64,000 bases of DNA from the NCBI RefSeq assembly GCF_002356295.1, contig NZ_AP018042.1:2822361-2886360 (forward strand), given 5' to 3'. The stretch comes from Labilibaculum antarcticum. Lineage in GTDB: Bacteria > Bacteroidota > Bacteroidia > Bacteroidales > Marinifilaceae. The translations under genes and the position numbers were made by a program. Shown piece by piece: positions 1 to 64,000 of this stretch (within the stretch, counting starts at the first letter, position 1; the number at the start of each line of letters is the position of its first letter). The notes below the pieces were generated by a model, which was not told where the DNA came from, made no database searches, and saw nothing but the letters and a program-made list of their open reading frames with translations.

Positions 1-153
<153 letters not shown>

Positions 154-294
154 AGAGATTGGAAGTATTGTATATAGATATTGTAATTCAGATAATGGTT
201 TTATCTGTATTTCCTAACTGACTGTTTTCATTAATTTATTTATACCATAACCCATAGCGTTAGGGTGTTTTCACCGCTAAGCTGATAGGTATTT

Positions 295-368
295 AGTCCT
301 GTAGCTCAGTTGGTTAGAGCACTACACTGATAATGTAGGGGTCCGCAGTTCAAATCTGCGCAGGACTA
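295..368 (+). tRNA. tRNA-Ile (GAT)
   Basis: The cloverleaf can be folded by eye. The acceptor stem AGTCCTG (295-301) pairs with CAGGACT (361-367). The D-arm has GCTCAGTTGGTTAGAGC, the anticodon stem CTACA/TGTAG encloses loop CTGATAA with anticodon GAT at 329-331, and the T-arm is CGCAG-TTCAAAT-CTGCG. CCA is not encoded. It lies in the 16S-23S spacer, where Ile and Ala tRNAs are standard. Confidence 0.97.
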
Positions 369-456
369 CTATTTAATTGGTAATTATAAATTAATAATTG
401 GTAATATTTTATTATTAATTGTTAATTATTCATTATTAATTGAAGTGAAACGATAT
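369..456. repeat. AT-rich low-complexity spacer between the two tRNAs
   Basis: This spacer is made of permuted short words built on TTAATTGGTAATT and ATTATTAATTG, with almost no G or C. It looks like expansion by slippage or recombination of a short word. No gene or stable structure is seen. Confidence 0.5.
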
Positions 457-530
457 GGGGGATTAGCTCAGTTGGCTAGAGCGCCTGCCTTGCACGCAGG
501 AGGTCATCGGTTCGACTCCGATATTCTCCA
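457..530 (+). tRNA. tRNA-Ala (TGC)
   Basis: The acceptor stem GGGGGAT (457-463) pairs with ATTCTCC (523-529) with two G-U pairs. The anticodon stem is CCTGC/GCAGG with loop CTTGCAC and anticodon TGC at 491-493. The T-arm is ATCGG-TTCGACT-CCGAT. CCA is not encoded. It is the second tRNA of the rRNA spacer, 88 bp after tRNA-Ile. Confidence 0.97.
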
Positions 531-650
531 CACAAATACTATGGTGTATTTAAAGTTCTTTGACATATTGAAACAAAATTAAAGTAGAAGTAACAAGTAA
601 AGAGACATAGATGAATTTCGGTAACGAGATTTATTTTTGTTAACACAATA

Positions 651-3519
<2,869 letters not shown>

Positions 3520-3626
3520 GAGTGCGGGGTTCATCATTGAATCTTTTCAATGTTATTTTTGCTTTAATTTTTCGATATGTCTATGATATTATCTTGAGGG
3601 CTATGGTCCAATATAGATTAATGATT

Positions 3627-3736
<110 letters not shown>

Positions 3737-3740
3737 TTTT

Positions 3741-3779
3741 AAAGAGTCTTATTCCAACTAGGAGTAAGACTCTTTTTTT
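3741..3779 (+). terminator. Intrinsic terminator of the rRNA operon
   Basis: An 11-bp stem, AAAGAGTCTTA (3741-3751) with TAAGACTCTTT (3765-3775), is followed by a T-run. It lies 5 bp after the 5S gene, as expected for the end of an rRNA operon. Confidence 0.92.
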
Positions 3780-3799
3780 GTGCACTAAAGTGTCTTAGG

Positions 3800-4552
3800 A
3801 TAATGACGCAATTCTTAATAATGAGTGAGTCGTGCATTAAGATCTTGTAATATTTAATGGGTGTATATTTAGCAAGCGTGTGAAAGAGTATTAATTGGAA
3901 ATTTAAGTTGGAGTCCGATGATATGACAGCTTTATTCGTTTTTATCATCCACGATGGCATAGTTGAAATCTGTATTAATTTCGTTGGGCAAGTCCTTCTC
4001 ATTAATACGATCCATGATGGTTATATCTTTTGAATTCATAGGTAACCTTTTCAAAAACATCTTCAATTTGTTTTTATTTTTTTCGGGATCTGATTATTGT
4101 ATCGTTGGTAGTAACCTGTATGTCAACATTAATTGAAGAGTCAAGCTTGTTTTGGGGATGCCAAAATTTAATTCTTTGAGTTTTTGCGTTAGTACCAGAT
4201 ACAATAACTTGTGTATCTGAATTAATTACAGAATGTTGATTTCCAGTTAGTTTTTTGGTGGTCTTAATTTGAATATGATGATTTTTTTATCAATAAATTC
4301 CTTGATCTCATGAATTTCAATATTCCCTAATTTTGTACTATCAATTGAATAAAGACCTTCATCGATTAGAAAAACAGACTCTTCTTTTTCAAGATTCGTA
4401 ACAATCTTGTGTAAGACTTTATTGAAATTTGAGTCGAAAGACTGCTTCTTAATTTGAATAGCGTTTTTAATCCATAGAATTTGAACGCCAATAATTCCAA
4501 TCAATGAAATTGACATTCGGATTATTAAACTGGTGATTATTTTTCTGCTCAC
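3800..4552 (-). pseudogene. Decayed, C-terminally truncated sensor histidine kinase
   Basis: Translating the minus strand from ATG 4552 gives an N-terminus with a transmembrane helix (IRMSISLIGIIGVQILWI) followed by NAIQIKKQSFDSNFNKVL. This is the pattern of a Bacteroidota sensor kinase whose periplasmic region follows one signal-anchor helix. The frame then breaks repeatedly. It shifts at a T6 run (4251-4256) into KLTGNQHSVINSDTQVIVSG, meets an in-frame stop at 4074-4076, continues as QIEDVFEKVTYEFKRYN, and shifts near 4020-4030 into MDRINEKDLPNEINTDF then NYAIVDDKNE. It stops again at 3932-3934, with KAVISSDSNLNFQ in another frame. No HisKA or HATPase domain remains before the rRNA terminator. 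Several lesions sit in homopolymers, but four independent breaks plus the missing catalytic half argue for a true pseudogene. The 3' limit is approximate. Confidence 0.75.
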
Positions 4553-4658
4553 TGAATTGTTTCTATTGCTATCTGAAGATACAATTCAAATATACAAAGA
4601 GCAAGGTTTGTAGTTAGTTAATGTCTCCTTAATAAGTCTTAAGGAAAAGTTAAAGCAT

Positions 4659-4679
4659 AAAAAAGGACTATAAAAGTCC
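4659..4679 (-). terminator. Intrinsic terminator overlapping the kdsB stop codon
   Basis: On the minus strand GGACT (4679-4675), loop TTTAT and AGTCC (4669-4665) form a short hairpin followed by six Ts. The hairpin uses the last codons and the TAG stop of kdsB, so coding sequence and terminator share bases. Confidence 0.6.
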
Positions 4680-5417
4680 CATTTCCTTTACTCTCATTAA
4701 ATCTTCAGGAGTGTCTATACCTATTGATTCATGTTCTGTTATTTCGGTTTGTATCCAGTACCCATTCTCGAGCCAACGCAATTGTTCTAAAGATTCTGAT
4801 AATTCTAAATCACCTTGCTCTAGTTGAGTGATCCTCATTAAAGTATCGAATCGATAGGCATACATTCCAATATGTTTAAAGAATGAGTTTTTATTTATCC
4901 ACTTCTCCTGATTTTCAGCTCGTACAAAAGGAATTGGTGACCGGCTGAAATACAAGGCGCGATTATCTTTAGCGGTTACTACCTTTACTTTATTGGGATC
5001 AAAAATCTCATCAGAATTGGTAATTTTCTTTATTAATGTGGCAATTTCTGTAGATGGATTGTTAAAACACGATTTTAATGAATTAATTTGTTCTGGTTGA
5101 ATAAAAGGCTCATCACCTTGAATATTAATCACCACATCGAAATCAATCGTTAATTTTTGAGTGATCAATTTAGCAGCTTCAGCAATACGATCGGTACCAC
5201 TTTGATGATTTGGAGAGGTCATGATTACCTTTCCTCCGAAGCTTTTTACAGCTTCTTCAATCCTTTTATCATCGGTGGCTACATAAACATGCTCAAGCGC
5301 TTTAAGAGCTTGTTCGTATACTTTTTGAATCATTGGTTTGCCGTTAATATCGGCTAAAGGTTTACCTGGGAACCTTGTGGATGCGTATCGTGCTGGTATA
5401 ACTCCTAAGAATTTCAT
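4668..5417 (-). CDS. kdsB: 3-deoxy-manno-octulosonate cytidylyltransferase
   Basis: KdsB activates the lipopolysaccharide sugar Kdo by making CMP-Kdo from CTP and Kdo in the cytoplasm, before transfer to lipid A. The 249-residue length is typical. Family motifs are clear: the nucleotide-binding start IPARYASTRFPGKPL (residues 7-21), SGTDR (73-77), and NIQGDEP (98-104), whose Asp is a metal ligand in this family. The ATG at 5417 begins the protein right at the first beta strand (MKFLGVIP), so no other start is needed. It is 21 bp downstream of the histidine kinase gene on the same strand and may be co-transcribed with it. The functional link between the two is unknown. A hairpin overlapping the stop codon ends the unit. 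Confidence 0.96.
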   Translation of the reverse strand: MKFLGVIPARYASTRFPGKPLADINGKPMIQKVYEQALKALEHVYVATDDKRIEEAVKSFGGKVIMTSPNHQSGTDRIAEAAKLITQKLTIDFDVVINIQGDEPFIQPEQINSLKSCFNNPSTEIATLIKKITNSDEIFDPNKVKVVTAKDNRALYFSRSPIPFVRAENQEKWINKNSFFKHIGMYAYRFDTLMRITQLEQGDLELSESLEQLRWLENGYWIQTEITEHESIGIDTPEDLMRVKEMGLL

Positions 5418-5438
5418 TTTTGTTTTCTTTTGCGCTTA

Positions 5439-6608
5439 TTAATTTAAAGGCAAAGTAAACAAAAATTCAGAACCTTCTCCCAATTTGCTAGTCGCGATTA
5501 TTTCACCACCATGACAAGTCACAATTTTCTTAGCTATGGCTAATCCTAAACCAGTACTGGTTTCGTTTGCTGTTGTTTTAGCACTGGTTGTTCCAAATTC
5601 TGTAAATAATTTTTTCACTTCTTCTTCCGGAATGCCTACGCCTTCATCACTCACCGAAATTTTTATAGTGGACATATTTTTAATAATGCTTACAGAAACT
5701 GTCGTTTGAGGATTGGAATATTTAATTGCGTTGCTTAATAGATTGTGCAAAACTTGCTCTATCTTATTTTTATCAATGGAAATTAAACCTATAGCATCAT
5801 TTGAACGGAAATTGATTTTAATATTCTTTTTCTTCGCGAATATCTGGTTGATTTTTATTGTATTTATTACAAGGGTTTTAATGTCTTGCTCCTGTTTATC
5901 CAATTCAAGTTTTCCCAATTCAATTTTTGAAATATCTAATAATTCATTAATTAGATTTAATGAAAATTGACTACTATCTTTAATTAATTGTAGAAATTCA
6001 ATTTTATCGTCATCAGAGAAATCATTATAAGAATCTAGAATTAAAGTAGAAAAGGACTGAATAGCTCCAATCGGATTTCTAAGATCGTGAGCCGCAATTC
6101 CTAAAAATTTTGATTTTTGTTCGTTAAGAATCTGTAGTGTATTGTTTTGCTCTTCAAGCTTTTTCTTATGTGATTCCAATTCAGTATGATCATCAACAAT
6201 TACTAAAATGTACTCTTTGCCATAGTATTGAATATACCTTGTTGAATACAAAAAATGTTTGGTTTGTTTTTGTATGTCAGAATAGAAATCTCTGGATAGT
6301 TTTCTTTTGTTAGTAGGGACTTTTTCAGACATGGTTTGTAAAATGTCTTTTTTGAGGATGCAATTTAGGCAATGAGAAGTTTCTCCGCACAATGCATTTT
6401 CTTCAACGGCGAACTTACAACCTAAAGCATTGCCGCATAAATTTCCAATAATGGTTTCTTCCCGTTTTTGAAAGAGCAGTGAAAAAGATTCATTCATATT
6501 CTCAACACGCGCATTCTTATCCAAAATAAATAAGGCTGATGTAATATTATCGAATAAAATATTTAAGAATTCATTTGATTCTTTGAGGTTTTTGAGATTG
6601 ATTGACAT
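5439..6608 (-). CDS. PAS-domain sensor histidine kinase with a cysteine-rich PAS segment
   Basis: This is a soluble-looking two-component sensor kinase of 389 residues with no transmembrane segment. Residues about 10-140 form a PAS domain. It contains five cysteines, C58, C64, C74, C80 and C83, spaced as in PAS sensors with a GC...CG...CxxC pattern. A coiled-coil linker (145-165) leads to the HisKA domain with the phospho-accepting His174 in HDLRNP. The HATPase_c domain follows, with an N-box near NLLSNAIKYS, a G1 box DEGVGIPEEE and a G2 box TGLGLAIAKK. The cysteines suggest a metal, iron-sulfur or thiol redox signal; this is inference. No response regulator is adjacent. The divergent neighbour is a sigma54 activator that lacks a receiver domain, so the kinase is an orphan here. 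Confidence 0.9.
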   Translation of the reverse strand: MSINLKNLKESNEFLNILFDNITSALFILDKNARVENMNESFSLLFQKREETIIGNLCGNALGCKFAVEENALCGETSHCLNCILKKDILQTMSEKVPTNKRKLSRDFYSDIQKQTKHFLYSTRYIQYYGKEYILVIVDDHTELESHKKKLEEQNNTLQILNEQKSKFLGIAAHDLRNPIGAIQSFSTLILDSYNDFSDDDKIEFLQLIKDSSQFSLNLINELLDISKIELGKLELDKQEQDIKTLVINTIKINQIFAKKKNIKINFRSNDAIGLISIDKNKIEQVLHNLLSNAIKYSNPQTTVSVSIIKNMSTIKISVSDEGVGIPEEEVKKLFTEFGTTSAKTTANETSTGLGLAIAKKIVTCHGGEIIATSKLGEGSEFLFTLPLN

Positions 6609-6808
6609 CGGTCTTTATGTTTTAAAACTGTACACTTACTTGGGTTTTTACGGAATTTTTATTGAAAGGATACTTAAAATTAACAATCTTTAATGATAAT
6701 AATTAGGCAGAATAGCCTACTAAATCTAAAAAGTAGTAATTTTGTCAGGTAGCATGATAAAATTTCATGTTTTGCACTTAGGTAACAAGCAAATTAGATT
6801 TTTTTTTG

Positions 6809-8050
6809 ATGGATATACAAACAGTAAAGCATCGTTTTTCGATTATCGGGAATACATATTCTTTAAATAGATCACTTGATATTGCTATTCAAGTCGCTCC
6901 TACTGATTTATCGGTTTTAATATCTGGAGAGAGTGGGACAGGAAAAGAAGTCTTTCCCCAAATAATACACCAGTTTAGTTCAAGAAAACATTCTCCTTAT
7001 ATTGCTGTGAATTGCGGTGCTATTCCTGAAGGAACAATTGATTCGGAATTATTTGGGCACGAAAAAGGTGCATTCACAGGAGCTTTGTCCGATCGAAAAG
7101 GATATTTTGAGGTTGCTAATAACGGAACTATTTTTTTGGACGAGGTAGGAGAACTCCCCTTATCAACGCAAGTTAGATTGTTACGTGTTTTAGAAACCGG
7201 AGAATTTATTAAGGTTGGTTCATCAAAGGTTTTAAAATCGGATGTTAGAGTCGTTGCGGCAACAAATATAAAAATACCAAAAGCGGTAAAAGAAGGTAGG
7301 TTTCGTGAGGATTTGTATTACCGTTTGAATACTGTACCCATTACCATGCCTCCTTTACGGGAACGACAAGAGGATATTTATTTGCTCTTTAGAAAATTTG
7401 CACAGGATTTTGCTGAGAAATATAGAATGCCACCTTTACGACTTGATTCTGGTGCTCAACAGCTCCTTAGATCTTACCGTTGGCCAGGGAATATTCGACA
7501 GTTAAAAAATATAACAGAGCAGGTTTCCATTATTGAAAAAGAAAGGCAAATTGGAGCTGATATACTTAAGGGATATCTTCCTCTGAATGATGAGCAGATG
7601 CTGCCAGCTATTTATACAGATACCTCTAAAAAGGATCAGGCATTTTCATCGGAACGGGAAATTCTATATAAGGTTCTTTTTGATATGAAACGGGACATGA
7701 CTGATTTGAAAAAATTGGTGTTTGAGCTCATGCAAACCAGTGGTGACTCATCTTCTTTACAAAAGGATAATGCGAAGCTGATTCGGAAATTATATGAGGA
7801 TCAGGAAATGGATGTTTTTCACCATCAAGCTTCACCGCAAGCAACTCCCAATGTTTCTTCTCCTAAAGATTCGAAAATTCAAGATACTGAGGAATTTGTA
7901 GAAGAATCTTTATCACTTGAAGATAAGGAGGTTGAATTGATCCGGAAGGCCTTGGATAAGCACAATGGAAAGCGTAAGTATGCAGCACAGGATTTAGGAA
8001 TATCCGAGCGTACTTTGTATCGTAAAATCAAAGAATACGATATCAACTAA
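6809..8050 (+). CDS. Sigma54-dependent transcriptional activator without receiver domain
   Basis: This bacterial enhancer-binding protein of 413 residues uses ATP hydrolysis to open sigma54 promoters. It starts almost directly with the AAA+ domain. Walker A is GESGTGKE (40-47), the sigma54-contacting loop GAFTGA is intact (87-92), and Walker B GTIFLDEVGE is at 106-115. An arginine-rich LPPLRER-like segment reads MPPLRERQEDI. A linker of about 130 residues leads to a Fis-type helix-turn-helix at the C-terminus (AAQDLGISERTLYRK). There is no N-terminal receiver or sensory domain, so control must come from partners, expression or the linker. I chose ATG 6809; an in-frame TTG sits just before it. 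The gene leads the run lptE - TPR protein - secG, an order I remember as common in Bacteroidota, suggesting a link to envelope functions. Confidence 0.93.
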   Translation: MDIQTVKHRFSIIGNTYSLNRSLDIAIQVAPTDLSVLISGESGTGKEVFPQIIHQFSSRKHSPYIAVNCGAIPEGTIDSELFGHEKGAFTGALSDRKGYFEVANNGTIFLDEVGELPLSTQVRLLRVLETGEFIKVGSSKVLKSDVRVVAATNIKIPKAVKEGRFREDLYYRLNTVPITMPPLRERQEDIYLLFRKFAQDFAEKYRMPPLRLDSGAQQLLRSYRWPGNIRQLKNITEQVSIIEKERQIGADILKGYLPLNDEQMLPAIYTDTSKKDQAFSSEREILYKVLFDMKRDMTDLKKLVFELMQTSGDSSSLQKDNAKLIRKLYEDQEMDVFHHQASPQATPNVSSPKDSKIQDTEEFVEESLSLEDKEVELIRKALDKHNGKRKYAAQDLGISERTLYRKIKEYDIN

Positions 8051-8085
8051 TATTCACAATTTATTGTTATTTTTATTCTCAATAT

Positions 8086-8598
8086 ATGAATTTAATTAAA
8101 GTCTTGTTTTTAAGTTTTTGCGTAACCTTTGTGGTAACGGCATGTAAGGTTTCCTATTCATTTACAGGAGGAACACTTTCAGATGATGTGAAAACTTTTT
8201 CCGTTCAATTTTTCCCTAATAGGGCACTTTTGGTTAATCCCAATTTGAGTAATCAGTTTACAGAAGCACTAAAAGAGAAATTTCGTGGGCAAACTGCCTT
8301 GGATGAGATAGTGGATGGAGAAGGTCATTTGAACTTTGAGGGTGAAATAACCGGATATAGAACCCAAGCTTTGGATGTTACTGCAAATGATATATCTGCA
8401 ACCAATCGCTTAACAGTAACAATAAAAGTACGGTTTATAAATGAATTAGAACCGGATAATGATTTTGACAAGAGTTTTACAGCTTTTAGAGATTTTGATA
8501 GTACCCAGCAGTTGAGTGATGTGGAAGAAGGTTTGGTGGAAGAAATTTTAGAAGACATTATTGATGATATATATAACGCAGCCGTTGTAAACTGGTAA
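8086..8598 (+). CDS. lptE: LptE-family LPS-assembly lipoprotein
   Basis: LptE sits with LptD in the outer membrane and helps place lipopolysaccharide on the cell surface. The 170-residue protein has a lipoprotein signal peptide ending at Cys20 (VVTACK). The mature part contains the short beta-rich pattern typical of Bacteroidota LptE: SYSFTGGTL, then a VQFFPN segment, and an E-rich helix near the end. Sequence similarity to proteobacterial LptE is low, so the name rests on the Bacteroidota-type N-terminus and on position before secG. It lies 35 bp after the sigma54 activator and 3 bp before the next gene, so these are almost certainly one transcript. Confidence 0.82.
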   Translation: MNLIKVLFLSFCVTFVVTACKVSYSFTGGTLSDDVKTFSVQFFPNRALLVNPNLSNQFTEALKEKFRGQTALDEIVDGEGHLNFEGEITGYRTQALDVTANDISATNRLTVTIKVRFINELEPDNDFDKSFTAFRDFDSTQQLSDVEEGLVEEILEDIIDDIYNAAVVNW

Positions 8599-8601
8599 AA
8601 A

Positions 8602-9672
8602 ATGGATGGAAGTTTATTACAAGATTGGATAAGAAATTCTGGTAAAATGGATCGAGACAGTCATCGGGAATTAAAAAGCCTGATTGACCAATATCCTTAT
8701 TTCCAGACAGCTCATTTGCTCTTGTTAAAAAACTTGCATGATAATCAGAGTATTCGGTTTAAGGAAGAATTGAGAAATTCGGCTTTGTACATTCCAGATC
8801 GGCGTCATTTATTTTTATTGATACAAGATCAGATTAAGATTCAATCCAGATCGGAAAGCTCAGAAAAGATAGTTGCTGTATCGGAAAAGCCAGAGTCGGT
8901 TTTACAGGAGAAACTAGATGATGTTCAAGTAAAAGAAGTAGAGAAAATTACTGACCTTCCTGCAGAGGAAAAACAGCTTGTGTCTGAAATAGCACATGCA
9001 GAATCAGATGAATTGATTGATTTATTTGATGAGTCAGAACTTGTAAATTCGGATTTTTCTCAGGAAGATAGAAGTACTGATAAACTTGAGGTTGTACAAG
9101 CCGCGAATGATGAAATACTAGAGTTTGCAGATGCTGAAGATAAGAAAGAGGAGTCTGCAGAGCAAGAGGAAATTAAAGAGGCATTGAGCGACTCAGAATT
9201 GTTGGTAGCAGCAACGGAAGTTTATCATATAGGTTTTGGAGGCAATTTGTACACTTTGACAGATGAACCTAAAAAAGAGGAAGAGTTATCAGACAAAAGG
9301 GAAAATCATACTTTTACTGATTGGATGACTGTAGTTGATACGAATACTAAGTCTGAGGAAATAGATGATAATTTGAATCCTGAAAAGGGAAAAGTGAAAA
9401 AAGGAAATAATCTTATTGATAATTTCATTCAAAATGAACCAAGAATCAATAGAAGTATTAAAGTTGTTGAGAAACAAGAAGATATTTCATTGGGGAGTTT
9501 AGAGGATAAAGATGGCTTTATTAGTGAAACTTTGGCCACTATATACGTGAAACAGAAACTATTTGATAAAGCGATTGCGGTTTATGACAAATTAGTGTTG
9601 AAAAATCCCGAAAAAAACCTTTACTTTGCGGGTCAGATTGAAAGAATAAAAAAATTAAAAAACAGTAAATAG
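8602..9672 (+). CDS. Acidic TPR-containing protein of unknown function
   Basis: The 356-residue protein has three parts. An N-terminal helical region (1-75) carries the pattern IDQYPYFQTAHLLLLKNL. A long, very acidic, low-complexity middle (about 95-250) is rich in Glu, Asp, Lys and Ser. A C-terminal region of about 50 residues contains one clear TPR-like helix pair, with ATIYVKQKLFDKAIAVYDKL followed by LVLKNPEKN. No signal peptide or membrane segment is seen, so it is probably cytoplasmic or peripheral. It starts 3 bp after lptE and ends 6 bp before secG. I recall similar proteins at this place in other Bacteroidota, without an assigned function. A scaffold role in envelope assembly is only a guess. 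Confidence 0.85.
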   Translation: MDGSLLQDWIRNSGKMDRDSHRELKSLIDQYPYFQTAHLLLLKNLHDNQSIRFKEELRNSALYIPDRRHLFLLIQDQIKIQSRSESSEKIVAVSEKPESVLQEKLDDVQVKEVEKITDLPAEEKQLVSEIAHAESDELIDLFDESELVNSDFSQEDRSTDKLEVVQAANDEILEFADAEDKKEESAEQEEIKEALSDSELLVAATEVYHIGFGGNLYTLTDEPKKEEELSDKRENHTFTDWMTVVDTNTKSEEIDDNLNPEKGKVKKGNNLIDNFIQNEPRINRSIKVVEKQEDISLGSLEDKDGFISETLATIYVKQKLFDKAIAVYDKLVLKNPEKNLYFAGQIERIKKLKNSK

Positions 9673-9678
9673 ATAAGT

Positions 9679-10020
9679 ATGTATACCTTTGTAATTGTAT
9701 TGACCCTTATTGTTTGTGCGCTTTTAGTGTTAATTGTATTAGTGCAGAACTCAAAAGGAGGTGGATTAGCGTCTAATTTTTCATCCTCGAACCAAATCAT
9801 GGGAGTTAAGAAAACAACTGATTTTCTTGAGAAAGCAACTTGGTTTTTAGCAGGAAGTTTATTATTTCTATGTCTTGCAGCAGCAGGGACTATTAATCGT
9901 GGTGAAGTAGAAGGTCAGAAATCACAAATTGAGCAGCAGTTGCAGGAAACTGAAACGGCTCCTGAGGTTCCTGCTTTCCCAACAGAAGCTCCTTCTACAG
10001 AAAAGGATACAGCAAAATAA
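9679..10020 (+). CDS. secG: Protein-export membrane protein SecG
   Basis: SecG is the small accessory subunit of the SecYEG translocon in the inner membrane. The 113-residue protein shows the family layout. A first membrane helix (residues 2-21) is followed by the conserved polar segment QNSKGGGLASNF, the GVKKTTDFLEKATW stretch, a second membrane helix (about 52-70), and a variable hydrophilic tail rich in Glu, Thr and Pro. It closes the sigma54 activator - lptE - TPR - secG unit, and a strong terminator follows about 30 bp later. Confidence 0.95.
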   Translation: MYTFVIVLTLIVCALLVLIVLVQNSKGGGLASNFSSSNQIMGVKKTTDFLEKATWFLAGSLLFLCLAAAGTINRGEVEGQKSQIEQQLQETETAPEVPAFPTEAPSTEKDTAK

Positions 10021-10050
10021 GAAAAGAAAAATATCTTTGATATAAAAAAA

Positions 10051-10087
10051 ATGTCAGTATGTCATATCATACTGACATTTTTTTGTA
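10051..10087 (+). terminator. Intrinsic terminator after secG
   Basis: The 11-bp stem ATGTCAGTATG (10051-10061) pairs with CATACTGACAT (from 10068), with loop TCATAT and a T-run after it. An A-run on the other side would let it work in both directions, but there is no minus-strand gene close by. Confidence 0.92.
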
Positions 10088-10281
10088 TGTGGTCATCTAT
10101 CTATTCGTTAGTGTATTTATGTAGTCTTTAATGAGATATTGCCAACTGTGTTATTCATTTTTTATTGATAATTTGAAAATTGAGTCGGATCTCGGAAATA
10201 ATGTCAATGAATTCCCTTTGGCATGGATTGTGAAGATAAGAAATGGTACTTTGTAAATTAATAACTTTAAATATTTTGAAA

Positions 10282-10560
10282 ATGGCAGACTTAAAAGGTA
10301 GAATTCTTGCTGGTAAAATTTTGGTTGAAGCTATAGAAGCTGAAGAAAAAACTGCAAGTGGTATCATTATTCCGGATGCTGCAAAAGAGAAACCAATGCA
10401 AGGTAAAGTTGTATTGGTGGGTTCTGATAAAAAAGATGAGCCCATGGAATTAAAAATCGGTGATACGGTTTTTTATGGCAAATATTCAGGAACAGAATTG
10501 GTGATTGATGGGGATGATTATCTTTTAATGTCTCAGTTAGATGTTTTGTATATTGCATAA
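10282..10560 (+). CDS. groS: Co-chaperonin GroES
   Basis: GroES caps the GroEL ring during protein folding in the cytoplasm. The protein is 92 residues from ATG 10282 (MADLKGRILAGKILVE); an upstream in-frame start at 10243 would add a tail not found in the family and is rejected. The mobile-loop region EEKTASGIIIPDAAKEKP and the roof and barrel strands YGKYSGTELVIDGDDYLLM are present. It lies 33 bp upstream of groL. No CIRCE operator was found in the upstream region, so HrcA control is not supported by the sequence. Confidence 0.96.
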   Translation: MADLKGRILAGKILVEAIEAEEKTASGIIIPDAAKEKPMQGKVVLVGSDKKDEPMELKIGDTVFYGKYSGTELVIDGDDYLLMSQLDVLYIA

Positions 10561-10590
10561 TTAACTACACGAAATTTCAAAATTAAGTAA

Positions 10591-12231
<1,641 letters not shown>

Positions 12232-12251
12232 AATAATCATATCATATTTTT

Positions 12252-12281
12252 AAAAAGGCGGCCAAGTGGCCGCCTTTTTTA
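12252..12281 (+). terminator. Intrinsic terminator of groES-groL
   Basis: AAAAGGCGGCCA pairs with TGGCCGCCTTTT around a two-base loop, with flanking A- and T-runs. The stem is 12 bp and GC-rich, 20 bp after the groL stop. Confidence 0.95.
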
Positions 12282-12300
12282 ATTTTTACAATTTTAGTAT

Positions 12301-12504
12301 TTAGAAACTGATTCTTACTTAGAGAAAGAAGGTAAGAAGATATTGAAAAGAGATCTTGCCGGAACGATAGAGGCATTAGGGAGGGCTACCGGTCCTCATT
12401 TACCTTTTGAGCTTAAAAGAGACGGGAAGCTTGTTGATCCGAGGGATTTTTTTCAACAAGAGTTATCCGTTTTAAAAAAAAATAGAAAAAAGGGGATCGT
12501 ATGA
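12301..12504 (+). pseudogene. 3' remnant of an M23-family (LytM) peptidase gene
   Basis: An open frame without a start codon ends at TGA 12502-12504. Its translation includes LKRDLAGTIEALGRATGP, then HLPFELKRDGKLVDPRDFF. This is the C-terminal end of an M23 zinc peptidase domain, whose family pattern is GxxGxSTGPHLHFE followed by GxxVDPxxF. In M23 enzymes the HxH motif carries a catalytic or zinc-binding His; here the second His is replaced by Pro (HLPFE). The zinc-ligand HxxxD motif and everything upstream are absent, since a stop lies directly before the frame and the groL terminator just beyond. I read it as a leftover of a peptidoglycan hydrolase gene. Confidence 0.6.
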
Positions 12505-12509
12505 TCTAC

Positions 12510-14057
12510 TTATCTTTTACTCTTTTCAATTTTTTCCATAATGACTTCTTGTACTGGTCGATTTTCAATTTTTGAATCCAGCCATGAAATAATATCCAGA
12601 TATAGAAATGCTCTCTTTTCAAATGGATCATTAACCCATTTTTGCAAATCAACTCTCGATTTTTTCAATTCATCTTTTAATTGATCCGGACTAATCGAGC
12701 TTAGTTTTCTTAGGAAACGGAGGATGTATTTTTGCACTTCCTGTAAATCTTCCATTTTAGCCAGAAAGCGATAGGTCGACCGAATTTGGTATTCCAAGAG
12801 TTCTGTATTCTCCAACTCGTAGTGGCTAATCAGATTTAGTATTCTGCCAAAGCAGTGAATGTCACCACGAAGCGTGGTGTCTCTTACGTCGGAAATCCGA
12901 TTCAAATATTTAATTGCCTCCTTGTATTGACCATTGCCGAAGTACAAACAAGCAATTTTATAGTAGAAAACCAAAGCGCGGTGATTGTCCATTCCAAATT
13001 TATTCTCTTCAAGAAAACTTTCAATCTTTGGAATTAAATGTATTCCTTTATTAAATGTTCCATCCATAAAATGCCTGTTTATTCTATGCATGTACAGAAA
13101 CATATGTAAAAGTATATTTAAATTCGAATTGTGATTGAATTGCTCTTCATTCTCCAATTTTCGCAATAAGTGCAGATTCGTTTTAAATTTAGTTACATGA
13201 TTCGTATAGAACAGAGCTACCAATACGTTGTTAAGTCCTTTCAGATACAAATCAGTATGGATGTGAATCATTTCTGGATTGGTTTGGAAGAGGTCAACCC
13301 ATTTTTGTGCATACTTGTAGCACATTAAGAAATCCTGAACGATCAAATAGTACCAAACGTAGGATTGAAACAGGTACAATTTTTCGAAGAAACTTAAAGT
13401 TTGAATATCATATGGATACAGATTGGTGTTGAAAAATTCTTTCACCATCAATAGATCTTTCTCATTTCGCACATATCCTACTTTAAGATATAAACCATAA
13501 AGTCGAATCGACATGTTCGAGAAAAATACCACCCCATCCATTATCTTACTTATTTCGGTTGCTTCCTTGGTAATTTCCTCAGCTCTGTTTTCAATACTTT
13601 TAGTAACGTATTGTGATTCTATTAACTTCTCGAATTGTACGATTTCAAATATCAGAATATTCTTCTTGTTTTTCCAAGCCAATGCTTTTGTTTTATCAAG
13701 TATTCTTAAGCTTTGCTGATACAATCCTTTGTTATACAGGACTTTCGCATGATCAATTTGCTCACGAATACTGATGCTGATATCATGATTGATCTGAGTT
13801 AATCTTAAACTTGTAAGTAATTGCTTGTACAAGTGGGCTTTTAAATTCGGAAGCTGAGATTGTTTAATATCTTTTGCTTTTTTTAAAATAATGGCCTCAT
13901 GGTATTCATCCATTTTGTCCAAAACATCGAAGAGTTGTAAGAATTTAGTTTCCTTTTCGCTGCTAATTCTATTCGCATACAACTTAAAATTTCGCTTTTC
14001 AGATTTCGAAATCGATTTAATCAATTGAAACAGAGGGTCTATTTGTTGCTTAGGCAT
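12510..14057 (-). CDS. Large helical TPR-like protein, function unknown
   Basis: The 515-residue protein is predicted to be almost entirely alpha-helical. It has no signal peptide or membrane helix, so it is probably cytoplasmic. The N-terminus (FQLIKSISKSEKRNFKLYA) is basic, followed by repeated helical pairs such as YNKGLYQQSLRILDKTKAL and YFGNGQYKEAIKYLNRI that look like divergent tetratricopeptide repeats. I recall the N-terminal SISKSEKRxFKL pattern in conserved hypothetical proteins of Bacteroidota. ATG 14057 gives the only sensible start. It is a single minus-strand gene, 172 bp from the divergent small gene at 14229. Confidence 0.8.
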   Translation of the reverse strand: MPKQQIDPLFQLIKSISKSEKRNFKLYANRISSEKETKFLQLFDVLDKMDEYHEAIILKKAKDIKQSQLPNLKAHLYKQLLTSLRLTQINHDISISIREQIDHAKVLYNKGLYQQSLRILDKTKALAWKNKKNILIFEIVQFEKLIESQYVTKSIENRAEEITKEATEISKIMDGVVFFSNMSIRLYGLYLKVGYVRNEKDLLMVKEFFNTNLYPYDIQTLSFFEKLYLFQSYVWYYLIVQDFLMCYKYAQKWVDLFQTNPEMIHIHTDLYLKGLNNVLVALFYTNHVTKFKTNLHLLRKLENEEQFNHNSNLNILLHMFLYMHRINRHFMDGTFNKGIHLIPKIESFLEENKFGMDNHRALVFYYKIACLYFGNGQYKEAIKYLNRISDVRDTTLRGDIHCFGRILNLISHYELENTELLEYQIRSTYRFLAKMEDLQEVQKYILRFLRKLSSISPDQLKDELKKSRVDLQKWVNDPFEKRAFLYLDIISWLDSKIENRPVQEVIMEKIEKSKR

Positions 14058-14228
14058 TGTACAGGATGTGTGAGTTAACTACTTGGTAAACAGTATCGGT
14101 TTTAGTTTTCATTTTGCTTGAACTTCGTAGTTTGTGTCAAAAAACGATTTTCGTAAACTCAATTTATGAGTTACATTTGAATCATCAAATCAGGAGAATG
14201 ATTCAATAAAATAATCTTGAAACGGAAT

Positions 14229-14591
14229 ATGAATACAACAAATCTGTTATCAAAATTAACAAAATCTGAGAAACTAGAAACAGTTATCGGATTAAATCAA
14301 GCTCTTGAATGTATTGGAGTCGATCAAATTAACAAAGATCTTAGCCGAAATCAGGCTATTGAAATTGGAAATGTGATTGTTGATAAATTTGCAGGTGTAA
14401 TGAATTTGACTAAATTGGTTGAATCTATTAAAGAAATGGTTTCGGTTGAAGAATTGGAAGCATTTAAAAATGAAATATCCGGTAAGTTAAACTCTGTTGC
14501 AATGAGTGCAACAAAAGCTCCAATTTATCAGAAACGTTTAACGACCTTGAAAAGTAGTTTTGAGGAAGTTTCTGGTGACAACGTACTTTGA
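14229..14591 (+). CDS. Small protein of unknown function
   Basis: The protein is 120 residues from ATG 14229; an in-frame TTG at 14217 is less likely. It is hydrophilic and helical, with no signal peptide or membrane helix. Features are a Leu/Lys/Glu-rich N-terminus (LLSKLTKSEKLETVIGL), a central INKDLSRNQAIEIGN, and a C-terminal basic segment (ATKAPIYQKRLTTLKSS). I do not recognise a family. It stands alone, transcribed away from the TPR-like gene, with a terminator-like hairpin about 320 bp downstream. Codon use is normal for the window, so it is probably real. Confidence 0.65.
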   Translation: MNTTNLLSKLTKSEKLETVIGLNQALECIGVDQINKDLSRNQAIEIGNVIVDKFAGVMNLTKLVESIKEMVSVEELEAFKNEISGKLNSVAMSATKAPIYQKRLTTLKSSFEEVSGDNVL

Positions 14592-14915
14592 AAAACCATT
14601 TGTAGTTGTTAATTCAATTGCAATTTTTTAGAGAGTTAGTGACACTATCCCCCTTGTGTTATTAATGATCTAACTATTAACCAAACATGAAGAATACTAA
14701 GTTGTGATGGTTTTGTAAGGAAATGAACGATTTCTTTTTGGCTTGTTAGTAAATATTTACGAATGATCCAATCCGTTAGAATTAGTAGTTTAAAAGTAAG
14801 TTAGGTGTGATTATACTTTTTTTGAGAAACATTTCATACTTAATCGGATCTCTTAGATTCTTCTTGTTATTATTTAGACCATCTTTTTGATTATGTTTTA
14901 ATATTTAGTTGTGAT
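14592..14915. other. Intergenic region without recognisable gene
   Basis: No reading frame with family character or RNA gene is apparent. The long distance between the 14229 gene and the hairpin at 14916 leaves room for a 3' UTR or a small RNA, but nothing specific supports either. Confidence 0.4.
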
Positions 14916-14948
14916 AACCGGACAGGATTCTTCCTCTCCGGTTTTTTT
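14916..14948 (+). terminator. Intrinsic terminator facing rightward
   Basis: AACCGGACAGGA and TCCTCTCCGGTT form a 12-base stem with one mismatch and loop TTCT, followed by a run of seven Ts. It probably ends transcription from 14229 before the convergent TonB receptor gene. Confidence 0.75.
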
Positions 14949-14976
14949 ATGGGATGTATTGAGAAATTGTGTCCTT

Positions 14977-17490
14977 CTAAATTGTGATTTTAAAATACAA
15001 ACGGATCGAAGTTGGTACTGTTTCGGTATAGATACTGATTGAATTGATTTGATCTAAAGGTATTTTCTCGTAAGATTCGTAAGTGATGTTGTTACGGTCA
15101 AGAATATTATGAAATAACACACCAACTTCACATTTTGTCTTTTTAGGATTGAACTTGTAAATAAGTGCTGCATCGAGTCTTGTATAATCTGGTTCTGCTA
15201 CAATTTTATTTTGGCTGGAATAAATTGGAAAGCCTGAACCATATATATAACTAGCAGAGATATAAAATGGGGTAAGAGATAATAATCCCGCTGTTTTTAT
15301 TTCATGACGCTGATCGTGCAACGCTCTTCTATATTCGTTAGTATTGAAATAATCAAAATTCTCGAGAGTTTTGCTGAGTGTGTATGAAACCCATAAGGTA
15401 TGATCACCAATGTCTTTTTTTGCAAAAATATCTAAGCCATAACTTTTACTTTTTCCCAAAGATATATTTCCTTCGTTTCGATATTTGTAATATCGTGTAT
15501 GCCCGTCGGTTTTTTTGTAATAGCCTTCAACACTAAACGTGAATCCATTGTTGTTGTAGGATCCTCCTGCAACATGATGAACCGATTCCAATACCGGAAT
15601 GTCTTTTTCATCGGCACCCACCCAGATGTATCGAAAATCACCATTTTCACTTATCACGGAACTTTTGGTTATAAATTGTTTGTACAAACCCCATGCGCCA
15701 TTTATGTTAATGTTTTCAGAAAGTTTCAGACTAAGAGAAATTCGTGGTTCCCAGTAAACTTTATTGATATTGATTGGATAATTGGCAAGGAATCCGGCTT
15801 TTATGGAAATGCCATTACTGATATTTAAATTGTTTTGAAAATAGCCGCCAATTCTGTCTGCTCTTGATTTTATATGCAGGATATTGATATCTAGTGAGTC
15901 TTCCATTAAATTGACTTCATTGTTGATGTAATTAATTCCGGTCTCGAAATTTTGATCTTCAGCAAAAACAAATGAATTTTTAAGTGTTGCTCTGTATTCT
16001 AAAATGCTGTTTTTGGATTTGTCATCTCTTCTGAAAAATTCTTCGTTGGTATTAATTCTGGTTATAGACACCACATCGCTGGTTTTGGTATCTAACTCAG
16101 ATCGGGAAACAGATAGCGAGCTGGTATTTCCATTTCTCCATACTTTTCCGTAGTTAATGGAACCTCCAAATTGATTATTGCCTTCAAATTTGTGTTTTTT
16201 CGCATTTGTATACGATTCTGTTGTGATATCGTACGAATACCGATCTTCTCCGGTCATCAGGCTTAGTGACAAATTATCTCCGTTCTCCCAATTGCTTGTA
16301 AATTTAAAGTTGATATCATGAAATTTATAATCCGGAGCTACATCTAAATCACCGAAAGAGGAAGCATTATTTCCCGATAGTAAGGCTTGTCCTAAGCCTT
16401 GTCCCTGAAGATTTGCGTTTGATGCAGCATACTTTATCCGTTCATCTTTAAAAAGGTTGTAATAGGTTTGCCGAAAAGCCAACAGTACAGATGACCGTTT
16501 TCCGATAGGTTGTTCGTAGGAACCACTTGCCGTGATATTATTTAAGGTTAGATTTAGAGTAGGTTTAAGGCGGCTGCCGTTTTTGCCGGTAATGTGCACA
16601 ATTCCACCAACCCGATCGCCGTAGCGTGCATCGAAACCACCTTTTAAAACCTCAATATTTTTTACAACCAAAGGATTAACCGCACCAATATCTTCATAAA
16701 CATTTTTTAGTCCCCAAAGGGTTATGTTATCGAATAATACCTGACTTTCGCCTTCGTACGATCCCCAAATAATCAGGTCGTTTTTTTGTTCTCCCGCAGC
16801 TAGAATTCCTGGTTGTAATCGAAGCAATTCAAAAACAGAATTGTCGTTATTGGTTGGAAGAAAACCTGCTATTTTATGGTTTAATTTTAAGTTTCCTGCC
16901 TGATTGCCCATTTTAATAAATGTCTGAACAATTTTATCTGTAACTGTAATTTCGGGTAAATCGGTACTCGCTGCGGTAAGTAAAATGTTTTGGTTTGGAC
17001 CTTGATTCACAAGTGTGTCGTGAATAAAGTACCCTAAATAGGAAGCTAAAATTCGAAATGTACTGTCTGTTTCCGAAGTAAATGAAAAATTTCCCCGTTC
17101 ATCGGTAGCCATGGGTGAATCGTTAATGGTTAGATGAGAAAAAGGAAGAGGCTCCAAGCTTTCTATATCGAGAATTTGTCCGAAAATACGATATTGAGTA
17201 ATTTTCTCTTCAGGGTAAATTAAAAATACCTCATTCGATTTTTGATAATTAAGAGGAAGCTTTCGCAGAAGAAAGTCTATTGTTTTATCTTTTGAAGAAA
17301 AAGACTTGTCTATACTTACCGTATAGTTGGCAAGTAGATCATTGTTAAAAGAAAGTTGAAAATCATACTTATCCCTTAGATCAATCAATACTTCGCTCAA
17401 AGCCTTTTTTTGTGCAAGAACTTTAATTTTTTGAGCAGAAATATTTGAAAAAACCAATCCTAACAGTAGTAAGATGATGAGTCGTTTCAC
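14977..17490 (-). CDS. TonB-dependent outer-membrane receptor of FecA type (STN, carboxypeptidase-like and plug domains)
   Basis: The protein (837 residues) is an outer-membrane receptor that also signals. After a signal peptide ending near NISAQ (residue 19) comes an STN domain (about 20-95), the periplasmic signalling module that talks to a FecR anti-sigma factor. A carboxypeptidase-regulatory-like domain (about 100-170, GYFIHDT near its end) and a plug follow; the plug contains GGFDARYGDRVGGIVHITG. The beta-barrel ends in a C-terminal strand. The start is GTG at 17490, directly after the FecR stop codon, implying translational coupling. With the sigma factor and FecR it makes a cell-surface signalling system. 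The ligand cannot be read from the sequence. Codon use matches the neighbours. Confidence 0.92.
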   Translation of the reverse strand: MKRLIILLLLGLVFSNISAQKIKVLAQKKALSEVLIDLRDKYDFQLSFNNDLLANYTVSIDKSFSSKDKTIDFLLRKLPLNYQKSNEVFLIYPEEKITQYRIFGQILDIESLEPLPFSHLTINDSPMATDERGNFSFTSETDSTFRILASYLGYFIHDTLVNQGPNQNILLTAASTDLPEITVTDKIVQTFIKMGNQAGNLKLNHKIAGFLPTNNDNSVFELLRLQPGILAAGEQKNDLIIWGSYEGESQVLFDNITLWGLKNVYEDIGAVNPLVVKNIEVLKGGFDARYGDRVGGIVHITGKNGSRLKPTLNLTLNNITASGSYEQPIGKRSSVLLAFRQTYYNLFKDERIKYAASNANLQGQGLGQALLSGNNASSFGDLDVAPDYKFHDINFKFTSNWENGDNLSLSLMTGEDRYSYDITTESYTNAKKHKFEGNNQFGGSINYGKVWRNGNTSSLSVSRSELDTKTSDVVSITRINTNEEFFRRDDKSKNSILEYRATLKNSFVFAEDQNFETGINYINNEVNLMEDSLDINILHIKSRADRIGGYFQNNLNISNGISIKAGFLANYPININKVYWEPRISLSLKLSENININGAWGLYKQFITKSSVISENGDFRYIWVGADEKDIPVLESVHHVAGGSYNNNGFTFSVEGYYKKTDGHTRYYKYRNEGNISLGKSKSYGLDIFAKKDIGDHTLWVSYTLSKTLENFDYFNTNEYRRALHDQRHEIKTAGLLSLTPFYISASYIYGSGFPIYSSQNKIVAEPDYTRLDAALIYKFNPKKTKCEVGVLFHNILDRNNITYESYEKIPLDQINSISIYTETVPTSIRLYFKITI

Positions 17491-18360
17491 TTATTGGGCA
17501 TTAGGGGTTATGATGTAATTGTTATTGGGACCTTTTACAAATTTTAATCCGAGTGGCATGCAAACAGTATGCAATGTCATCTCTACAGATTTCTCTTTAT
17601 GAAACTTCCCAGTATAAATTAAATCAAATTTACCCTTTTCTACAATATTAATATTGTATTGTAGTTCAATTTCCTCAAAAACAAGTGGTAAAGGTGTTTT
17701 AGTAAACAGAAATAAATTATTACGCCAAGATATTTTGTCCTCAGTATTTTCACATTTCTTGAGCTCTATTTTTCCATTCTTGGTAACAAAAGCATGATCG
17801 TTAGGCAGTAAAAGAATTTTGTCTGAAGTTAGGGTCGAAACAACCTTCACTTTACCGGTGTAACAGGTTACCTTGTACTGATTTCCTCTTGCATAAATAT
17901 TAAAACTAGTCCCTAAAACACAGGTCTTGCCGTAGTTCGAGCTTATTTCGAATTTGCTCCCTTTTGTAATTTTAAAGAATGCTTCTCCTTCAAATTTCAC
18001 TTTTCTCGAAAATTTCCACCAGTATGGTTTATAAGATATGCTTGAGTTTGCGTTTAAATCAACTATTGATTGATCAGGTAAGTTGATGCTTACATGTTCC
18101 CCTTTTGGACAATGAATAGTTTTTGTGTAAAGATTTATAAAACCAGTGAATCCCAACAGAATTAGAATGCAGGCAGCTGCTGCATATTTTACCCATTGCA
18201 ATCTCACCACTTTAGTAGGAGCAGTTGGAGCAGAGGTTTTCTTCGAAAGCTCTTTCCATACATCCTCTTTGGATTTTGAATAAGTGACTTCGATTTTCGG
18301 AAGTGAATTTAGAAAATCCATATCCGGGTTGAGGTCGTTATGTTGGTTGTTGTTGTTCAT
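17491..18360 (-). CDS. FecR-family anti-sigma factor
   Basis: FecR-type proteins span the inner membrane and transmit a signal from the TonB receptor to an ECF sigma factor. The protein has 289 residues. A cytoplasmic part of about 55 residues precedes a single membrane helix (about 57-78, AAAACILILLGFTGFINLY). The periplasmic FecR domain (about 85-190) contains GEHVSINLPDQSIVDLNA and GEAFFKI. A C-terminal domain (about 215-285) shows the pattern often annotated DUF4974, here PLVFEEIELQYNINI. ATG 18360 touches the sigma-factor stop and its own stop touches the receptor start, so the three genes are tightly coupled. Confidence 0.93.
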   Translation of the reverse strand: MNNNNQHNDLNPDMDFLNSLPKIEVTYSKSKEDVWKELSKKTSAPTAPTKVVRLQWVKYAAAACILILLGFTGFINLYTKTIHCPKGEHVSINLPDQSIVDLNANSSISYKPYWWKFSRKVKFEGEAFFKITKGSKFEISSNYGKTCVLGTSFNIYARGNQYKVTCYTGKVKVVSTLTSDKILLLPNDHAFVTKNGKIELKKCENTEDKISWRNNLFLFTKTPLPLVFEEIELQYNINIVEKGKFDLIYTGKFHKEKSVEMTLHTVCMPLGLKFVKGPNNNYIITPNAQ

Positions 18361-18846
18361 TTATCTTCCTAATGCATTTCTTAAATATGAAAGTGCGTAT
18401 GACATTCTTTTTTCAACAGCTTTTACGCTGAGTTCTAATCGATCGGCAATTTCCTGGTATTTTAAGCCTTCCATTCTGCTCATTAAAAAAACAGTTCTTT
18501 GTTTTTCTGAGAGTTCTTCCAGGGCCGTTTCATATTTTGTTTTTAGTTCTTTGTAAGCTAGTTGATCTTCAGGTGTGTGATTGTCAACAGCAGGTTCTAA
18601 TTTCACTAAGTATTTTTGGGCTACTTTTTCTCTTCTGTATTTGCTGATAAAAAGATCGCCTGCAATTTTGTAGAGTAATGATCGTAAAGGTTTCTCGTCG
18701 AAATCTAAATTTTTCTCCCACAATTTCATGAAACTATCTTGTGCAATATCAGTGGCCAGTTCTTCATCACGGGAACGATAGTAAATATAGTTCCTGATTG
18801 AATCGAAATGGTTGTCAAACAATAGTTTAAATTCTTCCTGTGTCAA
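18361..18846 (-). CDS. ECF-type RNA polymerase sigma factor
   Basis: The protein (161 residues) has sigma region 2 (FDNHFDSIRNYIYYRSRD, then ATDIAQDSFMKLWE) and region 4 with a helix-turn-helix (LKYQEIADRLELSVKAVEKR). Lack of regions 1 and 3 is the ECF pattern. It most resembles FecI-like factors paired with FecR and a TonB receptor, which are its next two genes. The start is TTG at 18846: there is no ATG in frame before a stop upstream, and the protein needs this start to keep region 2 complete. A 9-bp hairpin lies about 48 bp upstream of the start. Confidence 0.92.
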   Translation of the reverse strand: MTQEEFKLLFDNHFDSIRNYIYYRSRDEELATDIAQDSFMKLWEKNLDFDEKPLRSLLYKIAGDLFISKYRREKVAQKYLVKLEPAVDNHTPEDQLAYKELKTKYETALEELSEKQRTVFLMSRMEGLKYQEIADRLELSVKAVEKRMSYALSYLRNALGR

Positions 18847-18893
18847 GGCTAGGGGATTGGTTTAGAGTAAAAATAAACTTTTTCGGTGAATTT

Positions 18894-18924
18894 GGTGCAG
18901 AGGATTCAAGCAATACTCTGCACC
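18894..18924 (-). promoter_or_regulatory. Hairpin between the lipoprotein and sigma-factor genes
   Basis: GGTGCAGAG (18894-18902) is perfectly complementary to CTCTGCACC (18916-18924). On the minus strand it is not followed by a T-run, so it is unlikely to be a simple terminator. It could limit read-through or protect a processed end between the two genes. Confidence 0.4.
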
Positions 18925-18952
18925 AGTTTCAATTTTTGTTGATTCAAATCTA

Positions 18953-19900
18953 CTATTTGTCCCTAAGTCTTAGGTGTATTCCAATTTCTATTTCTTCTGT
19001 TACCGTTTCGCCGGCATCATTAACGTATGTGTAAGTTGCAATGTTATCACATTCTCCGTCACCATAATCAAGTCTTGCAAATTCAATTTGGTTTTGAGTA
19101 AAGATGACCAATCCACTTACAATTACTCTGCAAGTACCAATTCTCACCAATGGATTCTCTGCATCAATTGTTTTCGAATATTCATTTTGCTCTGAATCTA
19201 CGCAAGTAACAGAACCTCTAATTTCGATCATATCATCGCTAACATCCCACTTTGTATCCAATCCTGATACCCATTCTTTGGTTCTATCTTCCGAACGGAA
19301 AAGAGTAGTTTCATCAGGAAAGGTGAAGGTTAATTCACTTGTGCTTGCAAACATTTTTGATACCCCTTTTTCACCGGTATATTCAATACGTTTCCATCCA
19401 TCAATAGCAATACCATCAATTACTAAGTCGAGAGTAATTTCACGAACGGCACCATCTGCACAGGGAGCTGCAGTTAGCTCAATAATAATAGTACCACTAA
19501 TAACACGACCGTTGTTAAGAACAGTAGAATCGCCATAATTAATAGTAATTGTCATTGGGAAACGACTTACTTCACCAAATTCGATGGATACATCAGGCAA
19601 TTGGTCGGTTTTGTATCGCTTCCAAAGGTTCAGGAATTGACAGTAACGCTCAGTGACTGCACATTTTGTAGATGTTGTAGCTTCGTCAAAGTCAGCTTGT
19701 GCAAATGAGAATAAATCAGTTTCATAATCAACCGATAGCATAACATCTTCGGTTAATTCTTCAGAAGCAACAACAGTCTTAACCGTGTTGTTCAATTCAA
19801 CCTGATCTTCGTTCAATACATCAATTACATCCTCGCTTTTATCACAAGAGAAAAATACAACTGCTAAACTTACTACTAGTAAAAAAGAAAACTTTTTCAT
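18953..19900 (-). CDS. Secreted lipoprotein of unknown function
   Basis: The 315-residue protein has a lipoprotein signal peptide with lipobox FFSC (Cys19) followed by DKSED, so it should be anchored in the outer membrane or inner-membrane outer leaflet. The rest is a beta-rich, acidic domain with repeated strands such as GRVISGTIIIELTAAPCADG and VSGLVIFTQNQIEF. Several cysteines (near 80-90, 168 and 230) may form disulfides. I do not recognise a family. It lies upstream of and parallel to the sigma/FecR/receptor genes, separated by 106 bp and a hairpin. It may be a surface partner of the receptor, but this rests on position alone. Confidence 0.8.
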   Translation of the reverse strand: MKKFSFLLVVSLAVVFFSCDKSEDVIDVLNEDQVELNNTVKTVVASEELTEDVMLSVDYETDLFSFAQADFDEATTSTKCAVTERYCQFLNLWKRYKTDQLPDVSIEFGEVSRFPMTITINYGDSTVLNNGRVISGTIIIELTAAPCADGAVREITLDLVIDGIAIDGWKRIEYTGEKGVSKMFASTSELTFTFPDETTLFRSEDRTKEWVSGLDTKWDVSDDMIEIRGSVTCVDSEQNEYSKTIDAENPLVRIGTCRVIVSGLVIFTQNQIEFARLDYGDGECDNIATYTYVNDAGETVTEEIEIGIHLRLRDK

Positions 19901-20293
19901 GATTCTAATTTTTTTATGATTTTACATTTAAGTTTTATGAGCTCGCTTACTTCTGAACCGACAAACTGGAAAATCACCCTACCGGAAAAATGATTTATTT
20001 TTAATGTGTTGATATTTAGTTAAATATTTAAATCTGATTTTATTACTGCTGATAATATCGGCTTTCGATTTCCACCTCTAAATATTAATGGATATCGTAG
20101 TTTTTTCCTACTTAATTTAATTGTAATTAGAAAGTTATGATCTTAATAAAGATTAGTTTCGTGATAGAGTTTTTAAAATATTTCCTTAAAGCATGCGTAA
20201 CTACTTAACCAGTTTCGATACTGATGATTTTTATCTGAAAGTAGGAATCAGGTTTGCTCTTTAATCTCAAATATAAGCTCTATGGTGCAGTTT
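19901..20293. other. AT-rich intergenic region
   Basis: No gene or RNA is apparent here. The promoter of the minus-strand lipoprotein gene should lie in its left part, but I could not fix a convincing TAnnTTTG box. Confidence 0.35.
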
Positions 20294-20336
20294 CCCCCGC
20301 TAGCGCGAGCTTGTAGCTCGTGTTCTACGAAAGTAG
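20294..20336. repeat. Left inverted repeat of the RAYT element (REP-like)
   Basis: This 43-bp sequence contains GCTAGCGCGAG and a hairpin CGAGCT-TGT-AGCTCG (20306-20320). Its reverse complement recurs with three differences at 21054-21095, just after the transposase relic, and again at 21647-21688. The geometry matches REP sequences that flank REP-associated tyrosine transposases. Confidence 0.85.
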
Positions 20337-20479
20337 AATTATAGCCTACCTATGGCAATATGAGTATTTTTTGCAATGGCATAATAATCAACTAGAAATT
20401 TTATTGAATATTGCTTAATTTGAATGGGTATTATATCAGTGTATAAATCTGTTTGTCAAATGGTGTTAATTACAATATT

Positions 20480-21045
20480 TTGAGCCGAAAATATAAGTTT
20501 GACTTCGTCGATTTTCAATTCAGAATAAGGAAGGTCTGTACTTCATTAGCTTTGTAACAGTATATTGGATTGACGTTTTTGTTCGTGAGAAATATTTTGC
20601 TGCTGTTGCTAAGAGTTTAGAGTATTGTTGCACGAACAAAGGAATGCTTATATATGCTTACTGCATTATGCCTAGTCATATACATTTGATATTTAATGAT
20701 CAAAATTCCGATCCGGGTAAAATTATAAAAGAGTTTAAAACCTATTCATCAAAACAAATTCAAAGCTTGATTGAAGAAAATCCACAAGAAAGCAGAAAAG
20801 GATGGATGCTTTGGATGATGGAACGTGCAGGGAAAATGAATAGTAATGTGAAAAATCGACAATTTTGGCAACAATACAACAAGCCAATTGAATTGTGCAG
20901 CAATAAAGTAATCTCTCAAAAATTAGATTACATTCATAATAATCCTGTAGAAGCTGGTTTTGTAGAAGAGGCACATCACTGGAAATATAGTAGTGCAGAA
21001 AATGATGCAGGAGAAGTAGGACAGATTTCGGTTGAAATATTGTAG
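20480..21045 (+). pseudogene. REP-associated tyrosine transposase (RAYT, Y1/IS200-like), probably frameshifted
   Basis: RAYTs are single-copy relatives of IS200/IS605 transposases that act on REP hairpins. The reading frame from about 20524 encodes NKEGLYFISFVTVYWIDVF, then YGYC-like AYCIMPSHIHLIF carrying the HUH-type His-x-His, followed by NNPVEAGF and HHWKYSSAEN near the end. These are strong RAYT signatures. The expected N-terminus (SRKYKF) is present upstream, but in another frame, and starts with TTG (20480). About 23 extra bases (20501-20523) separate it from the main frame. Translation from ATG 20644 would lose the first strand and helix of the domain. I therefore call it a frameshifted relic, although a sequencing error cannot be excluded. 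REP-like repeats flank it on both sides. Confidence 0.65.
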
Positions 21046-21053
21046 CGTTTTAA

Positions 21054-21095
21054 CTACTTCGCAGAACACGAGCTACAAGCTCGCGCTAGCAGGGG
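21054..21095. repeat. Right inverted repeat of the RAYT element (REP-like)
   Basis: This is the inverted copy of 20294-20336, with hairpin CGAGCT-ACA-AGCTCG at 21069-21083. It starts 8 bp after the RAYT stop codon. Confidence 0.85.
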
Positions 21096-21133
21096 TAGGT
21101 TAAAAAAGGAAATTCTCTTTCCCCCCGCTCCCG

Positions 21134-21148
21134 CAAGTCTGTGATTTG
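21134..21148. repeat. Short TGT-triloop hairpin
   Basis: CAAGTC-TGT-GATTTG forms a 6-bp stem with one G-U pair. A related hairpin, CAAGTC-TGC-AACTTG, lies at 21468-21482. The two bracket the 21-bp tandem repeat and share the word CAAGTCTG with it. Confidence 0.55.
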
Positions 21149-21212
21149 TGGTGCTTATCAAGATGAAAATTCAGTATTCTATAATCTGTTTTTAAATTTG
21201 AATTGTTCCCAA

Positions 21213-21359
21213 ACAAGCCTATATTTTGTTGGTACAAGTCTGAGGTTTTCCGGCACAAGTCTGAAGTGTTCCGCCACAAGTCTGAGGTTTTCCGGCATAA
21301 GTCTGAAGTGTTCCGCCACAAGTCTGAGGTTTTCCGGCGAAAGTTTGCAATTGTGCGGC
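21213..21359. repeat. 21-bp tandem repeat, seven units
   Basis: Seven consecutive 21-bp units run from 21213 to 21359. Units 2-6 (21234-21338) alternate between two forms, ACAAGTCTGAGGTTTTCC plus GGC and ACAAGTCTGAAGTGTTCC plus GCC. The first and last units are degenerate. Because 21 is a multiple of three, long frames stay open on both strands and encode heptad repeats. No start context, family or neighbouring gene supports coding, so I list it as a repeat. It lies between two RAYT relics. Confidence 0.85.
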
Positions 21360-21467
21360 ACCGGTAATCCCAAAACTGATGTCGAAAACTGATAAACCGG
21401 GAATAACAAGAGAAAAAGTGGGGGGAGGAACAAAAAGGAGTGCTTACAAGTAACGCCTCACCTCCCC

Positions 21468-21482
21468 CAAGTCTGCAACTTG
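21468..21482. repeat. Short TGC-triloop hairpin
   Basis: CAAGT and ACTTG pair around C-TGC-A. It is the right-hand partner of the hairpin at 21134-21148. Confidence 0.5.
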
Positions 21483-21560
21483 TGGCAATTAGCAAGACAT
21501 AATAATCTCAGTTATACAAATTCTTATTACATTCGGTTCTCTTACTTGCAAAGTTATTCT

Positions 21561-21646
21561 GAGTTGCATCATTACAAATAGAGTAGTGCAAAAAATTATG
21601 CAGGAGAAGTAGGACTGATTTCGGTTGAAATATTGTAGAGTTTTAA
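21561..21646 (+). pseudogene. Second RAYT relic (3' end only)
   Basis: This stretch copies the last part of the RAYT gene at 20968-21053 with scattered changes, including GCAGGAGAAGTAGGACTGAT and the shared stop region GAAATATTGTAG. It is followed by a third copy of the REP-like repeat. The remainder of the second gene is gone, apparently replaced by the tandem-repeat region. It shows that two RAYT-REP units once stood in tandem here. Confidence 0.75.
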
Positions 21647-21688
21647 CTACTTCGTAGAACACGAGTTGCAAGCTCGCGCTAGCAGGGG
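21647..21688. repeat. Third REP-like repeat copy
   Basis: This is the same 42-bp element as 21054-21095 and in the same orientation. Its hairpin reads CGAGTT-GCA-AGCTCG (21662-21676), keeping pairing through a G-U wobble. Confidence 0.8.
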
Positions 21689-22123
21689 CATAAAGGTAAT
21701 AATCAAAAATAGGTCCCGTTTCACAACAAATTGACTTTAGTTTTGAACGATAAAGTGAATCGGTATCGACTGCAAGGTATCGAAAGTTAAAAATGTATTC
21801 CCCCCATATTTCTGCTATATAAAAGACAAGGAAAATCTTGTCTTATTTGTGCGGTTCGATAAAGGAAAAATAAGACTTCTTTCTTTAAACCCAAATTCTT
21901 ATTTATTCCAAGGATTTGAATATCTTTGTCAGTTGATGCGAAAGGGCCTGTTTGGTCGTGTGAATAAATTGAAATACAACGGTTTTTCAATGGATTAAAC
22001 AGGGAAGACTTTTGCAGAACCGAATTATGAATTATTAGTTAAGAGGTCTGAATTCTTATAAAATTTCGATTCTGACTCATAATTTCTGGTTTATAACTCA
22101 TAAATAACAAAAGAAGTTAACTG
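21689..22123. other. Intergenic region upstream of lepA
   Basis: The region contains a perfect hairpin, AAGACAAG with CTTGTCTT (about 21828-21849), and a promoter-like TATCTTTG at 21921-21928 on the plus strand that fits the Bacteroidota -7 box but lacks a clear -33 TTTG. No gene is recognised. Confidence 0.35.
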
Positions 22124-23911
22124 ATGAAGAACATACGTAATTTTTGTATCATAGCTCATATCGACCATGGGAAAAGTACTTTGGCCGACCGTTTACTGGA
22201 TGTGACCAACACCATTACCGATCGTGAGAAACAAGCTCAGATTTTGGATAGTATGGATTTGGAACGCGAACGTGGTATCACCATTAAGAGTCATGCCATA
22301 CAGATGGATTATGAGCAGGATGGTGAGAAATACGTATTGAATTTAATTGATACTCCCGGTCATGTTGATTTTTCGTACGAAGTTTCACGCTCGATTGCCG
22401 CCTGCGAAGGTGCTCTGTTGATTGTTGATGCAACTCAGGGAATTCAGGCTCAAACCATTTCCAATTTGTATTTGGCCATTGAGAACGATTTGGAGATCAT
22501 TCCGATTCTAAATAAAATAGATTTGCCCAATGCAAATCCTGAAGATGTAAAAGATCAGATTGTGGATTTGATAGGTTGTGATATTGATGATATTCTTTCG
22601 GCAAGTGGAAAAACCGGCGAGGGAGTCCCTGAAATTTTGGAGGCCATTGTGGCACGTGTGCCTGCACCTACCGGTGATCCTAAAGCTCCTTTGCAAGCTC
22701 TTATCTTCGATTCAGAATTTAATTCTTTTAGAGGTATTGTTGCCTATATCCGTGTGATGAATGGGGAAATAAAAAAAGGAGATGCGGTTAAGTTCGTAAA
22801 TACTGGCAAGGAATATCAGGCAGATGAAATTGGTGTGCTGAGATTAACTCAAGAACCAAGGAAATCTCTTAGTACAGGAGATGTAGGCTATATTATTTCC
22901 GGGATTAAAACTTCAACCGAAGTAAAAGTGGGAGATACGGTAACACACAGAGATAATCCGTGTGCCAAGGGAATTGTTGGTTTTGCTGAAGTGAAACCGA
23001 TGGTGTTTGCAGGGGTTTATCCGATTGAATCGGAAGATTTCGAAGATTTGCGTGCATCAATGGAAAAGTTGAAGTTGAATGATGCTTCTCTTACTTTTGA
23101 GCCGGAATCATCAATGGCACTTGGTTTTGGTTTCCGTTGCGGATTTTTGGGCCTGCTGCACATGGAAATTATTCAGGAGCGTTTGGATCGTGAGTTCGAT
23201 ATGAATGTAATTACTACGGTTCCCAACGTTTCGTACATTGCTCACACCAAGAAAGGCGACAAATTCGAAATGCACAATCCTTCGGAAATGCCAGATCCGA
23301 ATTCTTTGGATTTTATCGAGGAGCCATTTATTAGAGCACAAATTATTACCAAGTCGGAATATACCGGGTCAATCATGAATCTTTGCATGAGCAAACGAGG
23401 AATGATGACCAATCAGCAATACCTAACCAGTGATCGTGTAGAATTAACTTACGAGATGCCATTGGGAGAGATTGTATTCGATTTTTACGATAAACTTAAA
23501 AGTATTTCAAAAGGATATGCTTCTTTCGATTATTTTTTAATTGATGTTAGACCTGCCAACTTGGTGAAGTTGGATATTCTTTTAAATGGAGATGGAGTTG
23601 ATGCTTTGTCTACTTTAATTCACGCAGATAATGCCCAGACATTTGGCCGACGCATGTGTGAGAAATTGAAGGAATTAATTCCCCGTCAGCAATTTGATAT
23701 TGCCATTCAGGGAGCAATTGGAGCCAAAATTATTTCCCGTGAAACAGTTAAAGCTGTTCGTAAAGATGTTACCGCGAAGTGTTATGGTGGTGATATCTCG
23801 CGTAAGCGTAAGCTTTTAGAGAAGCAAAAGAAGGGAAAGAAAAAGATGAAGCAAATCGGTAACGTGGAAGTTCCTCAAAAAGCTTTCCTTGCAGTTTTGA
23901 AACTTGATTAA
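22124..23911 (+). CDS. lepA: Translation elongation factor 4 (LepA)
   Basis: LepA/EF-4 is a ribosome-bound GTPase linked to initiation and back-translocation. The 595-residue length is standard. The G1 motif AHIDHGKST is at residues 11-19, followed by RERGITI (switch I), DTPGHVDF (G3) and NKIDLP (G4). The LepA-specific C-terminal region includes [19 protein letters not shown] near the end. A terminator follows. The upstream region contains remnants of mobile repeats rather than the lepB signal peptidase gene often found with lepA in other phyla. Confidence 0.98.
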
Positions 23912-23957
23912 GATCACCTGACCGAGAACGAAGTTCTTGTTAGAGTAATAGATATAT

Positions 23958-23990
23958 AAAGCTGTTCGATTATTTCGGACAGCTTTTTTT
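23958..23990 (+). terminator. Intrinsic terminator of lepA
   Basis: AAAGCTGTTCGA pairs with TTCGGACAGCTTT, including one wobble, and is followed by a T-run. It lies about 45 bp after the lepA stop. Confidence 0.88.
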
Positions 23991-24100
23991 GTTCTGTAAA
24001 GTGAGTGAATGTACTTGAATGATTGGAGTTTTAGTTTTAAAAATTGCGGCAAGCAATCATGGAAAGTTGAATTCAATTGTTGGAAAAGAGAAAAAGACAC

Positions 24101-24130
24101 AAAAAAACCCCGATCATTTGATCGGGGTTC
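24101..24130 (-). terminator. Intrinsic terminator of aspS
   Basis: AACCCCGATCA and TGATCGGGGTT form an 11-bp stem with a two-base loop. On the minus strand it is followed by seven Ts and lies about 22 bp after the aspS stop codon. Confidence 0.93.
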
Positions 24131-24151
24131 GTACTAATATTTTAAAGATCT

Positions 24152-25909
24152 TTACTTCGACTTCTTTCTGTAGTCAAGACCCAATTCAATCATTTGTGCT
24201 TCGGCAATTGGCGATGGAGAATCAATCATCACATCACGACCCGAATTGTTTTTCGGGAATGCAATAACGTCTCTAATCGATTCGATACCTGCAAACATAG
24301 ATGCCAAACGGTCAAATCCAAAAGCGATTCCGCCGTGTGGTGGTGCACCATATTTAAATGCATTCATTAAGAAACCAAACTGCGCTTGTGCTTCTTCATC
24401 GGTAAAACCAAGATGCTTGAACATTTGAGCTTGAAGATCGGTATCGTGAATACGAATAGAACCTCCGCCAATTTCAACACCATTAATTACCAAATCGTAA
24501 GCATTGGCACGAACTTTACCCGGATCAGTTTCCAATAGGTGGAAATCTTCTTGTTTAGGTGAAGTAAATGGATGGTGCATGGCATGGAAACGTTTTGAAT
24601 CTTCATCCCACTCTAAAAGAGGGAAGTCAACAACCCAAAGAGGAGCGTAAACAGTCTTATCGCGCAAGCCTAGCTGATTACCCATCTCTAAACGTAATTC
24701 GCTCAATTGAGGTAAGGTTTTGGCTTTTTCGCCAACCAAAATCAAAATTAAATCGCCTGGTTTAGCCTTACAAGCTTCCGCCCACTTCTGTAATTGTTCC
24801 GCACCGTAAAACTTATCAACCGATGATTTAAAAGAACCATCTTCGTTGTATCTCAAGTAAACCATGCCTTTGGCTCCAATTTGTGCTTTCTTCACAAAAT
24901 CAGTAAGAGCATCCAGTTGTTTACGAGTATAGGTAGCACATCCGGTAGCACAAATGGCTCCGATGTATTCAGCTTCATCAAAAACTTTAAAGTCACTTCC
25001 CTTAGCAACTACGCTTAGGTCAACAATCTTCATATCAAAACGGATATCCGGTTTATCGTTACCATAAAATTCCATGGCATCAGCATAATCCAATCTTGGG
25101 AATTGAAAATCCATATCCGCATTTTTCAATTTCTTGAATAAATGCTTGGTCAATCCTTCAAAAGTATCTAGAATATCATCTTGCTCAACAAATGACATTT
25201 CGCAATCAATCTGAGTAAATTCAGGCTGACGATCGGCACGTAAATCTTCATCACGAAAACATTTTACAATCTGATAGTAACGGTCAAATCCCGCAATCAT
25301 CAACAATTGTTTGAATACCTGTGGCGATTGAGGCAATGCATAAAACTCACCCTGATTCATTCTCGAAGGAACAATAAAATCACGAGCACCTTCTGGAGTC
25401 GATTTAATTAAAACAGGAGTTTCTGTTTCAATAAAATTCAACTGATCCAAATAGTTTCGAACCTCCATACCCATTTTGTGACGCAATACTAAATTCTCAC
25501 GAACACAAGCACGACGTAAATCAAGGTAACGATACTTCATTCTCAATTCATCACCACCATCGGTTTTGTCTTCAATGGTAAATGGAGGAATTGCTGATTT
25601 ACTAAGGATATTTACATTATCAGCGATAATTTCAACCTCACCTGTAGGTATTTTATCGTTTTTACTTTGTCTTTCAGCTACTTTTCCAGTAATTGCTACA
25701 ACGAACTCACGACCAAGCTTTCTAGCCATTTCGCAAAGTTCTGCATTGCTTTCCATGTCGAAAACAAACTGAGTAATACCATATCGATCACGAAGATCAA
25801 CAAAGGTCATTCCCCCAAGGTTACGAGCTTTTTGCACCCAACCACTAAGCGTTACTGTATCGTTTACGTTCTGAATTCTTAATTCTCCACAAGTATGAGT
25901 CCTGTACAT
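24152..25909 (-). CDS. aspS: Aspartyl-tRNA synthetase
   Basis: The class II synthetase has 585 residues, the length of bacterial-type AspRS with its extra GAD domain. The N-terminal OB-fold anticodon-binding domain starts [11 protein letters not shown]. Motif 2 contains [16 protein letters not shown], and motif 3 reads GIAFGFDRL near the C-terminus. The insertion domain lies about residues 290-420. The C-terminal [10 protein letters not shown] is typical. Whether it also charges tRNA-Asn depends on the presence of GatCAB elsewhere. It is a single gene with its own terminator. Confidence 0.98.
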
Positions 25910-26309
25910 CTTATACCATTTAATTATTTAACAAGCTATTAGTTATTAGCCATTAGCTGATCCCTATTATTTAGGTTTGTTTCGTTAGATTCTAATTTTA
26001 TTGCCGAACAATTATTAATATCAATCGCGAAGGCGAATCACCAACGGCTTTCTGATATCAACATCGTTCTTTGTTATTGGTTTTGTTAACTTTGCGAAAT
26101 TACTAACAATTTGCGAAATTGAATACGCTTTTATTAATAGATTGTTAGATTTTAGCTGTAAGAAATCACATTGCGTTTTAAGTTGCATGTAAACAACTAC
26201 TTAGCAATTATGCTTTTGTGAACAATTACAATATGAACCGTCTGCAGTAGTTACGGATAAAGTATTCTTTCTCACATCTAAAATCTCACATCTCATATAC
26301 TTAACTAAT
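25910..26309. other. Intergenic region between divergent aspS and tadA
   Basis: The promoters of both genes should lie here. It includes short word repeats (TAGTTATTAGCCATTAG near aspS, ACATCTAAAATCTCACATCTC near tadA) of a kind common between Bacteroidota genes. No gene is seen. Confidence 0.35.
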
Positions 26310-26777
26310 ATGAACGAAGAGTCAATTACATCTCCATTTTCCGACGAATATTTTATGAAGCAGGCAATGGAGGAAGCGCACAAAGCTTTTGAGGCTGATG
26401 AGATTCCGGTGGGAGCCATTGTCGTGTGCAATAATCGAATAATTGCACGATCGCATAATCTTACCGAACGATTGAATGATGTGACTGCACATGCCGAAAT
26501 GCAGGCCATTACAGCTGCTGCCAATTTCCTGGGAGGAAAGTATTTAATAGATTGTACCTTATATGTAACCCTAGAACCCTGTAATATGTGTGCAGGAGCA
26601 TTGGCTTGGTCGCAAATCTCAAAAATTGTGTACGGTGCCAGCGATGATAAAAGAGGTTATACCCGATTTTCACCAAGTCTGTTGCATCCTAAAACGGAAG
26701 TGGTTTCGGGTCTTATGGAGGAGGAAAGTGCCGGTTTAATTCGCGATTTTTTCGCTCGTAAAAGAATGTCTCTATAA
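26310..26777 (+). CDS. tadA: tRNA-specific adenosine deaminase
   Basis: TadA converts adenosine 34 of tRNA-Arg(ACG) to inosine. The 155-residue protein has the cytidine-deaminase fold signature: HAEM, with the zinc-binding His and the catalytic Glu, and PCNMCAGA with the two zinc-binding Cys. The N-terminus DEYFMKQAMEEAHKAFEADE and the segment IPVGAIVV are typical of TadA. ATG 26310 fits the usual start. It is divergent from aspS, so two translation genes share one intergenic region. Confidence 0.95.
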   Translation: MNEESITSPFSDEYFMKQAMEEAHKAFEADEIPVGAIVVCNNRIIARSHNLTERLNDVTAHAEMQAITAAANFLGGKYLIDCTLYVTLEPCNMCAGALAWSQISKIVYGASDDKRGYTRFSPSLLHPKTEVVSGLMEEESAGLIRDFFARKRMSL

Positions 26778-27130
26778 AAATAAAGTACATAATTAACGGA
26801 GTTTAGTTATGTATGAGTGGCTGTTAATGAATTAGCATACAGTACATGATGGTTTCAGATGCAGCAATTTTGTTGAAAATAATCATGAATAGGTTTAATA
26901 TCAGATAAAATTAGTAGTTTTGGCAACTGTAAGCGCAAAGTGATTTCTAAAGTATTGTTGCAATAATTCTACTTTATACCACTATAACTCGCTAATTACC
27001 ATCCAACCAATTTGTAATCCATCTTCTTTTTTAAGTGTAAATAGTATTTAATGCTATTTCTGTGCGAGGTTTTTACCATCCTTAGCAGAAATCTATTATC
27101 TTGTCTTTGTAAATCTTAAATCTATATATC
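26778..27130. other. Intergenic region upstream of deoD
   Basis: No gene, repeat or purine-riboswitch signature was recognised. TGTCTTTG at about 27105-27112, close to the deoD start, is a one-mismatch fit to the -7 box TAnnTTTG and may be its promoter. Confidence 0.35.
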
Positions 27131-27847
27131 ATGAGTGCACACAATGAAGCCAAAATGGGCGATATTGCTGAAACTATCCTTTTACCTGGAGATCCATTAA
27201 GAGCAAAATACATTGCTGATAATTTTTTAGAAGATGTTGTTTGTTACAATAAAGTAAGAAACATGCTTGGTTTCACCGGAACCTATAAAGGCAAGCGCAT
27301 TTCGGTGCAAGGAACAGGAATGGGCATACCATCAATTTCAATTTATGCTCATGAGTTGATTACACAATATGGTGTGAAAAACCTGATTCGTATCGGAACA
27401 TGTGGTTCTTTTAATGAAGATGTACACGTTCGCGACGTAATTTTGGCGATGACATCCTGTACCGATTCCGGAATCAATAAAAATTTGTTTCGAGGCATGG
27501 ATTATTCTCCATGTGCCGATTTTGGAATGTTAAGCGATGCCCACAAGGCGGCCACCGAGCAAGGCGTAAATATTAGAGTGGGCAGTACATTGTCTTCCGA
27601 TATTTTTTACCACGATTTAGAAAATAATCCAGAGCCATTTAAAATTTGGGCCGATTATGGCGTTTTGGCTGTTGAGATGGAAGCAACTGCTTTGTACACA
27701 ATCGCAGCTCGAAACAAAGCAAAAGCTTTGGCTATTCTTACCGTTAGCGATCATATCCTAACCGGCGAAGCAACAAGTGCCGAAGAGCGCCAAACAACTC
27801 TGCATACCATGATTAAAATTGGTTTGGAGACAGCAATAAGACAATAA
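27131..27847 (+). CDS. deoD: Purine nucleoside phosphorylase (DeoD type)
   Basis: The enzyme splits purine (deoxy)nucleosides with phosphate into base and (deoxy)ribose 1-phosphate. The 238-residue length is that of hexameric, bacterial DeoD. The N-terminal phosphate-binding pattern [17 protein letters not shown], the conserved [17 protein letters not shown], and EMEATALY near residue 180 are present. [15 protein letters not shown] carries the catalytic Asp of the family. It stands alone; a hairpin at 27883-27907 may end transcription. Confidence 0.96.
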
Positions 27848-27882
27848 TTTTAGATCAGATACATTTTATTGTAAGTTAAGTA

Positions 27883-27912
27883 AGGGAGAAGCTTTGGGGA
27901 GTTTCTCCTTCT
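27883..27912 (+). terminator. Probable terminator after deoD
   Basis: GGGAGAAG and GTTTCTCC/TTC form a stem in the sequence GGGAGAAGCTTTGGGGAG plus TTTCTCCTTC, followed by a short T-rich stretch. The position, 40 bp after the stop, suits a terminator, but the T-run is weak. Confidence 0.5.
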
Positions 27913-27986
27913 TTATTTTCTACTTGCGTGGTTCAAAAGCAGGAGCTCAATTAGTAATTGCGCATTTCCCATTCTTACTTATTTTA

Positions 27987-28095
27987 GGGCGTGTCCCTCA
28001 GTTCTTCGGGTCAGGCTTTTCGTTCCAACTCCTCGTGCCAACGCACAAAACCAACCCTAACTGCGGGGTTTCCACTGCAATCCTTCACGCATGCC
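27987..28095. repeat. Structured intergenic element with GCGTG/CACGC ends
   Basis: This 109-bp element begins GGGCGTGTCCC and ends TCACGCATGCC. The end words GCGTG and CACGC can pair and would close a long structure. Inside are a GTGC-CAAC-GCAC hairpin, CAGGCTTTTCGTTCCAAC, and GGGGTTTCCACTGCAATCC. From memory, closely similar intergenic blocks recur in many Flavobacteriia and other Bacteroidota. I cannot verify this here, and I know of no assigned function. It is GC-richer than its surroundings and has no convincing coding frame. Confidence 0.6.
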
Positions 28096-28104
28096 TAAAT
28101 TTAA

Positions 28105-28665
28105 GGGGCTCACTTTGGGTGAGGCTCTCAATGTGTTTTGTGAGAGCAGCAAGCTCAATTTGTGTTTTATAATTGGTACCCTCACTGCAAGTGAGAGCAC
28201 CAGGTTCCTGTTGTTTGTTCTGCTCAAAATTACATGTTTGTTGTTCTGACTGTAACTTGAGGCTCCTGTAGATTTGTAATATGTAGGTATTGGGTTGAGG
28301 ATCTGTGATCCTCCTGTTAGCCGGATTTGTTTGAATGTAGGCGATTTAAAATCCCTTATCGGGGTACTAAATGAATTTTGAGGGTCTCACTTTAAGTGAG
28401 GCTCTCAATGTGTTTTATAATTGGTACCCTCACTGCAAGTGAGAGCACCAAGTTCCTGTTGTTTGTCCTGCTCAAAATTACATGTTTGTTGTTCTGACTG
28501 TAACTTGAGGCTCCTGTAGATTTGTAATCTACAGGTTTCGGGTTGAGGATCTGTGATCCTCCTGTTAGACAGATTTGTTTGAATGCGGGTGGACGAAATG
28601 AATTTTGAGGGTCTCACTTTAAGTGATGCTCTCAATGTGTTTTGTGAAAGTACTAAGATCAATTT
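28105..28665. repeat. Direct repeat array with embedded hairpins (two full units and one partial)
   Basis: Unit A covers 28105-28381, unit B 28382-28608, and a partial unit C 28609-28665. A and B are nearly identical over most of their length; A carries about 40 extra bp near 28139-28175. Each full unit contains several small hairpins: CTCACT-GCA-AGTGAG (28181-28195, 28429-28443), a 10-bp stem CCTGTAGATT-TGT-AATCTACAGG (28513-28535, decayed in unit A), and GAGGATC-TGT-GATCCTC (28297-28313, 28545-28561). Frames crossing it have no family character, so I do not call genes. Confidence 0.85.
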
Positions 28666-28692
28666 AAAAGACTGGAGTTTATAAAAAAAAAA

Positions 28693-28727
28693 GAAAACCC
28701 GCTAGATTTGACTCTAACGGGTTTTTT
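28693..28727. terminator. Bidirectional intrinsic terminator next to aroA
   Basis: AAAACCCGCTAGA and TCTAACGGGTTTT form a long stem with one mismatch. Runs of A on the left and T on the right allow termination in both directions. It mainly serves aroA, whose stop is 19 bp away. Confidence 0.88.
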
Positions 28728-28745
28728 AATATTATCACTTTGGAT

Positions 28746-29969
28746 TTATTCCTTCACGTCAAAACCCAATTCTTTTAGCTGTTCCCAAAAATTAGGATAC
28801 GATTTTTTCACCACATCAGGCGAATCGATTACAACATTGGGTCGTGCTAATGCGATTGGCGCAAATGCTAAGGCCATTCTATGATCGTGGTAAGTATCAA
28901 TTACAATGTTTTCCTCTTCGGCTTTTCGCTCACCTTCCCAAGCTAATTCTCCCTCGGCTGGTTCGTTTAGTACATAACCTAATTTTCCCAATTCGGTAAT
29001 CAGAGCAAAAATACGGTCGGTTTCCTTAATTTTCAAAGTCTCTAAACCTGTAAAATGGAAAGGAATGTCTTTTAAACAGGCACAAACGGCAAATGTTTGA
29101 GCCAAATCGGGCATCTGATTAAAATCAAATTTCAGTTTTGTGCAGTTGGTTGCCATTTTCTCAATGAACATTCCTCGTTTCGAGAATTGTGTTTTCACAC
29201 CTAATTTCTCAAAAACCGGAATCAAACCGGAATCTCCCTGAAAACTGTGTCTTTTCACACCATCTAAGTACAGTTTTCCTTCATCGGCCAAAGCCATAAA
29301 AGAAAACCAATACGATGCGCCCGACCAATCGCCCTCAACCATATAAGGAATTCGTTGATAAGCCTGATTGTCCACAAAAATTTCTTGTCCTTTAAATTCC
29401 GATTTAATACCGAACTCCTCCATAATATTAAGAGTCATTTCGATATAGGAACGCGAAACAATTTTTCCGGTAAGCTTAATTCGTAATCCTTTTTCAAGAG
29501 TAGGTGCAATTAAAAGCAAAGCGGTAATGTACTGAGAGCTGGTGTTGCCTTTTAGTTCAACTTCTTCGCCGGTAAGGTTCGATCCAAAAATTTTAAGCGG
29601 AGGATAACCATCTTTTTCCAAATAGGTAATTTGAGCTCCAATTGAGTTTAGCGCATCAACCAAAACACCAATGGGTCTTTCCTGCATTCTGGGCGAACCG
29701 GTTACTATCCATTCACCAACAATTTTAGAGAGGTATGCAGTTAAAAAGCGCATGGTAGTTCCAGCATGTCCAACATCAAAATTATTGGTATTGGAATTAA
29801 GAATGCTATGCATTGCCATTGAATCATCGCAATCCGAAAGATTTTTAATGGGTTCAAAATTGTAGCTCAAAGCATTAATAATTTGAACTCTGTTTGAAAT
29901 GCTTTTAGAGGCGGGAAGAACAATTCTTCCTTCCAGTAAATTATTTTTTTTCGAAATGGAGTATTGCAT
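28746..29969 (-). CDS. aroA: 3-phosphoshikimate 1-carboxyvinyltransferase (EPSP synthase)
   Basis: This is the sixth shikimate-pathway enzyme; it joins shikimate 3-phosphate and phosphoenolpyruvate. The protein has 407 residues, slightly short for the family but complete. Motifs are LPASKSISNRVQIINAL near the N-terminus, HAGTTMRFLTAYL (PEP-site region), GDWSGASYWF, and the C-terminal KETDRI...DTYHDHRMALAFA. The start ATG 29969 gives a family-like N-terminus. It is transcribed towards the repeat array and ends at a bidirectional terminator. Apt lies 100 bp upstream on the same strand, with no functional link. Confidence 0.95.
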   Translation of the reverse strand: MQYSISKKNNLLEGRIVLPASKSISNRVQIINALSYNFEPIKNLSDCDDSMAMHSILNSNTNNFDVGHAGTTMRFLTAYLSKIVGEWIVTGSPRMQERPIGVLVDALNSIGAQITYLEKDGYPPLKIFGSNLTGEEVELKGNTSSQYITALLLIAPTLEKGLRIKLTGKIVSRSYIEMTLNIMEEFGIKSEFKGQEIFVDNQAYQRIPYMVEGDWSGASYWFSFMALADEGKLYLDGVKRHSFQGDSGLIPVFEKLGVKTQFSKRGMFIEKMATNCTKLKFDFNQMPDLAQTFAVCACLKDIPFHFTGLETLKIKETDRIFALITELGKLGYVLNEPAEGELAWEGERKAEEENIVIDTYHDHRMALAFAPIALARPNVVIDSPDVVKKSYPNFWEQLKELGFDVKE

Positions 29970-30068
29970 CGAACTCAGTTTTGTCTGTGAAAAATACCGG
30001 GATAGCGCAAATCAGGTCATCAAAACCATTTGGGGTAAGATGACCTGAATGATAATTTTATGCTTTAT

Positions 30069-30599
30069 TTAAAAGTGGAAAACAGAATCAACCTCGTATT
30101 GAGTAGCCAATTTGTCGCGACCTTTTAAAAAGTCAAGTTCTATTAAAAAGTTCACAAAAACATTTTTCAAATTAAATCGATTCAATAAATCGATAGATGC
30201 TTTCGCTGTTCCTCCTGTTGCCAATAAATCATCGTGCAGTAAAACTACATCATCAGAATCTAAGGCATCTTGGTGAATGAAAATTTCATCTTCTCCATAC
30301 TCCAAAGAGTATTTCTCTGAATATGTTGGCGATGGTAATTTACCTGGTTTTCTTACCGGAACAAATCCAACACCTAAACGATAAGCCAATACGGTACCTA
30401 AAATAAACCCGCGACTTTCCAAGCCTACTACTTTGGTAATTCCTTTGTCTTTATATTGATTGTAAAGAGTGTCAACTAAAGTTTCTAAATGCTTGGCATC
30501 TTTCAACATTGTTGTGATATCCTTAAATACGATTCCTTTTTTTGGGAAATCAATTACGTCTCTTATCGAATCTTTTGCTTCTTGAAGTCTTACTTCCAT
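30069..30599 (-). CDS. apt: Adenine phosphoribosyltransferase
   Basis: Apt salvages adenine to AMP using PRPP. I use ATG 30599 (MEVRLQEAKDSIRDVIDFP), giving 176 residues, the usual length. A longer frame starts at TTG 30617 but adds only a lysine-rich tail. The family start IDFPKKGIVFKDIT and the loop KLPSPTYSEKYSLEYG are present. The PRPP-binding motif VVLLHDDLLATGGTAKA is complete. It may be read together with aroA on the same strand. Confidence 0.95.
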   Translation of the reverse strand: MEVRLQEAKDSIRDVIDFPKKGIVFKDITTMLKDAKHLETLVDTLYNQYKDKGITKVVGLESRGFILGTVLAYRLGVGFVPVRKPGKLPSPTYSEKYSLEYGEDEIFIHQDALDSDDVVLLHDDLLATGGTAKASIDLLNRFNLKNVFVNFLIELDFLKGRDKLATQYEVDSVFHF

Positions 30600-30912
30600 T
30601 TTATCTTTTTTTTCCAAACCAGGAGTACGAAAACAACCAGTTTCATTCTGTTCTTGAGTCTTTTAGACGCTAAAACCCAGAAGAAATGGACCATTCACCC
30701 CCTCCTCACTTAATTATTCTACAATTACTAACTTGATATAGTGTGGGATAATTCCGGGTAAAAATAAAAAAGTCTGAGTAAATATTCATTATATATTAGC
30801 AAAAACTATAATTATCATTTGAAAGAGGAAAGTATTTTTGAGATCAAGGAATTTTCATTGTTAAGCTCCACTTTAGTTTTTACCTTTGATAAAACTCAAT
30901 TTGATAGGAAAA
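30600..30912. other. Intergenic region between divergent apt and the 30913 gene
   Basis: The sequence is AT-rich and should contain promoters for both sides. No gene or RNA is recognised. Confidence 0.35.
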
Positions 30913-31374
30913 ATGACAATAAACAATCAAAATCGCGCAGCCTGGATTAAGCTTTTCTATTATGTCCTAATATTTTTATATCTGGCGGTAAGCATTATTT
31001 TAATTTATTTGAAGGTAGAACCGATTTATCCAATTTTTGGGGCAATCAGTGTTTTCGTTTTTTCCATCATTGCAATAAGCTTGTTACTCAACTTAAATTA
31101 TATCATCTACCAGGAATCGGAAGAGAAAATAATTTTGAGATATTATCCATTACATCCTTTTCATCATAAATTCAAATCTATTGAAATTCCTAAAAAATCG
31201 TTATCACATTTCGATTTGAATCAAAAGTTGTTTGGATTAAGGCCAGAGCTTACGCTGTACCAGCAAACAGATAGAGGATTAGCGAAATATCCATCGGTGA
31301 GCATTTCTTCTCTTTCAAAATCAAGTCGGGCTAAAATGATTAATTCTCTGCAAAAAAGCACCACTAACAAATAA
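30913..31374 (+). CDS. Small inner-membrane protein with two membrane helices, function unknown
   Basis: The protein is 153 residues from ATG 30913; the in-frame TTG at 30886 is less likely. Two hydrophobic helices (about 13-33 and 40-62, LFYYVLIFLYLAVSIILIYL and IFGAISVFVFSIIAISLLL) form a hairpin. A soluble domain of about 90 residues follows, containing RYYPLHPFHHKFKSIEIPKK and VSISSLSKSSRAKM, which resembles the PH-like domains attached to two-helix membrane anchors. That resemblance is weak. It is a single gene with no informative neighbours. Confidence 0.7.
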   Translation: MTINNQNRAAWIKLFYYVLIFLYLAVSIILIYLKVEPIYPIFGAISVFVFSIIAISLLLNLNYIIYQESEEKIILRYYPLHPFHHKFKSIEIPKKSLSHFDLNQKLFGLRPELTLYQQTDRGLAKYPSVSISSLSKSSRAKMINSLQKSTTNK

Positions 31375-31565
31375 TAAAATTTACACTCACAGAAATGCAC
31401 TAAAATATCCAGCGGGGCGTTATCTTTTCTGTAATATCATTTTGAAATTGCAATGGATTGGAGATGTTTCGGTAAATAAGTGGGCGTGAATGCAATTAAT
31501 TGTATGTCCAGAGATTGTTTCAAAAATGAACAGGTATAAATCCTTTATTGAATATTATATAAAAC

Positions 31566-32162
31566 ATGATTAGAAAAATTAAAACTCAGTTAGCGCTATT
31601 GCTTATGGTGCTTGTATTACCAACTACTTTATTGGCTCAGGAAAATGATCTAAGACTTAATGTTGGAATCCCTTTAGGAACATATGGGAAGTTTGATCAT
31701 AACTTTACAGGAACAAATGAGTCCATTTCTCCTTCCTTTATTATTCAGCTGGAGAAAAATTGGAAGCCTGATTTAAGCATCGGTGCCTATGTTGGCTATG
31801 CAGGACAAAAACATGAGTTTAATTTGGATGAGGTGAAATATAACTACTATCGATTTGGAACGGTACTAACTTATGAATTGAATGCTTGGCTTTCCGAAAT
31901 GAATATTGCTACCGATAATGGTATTGAAATGTATGCGAGCCTAAAAACAGGGCTCTCTTTGGAAAATAGAACGAGTTCGTTTTCTCAGCTGGACGCCGGT
32001 AATATTCAATATATCAGTAATGATACCAGAAATAGGCTATTGTTTGATTTAGGTGTAGTATTGGGAACCCGCTATCATTTTTCAAATCAATTTGGAATTT
32101 TTGCAGAACTAGGTTGGGGAAATGCAGGGTTTTTTACGATAGGAACGACCTTTGCCTTATAA
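31566..32162 (+). CDS. Outer-membrane beta-barrel protein, function unknown
   Basis: The 198-residue protein has a signal peptide ending TTLLAQ (residue 25). The mature protein consists of alternating amphipathic strands, such as SIGAYVGYAGQKHEF, YRFGTVLTYELNAWL and LGVVLGTRYHFSNQFGIF. It ends with a typical barrel C-terminus, WGNAGFFTIGTTFAL. The size suits an 8-stranded OmpX/OmpW-like barrel. No ligand can be inferred. It lies 43 bp before dprA on the same strand and may share its transcript. Confidence 0.8.
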   Translation: MIRKIKTQLALLLMVLVLPTTLLAQENDLRLNVGIPLGTYGKFDHNFTGTNESISPSFIIQLEKNWKPDLSIGAYVGYAGQKHEFNLDEVKYNYYRFGTVLTYELNAWLSEMNIATDNGIEMYASLKTGLSLENRTSSFSQLDAGNIQYISNDTRNRLLFDLGVVLGTRYHFSNQFGIFAELGWGNAGFFTIGTTFAL

Positions 32163-32205
32163 ATATTTTGTAAATTAGACTCTGTTTATTTAATTGGATG
32201 AATGT

Positions 32206-33309
32206 ATGGAGGATATTTATAAAATTGCAATAAGTTTTTTAGATGGGATAGGCCCGGTTAATACTAAAAAAGTAATTGCTTATACTGGCAGTGTTGAGGG
32301 GCTGTTTAAAGAAAAAAAGCAAAATTTGCTTAAAATACCTGGAATTGGAAAATCTTTTATCGATAAATTGGATAGAGAGTCATCGATTCAATTGGCTGAG
32401 GAAGAGCTGAAGTTTATATCTGATAATCATATTAAAGTTAGTTTTTATTTGGAGAAAGATTATCCGCAAAGACTATTGAATTGTGCCGATTCACCATGCA
32501 CACTTTATTATAAAGGGAATACTGATTTTAATGTAGAACGTGCGATTAGTATTGTAGGGACTCGAAATGCCAGTGATTACGGCCGGGAGATTTGTAATAA
32601 GTTGATTCAAGATCTATCCGAAAAAGAAAGTAAGCCTTTAATTATAAGTGGCCTTGCATATGGTGTTGATATCTGTGCACACAAAGCAGCTTTGCGTAAC
32701 CAATTGAAAACTGTTGCAGCAATCGGTCATGGTTTGCATACGATGTACCCCTCACAACATAAAAGATATGCTGAGGAGATAATAAATCAGGGTGCATTAA
32801 TCAGTGAATTTACATCCAAAAGTAAATTTGATCCTAAAAATTTTGTTCGTAGAAATAGAATCATTGCCGGGATGGCAGATGCTACTATTGTTATTGAGTC
32901 GGCGGCAAAAGGTGGTTCTTTGGTGACTGCCGATATTGCGAATTCGTACAATAGAGATGTGTTTGCATTTCCAGGACGGACCTCGGATAAAAGTTCTATC
33001 GGCTGTAATAAATTAATAAAAACCAATCAAGCTCATCTTATCGAGAGTATTTCCGATTTGGAATATATATTAGGATGGGAAAATCAGAGTGAGAAGCCGA
33101 AAAATGTACAGACAAAATTATTTGTAGAGCTTTCGCCCGACGAGGAGGCATTGGTTCAGATACTTAAAGAGGCAGGGAGTGTGGCCATTGATAGGATTAG
33201 TTTTAAAACTTCATTTCCGATGAGTAAAGTGTCAAGTTTACTCCTGAAACTGGAATTTAATGGCGTAATAAAATCACTTCCGGGTAAAATATACAGTTTG
33301 AATACATGA
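32206..33309 (+). CDS. dprA: DNA-processing protein DprA
   Basis: DprA loads RecA on incoming single-stranded DNA during natural transformation. The protein is 367 residues from ATG 32206; an in-frame TTG lies 12 bp upstream. A helix-hairpin-helix-like N-terminus (ISFLDGIGPVNTKKV, then IPGIGKSFIDKL) is followed by the Rossmann-type DprA domain. That domain has SIVGTRNASDYGREIC, SGLAYGVDICAHKAAL, FVRRNRIIAG and ESAAKGGSLVTADIA. A winged-helix C-terminus (about 305-365) completes the family layout. DprA is widespread even in species not known to be competent. Confidence 0.95.
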   Translation: MEDIYKIAISFLDGIGPVNTKKVIAYTGSVEGLFKEKKQNLLKIPGIGKSFIDKLDRESSIQLAEEELKFISDNHIKVSFYLEKDYPQRLLNCADSPCTLYYKGNTDFNVERAISIVGTRNASDYGREICNKLIQDLSEKESKPLIISGLAYGVDICAHKAALRNQLKTVAAIGHGLHTMYPSQHKRYAEEIINQGALISEFTSKSKFDPKNFVRRNRIIAGMADATIVIESAAKGGSLVTADIANSYNRDVFAFPGRTSDKSSIGCNKLIKTNQAHLIESISDLEYILGWENQSEKPKNVQTKLFVELSPDEEALVQILKEAGSVAIDRISFKTSFPMSKVSSLLLKLEFNGVIKSLPGKIYSLNT

Positions 33310-33424
33310 ATTTTGTCACTATTTTATAATTAATGTTGTAAAGCAGAAATTAAACGTCCGCAATGTATTGGTATTCAGTGTTTAGTGATTTACGAAAACG
33401 TTGTAAGAAAAATTACGAATTTAA

Positions 33425-33454
33425 TTTGTGATTATGAAAAAATATATACTTTTG
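33425..33454 (+). promoter_or_regulatory. Predicted promoter of gdhA
   Basis: A -33 box TTTG (33425-33428) and a -7 box TACTTTTG (33447-33454) are 18 bp apart, matching the Bacteroidota consensus TTTG / TAnnTTTG exactly. The start codon is 60 bp downstream. Confidence 0.7.
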
Positions 33455-33514
33455 AACCAAGAACTAATATATTTAAACAACACAATCTAATTTAATTTCA
33501 TAACATAGTTTGGC

Positions 33515-34849
33515 ATGGAAGCAAAGATTAATGAATTCATGGAAGGCCTTAAGGCCAAAACTCCTGGAGAAGTAGAATTTCATCAGGCAGTTCAAGAAGT
33601 AGTCGAAACAGTTTGGGATACTTATGATGCAAATCCTAAGTACAAAGCTGCTAAGATTCTTGATAAAATGTGTGAGCCGGAACGTACAATTATGTTTCGC
33701 GTACCATGGATCAATGATAATGGTGAAGTTGAAATCAATCGCGGATACCGTGTTGAATTCAATAGTGCAATTGGACCCTATAAAGGTGGATTACGTTTTC
33801 ACCCGTCGGTTACTCTAAGTGCATTGAAATTTTTAGGATTTGAACAAACTTTCAAAAACTCGTTAACCACATTGCCAATGGGTGGTGGTAAAGGAGGTTC
33901 CGATTTCAACGCTAAAGGAAGATCTGACAATGAAATTATGCGTTTCTGTCAAAGTTTCATGACTGAGCTTTGTAGACACATTGGTCCTAATACTGATGTC
34001 CCAGCTGGTGATATCGGAGTGGGTGGTCGCGAGATTGGATATTTATTCGGACAGTACAAGAGAATTCGTAATGAATTTGTTGGTGTATTGACTGGTAAAG
34101 GTCTTGAGTTTGGTGGATCATTAATTCGTCCTGAAGCAACTGGTTTTGGTGCTGTTTATTTCGCTCAACATATGTTGGCTGAAAACAACGAAAGCCTTAA
34201 AGGAAAAACTGTTGCTCTTTCTGGATTCGGTAATGTAACTTGGGGTGCTGCTCTTAAATTAGTAGAGTTAGGTGCTAAAGTTGTTACTATCTCTGGTCCT
34301 GATGGATATGTGTACGATAAAGAAGGATTAAATGCAGAGAAGATCGATTACTTGTTGGATCTTCGTGCTTCGAACAACGATGTTGTTGCTCCTTATGCAG
34401 ATAAATTTGGTGCAGTATTTTTCCCAGGTAAGAAACCTTGGGAAGCAAAAGTGGATCTTGCATTCCCTTGTGCAATTCAAAATGAATTGAATTTGGAAGA
34501 TGCTGAGTTGTTGATTAGCAACGGATGTAAGTATGTTGTTGAAACATCAAACATGGGCTGTACTGCTGATGCTTGCAACTACCTTGTAGTTAATGCAGTG
34601 TTCGCTCCTGGTAAAGCTGCGAATGCAGGTGGAGTTGCTGTTTCTGGATTAGAAATGTCACAAAACTCTATGCGTTTTAATTGGTCTACCGAAGAGGTCG
34701 ATGAGAAGTTAGGGCGTATCATGAAAGATATTCATGACACTTGTGTTAAATTCGGTACTGAAAATGGACACATCAACTACATTAAAGGTGCTAATATTGG
34801 TGGTTTTGTAAAAATTGCCGAAGCAATGCTCGCACAAGGTTGCGTATAA
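33515..34849 (+). CDS. gdhA: Glutamate dehydrogenase (NADP type)
   Basis: The enzyme makes glutamate from 2-oxoglutarate and ammonia. The 444-residue length is that of the hexameric small GDH. Substrate-site motifs are YKGGLRFHPSV and LPMGGGKGGSDF, which includes the catalytic Lys, followed by DVPAGDIGVGGREIGYLFG. The Rossmann motif SGFGNVTWGAA starts the coenzyme domain. NADP preference is inferred from overall similarity to anabolic GdhA. It is a single gene with a clear promoter and terminator. Confidence 0.97.
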   Translation: MEAKINEFMEGLKAKTPGEVEFHQAVQEVVETVWDTYDANPKYKAAKILDKMCEPERTIMFRVPWINDNGEVEINRGYRVEFNSAIGPYKGGLRFHPSVTLSALKFLGFEQTFKNSLTTLPMGGGKGGSDFNAKGRSDNEIMRFCQSFMTELCRHIGPNTDVPAGDIGVGGREIGYLFGQYKRIRNEFVGVLTGKGLEFGGSLIRPEATGFGAVYFAQHMLAENNESLKGKTVALSGFGNVTWGAALKLVELGAKVVTISGPDGYVYDKEGLNAEKIDYLLDLRASNNDVVAPYADKFGAVFFPGKKPWEAKVDLAFPCAIQNELNLEDAELLISNGCKYVVETSNMGCTADACNYLVVNAVFAPGKAANAGGVAVSGLEMSQNSMRFNWSTEEVDEKLGRIMKDIHDTCVKFGTENGHINYIKGANIGGFVKIAEAMLAQGCV

Positions 34850-34870
34850 AAATCACATTGCCTGATATAT

Positions 34871-34898
34871 AAAAAGCCGGCTAAGCCGGCTTTTTTTA
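34871..34898 (+). terminator. Intrinsic terminator of gdhA
   Basis: AAAAGCCGGC and GCCGGCTTTT form a 10-bp stem around TAA, followed by a T-run, 22 bp after the stop codon. Confidence 0.95.
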
Positions 34899-34920
34899 AT
34901 TGATATTTACTCACTATTAT

Positions 34921-34952
34921 TTTGGCAGGTGTTCACTGTTTATATATGTTTG
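34921..34952 (+). promoter_or_regulatory. Predicted promoter of tatD-ansA
   Basis: TTTG (34921-34924) and TATGTTTG (34945-34952) are 20 bp apart and match the Bacteroidota promoter consensus. The tatD start codon is 17 bp downstream of the -7 box, so the leader is very short. Confidence 0.7.
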
Positions 34953-34969
34953 CAGAAAAGTAGAGAATT

Positions 34970-35737
34970 ATGAAATTGATTGATACTCATTCCCATATAT
35001 ATTCAGATGAATTTAAAGATGATATTGAAGAAATTATCTCAAATTGTAAGAATGTAAATATTCAAAAAATTCTTCTTCCAAACATTGATTCGGAATCTAT
35101 TCCAAAAATGAATCGTTTAGTTCAAGCTTTTCCTGAGATGTGTGTGCCAATGATGGGACTTCATCCAACTTCAGTTAAGGAAAACTATCAGGAGGAATTG
35201 GAGAATTGTAAAGAATGGCTTGCAAAAAACAAGTATTGTGCTGTTGGAGAGATTGGAATTGATTTGTATTGGGACAAAACATTTATTAAGGAACAGCAAA
35301 TTGTTTTTGATACTCAAATTAATTGGGCTCTTGAAAAAGAACTTCCAATTGTAATTCATGCCAGAGATTCTTTTAATGAAATTTTTGAAATTCTGGAAGC
35401 CTATCGAAGTCGTAATCTGAAAGGTGTATTTCATAGCTTTACAGGAAATGTAGAGCAAGCTAATAAAGCAATTGATTTAGGATTTCTTTTAGGCATTAAT
35501 GGGATTGTGACATTTAAGAATGCCGGACTTGATAAAACAATCGAAACGATAAGCTTGGATAAATTGGTTTTGGAAACTGATGCACCTTATTTAGCACCGG
35601 TACCAAAGAGGGGAAAAAGAAACGAGAGTTCTTATTTAATTCATATAGCCAATAAATTAGCGGAAATTTACCAAGTAAGTCTTAGTGAAGTCGCCAAAAA
35701 AACAACCGCTAACGCTGAAAAATTATTCAACATTTAA
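34970..35737 (+). CDS. tatD: TatD-family metal-dependent deoxyribonuclease
   Basis: TatD enzymes are metal-dependent nucleases of the amidohydrolase-like TIM-barrel class. The 255-residue protein carries the metal-binding start DTHSHIYSDEF (residues 4-14). GLHPTSV, GEIGIDLYWDKT, PIVIHARDSF and ETDAPYLAPVPKRGKRNE supply the other family ligands. The last segment is the TatD signature near the C-terminus. It is transcribed with the asparaginase gene 15 bp downstream. Confidence 0.95.
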   Translation: MKLIDTHSHIYSDEFKDDIEEIISNCKNVNIQKILLPNIDSESIPKMNRLVQAFPEMCVPMMGLHPTSVKENYQEELENCKEWLAKNKYCAVGEIGIDLYWDKTFIKEQQIVFDTQINWALEKELPIVIHARDSFNEIFEILEAYRSRNLKGVFHSFTGNVEQANKAIDLGFLLGINGIVTFKNAGLDKTIETISLDKLVLETDAPYLAPVPKRGKRNESSYLIHIANKLAEIYQVSLSEVAKKTTANAEKLFNI

Positions 35738-35752
35738 TTGAGAGGATCTGAA

Positions 35753-36787
35753 ATGGGAAAGAAGCAAACTTCTATTTTGATTATATATACCGGAGGAACA
35801 ATTGGTATGGTGAACGATCCTGAAACTGGTTCGTTAAAACCATTTGATTTTGCTCATATCCTAAAACAAGTTCCTGAATTGAAGGAGTTTGGATTCAATT
35901 TGGAATCGATAGCTTTTGATCCGCTGATTGACTCTTCAAATTTGAACCCTGAAGTTTGGATAAAAATCGTTGAGATAATTAAGGATAATTATAAAAAATT
36001 TGATGGTTTTGTTGTATTGCATGGTACAGATACCATGTCTTACACAGCTTCAGCTTTGAGCTTCATGTTGGATAATTTACAAAAGCCTGTTATTCTCACC
36101 GGATCTCAATTGCCAATTGGTACATTACGAACCGATGGTAAAGAGAATCTGATTACAGCTATTGAAATTGCGGCAGCTTATCAAAACGGACAAGCGATGG
36201 TGCCTGAGGTTTGTGTTGTATTCGAGAATAGGCTTTTCCGTGGAAATAGAACCACAAAGCACAATGCGGAGCATTTTAATGCATTCTATTCATATAATTA
36301 TCCTGATTTGGCGAAGATTGGTATTCATATCAATTATAATTATTCAGCAATTCATTACCCCAGTCAACCTGCAGAATTAGAGATATCAACATCTTTGGAT
36401 TATAATATTGCTATTTTAAAGATATTTCCTGGTATTAATAAAACTGTGATTGATTCTATTTTAAATAGCAAAGGATTGAAAGCAGTAATAATGGAAACCT
36501 ACGGTGCAGGAAATGCACCAACAGAGAAGTGGTTCATTGATTCTATAAAAGCGGCTATTGAAAAAGGAATAATAGTATATAATATTACCCAATGCGCTGC
36601 AGGCAGTGTTGAAATGGGTTTGTATGAAACTAGTATTGAGTTATTACGAGCTGGCGTAGTTAGTGGAAGGGATATGACTACAGAGGCCGCAGTTACCAAA
36701 CTTATGTATGTGCTGGGGAAAAACCTAAATACAGAACAAATCAAATTCCTTTTAAATAAATCTTTGAAAGGCGAATTAAGCCAATAG
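35753..36787 (+). CDS. ansA: Type I (cytoplasmic) L-asparaginase
   Basis: Asparaginase hydrolyses asparagine to aspartate and ammonia. The protein is 344 residues from ATG 35753; a TTG five codons earlier is the longer alternative. Both family threonine motifs are present, YTGGTIGMV (first catalytic Thr) and VVLHGTDTMSYTASAL (second Thr with Asp). No signal peptide is seen, consistent with the low-affinity cytoplasmic type. It follows tatD by 15 bp in the same unit. Confidence 0.94.
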   Translation: MGKKQTSILIIYTGGTIGMVNDPETGSLKPFDFAHILKQVPELKEFGFNLESIAFDPLIDSSNLNPEVWIKIVEIIKDNYKKFDGFVVLHGTDTMSYTASALSFMLDNLQKPVILTGSQLPIGTLRTDGKENLITAIEIAAAYQNGQAMVPEVCVVFENRLFRGNRTTKHNAEHFNAFYSYNYPDLAKIGIHINYNYSAIHYPSQPAELEISTSLDYNIAILKIFPGINKTVIDSILNSKGLKAVIMETYGAGNAPTEKWFIDSIKAAIEKGIIVYNITQCAAGSVEMGLYETSIELLRAGVVSGRDMTTEAAVTKLMYVLGKNLNTEQIKFLLNKSLKGELSQ

Positions 36788-36931
36788 TTTATTTGTTTTT
36801 CACATTTTTTTTGTAATTTGGTGCACTGTTTAGTGCCTTCTGCATTACATAAGATTTAATTCATGATCAACATGGAAAACAGGTGTGGAAAGACTTTATT
36901 TATTGAAAATAATATTTAACTAAGTAATTAG

Positions 36932-36962
36932 TTGATTTAGAGATCGCAATCGTTTAATTTTG
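36932..36962 (+). promoter_or_regulatory. Predicted promoter of the exbB-exbD operon
   Basis: TTG (36932-36934) and TAATTTTG (36955-36962) are 20 bp apart. The -7 box is an exact fit to TAnnTTTG and lies 39 bp before the exbB start. Confidence 0.65.
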
Positions 36963-37001
36963 TAAAAATAATTTCGTTAATTAAAATTTGAAAAACAGAC
37001 T

Positions 37002-37823
37002 ATGAAAAAGTTATTTGCATTTATAGCAGTTATCGGGATGCTAAGCTTAGGAGCGTCAACAAACGTATTTGCTCAGGATGAGACCGCAGAACAAGCTACC
37101 GTAGATACAACGCAAGTTGCAGAAGAGGTTGCTGAAGAAGTTGTAACAGAGGCAACTCCAGTAATGGAAGAGGAAGTAATTGAAAGTACTTCTTTCCATA
37201 AAGTTGTAAAAAAGCAGTTCATCCAAGGTGGTGCAATGTTTATGAGTTTTGTATTGTTAGCACTTATTTTAGGTTTGGCTCTTTCTATTGAAAGAATCAT
37301 TTACTTAAATATGTCTACAACTAATACTAAGAAATTATTCGAAAATCTTGAGGATGCGTTGAATAACGGTGGTGTTGAGGCAGCAAAAGAAGTTTGTCGA
37401 AATACTCGTGGTCCAATTGCCAGTATTTTCTACCAAGGGCTTGATCGTATCGATGAAGGTATTGAAGTAGTTGAGAAATCAGTTATTTCTTACGGATCTG
37501 TTCAAATGGGTCTTTTAGAAAAAGGTCTTTCTTGGATTGGTTTGATGATTGGTCTTGCTCCTATGTTAGGATTTATGGGAACTGTAATTGGTATGATCGA
37601 TGCTTTCGATTCTATCCAGTCTATGGGTACTATTTCTCCAGCAGCTGTAGCGGGTGGTATTAAAGTTGCTTTGATTACAACTGTATCTGGTTTGATCGTT
37701 GCTATGATCCTTCAGGTATTTTATAACTACTGTACTGCAAAAATTGATAGTATTGTAAATAATATGGAAGATGCTTCTATCACTCTTCTTGATATCCTAG
37801 TGAAATACAACTTAAAAAAATAA
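37002..37823 (+). CDS. exbB: MotA/TolQ/ExbB-family proton channel protein
   Basis: ExbB forms the pentameric inner-membrane proton channel that energises TonB. The 273-residue protein has a signal-peptide-like N-terminal segment ending FAQDE (residue 27). A very acidic linker (about 25-65, rich in Glu, Val and Thr) follows. Three membrane helices are at about 75-97, 175-200 and 215-240. The ExbB core motif GLAPMLGFMGTVIGMI is intact, as is AAVAGGIKVALITTVSGL. The extra acidic periplasmic arm is longer than in E. coli ExbB. It heads an operon with a small membrane protein and two ExbD genes. Confidence 0.93.
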   Translation: MKKLFAFIAVIGMLSLGASTNVFAQDETAEQATVDTTQVAEEVAEEVVTEATPVMEEEVIESTSFHKVVKKQFIQGGAMFMSFVLLALILGLALSIERIIYLNMSTTNTKKLFENLEDALNNGGVEAAKEVCRNTRGPIASIFYQGLDRIDEGIEVVEKSVISYGSVQMGLLEKGLSWIGLMIGLAPMLGFMGTVIGMIDAFDSIQSMGTISPAAVAGGIKVALITTVSGLIVAMILQVFYNYCTAKIDSIVNNMEDASITLLDILVKYNLKK

Positions 37824-37832
37824 TTGTAGACT

Positions 37833-38282
37833 ATGTCAAATACATTGAGTAAATATTTAAATATTCTTACCTATGTAATGATTGGTCTAACAGCTATTTT
37901 TGTTGCCATGTTTTACTTAGGCGGAGATGTGCCAGATCAGGCATATGATACCCCAGTTTATACTGATGTTTTAATATATTGGGCGAATGCTTTGTTATAT
38001 GTTTGTGCTGGATTGTCACTTCTTTTCCCTATTATTCAGTTAGTATCTAACCCAAAAGGAGCTGTTAAAGGTTTGGCTGGATTAGTTGGATTGGGTTTAA
38101 TTGTCCTTCTTGCTTATTCATTATCAGACGGAACTTTGTTAGATCTTCCTGGTTATACTGGTGATGATAACACTCCTGGAGCATTACAATTTGCAGATAC
38201 TGTATTGTACACCATGTATATTTTAGGTGTAGGAACAGTTCTTTCGATTGTGGTAACTGAAGTTTTAAGAACAGTACGTTAA
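37833..38282 (+). CDS. Small integral-membrane protein of the ExbB/ExbD operon, function unknown
   Basis: The 149-residue protein has about four hydrophobic segments (12-32, 48-70, 80-100, 120-145) and little else. Examples are YVMIGLTAIFVAMFYLGG and GLAGLVGLGLIVLLAYSL. A periplasmic or cytoplasmic loop is rich in Asp and Gly (PGYTGDDNTPGAL). I do not know a named family. It starts 9 bp after exbB and lies 41 bp before the first exbD, so it is probably part of, or an assembly factor for, this TonB motor. Confidence 0.8.
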   Translation: MSNTLSKYLNILTYVMIGLTAIFVAMFYLGGDVPDQAYDTPVYTDVLIYWANALLYVCAGLSLLFPIIQLVSNPKGAVKGLAGLVGLGLIVLLAYSLSDGTLLDLPGYTGDDNTPGALQFADTVLYTMYILGVGTVLSIVVTEVLRTVR

Positions 38283-38323
38283 GAATTTGATCTGAACTTT
38301 GTTCAGATCGTAATAACTTTATT

Positions 38324-38902
38324 ATGGCAAGGAAAAAAACACCAGCAATTAATTCGAGTTCGATGGCCGATATTGCATTCTTGTTGTTAATTTTCTTTCT
38401 GGTTTCAACTACAATGGACATTGATACAGGTATCTATAAAAAGTTACCTCCAATTCCAGAACAGTTACCAGATGAAGCACCAAAAGTTAAACAACGTAAT
38501 GTTTTAGCTATTTTGGTTAACCGCAACGATGACTTATTGGTTAATGGAGAGATTCTTGACATTTCACAATTGCGTGAGAAAACTAAAGAATTTATCTTGA
38601 ACCCATTAAATAATAAAAATTTACCAGAGAAAAAAGTTACTGTAATTCCATTTTTTGGAGATGTATTGGTTTCTAAAGGATTAGTTTCACTGCAAAATGA
38701 TCGCGGAACTAGTTACGAAATGTACATTAAAGTACAGGACGAACTTGCTGCTGCTTCTCGTGAATTAAAAGATGAGAAGGCAATGCAAAAGTGGAACATG
38801 AAATATGCAGATTTGGACCAAGAGCAGCAGGATGCTGTGAGAGATTACGTTCCTATGCAGATTTCTGAAGCTGAACCTAAAAATATAGGAGGGAACAAGT
38901 AA
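38324..38902 (+). CDS. exbD: ExbD/TolR-family biopolymer transport protein (first copy)
   Basis: ExbD pairs with ExbB in the TonB motor. The 192-residue protein starts with a basic stretch (MARKKTPAINSSS) and one membrane helix (about 17-35). The helix contains the functionally required Asp in the family pattern SMADIAFLLLIFFLVSTTM (Asp18). A periplasmic domain follows. It is longer than E. coli ExbD (about 141), with an extra C-terminal helix rich in Lys, Glu and Gln. Its stop overlaps the next exbD start (TAATG). Confidence 0.93.
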   Translation: MARKKTPAINSSSMADIAFLLLIFFLVSTTMDIDTGIYKKLPPIPEQLPDEAPKVKQRNVLAILVNRNDDLLVNGEILDISQLREKTKEFILNPLNNKNLPEKKVTVIPFFGDVLVSKGLVSLQNDRGTSYEMYIKVQDELAAASRELKDEKAMQKWNMKYADLDQEQQDAVRDYVPMQISEAEPKNIGGNK

Positions 38903-39369
38903 TGGGAAAATTTAAAAAAGGAGGTTCTAAGGAACTTCCAGAAATTTCGACAGCATCTCTTCCTGATATCGTATTCATGCTTTTATTTTTCTTCATGGTT
39001 AGTACAACTATGCGTGAAGTGGAGCTGAATGTTGATGTTATGGTTCCAACGGCAAAAGAAATTGTTAAATTGGAAAAAAAGGATCTTGTAAGTAATATCT
39101 ATGTAGGTGTTCCAATGAGACAGTTTGCAAAAACTATGGGTACAGAGCCTCAAATTCAATTGAACGATCAGTTTGCTTCGGTTGATGAAATTCAAGCTTT
39201 CATTTCTACGGAAAGAGAAGCGAGAAAAGAGGAATTGCGAAACAAGTTGACTACCTCTCTTAAGGTTGATCAATATACCAAAATGGGTATTATTATCGAT
39301 ATTAAGCAGGAGCTTAGAAAAGCTAGTTCGTTAAAACTGAACTATTCTACACGTGAAACAGCGGAATAA
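38902..39369 (+). CDS. exbD: ExbD/TolR-family biopolymer transport protein (second copy)
   Basis: The 155-residue protein has one membrane helix with the ExbD Asp in SLPDIVFMLLFFFMVSTTM (about 17-35), preceded by a basic start (MGKFKKGGSKELPEIS). The periplasmic domain contains NIYVGVPMRQ and ends with a strand-rich tail. It overlaps the first exbD by one base, implying translational coupling and probably a mixed ExbD complex. Two different exbD genes after exbB are common in Bacteroidota. A strong terminator follows. Confidence 0.93.
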   Translation: MGKFKKGGSKELPEISTASLPDIVFMLLFFFMVSTTMREVELNVDVMVPTAKEIVKLEKKDLVSNIYVGVPMRQFAKTMGTEPQIQLNDQFASVDEIQAFISTEREARKEELRNKLTTSLKVDQYTKMGIIIDIKQELRKASSLKLNYSTRETAE

Positions 39370-39390
39370 TATTCCAAGTTTATACATATT

Positions 39391-39421
39391 AAAAAGGAGT
39401 CCATTTGGACTCCTTTTTTTT
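39391..39421 (+). terminator. Intrinsic terminator of the exbB-exbD operon
   Basis: AAAAGGAGTCCA and TGGACTCCTTTT form a 12-bp stem with a two-base loop, followed by a T-run. Confidence 0.95.
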
Positions 39422-39691
39422 GTGCCTTATTTTCCCTTGCAATAAGTGTAGTGGAGCTTGAAATACCGGATTAGTATGATTACTGTTTCTGAAAAATATG
39501 ATTCTGTTATCTGTGCGATACAGGTCGAGGAAGAATATGAGGAGGATACGATAAGTTATCCTCTAATATAGTTTGATGATTATTGTAATTTAGGGAGAAT
39601 TGACTCTTGCTTGTTTTCTTGTTGATAGTATCTACCCTTTACCTAGTTGGGTATAGTAGGAGTGTTACAAATGATTCTCCAAAATTTAAAC

Positions 39692-39761
39692 GGGGTAAAA
39701 TAATGTAAGCACATGGTAAATTTCAAGAATATCATCCCAGTACATTTCTCTTTCTTTGTTA
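39692..39761 (+). promoter_or_regulatory. Operator and promoter of the symporter/anhydrosugar operon (copy 1)
   Basis: Starting at 39692, GGGGTAAAATAATGTAA is followed by GGTAAAT; the two GGTAAA half-sites start exactly 21 bp apart, with a weaker TGTAA between them. TTCTTTGTTA (39752-39761) lies 60 bp downstream of the site start and probably marks the promoter. The same arrangement occurs before the operons at 52189 and 57447. The start codon of the symporter gene is 20 bp further on. Confidence 0.75.
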
Positions 39762-39780
39762 TAAATAAAAAGTATATATT

Positions 39781-40791
39781 ATGGAATTCGTATTTATACC
39801 CTTCGTTTTGGTATTATTCGCCAGTCTCTTTCAGGGATCATTTGGCCTTGGCATGAAATTCATGGCTCCTTTAAAATGGGAAGCGTGGTGGCTAGTTCAT
39901 GCTACAGTAGCAATGTTAATTATCCCAATTGCCTGGGCTTTATTAGTAGTGCCCGACTTGTTTGGGGTTATTGCAGACGCTCCTTCTGAAGCTATTTGGA
40001 TCGGCATGTTGTTTGGATTTTTGTGGGGAATTGGAGGAATAATGTTTGGGAAGAGTATTCCATATATTGGAATCTCACTAACGTACGGGATTGTAATGGG
40101 TGTTTGCTCGGCTGTTGGTAGTTTAATACCATTCTTTCAATTAGATGGAGCTGTTGATTTGCCTGCATTTCCATATGTTATGGCAGGTGTTGCATTAATG
40201 TTAGTTGGTGTTGCTATTACCGCATTTGCGGGAATAAAGCGCGATAATGTAGCTCAAAAAGAAAATGGAGGTGCCGTAAACCTAAAGGTGGGATTAATTA
40301 TTGCTCTCGTTAGTGGTGTTTTATCAGCTTTGCTGAATGTCGGTTTTGTTAATGCTCAGCCGGTTGGTAAGGTTGCTGAGGCAGCAGGCGCAATTGCAAG
40401 AAATAGTAGTTTGGCTATTTGGGTTGTTGTTCTTCTTGGTGCGTATGTGATGAATGCAGGATATGCGCTATTTCTACTTTTCAAAAATAAAACATGGGAT
40501 TCTTTCTCTGTTCCAAATTCCGGAAAAGCTTATGCTTGGGCAATTGGAGCTGGCTTGTTGTGGTTCGGAGCATTGGGTGTTTACGGACAAGGAGCGACAT
40601 TGATGGGCGAAATGGGACCTATAATTGGATGGCCAATCTTGCTGGGAGTTTCACTTGTTGTGAGTAATGTTTGGGCTTATCTAAATAAAGAGTGGGATGG
40701 GGCGAAAAAGCCTTTTGCAATATTACTTGGAGGTTTGTTTGTCCTTATCGTTGCTACCGTAGTTTTAGGGTATTCCAATGGTGTTGTGTAA
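39781..40791 (+). CDS. RhaT-like sugar/proton symporter
   Basis: The 336-residue inner-membrane protein has about ten helices in the drug/metabolite-transporter fold. It resembles the L-rhamnose/proton symporter RhaT: QGSFGLGMKFM near the N-terminus, the EAWWLVHA segment, WGIGGIMFGKSIPYIGISL, and GVLSALLNVGF in the second half. It heads an operon for an anhydro-galactose-like pathway, not rhamnose genes. I therefore infer transport of the locus monosaccharide, possibly 3,6-anhydrogalactose or galactose. An operator-promoter copy lies directly upstream. The gene symbol is withheld because specificity is unknown. Confidence 0.85.
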   Translation: MEFVFIPFVLVLFASLFQGSFGLGMKFMAPLKWEAWWLVHATVAMLIIPIAWALLVVPDLFGVIADAPSEAIWIGMLFGFLWGIGGIMFGKSIPYIGISLTYGIVMGVCSAVGSLIPFFQLDGAVDLPAFPYVMAGVALMLVGVAITAFAGIKRDNVAQKENGGAVNLKVGLIIALVSGVLSALLNVGFVNAQPVGKVAEAAGAIARNSSLAIWVVVLLGAYVMNAGYALFLLFKNKTWDSFSVPNSGKAYAWAIGAGLLWFGALGVYGQGATLMGEMGPIIGWPILLGVSLVVSNVWAYLNKEWDGAKKPFAILLGGLFVLIVATVVLGYSNGVV

Positions 40792-40827
40792 AGGAAGTAA
40801 GTTGTTATTCTTGATAAAGATTTGGGT

Positions 40828-41961
40828 ATGAAAATAAAGTCAATAGAGAGTTTTGTACTTTCGGATAAATTAGATGAAAGTTTTTACTTTTCGCAGTGGG
40901 AGTATGCTGAAAGGCGTATTTGTATAGTGAAAGTTACAAGTGATACAGGTCATGTTGGTTGGGGTGAAGGTTATGGACCTGCCGGTGTTATCAAGGCTGG
41001 AATAGAACTCCTAACACCGTTTTTAATTGGGCAAAATCCTTTGGAGACAGAAACCATCTGGAGTACAATGTATCGCCGAACATTAGATTTTGCAAGAAGA
41101 GGTGTTCTGGTTGCTTCCATTAGTGCTATTGATGTGGCTTTGTGGGACTTAAAAGGTAAGATAATGGAACTGCCTGTTCACTTATTATTGGGTGGAAAAA
41201 AAAGGGATTTTATTACGCCTTATGCAACGGGTATGTATTATACGCATTGCGATAATTTAGGCGATAAGCTTGTTAATGAGGCCAAACAATATGTCGACAT
41301 GGGATTTAAAATCATGAAAATGAAAGTTGGTCTTAGCATAGAAGAGGATATTGAGTATGTTAGAAGAGTTCGTGAAGCTATTGGCCCAAATATTAAGCTC
41401 GCAATTGACTCTAATCATGCTTACAACTTAAGAGAAGCAATTCAGTTGGCAAATGCTGTGGAGAAATATGATATATCATGGTTTGAAGAACCAATATCTC
41501 CAGAAAATTATGCTCAATATGCTGAATTGAGAACAAAAACTACTATTCCAATTTCAGGTGGCGAGTGTGAATATCTTCGTTTTGGTTTTCAGACTTTATT
41601 GAAATCAAATTGTGTAGACATTGTGCAACCGGATATTTGTGCATCAGGAGGATTGACCGAGGCTAAAAGAATTGCTGTGCTCGCATCTGTTTATGGTGTA
41701 GAACTGATTCCACACACTTGGGGAACTGGTATAGCCATATCAGCGGCTTTACATTTTGTAAGTAATTTGGATGTGTTGCCAGGACGGCTTAGAACGCCAA
41801 ATTGTTTGTTGGAATATGACAGAACCGAGAATGCTTTAAGAGAAGAGCTTACTAGTACTGACATGGTAATGAAAGACGGTAAGATTGTAATTAGTGACAA
41901 GCCTGGATTAGGTTTTGAATTGAATGAAGATGCGGTGCATAAATATACTTTAAAAAATTAG
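40828..41961 (+). CDS. Enolase-superfamily sugar-acid dehydratase or cycloisomerase
   Basis: The protein (377 residues from ATG 40828; a TTG two codons earlier is rejected) belongs to the mandelate racemase/muconate lactonising group. Catalytic residues fall almost exactly on mandelate racemase numbering: KMK with Lys164 and Lys166, metal ligands Asp194 (IDSNH), Glu220 (WFEEP) and Glu246 (GGECE), and His296 in PHTWGTG. Family members next to a KDG-type kinase and aldolase include D-galactonate dehydratase and 3,6-anhydrogalactonate cycloisomerase. An aldehyde dehydrogenase starts 2 bp downstream and sulfatases and beta-galactosidase are near, so I prefer the cycloisomerase, giving 2-keto-3-deoxygalactonate. 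Which AHG enantiomer is used cannot be read here. Confidence 0.85.
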   Translation: MKIKSIESFVLSDKLDESFYFSQWEYAERRICIVKVTSDTGHVGWGEGYGPAGVIKAGIELLTPFLIGQNPLETETIWSTMYRRTLDFARRGVLVASISAIDVALWDLKGKIMELPVHLLLGGKKRDFITPYATGMYYTHCDNLGDKLVNEAKQYVDMGFKIMKMKVGLSIEEDIEYVRRVREAIGPNIKLAIDSNHAYNLREAIQLANAVEKYDISWFEEPISPENYAQYAELRTKTTIPISGGECEYLRFGFQTLLKSNCVDIVQPDICASGGLTEAKRIAVLASVYGVELIPHTWGTGIAISAALHFVSNLDVLPGRLRTPNCLLEYDRTENALREELTSTDMVMKDGKIVISDKPGLGFELNEDAVHKYTLKN

Positions 41962-41963
41962 AT

Positions 41964-43400
41964 ATGAACTTTGGATATAAGAAACTATACATAGGTGGTG
42001 AGCTTCGTGACTCAATTTCCGGAGCTAAAAAGGATGTAATTTGTCCTGCAACAGAAGAAGTGGTTGGAACTCTTGCCTGGGCTGGGAAAGAAGATGCTGA
42101 ATTGGCATTGGATGAGGCTCAGAAAGGGTTTAAATACTGGTCGAAGCTGTCTCTTAAGGAGAGAACGGTATGGATGATGAAATTGCGTGAGGAAGTATTG
42201 AAGAATGATGATCTTTTGCGCAAAGCCGTTGTAATGGAAATGGGAAAATCCTACGACGCAGCTTGGGAAGATATTGAGTCTATAGTGAATGCTCTTGAAT
42301 TTTATCCAGGTGCAATGCGTAATATGCATGATGAAATTATTCCTGATCTTGAGAATACACATCGTCATAAGATAGTTAATCGACCTGCAGGTGTAGCAGT
42401 AGCTTATCTTGCTTGGAATTTTCCTCTTTTAAATGTTGGATTCAAAATTGGTCCAGCCTTGGCTGCGGGATGTTCTATAATTATTAAGCCTTCTGGCTTA
42501 ACTTCATTATCATCTTATGTGTTAGGAGAGATTCTTTACAATATGAATTTCCCTGCTGGTGTAATTAATTTTATCAGCGGTCCTGTTAGTGAAGTTGCCT
42601 ACACAATGACTACAAGTAAAATTCCAAAAGTGTTAACTATGATTGGTTCTTCTGAATCTGGTCGACAAGTTATGGCTGATTCTGCTACATCTGTAAAGCA
42701 TGTTAGTATGGAATTGGGAGGGAATGCTCCTTTTATTGTTTGTGAAGATGCAGACTTAGAGACTGCAACTAATATCGGGATTGCATTGAAATATGGTAAT
42801 TGTGGACAGATTTGTGTAGCCGTTAACCGATTCTTAATTCATGAAAAGGTATATGATGAATTTCTTGAAATGTTTATCGCTAAAGCAAAAAAGGTAAAAG
42901 TTGGTTTTGGCTTTGATGAAAAACCAGATATGGGACCTTTGGTTACTCTGAAAGACAGAGAGCGAATTCTCAAAATGGTTGAAGATGATGTGGCGAGTGG
43001 AGCTACTCTTGTGTTGGGTGGTGGAATTCCGAAAGATAAAAAAGTAGGAAACTTTATCGAGCCGACTATCATAACTGGACTCACAACAGAAATGCGTTGT
43101 TTTAAAGAAGAGATTTTTGGGCCAGTTGCTGCAATCATGAAATTCTCAACAAATGAAGAAGCAATCGAATTGGGTAACGATACTGTGTACGGTTTGGTTT
43201 CTTATGTGTTCTCTAATAACGAAAAGGAAATCAGACGTTTTTCTGAAGAACTTGATTTTGGTGAAGTGCAGGTAAATGGTGTGAAATATGCAATTTATTT
43301 ACCTCATGGAGGAATTAAAGAAAGTGGTATCGGACATGACTGTTCATACCTCGCTTTGAATGACTATTTAGTGAAGAAAAGAATAACAATTGCATTGTAA
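41964..43400 (+). CDS. NAD(P)-dependent aldehyde dehydrogenase, probably anhydrogalactose dehydrogenase
   Basis: The protein (478 residues) is a complete aldehyde dehydrogenase. It has the general-base Glu250 in ELGGNAPFIV and the catalytic Cys284 in GNCGQICVAVNR. The substrate and cofactor strands NFPLLNVGFKIGPALAAG and EEIFGPVAAIMKF are typical. It starts 2 bp after the enolase-superfamily gene, and the aldolase and kinase genes follow. In known 3,6-anhydrogalactose pathways an aldehyde dehydrogenase oxidises the sugar to the anhydrogalactonate used by the cycloisomerase. That role is inferred from the gene order. A more general succinate-semialdehyde-like dehydrogenase is the main alternative. 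Confidence 0.88.
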   Translation: MNFGYKKLYIGGELRDSISGAKKDVICPATEEVVGTLAWAGKEDAELALDEAQKGFKYWSKLSLKERTVWMMKLREEVLKNDDLLRKAVVMEMGKSYDAAWEDIESIVNALEFYPGAMRNMHDEIIPDLENTHRHKIVNRPAGVAVAYLAWNFPLLNVGFKIGPALAAGCSIIIKPSGLTSLSSYVLGEILYNMNFPAGVINFISGPVSEVAYTMTTSKIPKVLTMIGSSESGRQVMADSATSVKHVSMELGGNAPFIVCEDADLETATNIGIALKYGNCGQICVAVNRFLIHEKVYDEFLEMFIAKAKKVKVGFGFDEKPDMGPLVTLKDRERILKMVEDDVASGATLVLGGGIPKDKKVGNFIEPTIITGLTTEMRCFKEEIFGPVAAIMKFSTNEEAIELGNDTVYGLVSYVFSNNEKEIRRFSEELDFGEVQVNGVKYAIYLPHGGIKESGIGHDCSYLALNDYLVKKRITIAL

Positions 43401-43430
43401 GTTTCTTCGAATAAAATTTAAAAATAAAAT

Positions 43431-44102
43431 ATGCAACCTATTGCACAACGGGCTATGTCGCCTGATATAATTAGAAAGATAGACGATTGCGGTATTATTG
43501 CCGTTCTGGTTATAGATGAGTTGAAACATGCTGTTCCTGTAGCTCAAGCTCTTCTTAAAGGAGGAATTGATGCAATCGAATTGACGCTTCGTACTCCAGT
43601 TGCTATGGAAGCTGCTCGCCTCATAAAAAAGGAGGTTCCTGAAATTAATTTAGGATTTGGTACCGTGTTAACTGTAGATCAAGTAAAGGCTGTAGCTGAT
43701 TTGGGTGCTGATTTTGCAGTGGCCCCAGGTTGTAATCCGAAAGTTATTGCAGAGGCTTATAAGCAAGGCTTATCATTTGCTCCTGGAATTATGACCCCAT
43801 CGGATATTGAGATAGCAGTGGAACAGGGCTGTAGAGTGCTTAAGTATTTTCCTGCTGAAACATCAGGAGGAATGGAGCATTTGACCAATATGGTTGCACC
43901 TTACCAATACTTAGGTTTAACATTTATTCCTTTAGGAGGATGCAATATTCATAATGCTCCTTCTTATTTGGAGTCTTCGTTAATTACTGCAATTGGAGGT
44001 TCTTGGGTAGCTAAACGCCCTCTAATTCAAGCTGAGGATTGGGATACAATTACAGCCAATGCAAGAGAAATTAGAGCGTTGATTACCAAGATTAGAAAAT
44101 AG
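43431..44102 (+). CDS. 2-keto-3-deoxy-6-phosphogluconate/galactonate aldolase (KDPG family)
   Basis: This class I aldolase splits a 2-keto-3-deoxy-6-phospho sugar acid into pyruvate and glyceraldehyde 3-phosphate. The 223-residue protein has the family catalytic Glu50 in AIELTLRT, the Schiff-base Lys138 in LKYFPAE, and the phosphate-binding PLGGCN. VAPGCNPKVIAEA is also typical. It lies between the dehydrogenase and the kinase genes in the operon, so its substrate is most likely the phosphorylated product of the cycloisomerase branch. Confidence 0.93.
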   Translation: MQPIAQRAMSPDIIRKIDDCGIIAVLVIDELKHAVPVAQALLKGGIDAIELTLRTPVAMEAARLIKKEVPEINLGFGTVLTVDQVKAVADLGADFAVAPGCNPKVIAEAYKQGLSFAPGIMTPSDIEIAVEQGCRVLKYFPAETSGGMEHLTNMVAPYQYLGLTFIPLGGCNIHNAPSYLESSLITAIGGSWVAKRPLIQAEDWDTITANAREIRALITKIRK

Positions 44103-44169
44103 TAAGAATATTTCAGGCTTTGTTCTATTACTAATAGAACCGTAAAGTTGTGAGTCAAATATAATAAAG

Positions 44170-45261
44170 ATGAAAACAATTATAACATTCGGTGAGATAA
44201 TGGGGCGAATTTGCCCGGAAAATTTCCAACGTTTTCAACAAAGTATGCCAGGGAAACTTGACATGACTTTTGCCGGTGCAGAAGCTAATGTTGCTGCATC
44301 GATTGCTATGTTGGGAGGGAAAGTGAAATTTGTAACAGCACTGCCTGATAATGAAATGACTGATGCATGTTTATCTGTTTTGAAAGGGATTGATGTAGAT
44401 GTTTCGGGAATTAAGAGAGTGAATCAGGGGCGATTTGGTTTGTATTTTGTTGAGCGTGGAGCCAATCAAAGACCAAGTCGGGTAATGTATGACAGAGATT
44501 ATTCGGCGATATCATTAACACATGGTGAAGAATATGATTGGCGTAGATTATTTGCAGATGCTCAATGGCTGCATACAACCGGTATTACTCCATCCTTATC
44601 CGAAATCGCTGCAAATGCTACTGAAATTGCTGTTCGCACAGCGAAGGAAAAAGGTTTGTCTGTTTCTTGTGATTTAAACTTCAGAAAGAAACTTTGGCAA
44701 TGGCAATCTGGAACTTCAGCTTCTGATCTTGCTCAAAAAACCATGCGTGCAATACTTCCGTTTGTTGATGTTGTGATTGCAAATGAAGAAGATGCTCATG
44801 ATGTGTTGGGGATTTCTGCAGGAAATACAGATATCGAAGGAGGTAAGCTGGATGTAGAAAAATATACAGATGTAGCAAAAGAGATTGTAAGACAATTCCC
44901 AAATGTGAAGAAAGTTGCAATTACTTTACGGGAAAGTATTTCGGCTACACACAATAATTGGGGAGCTATGTTATACGATGCAGCTACTATGAAATCATAT
45001 TTTGCACCGCTTACTGATGGGAAGTATACTCCTTATGAAATTAAGTCTATTATTGATCGTGTAGGAGGTGGTGATTCTTTTGGTGCATCTTTGGTTTATG
45101 CTTTAAATACTCCGGATTTATCTGATCCTGAAAAAACAATACGATTTGCTGTTGCAGCATCATGTTTGTGTCACTCAATTAATGGAGATTTTAATTATTC
45201 ATCCCGATCAGAAGTCGAATCCTTAATGGGAGGTTCTGGCTCAGGAAGAGTTGTAAGATAA
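44170..45261 (+). CDS. PfkB-family 2-keto-3-deoxy sugar-acid kinase
   Basis: The protein (363 residues) is a ribokinase-like kinase. The N-terminal sugar-binding segment includes FAGAEANVAASIAMLG. DLNFRKKLW resembles KDG kinases. The anion-hole motif VGGGDSFGASLVYA carries the catalytic Asp302. KDG kinases are usually about 310-340 residues; extra length comes from loops near 175-235. It supplies the phosphorylated substrate of the aldolase encoded just upstream. A 178-bp gap with a hairpin (45309-45340) separates it from the sulfatase gene. Confidence 0.92.
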   Translation: MKTIITFGEIMGRICPENFQRFQQSMPGKLDMTFAGAEANVAASIAMLGGKVKFVTALPDNEMTDACLSVLKGIDVDVSGIKRVNQGRFGLYFVERGANQRPSRVMYDRDYSAISLTHGEEYDWRRLFADAQWLHTTGITPSLSEIAANATEIAVRTAKEKGLSVSCDLNFRKKLWQWQSGTSASDLAQKTMRAILPFVDVVIANEEDAHDVLGISAGNTDIEGGKLDVEKYTDVAKEIVRQFPNVKKVAITLRESISATHNNWGAMLYDAATMKSYFAPLTDGKYTPYEIKSIIDRVGGGDSFGASLVYALNTPDLSDPEKTIRFAVAASCLCHSINGDFNYSSRSEVESLMGGSGSGRVVR

Positions 45262-45308
45262 TAACAACCAATTTAAACCGGAAGGTTTAAAAAGTTCATT
45301 AATAGCCA

Positions 45309-45340
45309 TTTGGGAAACCTTCCATTTCCCAAATGACTAT
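45309..45340 (+). promoter_or_regulatory. Hairpin between the kinase and sulfatase genes
   Basis: CATTTGGGAAA and TTTCCCAAATG form an 11-bp stem around CCTTCCA. No T-run follows, so it is a weak terminator at best. It may set different expression of the catabolic genes and the sulfatase/galactosidase genes, or protect an mRNA end. Confidence 0.45.
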
Positions 45341-45439
45341 ATACTCCATAAATTAGGTGTCTTATTTTAGCCATTTATGGATGTTTTCAATAGAGAATAC
45401 TAACTATTTGTCTCTTTGTAAATTCAATCGTTTGTAAAG

Positions 45440-46930
45440 ATGATTTTTCCTTTAAAGTATATGAAAAATATGATTTCGTTATTGAACATCAGTAAAATGG
45501 CCTTTTTAGGTCTTTTGTTCGTTTCAGTAAGTTGCGCTGGAACAGCAGAGAAGAAAGCAAAAGATTCACGTCCTAATATCCTTGTTATACTGTGTGATGA
45601 TCTGGGTTATTCTGATGTTGGATTTAATGGAGCTAAAGATATCCCAACTCCTGCTTTAGATGGTTTGGCGGAAAGTGGAACCATTTTTTCTGCTGGTTAC
45701 GTAACTCACCCTTTTTGTGGCCCGAGCCGTGCAAGTATCATGACTGGGCGTTATCCACACACAATGGGAGTACAATTTAACCTGCCTCCTAACAGCGAAA
45801 CGATCGGAAAGGGTGTTCCTGTTGAAGAAACTTTTATTAGTAAAACATTACAGGAATCAGGATATTATACCGGAGCAATTGGGAAGTGGCATTTAGGTTC
45901 TGTGCCAAAATATCATCCTAATAAACGAGGATTTGATGAGTTTTTTGGCTTTTTAGGTGGAGGACATGAATATTTTCCTGATGAATATCGTGAGAAATAC
46001 GAAAAACAGAAAAAAGCTGGGAAAAAAGTGATATTTGAATACCTGCTTCCTTTGGAACACAATGGAAAATCAGTTAGAGAAACAGAATATTTAACAGATG
46101 CCTTTTCGCGGGAAGCTGTTAGGTTTGTAGATGATGCATCGAAAAAAGAGAAGCCATTTTTCCTTTACCTTGCCTATAATGCTCCTCATGTACCTCTTCA
46201 GGCTAAAAAAGAAGATTTAGAGAAGTTTTCACAGATTAAAGATGAACATAGAAGAACCTATGCTGCTATGGTTTATGCTGTTGATCGTGGTGTTGAAGAA
46301 ATAATAGAAAGTTTGAAAGCTAATGGTCAATTTGATAATACTCTAATTGTTTTCTTAAGTGATAACGGAGGTAAATTAAGTAAAGGAGCAACGAATTATC
46401 CATTACGAGAAGGCAAAGGCAGTGCTTGTGAAGGCGGTTATCGTGTACCCATGTTTTTTCATTGGCCAAATAAAGTTCCTGCAGGGGAACATTTTAATCA
46501 TCCGGTTTCAGCGCTTGATTTTTACCCAACTTTCACACAATTAGGAGGTGCTAAAATGCCTGAAGGGAAAATTCTGGATGGTAAAAATATCTGGAGCGAT
46601 TTTATTTCAGGAAAAGATGCTCATAAAGGGGATATGATTTACTGCTTGCGACATCGAACTGGTTTTACTGATGTTGGAGCTCGTCGTGATCAATGGAAAG
46701 CTTTACGACTTAATAATGAGCCTTGGAAATTATATGATGTTGATAAGGACATGGCAGAAAAATTTGATAAAAGTGCTGAACATCCAGAAATACTTAAGGA
46801 ATTAATTTCGGAAGCGGAAAAGTGGAGTCAAACTCATATTCAACCTCGTTGGTGGCATGATGAGCAGACAGGTATAGATTGGAAAGAGAATAAAATGCCT
46901 AGATTTAATGAAACATTTGCTGTTGAGTAA
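45440..46930 (+). CDS. Type I (formylglycine) sulfatase lipoprotein
   Basis: The protein (496 residues) removes sulfate from a carbohydrate. It has a hydrophobic N-terminus with a lipobox VSCAG (Cys32), so it should be membrane-anchored outside the cytoplasm. The sulfatase fold starts PNILVILCDDLGYSD with the metal-binding Asp pair. The sulfatase signature is PFCGPSRASIMTGRYP, where Cys93 is the residue converted to formylglycine. IGKWHLG and SDNGG complete the active site. Family S1 is certain; the subfamily and the sulfate position are not readable by eye. The first two internal Met are other possible starts. It precedes the GH2 gene by 37 bp. Confidence 0.93.
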   Translation: MIFPLKYMKNMISLLNISKMAFLGLLFVSVSCAGTAEKKAKDSRPNILVILCDDLGYSDVGFNGAKDIPTPALDGLAESGTIFSAGYVTHPFCGPSRASIMTGRYPHTMGVQFNLPPNSETIGKGVPVEETFISKTLQESGYYTGAIGKWHLGSVPKYHPNKRGFDEFFGFLGGGHEYFPDEYREKYEKQKKAGKKVIFEYLLPLEHNGKSVRETEYLTDAFSREAVRFVDDASKKEKPFFLYLAYNAPHVPLQAKKEDLEKFSQIKDEHRRTYAAMVYAVDRGVEEIIESLKANGQFDNTLIVFLSDNGGKLSKGATNYPLREGKGSACEGGYRVPMFFHWPNKVPAGEHFNHPVSALDFYPTFTQLGGAKMPEGKILDGKNIWSDFISGKDAHKGDMIYCLRHRTGFTDVGARRDQWKALRLNNEPWKLYDVDKDMAEKFDKSAEHPEILKELISEAEKWSQTHIQPRWWHDEQTGIDWKENKMPRFNETFAVE

Positions 46931-46967
46931 ATTTATTTTTGAATAAGGGATTCTAAAAAAGATATAA

Positions 46968-50207
<3,240 letters not shown>

Positions 50208-50233
50208 ATCTAAAAATAATACAAAATAGCACT

Positions 50234-50554
50234 ATGAAATATAAATTTAGTCACATAGGAATACCAACTACAGAAGAGAAAAATTGGGATGGCTTTTACG
50301 AAGCAGGTAAAATCCATTTTACAGATTTTAGTAAAGATGAGTTTGGTGTTGAATGGGTAAAATGTGATGCTGATAGTCCGATGCCTGCAATGTTCCAAAA
50401 TGTAGCACATGTGGCTTATTTGGTTGATAATATTGAAGATGCATTGAAAGGTAAAGAGGTTTTAGTTGACACTTTTTCTCCGGGAGAAGGGGTACGAGTT
50501 GCATTTATTGTGCATAATGGATCCCCTATCGAATTCATGGAAATAAAAGAGTAA
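50234..50554 (+). CDS. Small VOC-like protein of the anhydrosugar operon
   Basis: The 106-residue protein has no signal peptide. Its start KFSHIGIPTTEEKNWDGFY and the later VAHVAYLVDNIEDAL and SPIEFMEI give the beta-alpha-beta-beta-beta pattern of the vicinal-oxygen-chelate superfamily, with possible metal ligands His7, His53 and Glu103. It is the last gene of the operon, 26 bp after the beta-galactosidase gene. A cytoplasmic isomerase, epimerase or lyase step in anhydrosugar breakdown is possible, but nothing in the sequence fixes a reaction. Confidence 0.7.
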   Translation: MKYKFSHIGIPTTEEKNWDGFYEAGKIHFTDFSKDEFGVEWVKCDADSPMPAMFQNVAHVAYLVDNIEDALKGKEVLVDTFSPGEGVRVAFIVHNGSPIEFMEIKE

Positions 50555-50580
50555 TACCGTTGATATTTCATTTCAGTTTT

Positions 50581-50630
50581 GAGCAGTCCATAGGTTTAAA
50601 TAAGCCATTGGACTGTTCTATTTTATGTAT
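50581..50630 (+). terminator. Possible terminator of the first operon
   Basis: GAGCAGTCCA and TGGACTGTTC can pair around about 18 bases, with an inner AGG/CC pairing, followed by TATTTTAT. The T-run is interrupted, so the call is tentative. Confidence 0.5.
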
Positions 50631-50762
50631 TATTGATGATTTACAAGCTGAAATTATAATCCGGTTATGGGAATTTTAGCTATATTGTGTTAATAAATAC
50701 TAAGCCAATAGTATTTTGATAGTCAGAACTAATATGTGTCTATTTTATAGATTATTGATTTC

Positions 50763-51620
50763 ATGAAGTTGATATTAAAAAATACTGACAGTTCCTTAAA
50801 TGATAGAGTAATCATTACTAAAAAGGAAATTCCATGTCTGGATTCATCTTGGCATTATCATGATCAGTATGAGTTATTGTATATATCAAAAAGTAATGGT
50901 ATTCGTTTTGTTGGCGATAGTGTTTCCCAATTCCACCCTGGTGAATTAGTATTAGTTAGCCCCTATTTGCCACACTTATGGCGAAATGATGCCTCTTACT
51001 ATAAGGAGGACGACACTAATAAGGTGAAGACTATTATTATTAAATTTTCGAAAGATTTTATTGGTGAGGGAACTTTTAATCTGGCCGAATTTACTGATAT
51101 AAATAATTTATTTGAACAGTCGAAATTTGGAGTGAGTTTTGGAAATAAGATTAGTAAAGCTCTGCACAACGAATTGATTCAGATTATAGACTTGTCACCT
51201 GCTCAACAATTAATTAAACTTTTAGACATATTGTGTCGTTTATCGAATACCGATGATAAAAAGATTTTGTCATCTTCAGATATGCGTCAATATACTACAG
51301 ATAGTTCGGATCGTTTGGATACCGTTATAAAATTCGTTTCTGATAATTACGCCAGTGATATCAGTTTGAATGATGTTGCAGACATTGCTTGTATGACTAC
51401 AAATTCGTTTTGTAGGTTTTTTAAAAAGATGACCAATAAATCTTTCACCCAATTTCTAAATGAAATTCGTATTCGTAATGCTTCACGTATTTTAGTACAG
51501 GAAGATATATCGGTATCCGAAGTTTGTTATATGGTAGGTTATAATTCAATTACCAATTTTAACCGCCAGTTTAAAGAGATAATGGGCAATACTCCTAATA
51601 GTTACCGTAACGCTATTTAA
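50763..51620 (+). CDS. AraC-family transcriptional regulator
   Basis: The protein (285 residues) has an N-terminal cupin ligand-binding domain (about 20-110, with SSWHYHDQYELLYISK and HPGELVLVSPYLPHLW). A C-terminal AraC DNA-binding domain (about 185-283) has two helix-turn-helix parts: LNDVADIACMTTNSFCRFF and VSEVCYMVGYNSITNFNRQF. It lies between the two halves of the locus and is the only regulator in it. The repeated 21-bp-spaced operator upstream of three neighbouring operons has the geometry of AraC-type sites, so I infer that this protein activates the locus in response to a sugar. Confidence 0.93.
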   Translation: MKLILKNTDSSLNDRVIITKKEIPCLDSSWHYHDQYELLYISKSNGIRFVGDSVSQFHPGELVLVSPYLPHLWRNDASYYKEDDTNKVKTIIIKFSKDFIGEGTFNLAEFTDINNLFEQSKFGVSFGNKISKALHNELIQIIDLSPAQQLIKLLDILCRLSNTDDKKILSSSDMRQYTTDSSDRLDTVIKFVSDNYASDISLNDVADIACMTTNSFCRFFKKMTNKSFTQFLNEIRIRNASRILVQEDISVSEVCYMVGYNSITNFNRQFKEIMGNTPNSYRNAI

Positions 51621-51643
51621 CATTCACTTCTGGTTCAGCTCTT

Positions 51644-51672
51644 TTTTACCCCTCTCTTACCCTTATTTACCC
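51644..51672 (-). promoter_or_regulatory. Inverted operator copy after the araC-type gene
   Basis: On the minus strand GGTAAAT (51671-51665) and GGTAAAA (51650-51644) start 21 bp apart, with a third half-site GGTAAGA (51661-51655) between them. This is the operator pattern of the locus in opposite orientation, 14 bp from the direct copy that starts at 51686. No minus-strand gene follows it. Confidence 0.6.
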
Positions 51673-51685
51673 TCAAATAAAAAGC

Positions 51686-51764
51686 GGGGTAAAATAATGC
51701 AAAAACAGGGTAATTTTAACCAGTCAGACCTCCTTTTTTTTCAGTTTATTTACAATAAATAAGT
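51686..51764 (+). promoter_or_regulatory. Operator and promoter of susC-susD (copy 2)
   Basis: GGGGTAAAATAATGCAA (from 51686) is followed by GGTAATT, with half-sites 21 bp apart. At the same 60-bp offset as in the other two copies lies TTTATTTACAATAAATAAG (51745-51763), which aligns with TTTCTTTGTTATAAATAA of copy 1. The susC start codon is about 430 bp downstream, so the transcript would have a long leader. Confidence 0.7.
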
Positions 51765-52188
51765 AAGGTGTAGTTACTTAGGTATTCTGGGTGTTTGTAT
51801 CCACCTTTTGGAACTAGTAGGATATTATCCTTATAGAGTACGTGATAAAATAGGATATAAATATTATTCTGTTTAGATCTATTTGAAATTACATGTTGAA
51901 ATAGATTATTGATATATGATTTGGTAACTCCTACTGATGTCGATATGGAGGTACATAGTGTTAATTAATTCAGTTAAATCAATAAATATTTTTTAAGGAA
52001 TCTGATCAGAAATTCTATTGGCATATGCATCCAATGCAAACGATATAAAATTTAATCGCATTTCGAATTTATGATAATATATAACTCTAGTAATAAATTA
52101 TGCGTCAAGAAAGGCTTTCAGCTGTCTTGGTGATATCTAATGTCAAAAATCAACTAATCGTTTTTATTCACCTCAAGATGAAAAACTT
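51765..52188 (+). other. Long untranslated leader of susC
   Basis: About 420 bp separate the predicted promoter from the susC start. No coding frame is convincing; ATG 52178 opens only a four-codon frame (ATG AAA AAC TTA TGA). A weak hairpin GTAACTCC/GGAGGTAC (about 51925-51955) and AT-rich tracts are present. The length leaves room for post-transcriptional control. Confidence 0.4.
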
Positions 52189-55100
52189 ATGAAAAAACCG
52201 AAAAATTTACAGCAAATTTTTAGGATTATGGCGTTTACAGTATTTAGCTTCTTGCTTAGTGCAATGCAAGTTGTGGCTGTAAATTCAAATTCTCTAAATA
52301 CGGCTATGTCAACCGAATTGGATGATGAAGCTATAGAAAATGTTACAGATCAAGGAAGTGTTAGTGGTATTATTAAAGACAATACTGGATTTACTTTGCC
52401 TGGTGTTAGTGTTTTTGTGAAAGGTACCACCAATGGTACAATTACAAATATTGATGGCTTTTTTGAATTGTTAGGCGTTACCGAAGGGGATGTTTTGGTA
52501 ATCTCTTTTGTGGGTATGAAAACGCAAGAAATTGTGTTTGCTAACCAAACTACTTTGGAAATTGTATTGGAAGAAGATACAATTGGTTTGGACGAAGTAG
52601 TTGCAATTGGTTATACCACAAGAAAAAAAGGTGAACTTACTGGTTCTATTAGTACTATCGAAGCTGAGGAACTATCTAAAACTTCCAATAAGGATTTAGC
52701 TAAATCTTTAGCAGGTAAGGTTACTGGTTTAATTGTTTCCGATAGAGGAGGATATCCTGGAGATAGTGATATGACTCTTTTAATTAGAGGTAAATCAACT
52801 TTAGGGAATAATTCACCATTAATTTTAATTGATGGTATTACTGCCAGTAGTTTTTCAAATTTGGCTCCTCAGGATATTGAGTCATTAAATGTTTTGAAGG
52901 ATGGAGCGGCTGCTATTTACGGTGCACGTGCGGCTAATGGGGTAATTTTAATTACAACTAAAAGAGGAAAAGCAGGTAAAGCAAAAATTAGTTTATCTAG
53001 TTCGATTAACTTTTCTTCCTTTTCTGCGAAGCCAGACTTAATGTCTTCAGAGCAATATGCTATTTATAATAATGAAATAGCAACAAGAGAAGGAACTGCA
53101 CTTCCTTATACTCAGGAACAGATTGATAAGTATGCTGCTGGTAATGATCCTAACTATCCAAGTACAGATTGGGGAGATTTAACTTTTGCAGATTCTGCAC
53201 CGGAAACAAGAACCTCTCTTTCAATTTCTGGGGGTAGTGATAAGGTTAATTACTTTGTTAGTGGTGATTATATGGATCAAAAAGGAATGTTTGAATCGGG
53301 ATCTTTGAAATTTAAGCAATATCAAGTTCGTTCAAACATCGACATGAAACTACATGAGACTTTTACTTTGGGTCTTGATTTATCTGGACAATTTGGTAAT
53401 AGAAAAGAACCTGGTGTAGATGATGGTTTTATTTATAAGCACATTTACACAAATGAACCAACTGAAGTTGGGATTTATCCTAATGGTCTTCCTGGATGGG
53501 GTGGTGAGAATGGTGCCAATCCTTATGTAATGTCAAGTGCTGAGTCTGGTTTTGTTAAGCAACAGGATAATGATTTACGCGGTAAATTATCTTTTGACTG
53601 GAAGTTGGATATGCTAACTCCTGGTCTGAAAATTAAAGGTTTTGCAGGCTACAGAAAACAGAGTAATGATATAAAATCATGGTATACTCCTTGGTCTGTT
53701 TATCAGTTTCAGGAAGGAACAAATGAGTATGTAGAGACAGCTGGATTCTCTCAAAGTGGCAATAAGATTATTTTGCGCGAGAGTTTTTGGAAATATGATG
53801 AGTTGATGTTGAATTCAACGATTCACTATTCTAAAACTTTAGGCGAAGATCATAACATTAGTGCCTTCGCAGGTTATGAATATTTTTCATCACAGCAACG
53901 TTCGTTTTGGGCTGAGAAAAAAGATTTTCCAAGCAAGGATCATCCTGAATTATTTGCAGGTAGTGATGCAGGACAACAAGCTTCGGGTAATTCACAAGAA
54001 TGGGGAAGAGTAAATTATTTTGGATCTTTTTCTTACGATTATCAGAAAAAATACTTTGTTGACTTTACGCTTCGTCACGACGGTTCAAGTAATTTTGGAG
54101 AGAAAAAATTTGGTACTTTCCCCGGACTTGCTGTAGCATGGGCACTAGATAAGGAGTCATTCATGGAGGATATTTCATGGTTAAATGCCTTAAAATTGAG
54201 AAGTTCTTGGGCGCAAATGGGTAACGACCGTATCGCAGGATTCCAATACTTGACAAAATACGATTATGGAGGAACTAACTGGGCTCAACCAAATTCTTAT
54301 ATTTTCGGAACACCCGGAGTACAGTACAACTCTTACAACAGTAGTAATGTTCCTAATCCCGATATTACATGGGAAAAGGCTGATATGAAAAATATTGGCT
54401 TAAGTTTCAGTTTATTTGATTATAAATTATCGGGAGATGTTAACTATTTCTATCAGAAAAGAGAAGATATCTTAATTACACGAAATGCTTCAATTCCTGA
54501 TGTTGCCGGTCTAACTTTGCCACAGGAGAATTTAGGTAAAGTAGATAACTTCGGATGGGAATTTGAATTGAACTGGAAAGATAAAATAGGAGAGGTAGAT
54601 TATAATTTTGGTTTCAACTTTACTCAAGCTAAAAACGAAGTAGTTTATATGGATGAGGCTGCTGATGTCGAAGATTATATGAAGAGAGAAGGACACTCAA
54701 TGGATTCATATGTAATTTATCCTACTTCAGGGATCTTCAGGGATCAAGCTCAAGTTGATGCAACGGCAGTGAAAAAAGCAGGTTCAGGTGAAGGTGATCC
54801 AATCTATTTAGATACAAACGAAGACGGGAAAATTGATTCAAAGGATAGAGTTCGTTCTTATGACTCTAATGTTCCGGAAATTCAATTTGGTATTCATGGA
54901 GGAGTAAGCTACAAAAACTTTGATGCAAGCTTTTTATTTCAAGGACAAGCTAAAGCTAAAATGTTAGTATTCTTTGACCAATCAGGTTCCAAACCAGACT
55001 ATGTGTTTAATCAAAGATGGACTCCGGATAATCGTGATTCAAGATATCCAAGAGCTTTTAAGCAGGACGATTCATTTAGTGGAAATCAAAGTGGTAATGC

Positions 55101-55365
55101 TGCTAATTTTGAAGGAGCTGACTTGTGGTTGCACGATGCTTCTTTCGTAAGATTAAAAGAAGTTGAATTAGGATATACTTTCTCAAAAGGCCAAATTAAG
55201 TTTGGAACTCTAAAGGTATTTGCTCGAGGATTTAATTTATTAACAATGTTCTCTGATGTTTATGATTTAGGTTTAGATCCTGAGGCTAGTGGTTACAATA
55301 ATTTTAGAGGAAGTACTTATCCATCTCTAAAGTCTTATACTTTCGGGTTTAATCTTAATTTTTAA
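52189..55365 (+). CDS. SusC/RagA-family TonB-linked outer-membrane transporter
   Basis: The 1058-residue protein imports glycan oligosaccharides through the outer membrane with its SusD partner. It has a signal peptide (about 1-32), a carboxypeptidase-regulatory-like domain (about 55-130, with GVSVFVKGTTNGTITNIDG), and the SusC plug. The plug reads EVVAIGYTTRKKGELTGSIS at its start and later IRGKSTLGNNSPLILIDG. A large beta-barrel follows, ending SYTFGFNLNF. The susD gene follows 63 bp downstream. The import substrate is inferred from the surrounding sulfatases, GH2 and GH127 enzymes. No STN domain is seen, so regulation should be through the AraC protein and not through an ECF sigma factor. 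Confidence 0.96.
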   Translation: MKKPKNLQQIFRIMAFTVFSFLLSAMQVVAVNSNSLNTAMSTELDDEAIENVTDQGSVSGIIKDNTGFTLPGVSVFVKGTTNGTITNIDGFFELLGVTEGDVLVISFVGMKTQEIVFANQTTLEIVLEEDTIGLDEVVAIGYTTRKKGELTGSISTIEAEELSKTSNKDLAKSLAGKVTGLIVSDRGGYPGDSDMTLLIRGKSTLGNNSPLILIDGITASSFSNLAPQDIESLNVLKDGAAAIYGARAANGVILITTKRGKAGKAKISLSSSINFSSFSAKPDLMSSEQYAIYNNEIATREGTALPYTQEQIDKYAAGNDPNYPSTDWGDLTFADSAPETRTSLSISGGSDKVNYFVSGDYMDQKGMFESGSLKFKQYQVRSNIDMKLHETFTLGLDLSGQFGNRKEPGVDDGFIYKHIYTNEPTEVGIYPNGLPGWGGENGANPYVMSSAESGFVKQQDNDLRGKLSFDWKLDMLTPGLKIKGFAGYRKQSNDIKSWYTPWSVYQFQEGTNEYVETAGFSQSGNKIILRESFWKYDELMLNSTIHYSKTLGEDHNISAFAGYEYFSSQQRSFWAEKKDFPSKDHPELFAGSDAGQQASGNSQEWGRVNYFGSFSYDYQKKYFVDFTLRHDGSSNFGEKKFGTFPGLAVAWALDKESFMEDISWLNALKLRSSWAQMGNDRIAGFQYLTKYDYGGTNWAQPNSYIFGTPGVQYNSYNSSNVPNPDITWEKADMKNIGLSFSLFDYKLSGDVNYFYQKREDILITRNASIPDVAGLTLPQENLGKVDNFGWEFELNWKDKIGEVDYNFGFNFTQAKNEVVYMDEAADVEDYMKREGHSMDSYVIYPTSGIFRDQAQVDATAVKKAGSGEGDPIYLDTNEDGKIDSKDRVRSYDSNVPEIQFGIHGGVSYKNFDASFLFQGQAKAKMLVFFDQSGSKPDYVFNQRWTPDNRDSRYPRAFKQDDSFSGNQSGNAANFEGADLWLHDASFVRLKEVELGYTFSKGQIKFGTLKVFARGFNLLTMFSDVYDLGLDPEASGYNNFRGSTYPSLKSYTFGFNLNF

Positions 55366-55428
55366 TTAAAAGTTAAAAAATACTCCGTTTAATTAGAGGA
55401 TGATATATTCAATATAAAAAATAGAGAG

Positions 55429-57132
55429 ATGAAAAATTTTAAATATATACTTATTGTATTTGCACTTTTTGCAACATTTGGTTGTGAAGATGTGTTGGAT
55501 ACCGAAGCAAAAGATGCTTTCGCTGAGGATTTAATTTACAGCGATCCGAGTCAATTGGAAAAATTGGTTTTTACATCATACAATAGCACTGAAGGGTGGG
55601 GCTTGAATCGAGATCAATGGTGGTCACGTCGATTTAATATTGAGGGAGCTTCTTTTGAGGCAAAATTTAACTTCAAAGATCTTGATTTATTCAGAGCAAG
55701 AGCTGGTTGGATAGCTAATAATGTTGGCGTTTTTGCTCAGAAATGGTCGCAATATTGGGATTACGTGCGTTTAACCAATGAATTTTTGGATCGTGTTGAT
55801 GATAGTGAAGCGATGAAAGTTGATCCGGATAAGGTGAATATACTTAAGGCTGAGATGAAATTTTTAAGAGCCAATTTATATTCTAAATTGATCCGCTTTT
55901 ATGGGGGTGTTCCAATTATGGAGGGAGCACTTGGTCTTGAGGATAATTTTAATTTGGAAAGAAATTCTTACGAGGAATGTGTTGACTTCATTGTAAAAGA
56001 GTTAGATGAGGCGGCTGCAATTCTTCCATTAACACGTCCTGATAGTGAATTTGGTAGAGTAACTAAATTAGCGGCTTTAGCTGTTAAATCGCGTACATTA
56101 TTGTATGCGGCAAGTAAGCTTCACGATCCTGCTACTGTTCCAAACGGACCCTTATATGATTATACTAAAGCATCAAAATGGCAAGATGCTTCTGATGCTG
56201 CAAAAGCAGTTATTGATTTAGTGGGAGCGAGAGATCTTATTTCTGTAGCCGATGCAAAAGCTTATCAGGAATTATTTTTGTCTCCTAATGAGGATATTTT
56301 GTTTGCAAGACCTTACGGTTCTGTTTATTATGATTTCGGAACGGATGTGAACTCGCTACCTGATCAGACTATGTCTCCAAGTGGTTACGGGGGTTGGGCA
56401 TTATCTTCACCAACACATAATTTCACATTGCAATTTAATATGGCGGATGGAACCACAACGGATGAAGTAACTTTTGATCCCGCGAATCCAAATACAGGTA
56501 GAGAGATGAGATATTATGCAGATTTAAACTTCAATGGTGCAATGTTTCGAGGTAGAGATGTTCAATATTATCTTGCTGAAACACCTAGTGTAGAAACACC
56601 AAATGGGTTGGATTCTCCTGAAGGATTAGGAAATACTGGACATTCTTCCAAAACGGGTTATAATATCAGAAAATTTCAGGATGAAAGTCTGGGAGGGTTA
56701 ACCGATATTTCTTCTCAACGTCCTTATATTTTGTATCGATTATCTGAAGTTTATTTGAATTACGCTGAAGCTCAATATCACTTGGGTGCAGAGAGTGTTG
56801 CCAGAGATTTTGTTTCTAAAATTTCATCAAGAGCACTTCAGCCAGCTATTACTGCTACAGGAGAAGATCTTTTGGAAGCAATCAAAAGAGAAAGACGTGT
56901 TGAACTTTGTTTTGAAGGTCATAATTTCTTTGATGAGAGAAGATGGATGAATGAAGCTCATTTGGGTTTTGATATAAAAGGATTGACTTGGACAATGGCA
57001 ACTGATGGATCTTTATCTTTCACGGAAAACACTGTTGTTACAAGACCTTGGTTCGAAAGAGAGTACTATTTACCAATTCCTTCTACAGAAATTGAAAAGG
57101 CTCCTGCATTATTGCAAAATGATGGATATTAA
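55429..57132 (+). CDS. SusD/RagB-family surface glycan-binding lipoprotein
   Basis: The 567-residue protein is the lid that covers the SusC channel and captures oligosaccharides. It has a lipoprotein signal with Cys19 (TFGCED). The TPR-rich SusD fold shows VNILKAEMKFLRANLYSKL, then IRFYGGVPIM, and the C-terminal signature AIKRERRVELCFEGHNFFDERRW. It ends with YYLPIPSTEIEKAPALLQND, as in most family members. It forms a unit with susC; a strong terminator follows. Confidence 0.96.
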   Translation: MKNFKYILIVFALFATFGCEDVLDTEAKDAFAEDLIYSDPSQLEKLVFTSYNSTEGWGLNRDQWWSRRFNIEGASFEAKFNFKDLDLFRARAGWIANNVGVFAQKWSQYWDYVRLTNEFLDRVDDSEAMKVDPDKVNILKAEMKFLRANLYSKLIRFYGGVPIMEGALGLEDNFNLERNSYEECVDFIVKELDEAAAILPLTRPDSEFGRVTKLAALAVKSRTLLYAASKLHDPATVPNGPLYDYTKASKWQDASDAAKAVIDLVGARDLISVADAKAYQELFLSPNEDILFARPYGSVYYDFGTDVNSLPDQTMSPSGYGGWALSSPTHNFTLQFNMADGTTTDEVTFDPANPNTGREMRYYADLNFNGAMFRGRDVQYYLAETPSVETPNGLDSPEGLGNTGHSSKTGYNIRKFQDESLGGLTDISSQRPYILYRLSEVYLNYAEAQYHLGAESVARDFVSKISSRALQPAITATGEDLLEAIKRERRVELCFEGHNFFDERRWMNEAHLGFDIKGLTWTMATDGSLSFTENTVVTRPWFEREYYLPIPSTEIEKAPALLQNDGY

Positions 57133-57182
57133 TACAATAAAATTTAAGTTAGTATTAGATTAGTTATAGTGAGATTAGTGTG

Positions 57183-57214
57183 AATACCGGAAGGAAACTT
57201 CCGGTATTTTTTTT
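57183..57214 (+). terminator. Intrinsic terminator of susC-susD
   Basis: AATACCGGAAG and CTTCCGGTATT form an 11-bp stem with a GAAA tetraloop, followed by a T-run, 50 bp after the susD stop. Confidence 0.93.
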
Positions 57215-57290
57215 GGTTCATCTATTTTCGAATCTAGAAATTAGATGATGAAATCGGTAAAAGAGAGTTCAAGTCATAAAATATTACCAA

Positions 57291-57360
57291 GGGGTAAAAT
57301 AATGTAATCACGAGGTAAATTTCACCAAGCTAGTTCATTCTAATTTGATTTTCTTTGTTA
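57291..57360 (+). promoter_or_regulatory. Operator and promoter of the sulfatase-GH127 operon (copy 3)
   Basis: GGGGTAAAATAATGTAA (from 57291) is followed by GGTAAAT, half-sites 21 bp apart. TTCTTTGTTA lies at 57351-57360, again 60 bp from the site start, exactly as in copy 1. The sulfatase start codon is 86 bp further downstream. Confidence 0.75.
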
Positions 57361-57446
57361 GTAAGAATAAATTGTAAAAGGGAAAGAATTTTTGTTTGAA
57401 CAGAAAAGACGAATTCTCATATGTTGAAACTTATACTATAATTGAG

Positions 57447-58829
57447 ATGAAATATAAAGTACTACTTATTACAGTTCTGCTTTTTCAGCAACTTGTATTC
57501 GCACAAAAGAAACCCAATATAGTGCTTCTTTTTTCTGATGATGCGGGTTATGCTGATTTTGGATTTCAGGGAAGTAAGGTAATGCACACGCCAAATCTGG
57601 ATAAATTAGCCAGTGAAGGTGTGAAATTTACACAAGGATATGTGTCTGCATCAGTTTGTGGTCCTTCGCGAGCAGGACTTATGACTGGGCGCTATCAAGA
57701 AAGTTTTGGTTTTGAAGAGAACAATGTACCTACATTCATGAGTAGTAATTCTGCTTTAGATGGAGAGAATATGGGTTTGCCACTCGATCAGGTAACTATT
57801 GGAGATCATTTAAAGGCGTTGGGTTATACTACAGCAATTTTTGGAAAATGGCATTTGGGAGGTGCTGATTGTTACCACCCAAGCAAACGTGGATTTGATG
57901 AGTTTTATGGATTTCGTGGTGGAGCACGTAGCTACTATGAATATCCAAATGTTCTGAATGTGCCACGTGAAAATCGCTTGGAACGTAATTTTGAAGAGTA
58001 TGCCGAGCCAGAAAGATATTTAACCGATAGACTTGGTGAAGAAGCAGTTGATTTTATTGAAAGGAATCAAGATAAACCATTTTTTGCTTTTGTGTCGTTT
58101 AATGCGGTACACACTCCTATGGAAGCTGAGGAAAAGGATATGGCAAAGTTTCCACAATTATCTGGAAAAAGACAGCAGGTTGCTGGTATGACTTTGGCAT
58201 TGGATCGTGCTTGCGGATTGATTCTTGATAAATTAAAAGAACTTGGCTTGGATGAAAACACAATTGTGGTTTTTACAAACGATAATGGGGGACCAACCGA
58301 TAAAAATGCTTCAATTAATCTTCCCTTAGCAGGAACAAAATCGAATCACCTAGAAGGTGGTGTGAGAGTTCCTTATATAATGCGATGGCCAGGAAAAATT
58401 AAAGAAAATACGGAATATGATTATCCTGTGAGTACGATGGATCTGTTGCCTACTTTTGTAGCTGCTGCAGGAGGCGATTCTAAAGCATTGGAAAATGTTG
58501 ATGGAGTTGATTTACTGCCTTTTATTCAGAATGAAAACACAAGTAGACCTCATAATGTTTTATTTTGGAAAAAAGATTGCCGAGCTTCTGTACGTTTGGG
58601 AGATTGGAAATTATTGAGATTTCCTGACCGTCCTGCAGAGTTATATAATATCATTAAAGATGAGTCGGAGCAAAACGATTTGGCCGCAAAATATCCTGAC
58701 AAAGTACGTGAAATGTATAAGATGATATTCGAGTGGGAATCTACTTTAGAGCGCCCTCGTTGGTTGTTGGATCGTAAATTCGAAAATGTAGATATTGACA
58801 GAATGGATAAATATAGAAAAGTTAAATAA
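57447..58829 (+). CDS. Type I (formylglycine) sulfatase, secreted
   Basis: The protein is 460 residues from ATG 57447, which gives a clean signal peptide ([20 protein letters not shown]); the TTG-started extension from 57396 is rejected. The fold starts [17 protein letters not shown] with the metal-binding Asp pair. The formylglycine Cys71 sits in [24 protein letters not shown] and TNDNGGP complete the active site. It differs clearly from the lipoprotein sulfatase at 45440, so a different sulfate position or oligosaccharide is likely. It heads the operon driven by the third operator copy, and the first GH127 gene starts 2 bp after its stop. Confidence 0.94.
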
Positions 58830-58831
58830 TC

Positions 58832-60856
58832 ATGATAAAGAGACTACTATTAATCGCTTGTGGTGTAACGTTTTTATTTTCAAGCAACGCACAGGAACAC
58901 GGAATTATTAATAATGCGAAAAGCCCGTATGTAAAACTGAAAAGTGTTGACATGGGAGATTGTATTTGGACCGATGGTTTTTGGGCTGAAAAGTTTAATG
59001 TTGCTAAAGAAAGTATGGTTCCATATATGGGAGAAGTATTGTGTGGAGATACGGGTCATGCATTAAATAACTTTAAAATTACTGCTGGTCATAAGCATGG
59101 TGAGCATAAAGGAATGCGCTGGCACGATGGAGACTTCTATAAGTATATGGAGGCGGTTTCCTATGTGTATTCTCAAACGAAAGATGAAAAATACCTAAAG
59201 GAGTTAGATGCTTACATTAAAATTATTGGTGAAGCTCAGCAAGAGGATGGTTACTTACAAACTCAGATTCAATTAAATCCTAAGGTGGATCGTTATGAGA
59301 ATCGTAAATATCATGAAATGTATAATACAGGTCACTTATTAACCAGTGCTTGTATTCATTATAGAATTACTGGCCAAAGAAACTTTTTAGATATAGCTAT
59401 TAAGCATGCTGATTTGTTGTATACTATATTTATGCCTGAGGATAAAAAATATGGTCGTTTTGGTTTTAACCAGACTCAAATTATGGGATTGGTTGAATTA
59501 TACCGTACCGTTGGGGATAAGAAGTATCTTAAATTAGCCGAGAAGTTTATTAACAATCGCGGTAAATATAAGGTGGAAGAAACACCCGCAACCGAAGGTT
59601 ATCCAATTGGAGATATGGTACAGGAATTTATTCCTTTACGCGAGGCTGATGAGGCTGTAGGACATGCTGTACTTGCTTTGTATTACTATGCTGGTGCTGC
59701 CGATGTTTATTCTGAAACAGGGGAAACTGCTTTAGTTGATGCTTTGGATCGTTTGTGGGAAAATGTTACAGATCAAAAAATGTACGTAACTGGTGCTGTT
59801 GGTCAAACTCACTATGGTGCATCTACAAATCGTCAAATGATTGAAGAAGGCTTTATCGATTCTTATATGATGCCAAACATGACTGCATACAACGAAACTT
59901 GTGCAAATATTTGTAATGCCATGTTCAGTTACCGCATGTTGGGTATTCATGGAGAATCAAAATATGCCGATATAATGGAATTGGTTGAGTTTAATAGTGG
60001 TCTTTCAGGAATTAGCATTGAAGGTAAAGATTATTACTATGCAAATCCTCTACGAGTTATTGATGGAGCAAGAGATTATGAGAAAATGAATACGGAATAT
60101 CCTGAGCGCCAGCCTTATTTGGAGTGTTTTTGTTGTCCTCCAAACTTGGTTCGTACTGTTTGTAAATTATCAGGATGGGCTTATAGTAAATCGGAAAACG
60201 GAATTGCAGTTAATCTATTCGGTGGAAACAAATTATCTACAAGCTTATTAGACGGTTCAAAAATTGAATTGTCTCAAGTAACTCAATATCCATGGGAAGG
60301 ACTTGTGAATATTACCATCGAGAAGTGTAAAAAAGATGCTTTTGATGTAATGCTTCGAATTCCTAATTGGGCAAAAGGTTCAACAATAATGGTAAATGGA
60401 GAAGCAACTGGTGTTGATGCTAAAGTTGGAAAATTTGCAGTCGTAAATCGTAAATGGAAAAAAGGCGATGTAATTACTTTAAATATGCCGATGGAAATAA
60501 CATTTGTTGAAGGTCATACTCGCATTGAAGAAGTTCGTAATCAGGTAGCTATTAAGCGTGGTCCAATTGTATATTGTGTTGAGTCTGCCGATTTACCTGC
60601 AGGCACTAAAATTGTTGACGTATATCTTAATAATAAAGCTCCTTATAAGGCCGAATTTAAAAACGATCTTTTGGGTGGAGTAACAACCATTCAAACAGAA
60701 CTGCTTATTCGTAAAAATAACAACGAGGAGAGCATGTATAAGGCAGTTAAAAAACCTGAGTTTGAAACAATCAAAGCTCAGTTAATTCCTAATTACGCTT
60801 GGAGTAATCGAGGACAAGGTGAGATGACCGTGTTTATGCCAATAATCTGGAAATAG
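58832..60856 (+). CDS. GH127-family glycoside hydrolase (first paralogue)
   Basis: The 674-residue protein has a signal peptide ending SSNAQ (residue 21) and an (alpha/alpha)6-barrel followed by beta-domains. GH127 enzymes use a zinc-bound cysteine as nucleophile. The expected residues are present: Glu355 and Cys357 in YNETCANIC, and Cys434-Cys435 in LECFCCPPN, matching E338, C340, C417 and C418 of the beta-L-arabinofuranosidase HypBA1. From memory, GH127 members of Zobellia carrageenan loci cleave 3,6-anhydro-D-galactose from oligocarrageenans. With sulfatases and an anhydrosugar pathway alongside, I prefer that activity to arabinofuranosidase. It starts 2 bp after the sulfatase. Confidence 0.9.
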   Translation: MIKRLLLIACGVTFLFSSNAQEHGIINNAKSPYVKLKSVDMGDCIWTDGFWAEKFNVAKESMVPYMGEVLCGDTGHALNNFKITAGHKHGEHKGMRWHDGDFYKYMEAVSYVYSQTKDEKYLKELDAYIKIIGEAQQEDGYLQTQIQLNPKVDRYENRKYHEMYNTGHLLTSACIHYRITGQRNFLDIAIKHADLLYTIFMPEDKKYGRFGFNQTQIMGLVELYRTVGDKKYLKLAEKFINNRGKYKVEETPATEGYPIGDMVQEFIPLREADEAVGHAVLALYYYAGAADVYSETGETALVDALDRLWENVTDQKMYVTGAVGQTHYGASTNRQMIEEGFIDSYMMPNMTAYNETCANICNAMFSYRMLGIHGESKYADIMELVEFNSGLSGISIEGKDYYYANPLRVIDGARDYEKMNTEYPERQPYLECFCCPPNLVRTVCKLSGWAYSKSENGIAVNLFGGNKLSTSLLDGSKIELSQVTQYPWEGLVNITIEKCKKDAFDVMLRIPNWAKGSTIMVNGEATGVDAKVGKFAVVNRKWKKGDVITLNMPMEITFVEGHTRIEEVRNQVAIKRGPIVYCVESADLPAGTKIVDVYLNNKAPYKAEFKNDLLGGVTTIQTELLIRKNNNEESMYKAVKKPEFETIKAQLIPNYAWSNRGQGEMTVFMPIIWK

Positions 60857-60936
60857 TAAAAATTTAATAATCATATTGCGTTTAACCCTTATGGTTGAAA
60901 GCAATAGAATAGTTTCAATCAAAACAGGCTAGAATG

Positions 60937-60990
60937 AATCAGCGTCTCATGCAAATAGGAAACTATGACGTGGGATGCTGATTTTTTTAT
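60937..60990 (+). terminator. Terminator-like hairpin between the two GH127 genes
   Basis: AATCAGCGTCTCA (60937-60949) pairs with TGGGATGCTGATT (60971-60983) through 13 bp including two G-U pairs, followed by a run of seven Ts. The second paralogue may thus be expressed less, or from its own promoter. Confidence 0.75.
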
Positions 60991-61030
60991 TTTAGGATGC
61001 AATTAATAAATTTCAATAAATTAATATCAG

Positions 61031-63046
61031 ATGAAAAGATTAATGTTATTGGTAATAGGTGTTTTATTAATGAATTCTTCCTTTTCACAGGATCATGGAA
61101 TCATAAATAATTCAACAAGTCCGAATGTAAATTTTAAGAGTATCAATATAGGTGATTGCCAATGGACTGAAGGTTTTTGGGCTGATAAGTTTAAAGTGTG
61201 TGAGGAGACAATGGTTCCTTACATGGGAGAATTGTTGTGTGGAGATACTGGTCATGCATTAAATAATTTCAAAATTGCAGCAGGACTAAAAGAAGGAAAG
61301 CACAAGGGTATGAAGTGGCATGATGGAGACTTCTACAAGTGGATGGAAGCTGAAATGTATGTATATGCTCAGAATAAAGATGAAAATATTCTTGCTGATT
61401 TAGATCAATACATTGATATTATTGGAAAAGCACAGCAATCGGATGGTTATTTGCAAACACAAGTTACAATCCCAGGATTAAAACGATATGGGAACCGTCA
61501 GTACCATGAAATGTATAATAGTGGTCATTTATACACAAGTGCCTGTATTCACAATCGTATTACTGGTAAAACGAATTTCTTAGACATTGCAATTAAACAT
61601 GCAGATAATTTGTATGAAACTTTTCAGCCACAGCCAGAAGAATTAGCGCGTTTTGGATTTAATCAAACACAAATAATGGGCTTGGTAGAATTGTATCGAA
61701 CTACAAAAGATAAAAAATACCTTGAGTTGGCTGAGTTGTTCATTAATATGAGAGGGAAATCAAAAGTACAACCAGATAAAACCGCAGGCTATAAGTTTAT
61801 TGGCGATATGGTTCAGGAAAGGACTCCTTTGCGGGATGAAAAAACAGCAGAAGGTCATGCTGTACTTGCTTTGTATTTTTATGCTGGAGCTGCTGATGTA
61901 TATGCTGAGACTGGAGAAAAAGCTTTGATTGATGCATTGGACAGACTGTGGGATAATGTTGTAAACAAGAAAATGTATGTAACTGGTGCGTGTGGTCAAA
62001 CACATCATGGTGTGTCGTCGCATGTCGATATGGTTCATGAGGGTTTTATCAACGAATACATGATGCCCAATTTAACTGCTTACAATGAAACTTGTGCAAA
62101 TATTTGTAACTCGATGTTTAGCTATCGCATGTTGGGAATTCATGGCGAATCTAAATATGCCGATATAATGGAGTTGGTATTATTTAATAGTGCTCTATCC
62201 GGAATCAGTATAGAAGGGAAAGATTATTTCTATGCGAATCCCTTACGCGTTTGCCATCATGCTCATGATAATCCTGATGCGGCAACTGAATTCGATGAAC
62301 GTATTCCTTATGTAGAATGCTTTTGCTGTCCTCCAAATTTGGTTCGAACCATTGCAAAAGTATCTGGTTGGGCTTATAGCATAACGAATAATGGAGTGGC
62401 TGTTAATTTATATGGAGGAAATAAATTAACAACAGAATTGTTGGATGGTTCTAAATTACAGCTATCACAGGTAACTCAATATCCATGGAATGGAGCAGTT
62501 AAAATCACCATGGAAGAATGTAAAAAGGGAGCTTTTCAACTAATGCTTCGTATTCCCGACTGGGCACAGGGGAGCAAGATTTTAGTGAACGGTAAAGATG
62601 CAGGCGTTGATGTGAAAACAGGAACATATGTGACGATTGAGCGTTCATGGAAAAAGGGTGACGTAGTTTCACTGGATATGCCTATGGATGTTAAGTTAAT
62701 TGAAGGCAATCCCTTAATTGAAGAGGTTAGAAATCAGGTAGCCGTAAAACGTGGACCTGTAGTTTATTGTGTTGAGTCACCCGATCTTCCAAAAGATGCA
62801 GGAATTCTGGATGTATATCTTCCTGTAAAATCAAATCTAAAAGTTACTTACAAACCTGATTTTTTAGGGGGCGTTTCTACTATCAGCGCAGACGTAAAGC
62901 TTCGAAAAGCGAATACTAATACGATGTATAGTGAGCTTAAAGAAGTAGAGTGGGAAACTTACAAAACACAATTTGTGCCTTATTTTTCATGGAGCAACCG
63001 TGGGAAATCGGAGATGACAGTTTGGATACCAATTGTTTGGGAATAG
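61031..63046 (+). CDS. GH127-family glycoside hydrolase (second paralogue)
   Basis: The 671-residue protein is a close paralogue of the preceding enzyme over its whole length; many blocks are identical (VPYMGE, LCGDTGHALNNFKI, GIHGESKYADIMELV). It has a signal peptide ending SSFSQ (residue 20). The zinc and nucleophile residues are kept: Glu353 and Cys355 in YNETCANIC, and Cys432-Cys433 in VECFCCPPN. Differences concentrate in loops near residues 75-80, 200-250 and 405-425, which may change specificity. It follows a terminator-like hairpin and precedes another sulfatase by 34 bp. Confidence 0.9.
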   Translation: MKRLMLLVIGVLLMNSSFSQDHGIINNSTSPNVNFKSINIGDCQWTEGFWADKFKVCEETMVPYMGELLCGDTGHALNNFKIAAGLKEGKHKGMKWHDGDFYKWMEAEMYVYAQNKDENILADLDQYIDIIGKAQQSDGYLQTQVTIPGLKRYGNRQYHEMYNSGHLYTSACIHNRITGKTNFLDIAIKHADNLYETFQPQPEELARFGFNQTQIMGLVELYRTTKDKKYLELAELFINMRGKSKVQPDKTAGYKFIGDMVQERTPLRDEKTAEGHAVLALYFYAGAADVYAETGEKALIDALDRLWDNVVNKKMYVTGACGQTHHGVSSHVDMVHEGFINEYMMPNLTAYNETCANICNSMFSYRMLGIHGESKYADIMELVLFNSALSGISIEGKDYFYANPLRVCHHAHDNPDAATEFDERIPYVECFCCPPNLVRTIAKVSGWAYSITNNGVAVNLYGGNKLTTELLDGSKLQLSQVTQYPWNGAVKITMEECKKGAFQLMLRIPDWAQGSKILVNGKDAGVDVKTGTYVTIERSWKKGDVVSLDMPMDVKLIEGNPLIEEVRNQVAVKRGPVVYCVESPDLPKDAGILDVYLPVKSNLKVTYKPDFLGGVSTISADVKLRKANTNTMYSELKEVEWETYKTQFVPYFSWSNRGKSEMTVWIPIVWE

Positions 63047-63080
63047 ATAAATAGAAATTTAATCGTAAAAAAAATAAATA

Positions 63081-64000
63081 ATGAATAATCGGTTTTTAAT
63101 TAAATTAATTGGACTAAGTTTTCTCCTATTCGTAGGATTTAGTTGTAAGTCTAAAGAAGAGGTTAAAAAGAAACCAAATATTCTTTTTATTGCAGTAGAT
63201 GATTTGCGTCCGGAATTAGGATGTTATGGTTCGGATATTGCGATATCTCCAAATTTAGATGCCTTGGCCGGCGATGGATTATTGTTCGAGAACGCATATT
63301 GTCAGCAGGCTATTTGTAGTCCTTCAAGAGCCAGTTTAATGACTGGTGCACGTCCGGAAACTATTGGAGTGATTGAAAATTACACTGATTTTAGGGATGT
63401 AAATCCTGACATTGTAACTTTGCCACAGCAACTGATGAAGTTTGGTTATGAAACAGTTTGTACAGGAAAAATTTTTCATGGAAAGTATAATGATCCAAAT
63501 TTTTCGTGGAGTAGATTACCTGTTAAGCCTAAAGTAGAACGTGCACCGACTAAAGGTGGATTTGCTTTAAAAGAGAATCAAGAGTTTTGGGAAAATGATC
63601 GTAATAAAATGGTTGCGAAGTATGGCCCGGATGCTACTAAAAACGGTTTAGCACAAGGTCCAGCATACGAATGTGCGGATGTGCCGGATGTAACCTATGA
63701 AGATGGTTACAATACGATTGCGGCAATTGAAACATTAAAAGATATGTTGGCGAAAAATCCAGATAAACCTTTCTTTTTAGGATTAGGATTAAAAAAGCCT
63801 CACTTAAATTTTATTGCCCCTAAAAAGTATTGGGATCTATACAATCGTGAAGATATTCCATTGGCTCAACAAACCGAGGCTCCAATTAATGGTGCTGCAA
63901 TGGGATTACATCCATCCTTCGAATTAAGAGCAAGATCAGGTATTCCAAAAACGGGAGTAATTAATGATACTTTGGCACGAACCTTAAAACACGGCTATTT
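63081..64000 (+). CDS. Type I sulfatase lipoprotein, iduronate-2-sulfatase-like (partial, runs off the window)
   Basis: The frame is open from ATG 63081 to the window end, giving 306 complete codons and part of the next. A lipoprotein signal ends at Cys22 (FSCKSKEE). The catalytic domain starts PNILFIAVDDLRPELGCYG, a beginning typical of iduronate-2-sulfatase-like enzymes (by memory the S1_7 group). The formylglycine Cys79 is in AICSPSRASLMTGARP. GLKKPHLNFIAP fits the same group. Its context is 34 bp after the second GH127 gene in the same direction. S1_7 members are known in carrageenan loci, which supports the general substrate call. Confidence 0.9.
   Translation, partial: MNNRFLIKLIGLSFLLFVGFSCKSKEEVKKKPNILFIAVDDLRPELGCYGSDIAISPNLDALAGDGLLFENAYCQQAICSPSRASLMTGARPETIGVIENYTDFRDVNPDIVTLPQQLMKFGYETVCTGKIFHGKYNDPNFSWSRLPVKPKVERAPTKGGFALKENQEFWENDRNKMVAKYGPDATKNGLAQGPAYECADVPDVTYEDGYNTIAAIETLKDMLAKNPDKPFFLGLGLKKPHLNFIAPKKYWDLYNREDIPLAQQTEAPINGAAMGLHPSFELRARSGIPKTGVINDTLARTLKHGY

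Follow-up and report, generated by a model that had tools for sequence, protein, structure and literature searches.

A predicted direct-repeat operator for a CgrA-type AraC-family activator in a carrageenan utilization locus of Bacteroidota

The direct repeats found upstream of three operons in the window (the whole 64-kb stretch of DNA analyzed) very probably serve as operator for a CgrA-type AraC-family activator, encoded within the same locus, which would control the use of carrageenan and 3,6-anhydro-D-galactose (D-AnG) in class II style. At the level of sequence, the repeat, GGTAAAATA..GTAA.....(A/G)GGTAAWTT, has half-sites exactly 21 bp apart and is locked to a −7 element, TAnnTTTG, at +57 to +64; this unit of repeat and −7 element precedes carrageenan-type genes in many Bacteroidota carrying this AraC protein. 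The 21-bp geometry and the type of regulon were already known, while the sequence of the operator, the fixed distance from it to the promoter, an inverted array at 51646–51671 and a tentative helix-to-box match are new. A conserved operator with a fixed offset would let the carrageenan regulon be read straight from genomes, would indicate which genes should respond to D-AnG as a signal, and would offer a test case for AraC activators working with the unusual Bacteroidetes sigma factor.

Genes, operators and promoters of the locus

The locus is a carrageenan/D-AnG PUL like that of Zobellia (Table 1), with the regulator encoded alongside D-AnG pathway, GH127 and sulfatase genes, as befits a CgrA-type protein. 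It does not hold an L-rhamnose catabolism set: the genes are of the 3,6-anhydro-galactose type, and the RhaT-family transporter alone recalls rhamnose. The extent of operon 1 was inferred from gene spacing. An Rfam scan of the window returned rRNA and tRNA only, and an RNA element was discounted, as the predicted transcription start lies downstream of the repeats. The carrageenan pathway, CgrA, the −7 identity of TTCTTTG and the inverted array are absent from the preliminary description of this DNA.

Table 1. Predicted genes and regulatory features of the locus, in window coordinates
Feature	Position	Strand	Remarks
Operator 1	39692..39724	+	GGTAA 39694, TGTAA 39704, GGTAA 39715; 34.2 bits; 5′ of RhaT-like, dauB, dauA, dauD, dauC, sulfatase, GH2 and 106-aa genes
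−7 element, operon 1 promoter	39751..39758	+	TTTCTTTG, +57 from first GGTAA
RhaT-family sugar/H+ symporter	39781..40791	+	Pfam; ZGAL_3157 counterpart by family (PMC5698469 Table 1)
Enolase-superfamily dehydratase/cycloisomerase, dauB-like	40822..41961	+	Putative role, by analogy to PMC5698469
Aldehyde dehydrogenase, dauA-like	41964..43400	+	Putative 3,6-anhydro-D-galactose dehydrogenase, by analogy
KDPG-type aldolase, dauD-like	43431..44102	+	Pfam
PfkB-family sugar kinase (dauC role)	44170..45261	+	Not the DGOK family seen in L132
Sulfatase	45440..46930	+	Pfam
GH2 β-galactosidase-like	46968..50207	+	Pfam
106-aa protein	50234..50554	+	Weakly VOC/glyoxalase-like, below Pfam cut-off
AraC-family regulator, CgrA-type	50763..51620	+	Cupin-like N-terminus; helices 213–224 and 263–274 (model)
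Inverted three-box array	51646..51671	−	GGTAA at 51671, 51661, 51650 (0, +10, +21); 23.6 bits
Operator 2	51686..51718	+	GGTAA 51688 and 51709; 5′ of susCD; 36.2 bits
−7 variant, susCD promoter	51745..51752	+	TTTATTTA, equal offset
SusC-like TonB-dependent transporter	52189..55365	+	Pfam
SusD-like lipoprotein	55429..57132	+	Pfam
Operator 3	57291..57323	+	GGTAA 57293, TGTAA 57303, GGTAA 57314; 36.7 bits; 5′ of sulfatase, GH127 and GH127 genes
−7 element, operon 3 promoter	57350..57357	+	TTTCTTTG
Sulfatase	57396..58829	+	In-frame ATG at 57447 probably the real start
GH127	58832..60856	+	Pfam
GH127	61031..63046	+	Pfam

Across all 5.72 Mb of the genome the exact 14-mer GGGGTAAAATAATG occurs three times, at 39692, 51686 and 57291, so that the three copies described earlier are all exact and unique to these positions. 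Two one-mismatch matches elsewhere in the genome (L004 and L005) were set aside, since a reversed-pattern control also gave 2. With up to three mismatches there were 12 matches in the window (3 exact, 9 with three mismatches) against a chance mean of 10.8, and therefore only the exact copies stand out. The bipartite pattern GGTAAAATAATGYAANNAMNNGGTAAWTT, again with up to three mismatches, recovered just these three sites genome-wide (control 0); the motif does not spread to many unrelated genes in this genome, an outcome that would have counted against the earlier proposal. Two other 21-bp pairs, at window positions 379 (16.3 bits; between two tRNA genes) and 38469 (inside a listed ORF), were judged to be chance occurrences.

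At all three operators GGTAA follows GGTAA at 21 bp, and it is in this measure that the half-site spacing reported earlier stands; counted from the start of GGGG, the second GGTAA begins at 23 bp. The gap between YAA and GGTAA, given previously as 4–6 nt, is 6 nt in all three. The weaker inner half-site of the preliminary description is present as TGTAA at +10 in copies 1 and 3, but copy 2 has TGCAA there.

The promoter element was found at the proposed fixed offset, in the form TTTCTTTG downstream of copies 1 and 3 and as the variant TTTATTTA downstream of copy 2. TTCTTTG in these promoters is the Bacteroidetes −7 element: the columns conserved across loci in the logo, +57/58 and +61 to +64, are those of TAnnTTTG, from which the window elements depart at position 2, where they have T, and in copy 2 also at the last base. 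A −33 TTTG is absent near its expected place, both in the cross-locus logo and in the three window sites. Bacteroidetes housekeeping promoters are described in PMC6847099 as having a −7 element, TANNTTTG, and a weak or absent −33 element; since a missing −33 element is common in the phylum, its absence here is weak evidence for class II activation. What distinguishes the present promoters from the housekeeping type in that source is that the −7 element keeps a constant distance of 57 bp from an operator upstream of it.

In the mechanism we propose, two regulator subunits would sit next to each other on the same face of the DNA, each reading GGTAA with its first helix-turn-helix (HTH1) and the inner box about 10 bp on with its second (HTH2). 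If transcription begins 4–5 nt past the −7 element (PMC6847099), the half-sites would start at about −69 and −48, such that the promoter-proximal one would cover the −33 zone, which shows no TTTG. From there the regulator would bring in polymerase carrying the Bacteroidetes sigma factor, in class II style, the inducer being most likely D-AnG or a close catabolite.

Distribution of the operator among regulator orthologue loci

GGTAA pairs with a spacing of exactly 21 bp number 86 across the 47 loci that carry an AraC orthologue, versus 0–21 pairs at each other spacing from 5 to 60, and TTTG is present at +61 in 52 of the 86 but in 1 of 113 control pairs of other spacings. Lesser spacing peaks at 9, 15 and 33 bp were rejected as further operator classes, being mostly coding repeats (e.g. 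in SusC genes) as judged by eye from the sequences rather than per gene model; at least three such pairs, in L058 (15 bp), L083 (9 bp) and L071 (33 bp), are at or beside real operators. A leave-one-locus-out matrix identified 133 sites of at least 14 bits in 44/47 loci, compared with 3 for the reversed matrix; the remaining 3/47 have no site at that threshold. All but one of the 133 are intergenic, 124 have a same-strand ORF no more than 400 nt downstream, and the sites precede different genes in different loci, reflecting rearranged targets. The orthologue loci L043–L090 all (48/48) carry at least one other homologue of the window PUL (BLAST E ≤ 1e-10), some of them weakly similar, as in L085.

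Among 59 genomes, the window's own included, AraC proteins of at least 82% identity occur in just G000, G003 and G014, and the GGTAAWATAATG core is confined to the pattern matches of these three (3 each). In a sample of 299 Flavobacteriaceae genomes, the motif plus TTT was found in 10 of 12 with an orthologue versus 20 of 287 without (Fisher p = 1.3e-9); two of the 12 have no pattern match and a third is matched on another contig alone. As a looser pattern was also matched in 19 of the 56 relatives lacking an orthologue, in addition to the 20/287 above, the GGTAA/21-bp arrangement is not confined to this regulator. The earlier proposal, that the sites form a shared AraC operator and define a regulon, is supported at sequence level by genome uniqueness, the 21-bp peak, TTTG at +61 in the 47 loci, the leave-one-out sites, co-occurrence with the orthologue and comparison with paralogues.

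The regulator, its paralogues and alternative explanations

The 50763 protein has the features of an AraC/XylS family member, i.e. two HTHs and a predicted cupin-like N-terminal effector domain. The C-terminal domain carries both HTHs (HTH_18, E 4e-20, above the Pfam cut-off), and the N-terminal Cupin_2 match falls below the cut-off. Its AlphaFold model (mean pLDDT 84.7; residues 1–13 and 26–28 poor) matched AraC and RhaR regulatory domains in Foldseek at E < 0.001, the best full-length matches being the AraC-family proteins ToxT, CsvR and Rns at TM about 0.4. Over 46 sequences the HTH1 recognition helix is 99% identical to that of the window, versus 65% for the cupin region; because the paralogues L091 and L092, at 30% identity, show no variation in the HTH1 core residues either, this conservation is not specific proof.

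In Zobellia-type loci, whose AraC proteins are about 38% identical to the window's (a value taken from genomes with the Zobellia gene order, not from the ZGAL_3159 sequence itself), the operator precedes a RhaT-type or dauB gene in 3/3 and is near-identical, differing by a single base in the GGTAA boxes. One of them, L132, has the Pfam-checked Zobellia gene order, a DGOK-type kinase and the AraC identity of about 38% over full length. Among genomes with AraC proteins of about 35–40% identity, the locus was examined in four (G213, G319, G098 and G371).

A variant GGTAA/21-bp operator precedes a paralogous AraC gene, and there a different inner box goes together with a different HTH2 helix, as seen in nine paralogue-type sites that were chosen for looking alike, with at least two more similar ones (G189 and G117) and the remaining matches from orthologue-free genomes left out. 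These sites raise the possibility, which we put forward tentatively, of a modular code in this AraC branch of Bacteroidota, in which the HTH1 helix, [SA]-F-C-R-[FY]-F-K-K, would read GGTAA, the HTH2 helix would pick the inner box (TNFNRQFK pairing with ATAATGTAA, and SHFNKSFK or its close variants pairing with boxes like AACATATTTT), and the distance to a −7 element lacking a −33 partner would be fixed. Were it true, the regulons of uncharacterized AraC proteins would be predictable from sequence. A simpler rule, by which an identical HTH1 helix would imply GGTAA, is unproven: L091, whose HTH1 helix differs by one residue, has no qualifying pair in 20 kb (best matrix match 12.2 bits), and 25 of 27 distant-paralogue loci (L009–L035) have no pair (≤1 mismatch, TTT at +61) within about 1.5 kb on each side. 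The other two, L024 and L027, have a pair with one mismatch and TTT at +61. The HTH1 helices of the distant paralogues mostly differ, e.g. KTAFCRFFKSKT.

It is quite unlikely that the operator belongs to another regulator, such as a distal AraC paralogue or a hybrid two-component protein, with the neighboring AraC a passenger or acting elsewhere. The genome does encode many AraC-type proteins (33 matches to the 50763 protein at E ≤ 0.001), and a further AraC paralogue is preceded by related GGTAA/21-bp sites. However, those paralogue-type sites differ in both inner box and HTH2 helix, and the operator core tracks the AraC orthologue across genomes, with a site within 250 nt past the AraC stop codon in 37/46 loci and before the AraC gene in 1/46. 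Pfam scans of 14 PUL proteins (39781 to 63046) revealed no second regulator domain and no hybrid two-component regulator among them.

A mainly repressing or loop-forming dual role for the AraC protein, with the inverted array as partner site, is unlikely. E. coli AraC, which loops in the absence of sugar, sets a precedent, and the array, which lacks a −7 element, lies back-to-back with operator 2 and recurs in Labilibaculum filiforme (L043) and Ancylomarina (L044), i.e. in three species. Operators 1 and 3, however, have no inverted three-box partner, the fixed position upstream of the −7 element fits activation, and Zobellia grows less well on carrageenan when cgrA is deleted, indicating positive regulation (PMC5698469). 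That the repeats arose by recent duplication of promoter cassettes and owe their likeness to recombination, rather than being selected as binding sites, is most improbable. Three neighboring promoters do have the exact 14-mer in common, and GGTAAATTTCA and the −7 element are likewise found at both copies 1 and 3, but most bases differ between operator and −7 element and in the flanks. Distant genera have the same boxes separated by different sequence, and cross-genera conservation is confined to operator and promoter columns, which argues against such cassettes.

Comparison with known regulatory systems

E. coli araBAD I1-I2 comprises a pair of direct half-sites spaced by about 21 bp, of which the proximal one extends to the −35 region, at a sigma-70 promoter that also involves CRP and a far O2 loop site. 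The predicted operators share the direct half-sites at about 21 bp with those of E. coli AraC and differ in sequence. The regulons of Bacteroides RhaR and other AraC-family rhamnose regulators likewise have predicted direct repeats with 21-bp periodicity (PMC3870299), but serve rhamnose genes; their motifs are called unique there.

That marine Bacteroidota use carrageenan through a regulon is known from RNA-seq and from a single regulator mutant, in which deletion of the AraC regulator CgrA (cgrA, ZGAL_3159) slows the growth of Zobellia on carrageenan (PMC5698469). That paper mentions a complex mode of regulation, and the passages of it covered by the comparison, section 9 included, give no operator sequence, although its supplements could hold a motif; nor did we find an operator for a carrageenan AraC protein in the literature, supplementary files aside (e.g. 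PMC5613140 and PMC12125979, in part). Zobellia dauC, dauD, cgsC, dagB and polymer-degrading genes respond to carrageenan and not to D-AnG (PMC5698469), although the dauC and dauD counterparts sit in operon 1 of the window; another signal or regulator takes part in Zobellia. Zobellia galactanivorans further differs in having susCD far from the PUL and a GH129, whereas its regulon resembles the window in a DMT/RhaT-type symporter, dauB, dauA, dauD, GH127, sulfatases, susCD and an AraC-family regulator; the three operon-leading genes of the window correspond by family to D-AnG-induced Zobellia genes (PMC5698469).

Operator sites and their conservation

The comparisons made here at the sequence level indicate that the operator is real, specific and widely conserved, and that it very probably belongs to the neighbouring CgrA-type AraC protein, its predicted regulator. 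The three exact copies of the 14-mer GGGGTAAAATAATG reported in the preliminary description are the only ones in the 5.72-Mb genome; allowing one mismatch adds two matches, versus two for the reversed-pattern control. The proposed genome search with the full bipartite pattern (up to three mismatches) returned the same three sites only (control, 0). The claimed 21-bp half-site spacing holds from GGTAA to GGTAA in all three copies, as does the fixed promoter offset, which in each is 57 bp from the first GGTAA to the start of the promoter-like element. The weaker half-site said to lie between the boxes was seen in copies 1 and 3, as TGTAA at +10. The site inventory had overlooked an inverted GGTAA array 17 bp from operator 2 and directed away from it, which is also present in the loci of Labilibaculum filiforme (L043, 21.2 bits) and Ancylomarina (L044, 22.9 bits). 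This array, where a −7 element is absent, could provide extra regulator occupancy at susC or aid looping.

Features of the operator regions and the locus (window coordinates)
Feature	Position	Strand	Assignment or evidence
Operator 1, GGGGTAAAATAATG	39692		Head of RhaT-like/dau operon
Operator 2, GGGGTAAAATAATG	51686		susCD
Operator 3, GGGGTAAAATAATG	57291		Sulfatase-GH127-GH127 operon
Promoter-like element TTTCTTTG	39751 and 57350		Copies 1 and 3
Promoter-like element TTTATTTA	51745		Copy 2
Inverted GGTAA array	51671, 51661, 51650	minus	Matrix, 23.6 bits
PfkB-type kinase	44170-45261		Pfam
106-aa VOC/glyoxalase-like protein	50234-50554		Weak Pfam match, below cut-off

A search of GTDB genomes with the AraC protein identified 50 loci, 48 at 62-91% identity and two (L091, L092) distant paralogues at about 30%. 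Conservation was assessed in 47 loci (L044-L090), leaving out the paralogues and L043, from the window's genus; L085 and L088 contain two parts of one AraC gene in a single MAG. Same-strand GGTAA pairs numbered 86 at exactly 21 bp, spread over 37 of the 47 loci, versus 0-21 at any other spacing from 5 to 60. Their logo, GGTAAAATA..GTAA.....(A/G)GGTAAWTT, is followed at +57 to +64 by another conserved block, TAnnTTTG; in 52 of the 86 pairs TTTG begins exactly at +61, versus 1 of 113 pairs at other spacings (16-40). Scanning with a matrix from which the scanned locus was withheld (cut-off at least 14 bits) yielded 133 sites in 44 of the 47 loci, versus 3 for the reversed matrix, a leave-one-out design that is not wholly independent because some loci are closely related. 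By simple ORF models 132 of these sites are intergenic, 124 have a same-strand ORF starting no more than 400 nt downstream, and TTT occupies +61 to +63 in 104 (TTTG in 82). The window's three sites score 34.2, 36.2 and 36.7 bits with a matrix from which the window, L043 and L044 were excluded. The downstream genes vary by locus (SusC, sulfatases, dauB, dauD, GH127, RhaT-type symporter, GH2 and the 106-aa protein), and 31 downstream ORFs are without a window homologue; since the sites precede differing genes from locus to locus, the pattern is more than one inherited promoter. A site falls within 250 nt after the AraC stop codon in 37 of 46 loci, and before AraC in one.

Association with the AraC orthologue and its recognition helices

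Among 59 genomes (the window's own included), AraC proteins of at least 82% identity occur only in G000, G003 and G014; other long AraC matches reach at most 36% among the matches listed. The loose pattern GGTAAWWT-N13-GGTAANWT matches 22 of the 59. These three carry three sites apiece, every one with the GGTAAWATAATG core; the remaining 19 matching genomes, from the other 56, all lack it. The loose pattern is found in all 31 genomes comprising the window's and 30 behind orthologue loci other than L044 (123 summed matches versus 39 for the reversed control). Of 299 sampled Flavobacteriaceae genomes, 12 have the orthologue (best match 61-71%); the operator-plus-TTT pattern matches 10 of these, in G123 on a different contig, versus 20 of the 287 others (Fisher p 1.3e-9), and was not found in orthologue genomes G085 and G222. 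A dauA match at E ≤ 1e-150 occurs in 25 of the 299, including all 12 with the orthologue; the pattern matches 3 of the 13 dauA-positive genomes without it.

Identity to the window AraC across 46 aligned sequences, window included, is 99% in the HTH1 recognition helix, 78% in the HTH2 helix and 65% in the cupin region (helices at 213-224 and 263-274 in the AlphaFold model), which parallels the rigid GGTAA box and the looser inner box. The HTH1 helix is a marker of a broader branch, since several of its residues are likewise invariant in L091 and L092, the paralogues at 30% identity. Nine look-alike sites were fetched from Flavobacteriaceae genomes without the orthologue (L122-L130). Each of the nine directly precedes a paralogous AraC gene (32-36% identical), and the presence of its own GGTAA-21-GGTAA site in every case suggests self-regulation of this second paralogue. 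The sites keep that spacing and the +61 TTT, both search requirements, and have a AACATATTTT-like inner sequence. The paralogue helix SFCRYFKK is kept throughout; HTH2 reads SHFNKSFK in seven and SHFNKQFK or SHFNRSFK in two, compared with TNFNRQFK in the window.

Predicted promoter architecture

If transcription starts 4-5 nt past the −7 element (PMC6847099), the starts would lie at about 39763, 51757 and 57362; the half-sites would then begin near −69 and −48, and the promoter-proximal one would cover the −33 zone. Class-II activation would be the natural reading. No TTTG was seen in the −33 zone of the logo or the three window sites; as weak −33 elements are common in the phylum (PMC6847099), its absence alone is no proof of class II. 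The predicted susC leader is about 430 nt (51753-52188), versus about 20-85 nt for the other two operons, and some 40-50 bases around and preceding the start codon are strongly conserved in L043, L044 and G014.

The locus and known systems

Pfam scans identified a RhaT-family symporter, enolase-superfamily dehydratase, aldehyde dehydrogenase, KDPG-type aldolase and PfkB kinase, with two sulfatases, GH2, the AraC regulator, SusC, SusD and two GH127, a gene set of the same kind as the carrageenan/3,6-anhydro-D-galactose (D-AnG) system of Zobellia galactanivorans, as outlined in PMC5698469. The 106-aa protein is found again at various carrageenan-type loci of different genera and perhaps performs one of the steps that process anhydro-sugars. 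The start listed for the sulfatase, TTG at 57396 (57396-57449 stretch), is probably too early, since an in-frame ATG at 57447 opens a signal-peptide-like sequence. An rRNA operon end (1-3737; 16S end, two tRNAs, 23S, 5S) lies about 36 kb from the gene cluster.

In the Zobellia-type locus L132 the Pfam order is AraC, GntP-type permease, RhaT-type symporter, dauB, dauA, DGOK, aldolase and a weak GH129, the same as in Zobellia; L133 is similar, and the symporter is absent from that place in L134. The window has a PfkB-type kinase where L132 has a DGOK-family one, a non-orthologous replacement within one pathway. The AraC proteins of L131-L134 are about 38% identical to the window's, with helices AFCRYFKK and TNFNRQFK. 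L131 has an unchanged GGTAA pair upstream of a SusC-like gene; a window-type operator with one changed base in its two GGTAA boxes precedes the symporter (L132, L133) or dauB (L134), with the −7 at the window's position (for example GGGGTAAAATAATGCAA in L133). Additional scan matches (L133, 5915; L134, 7367 and 15463) were taken as weaker or chance.

In Zobellia, ZGAL_3155-3158, 3580-3581 and 3145-3150 respond to D-AnG, and a cgrA mutant shows a lag and reduced growth on carrageenans (PMC5698469). The responsive genes match, by family, the leaders of window operon 1, susCD and the sulfatase-GH127 operon; Zobellia dauC, dauD and a GH2 give no response to D-AnG, although genes of these kinds lie inside operon 1. 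By analogy with these responses and the mutant's growth, the inducer of the window AraC is likely to be D-AnG or a near catabolite.

The 21-bp direct-repeat geometry was already on record from other AraC regulons, that of Bacteroides RhaR among them (PMC3870299), and carrageenan control by CgrA is likewise known (PMC5698469). As far as the literature searched shows, the operator itself and its fixed promoter offset are new, as, more tentatively, is the proposed helix-to-box correspondence.
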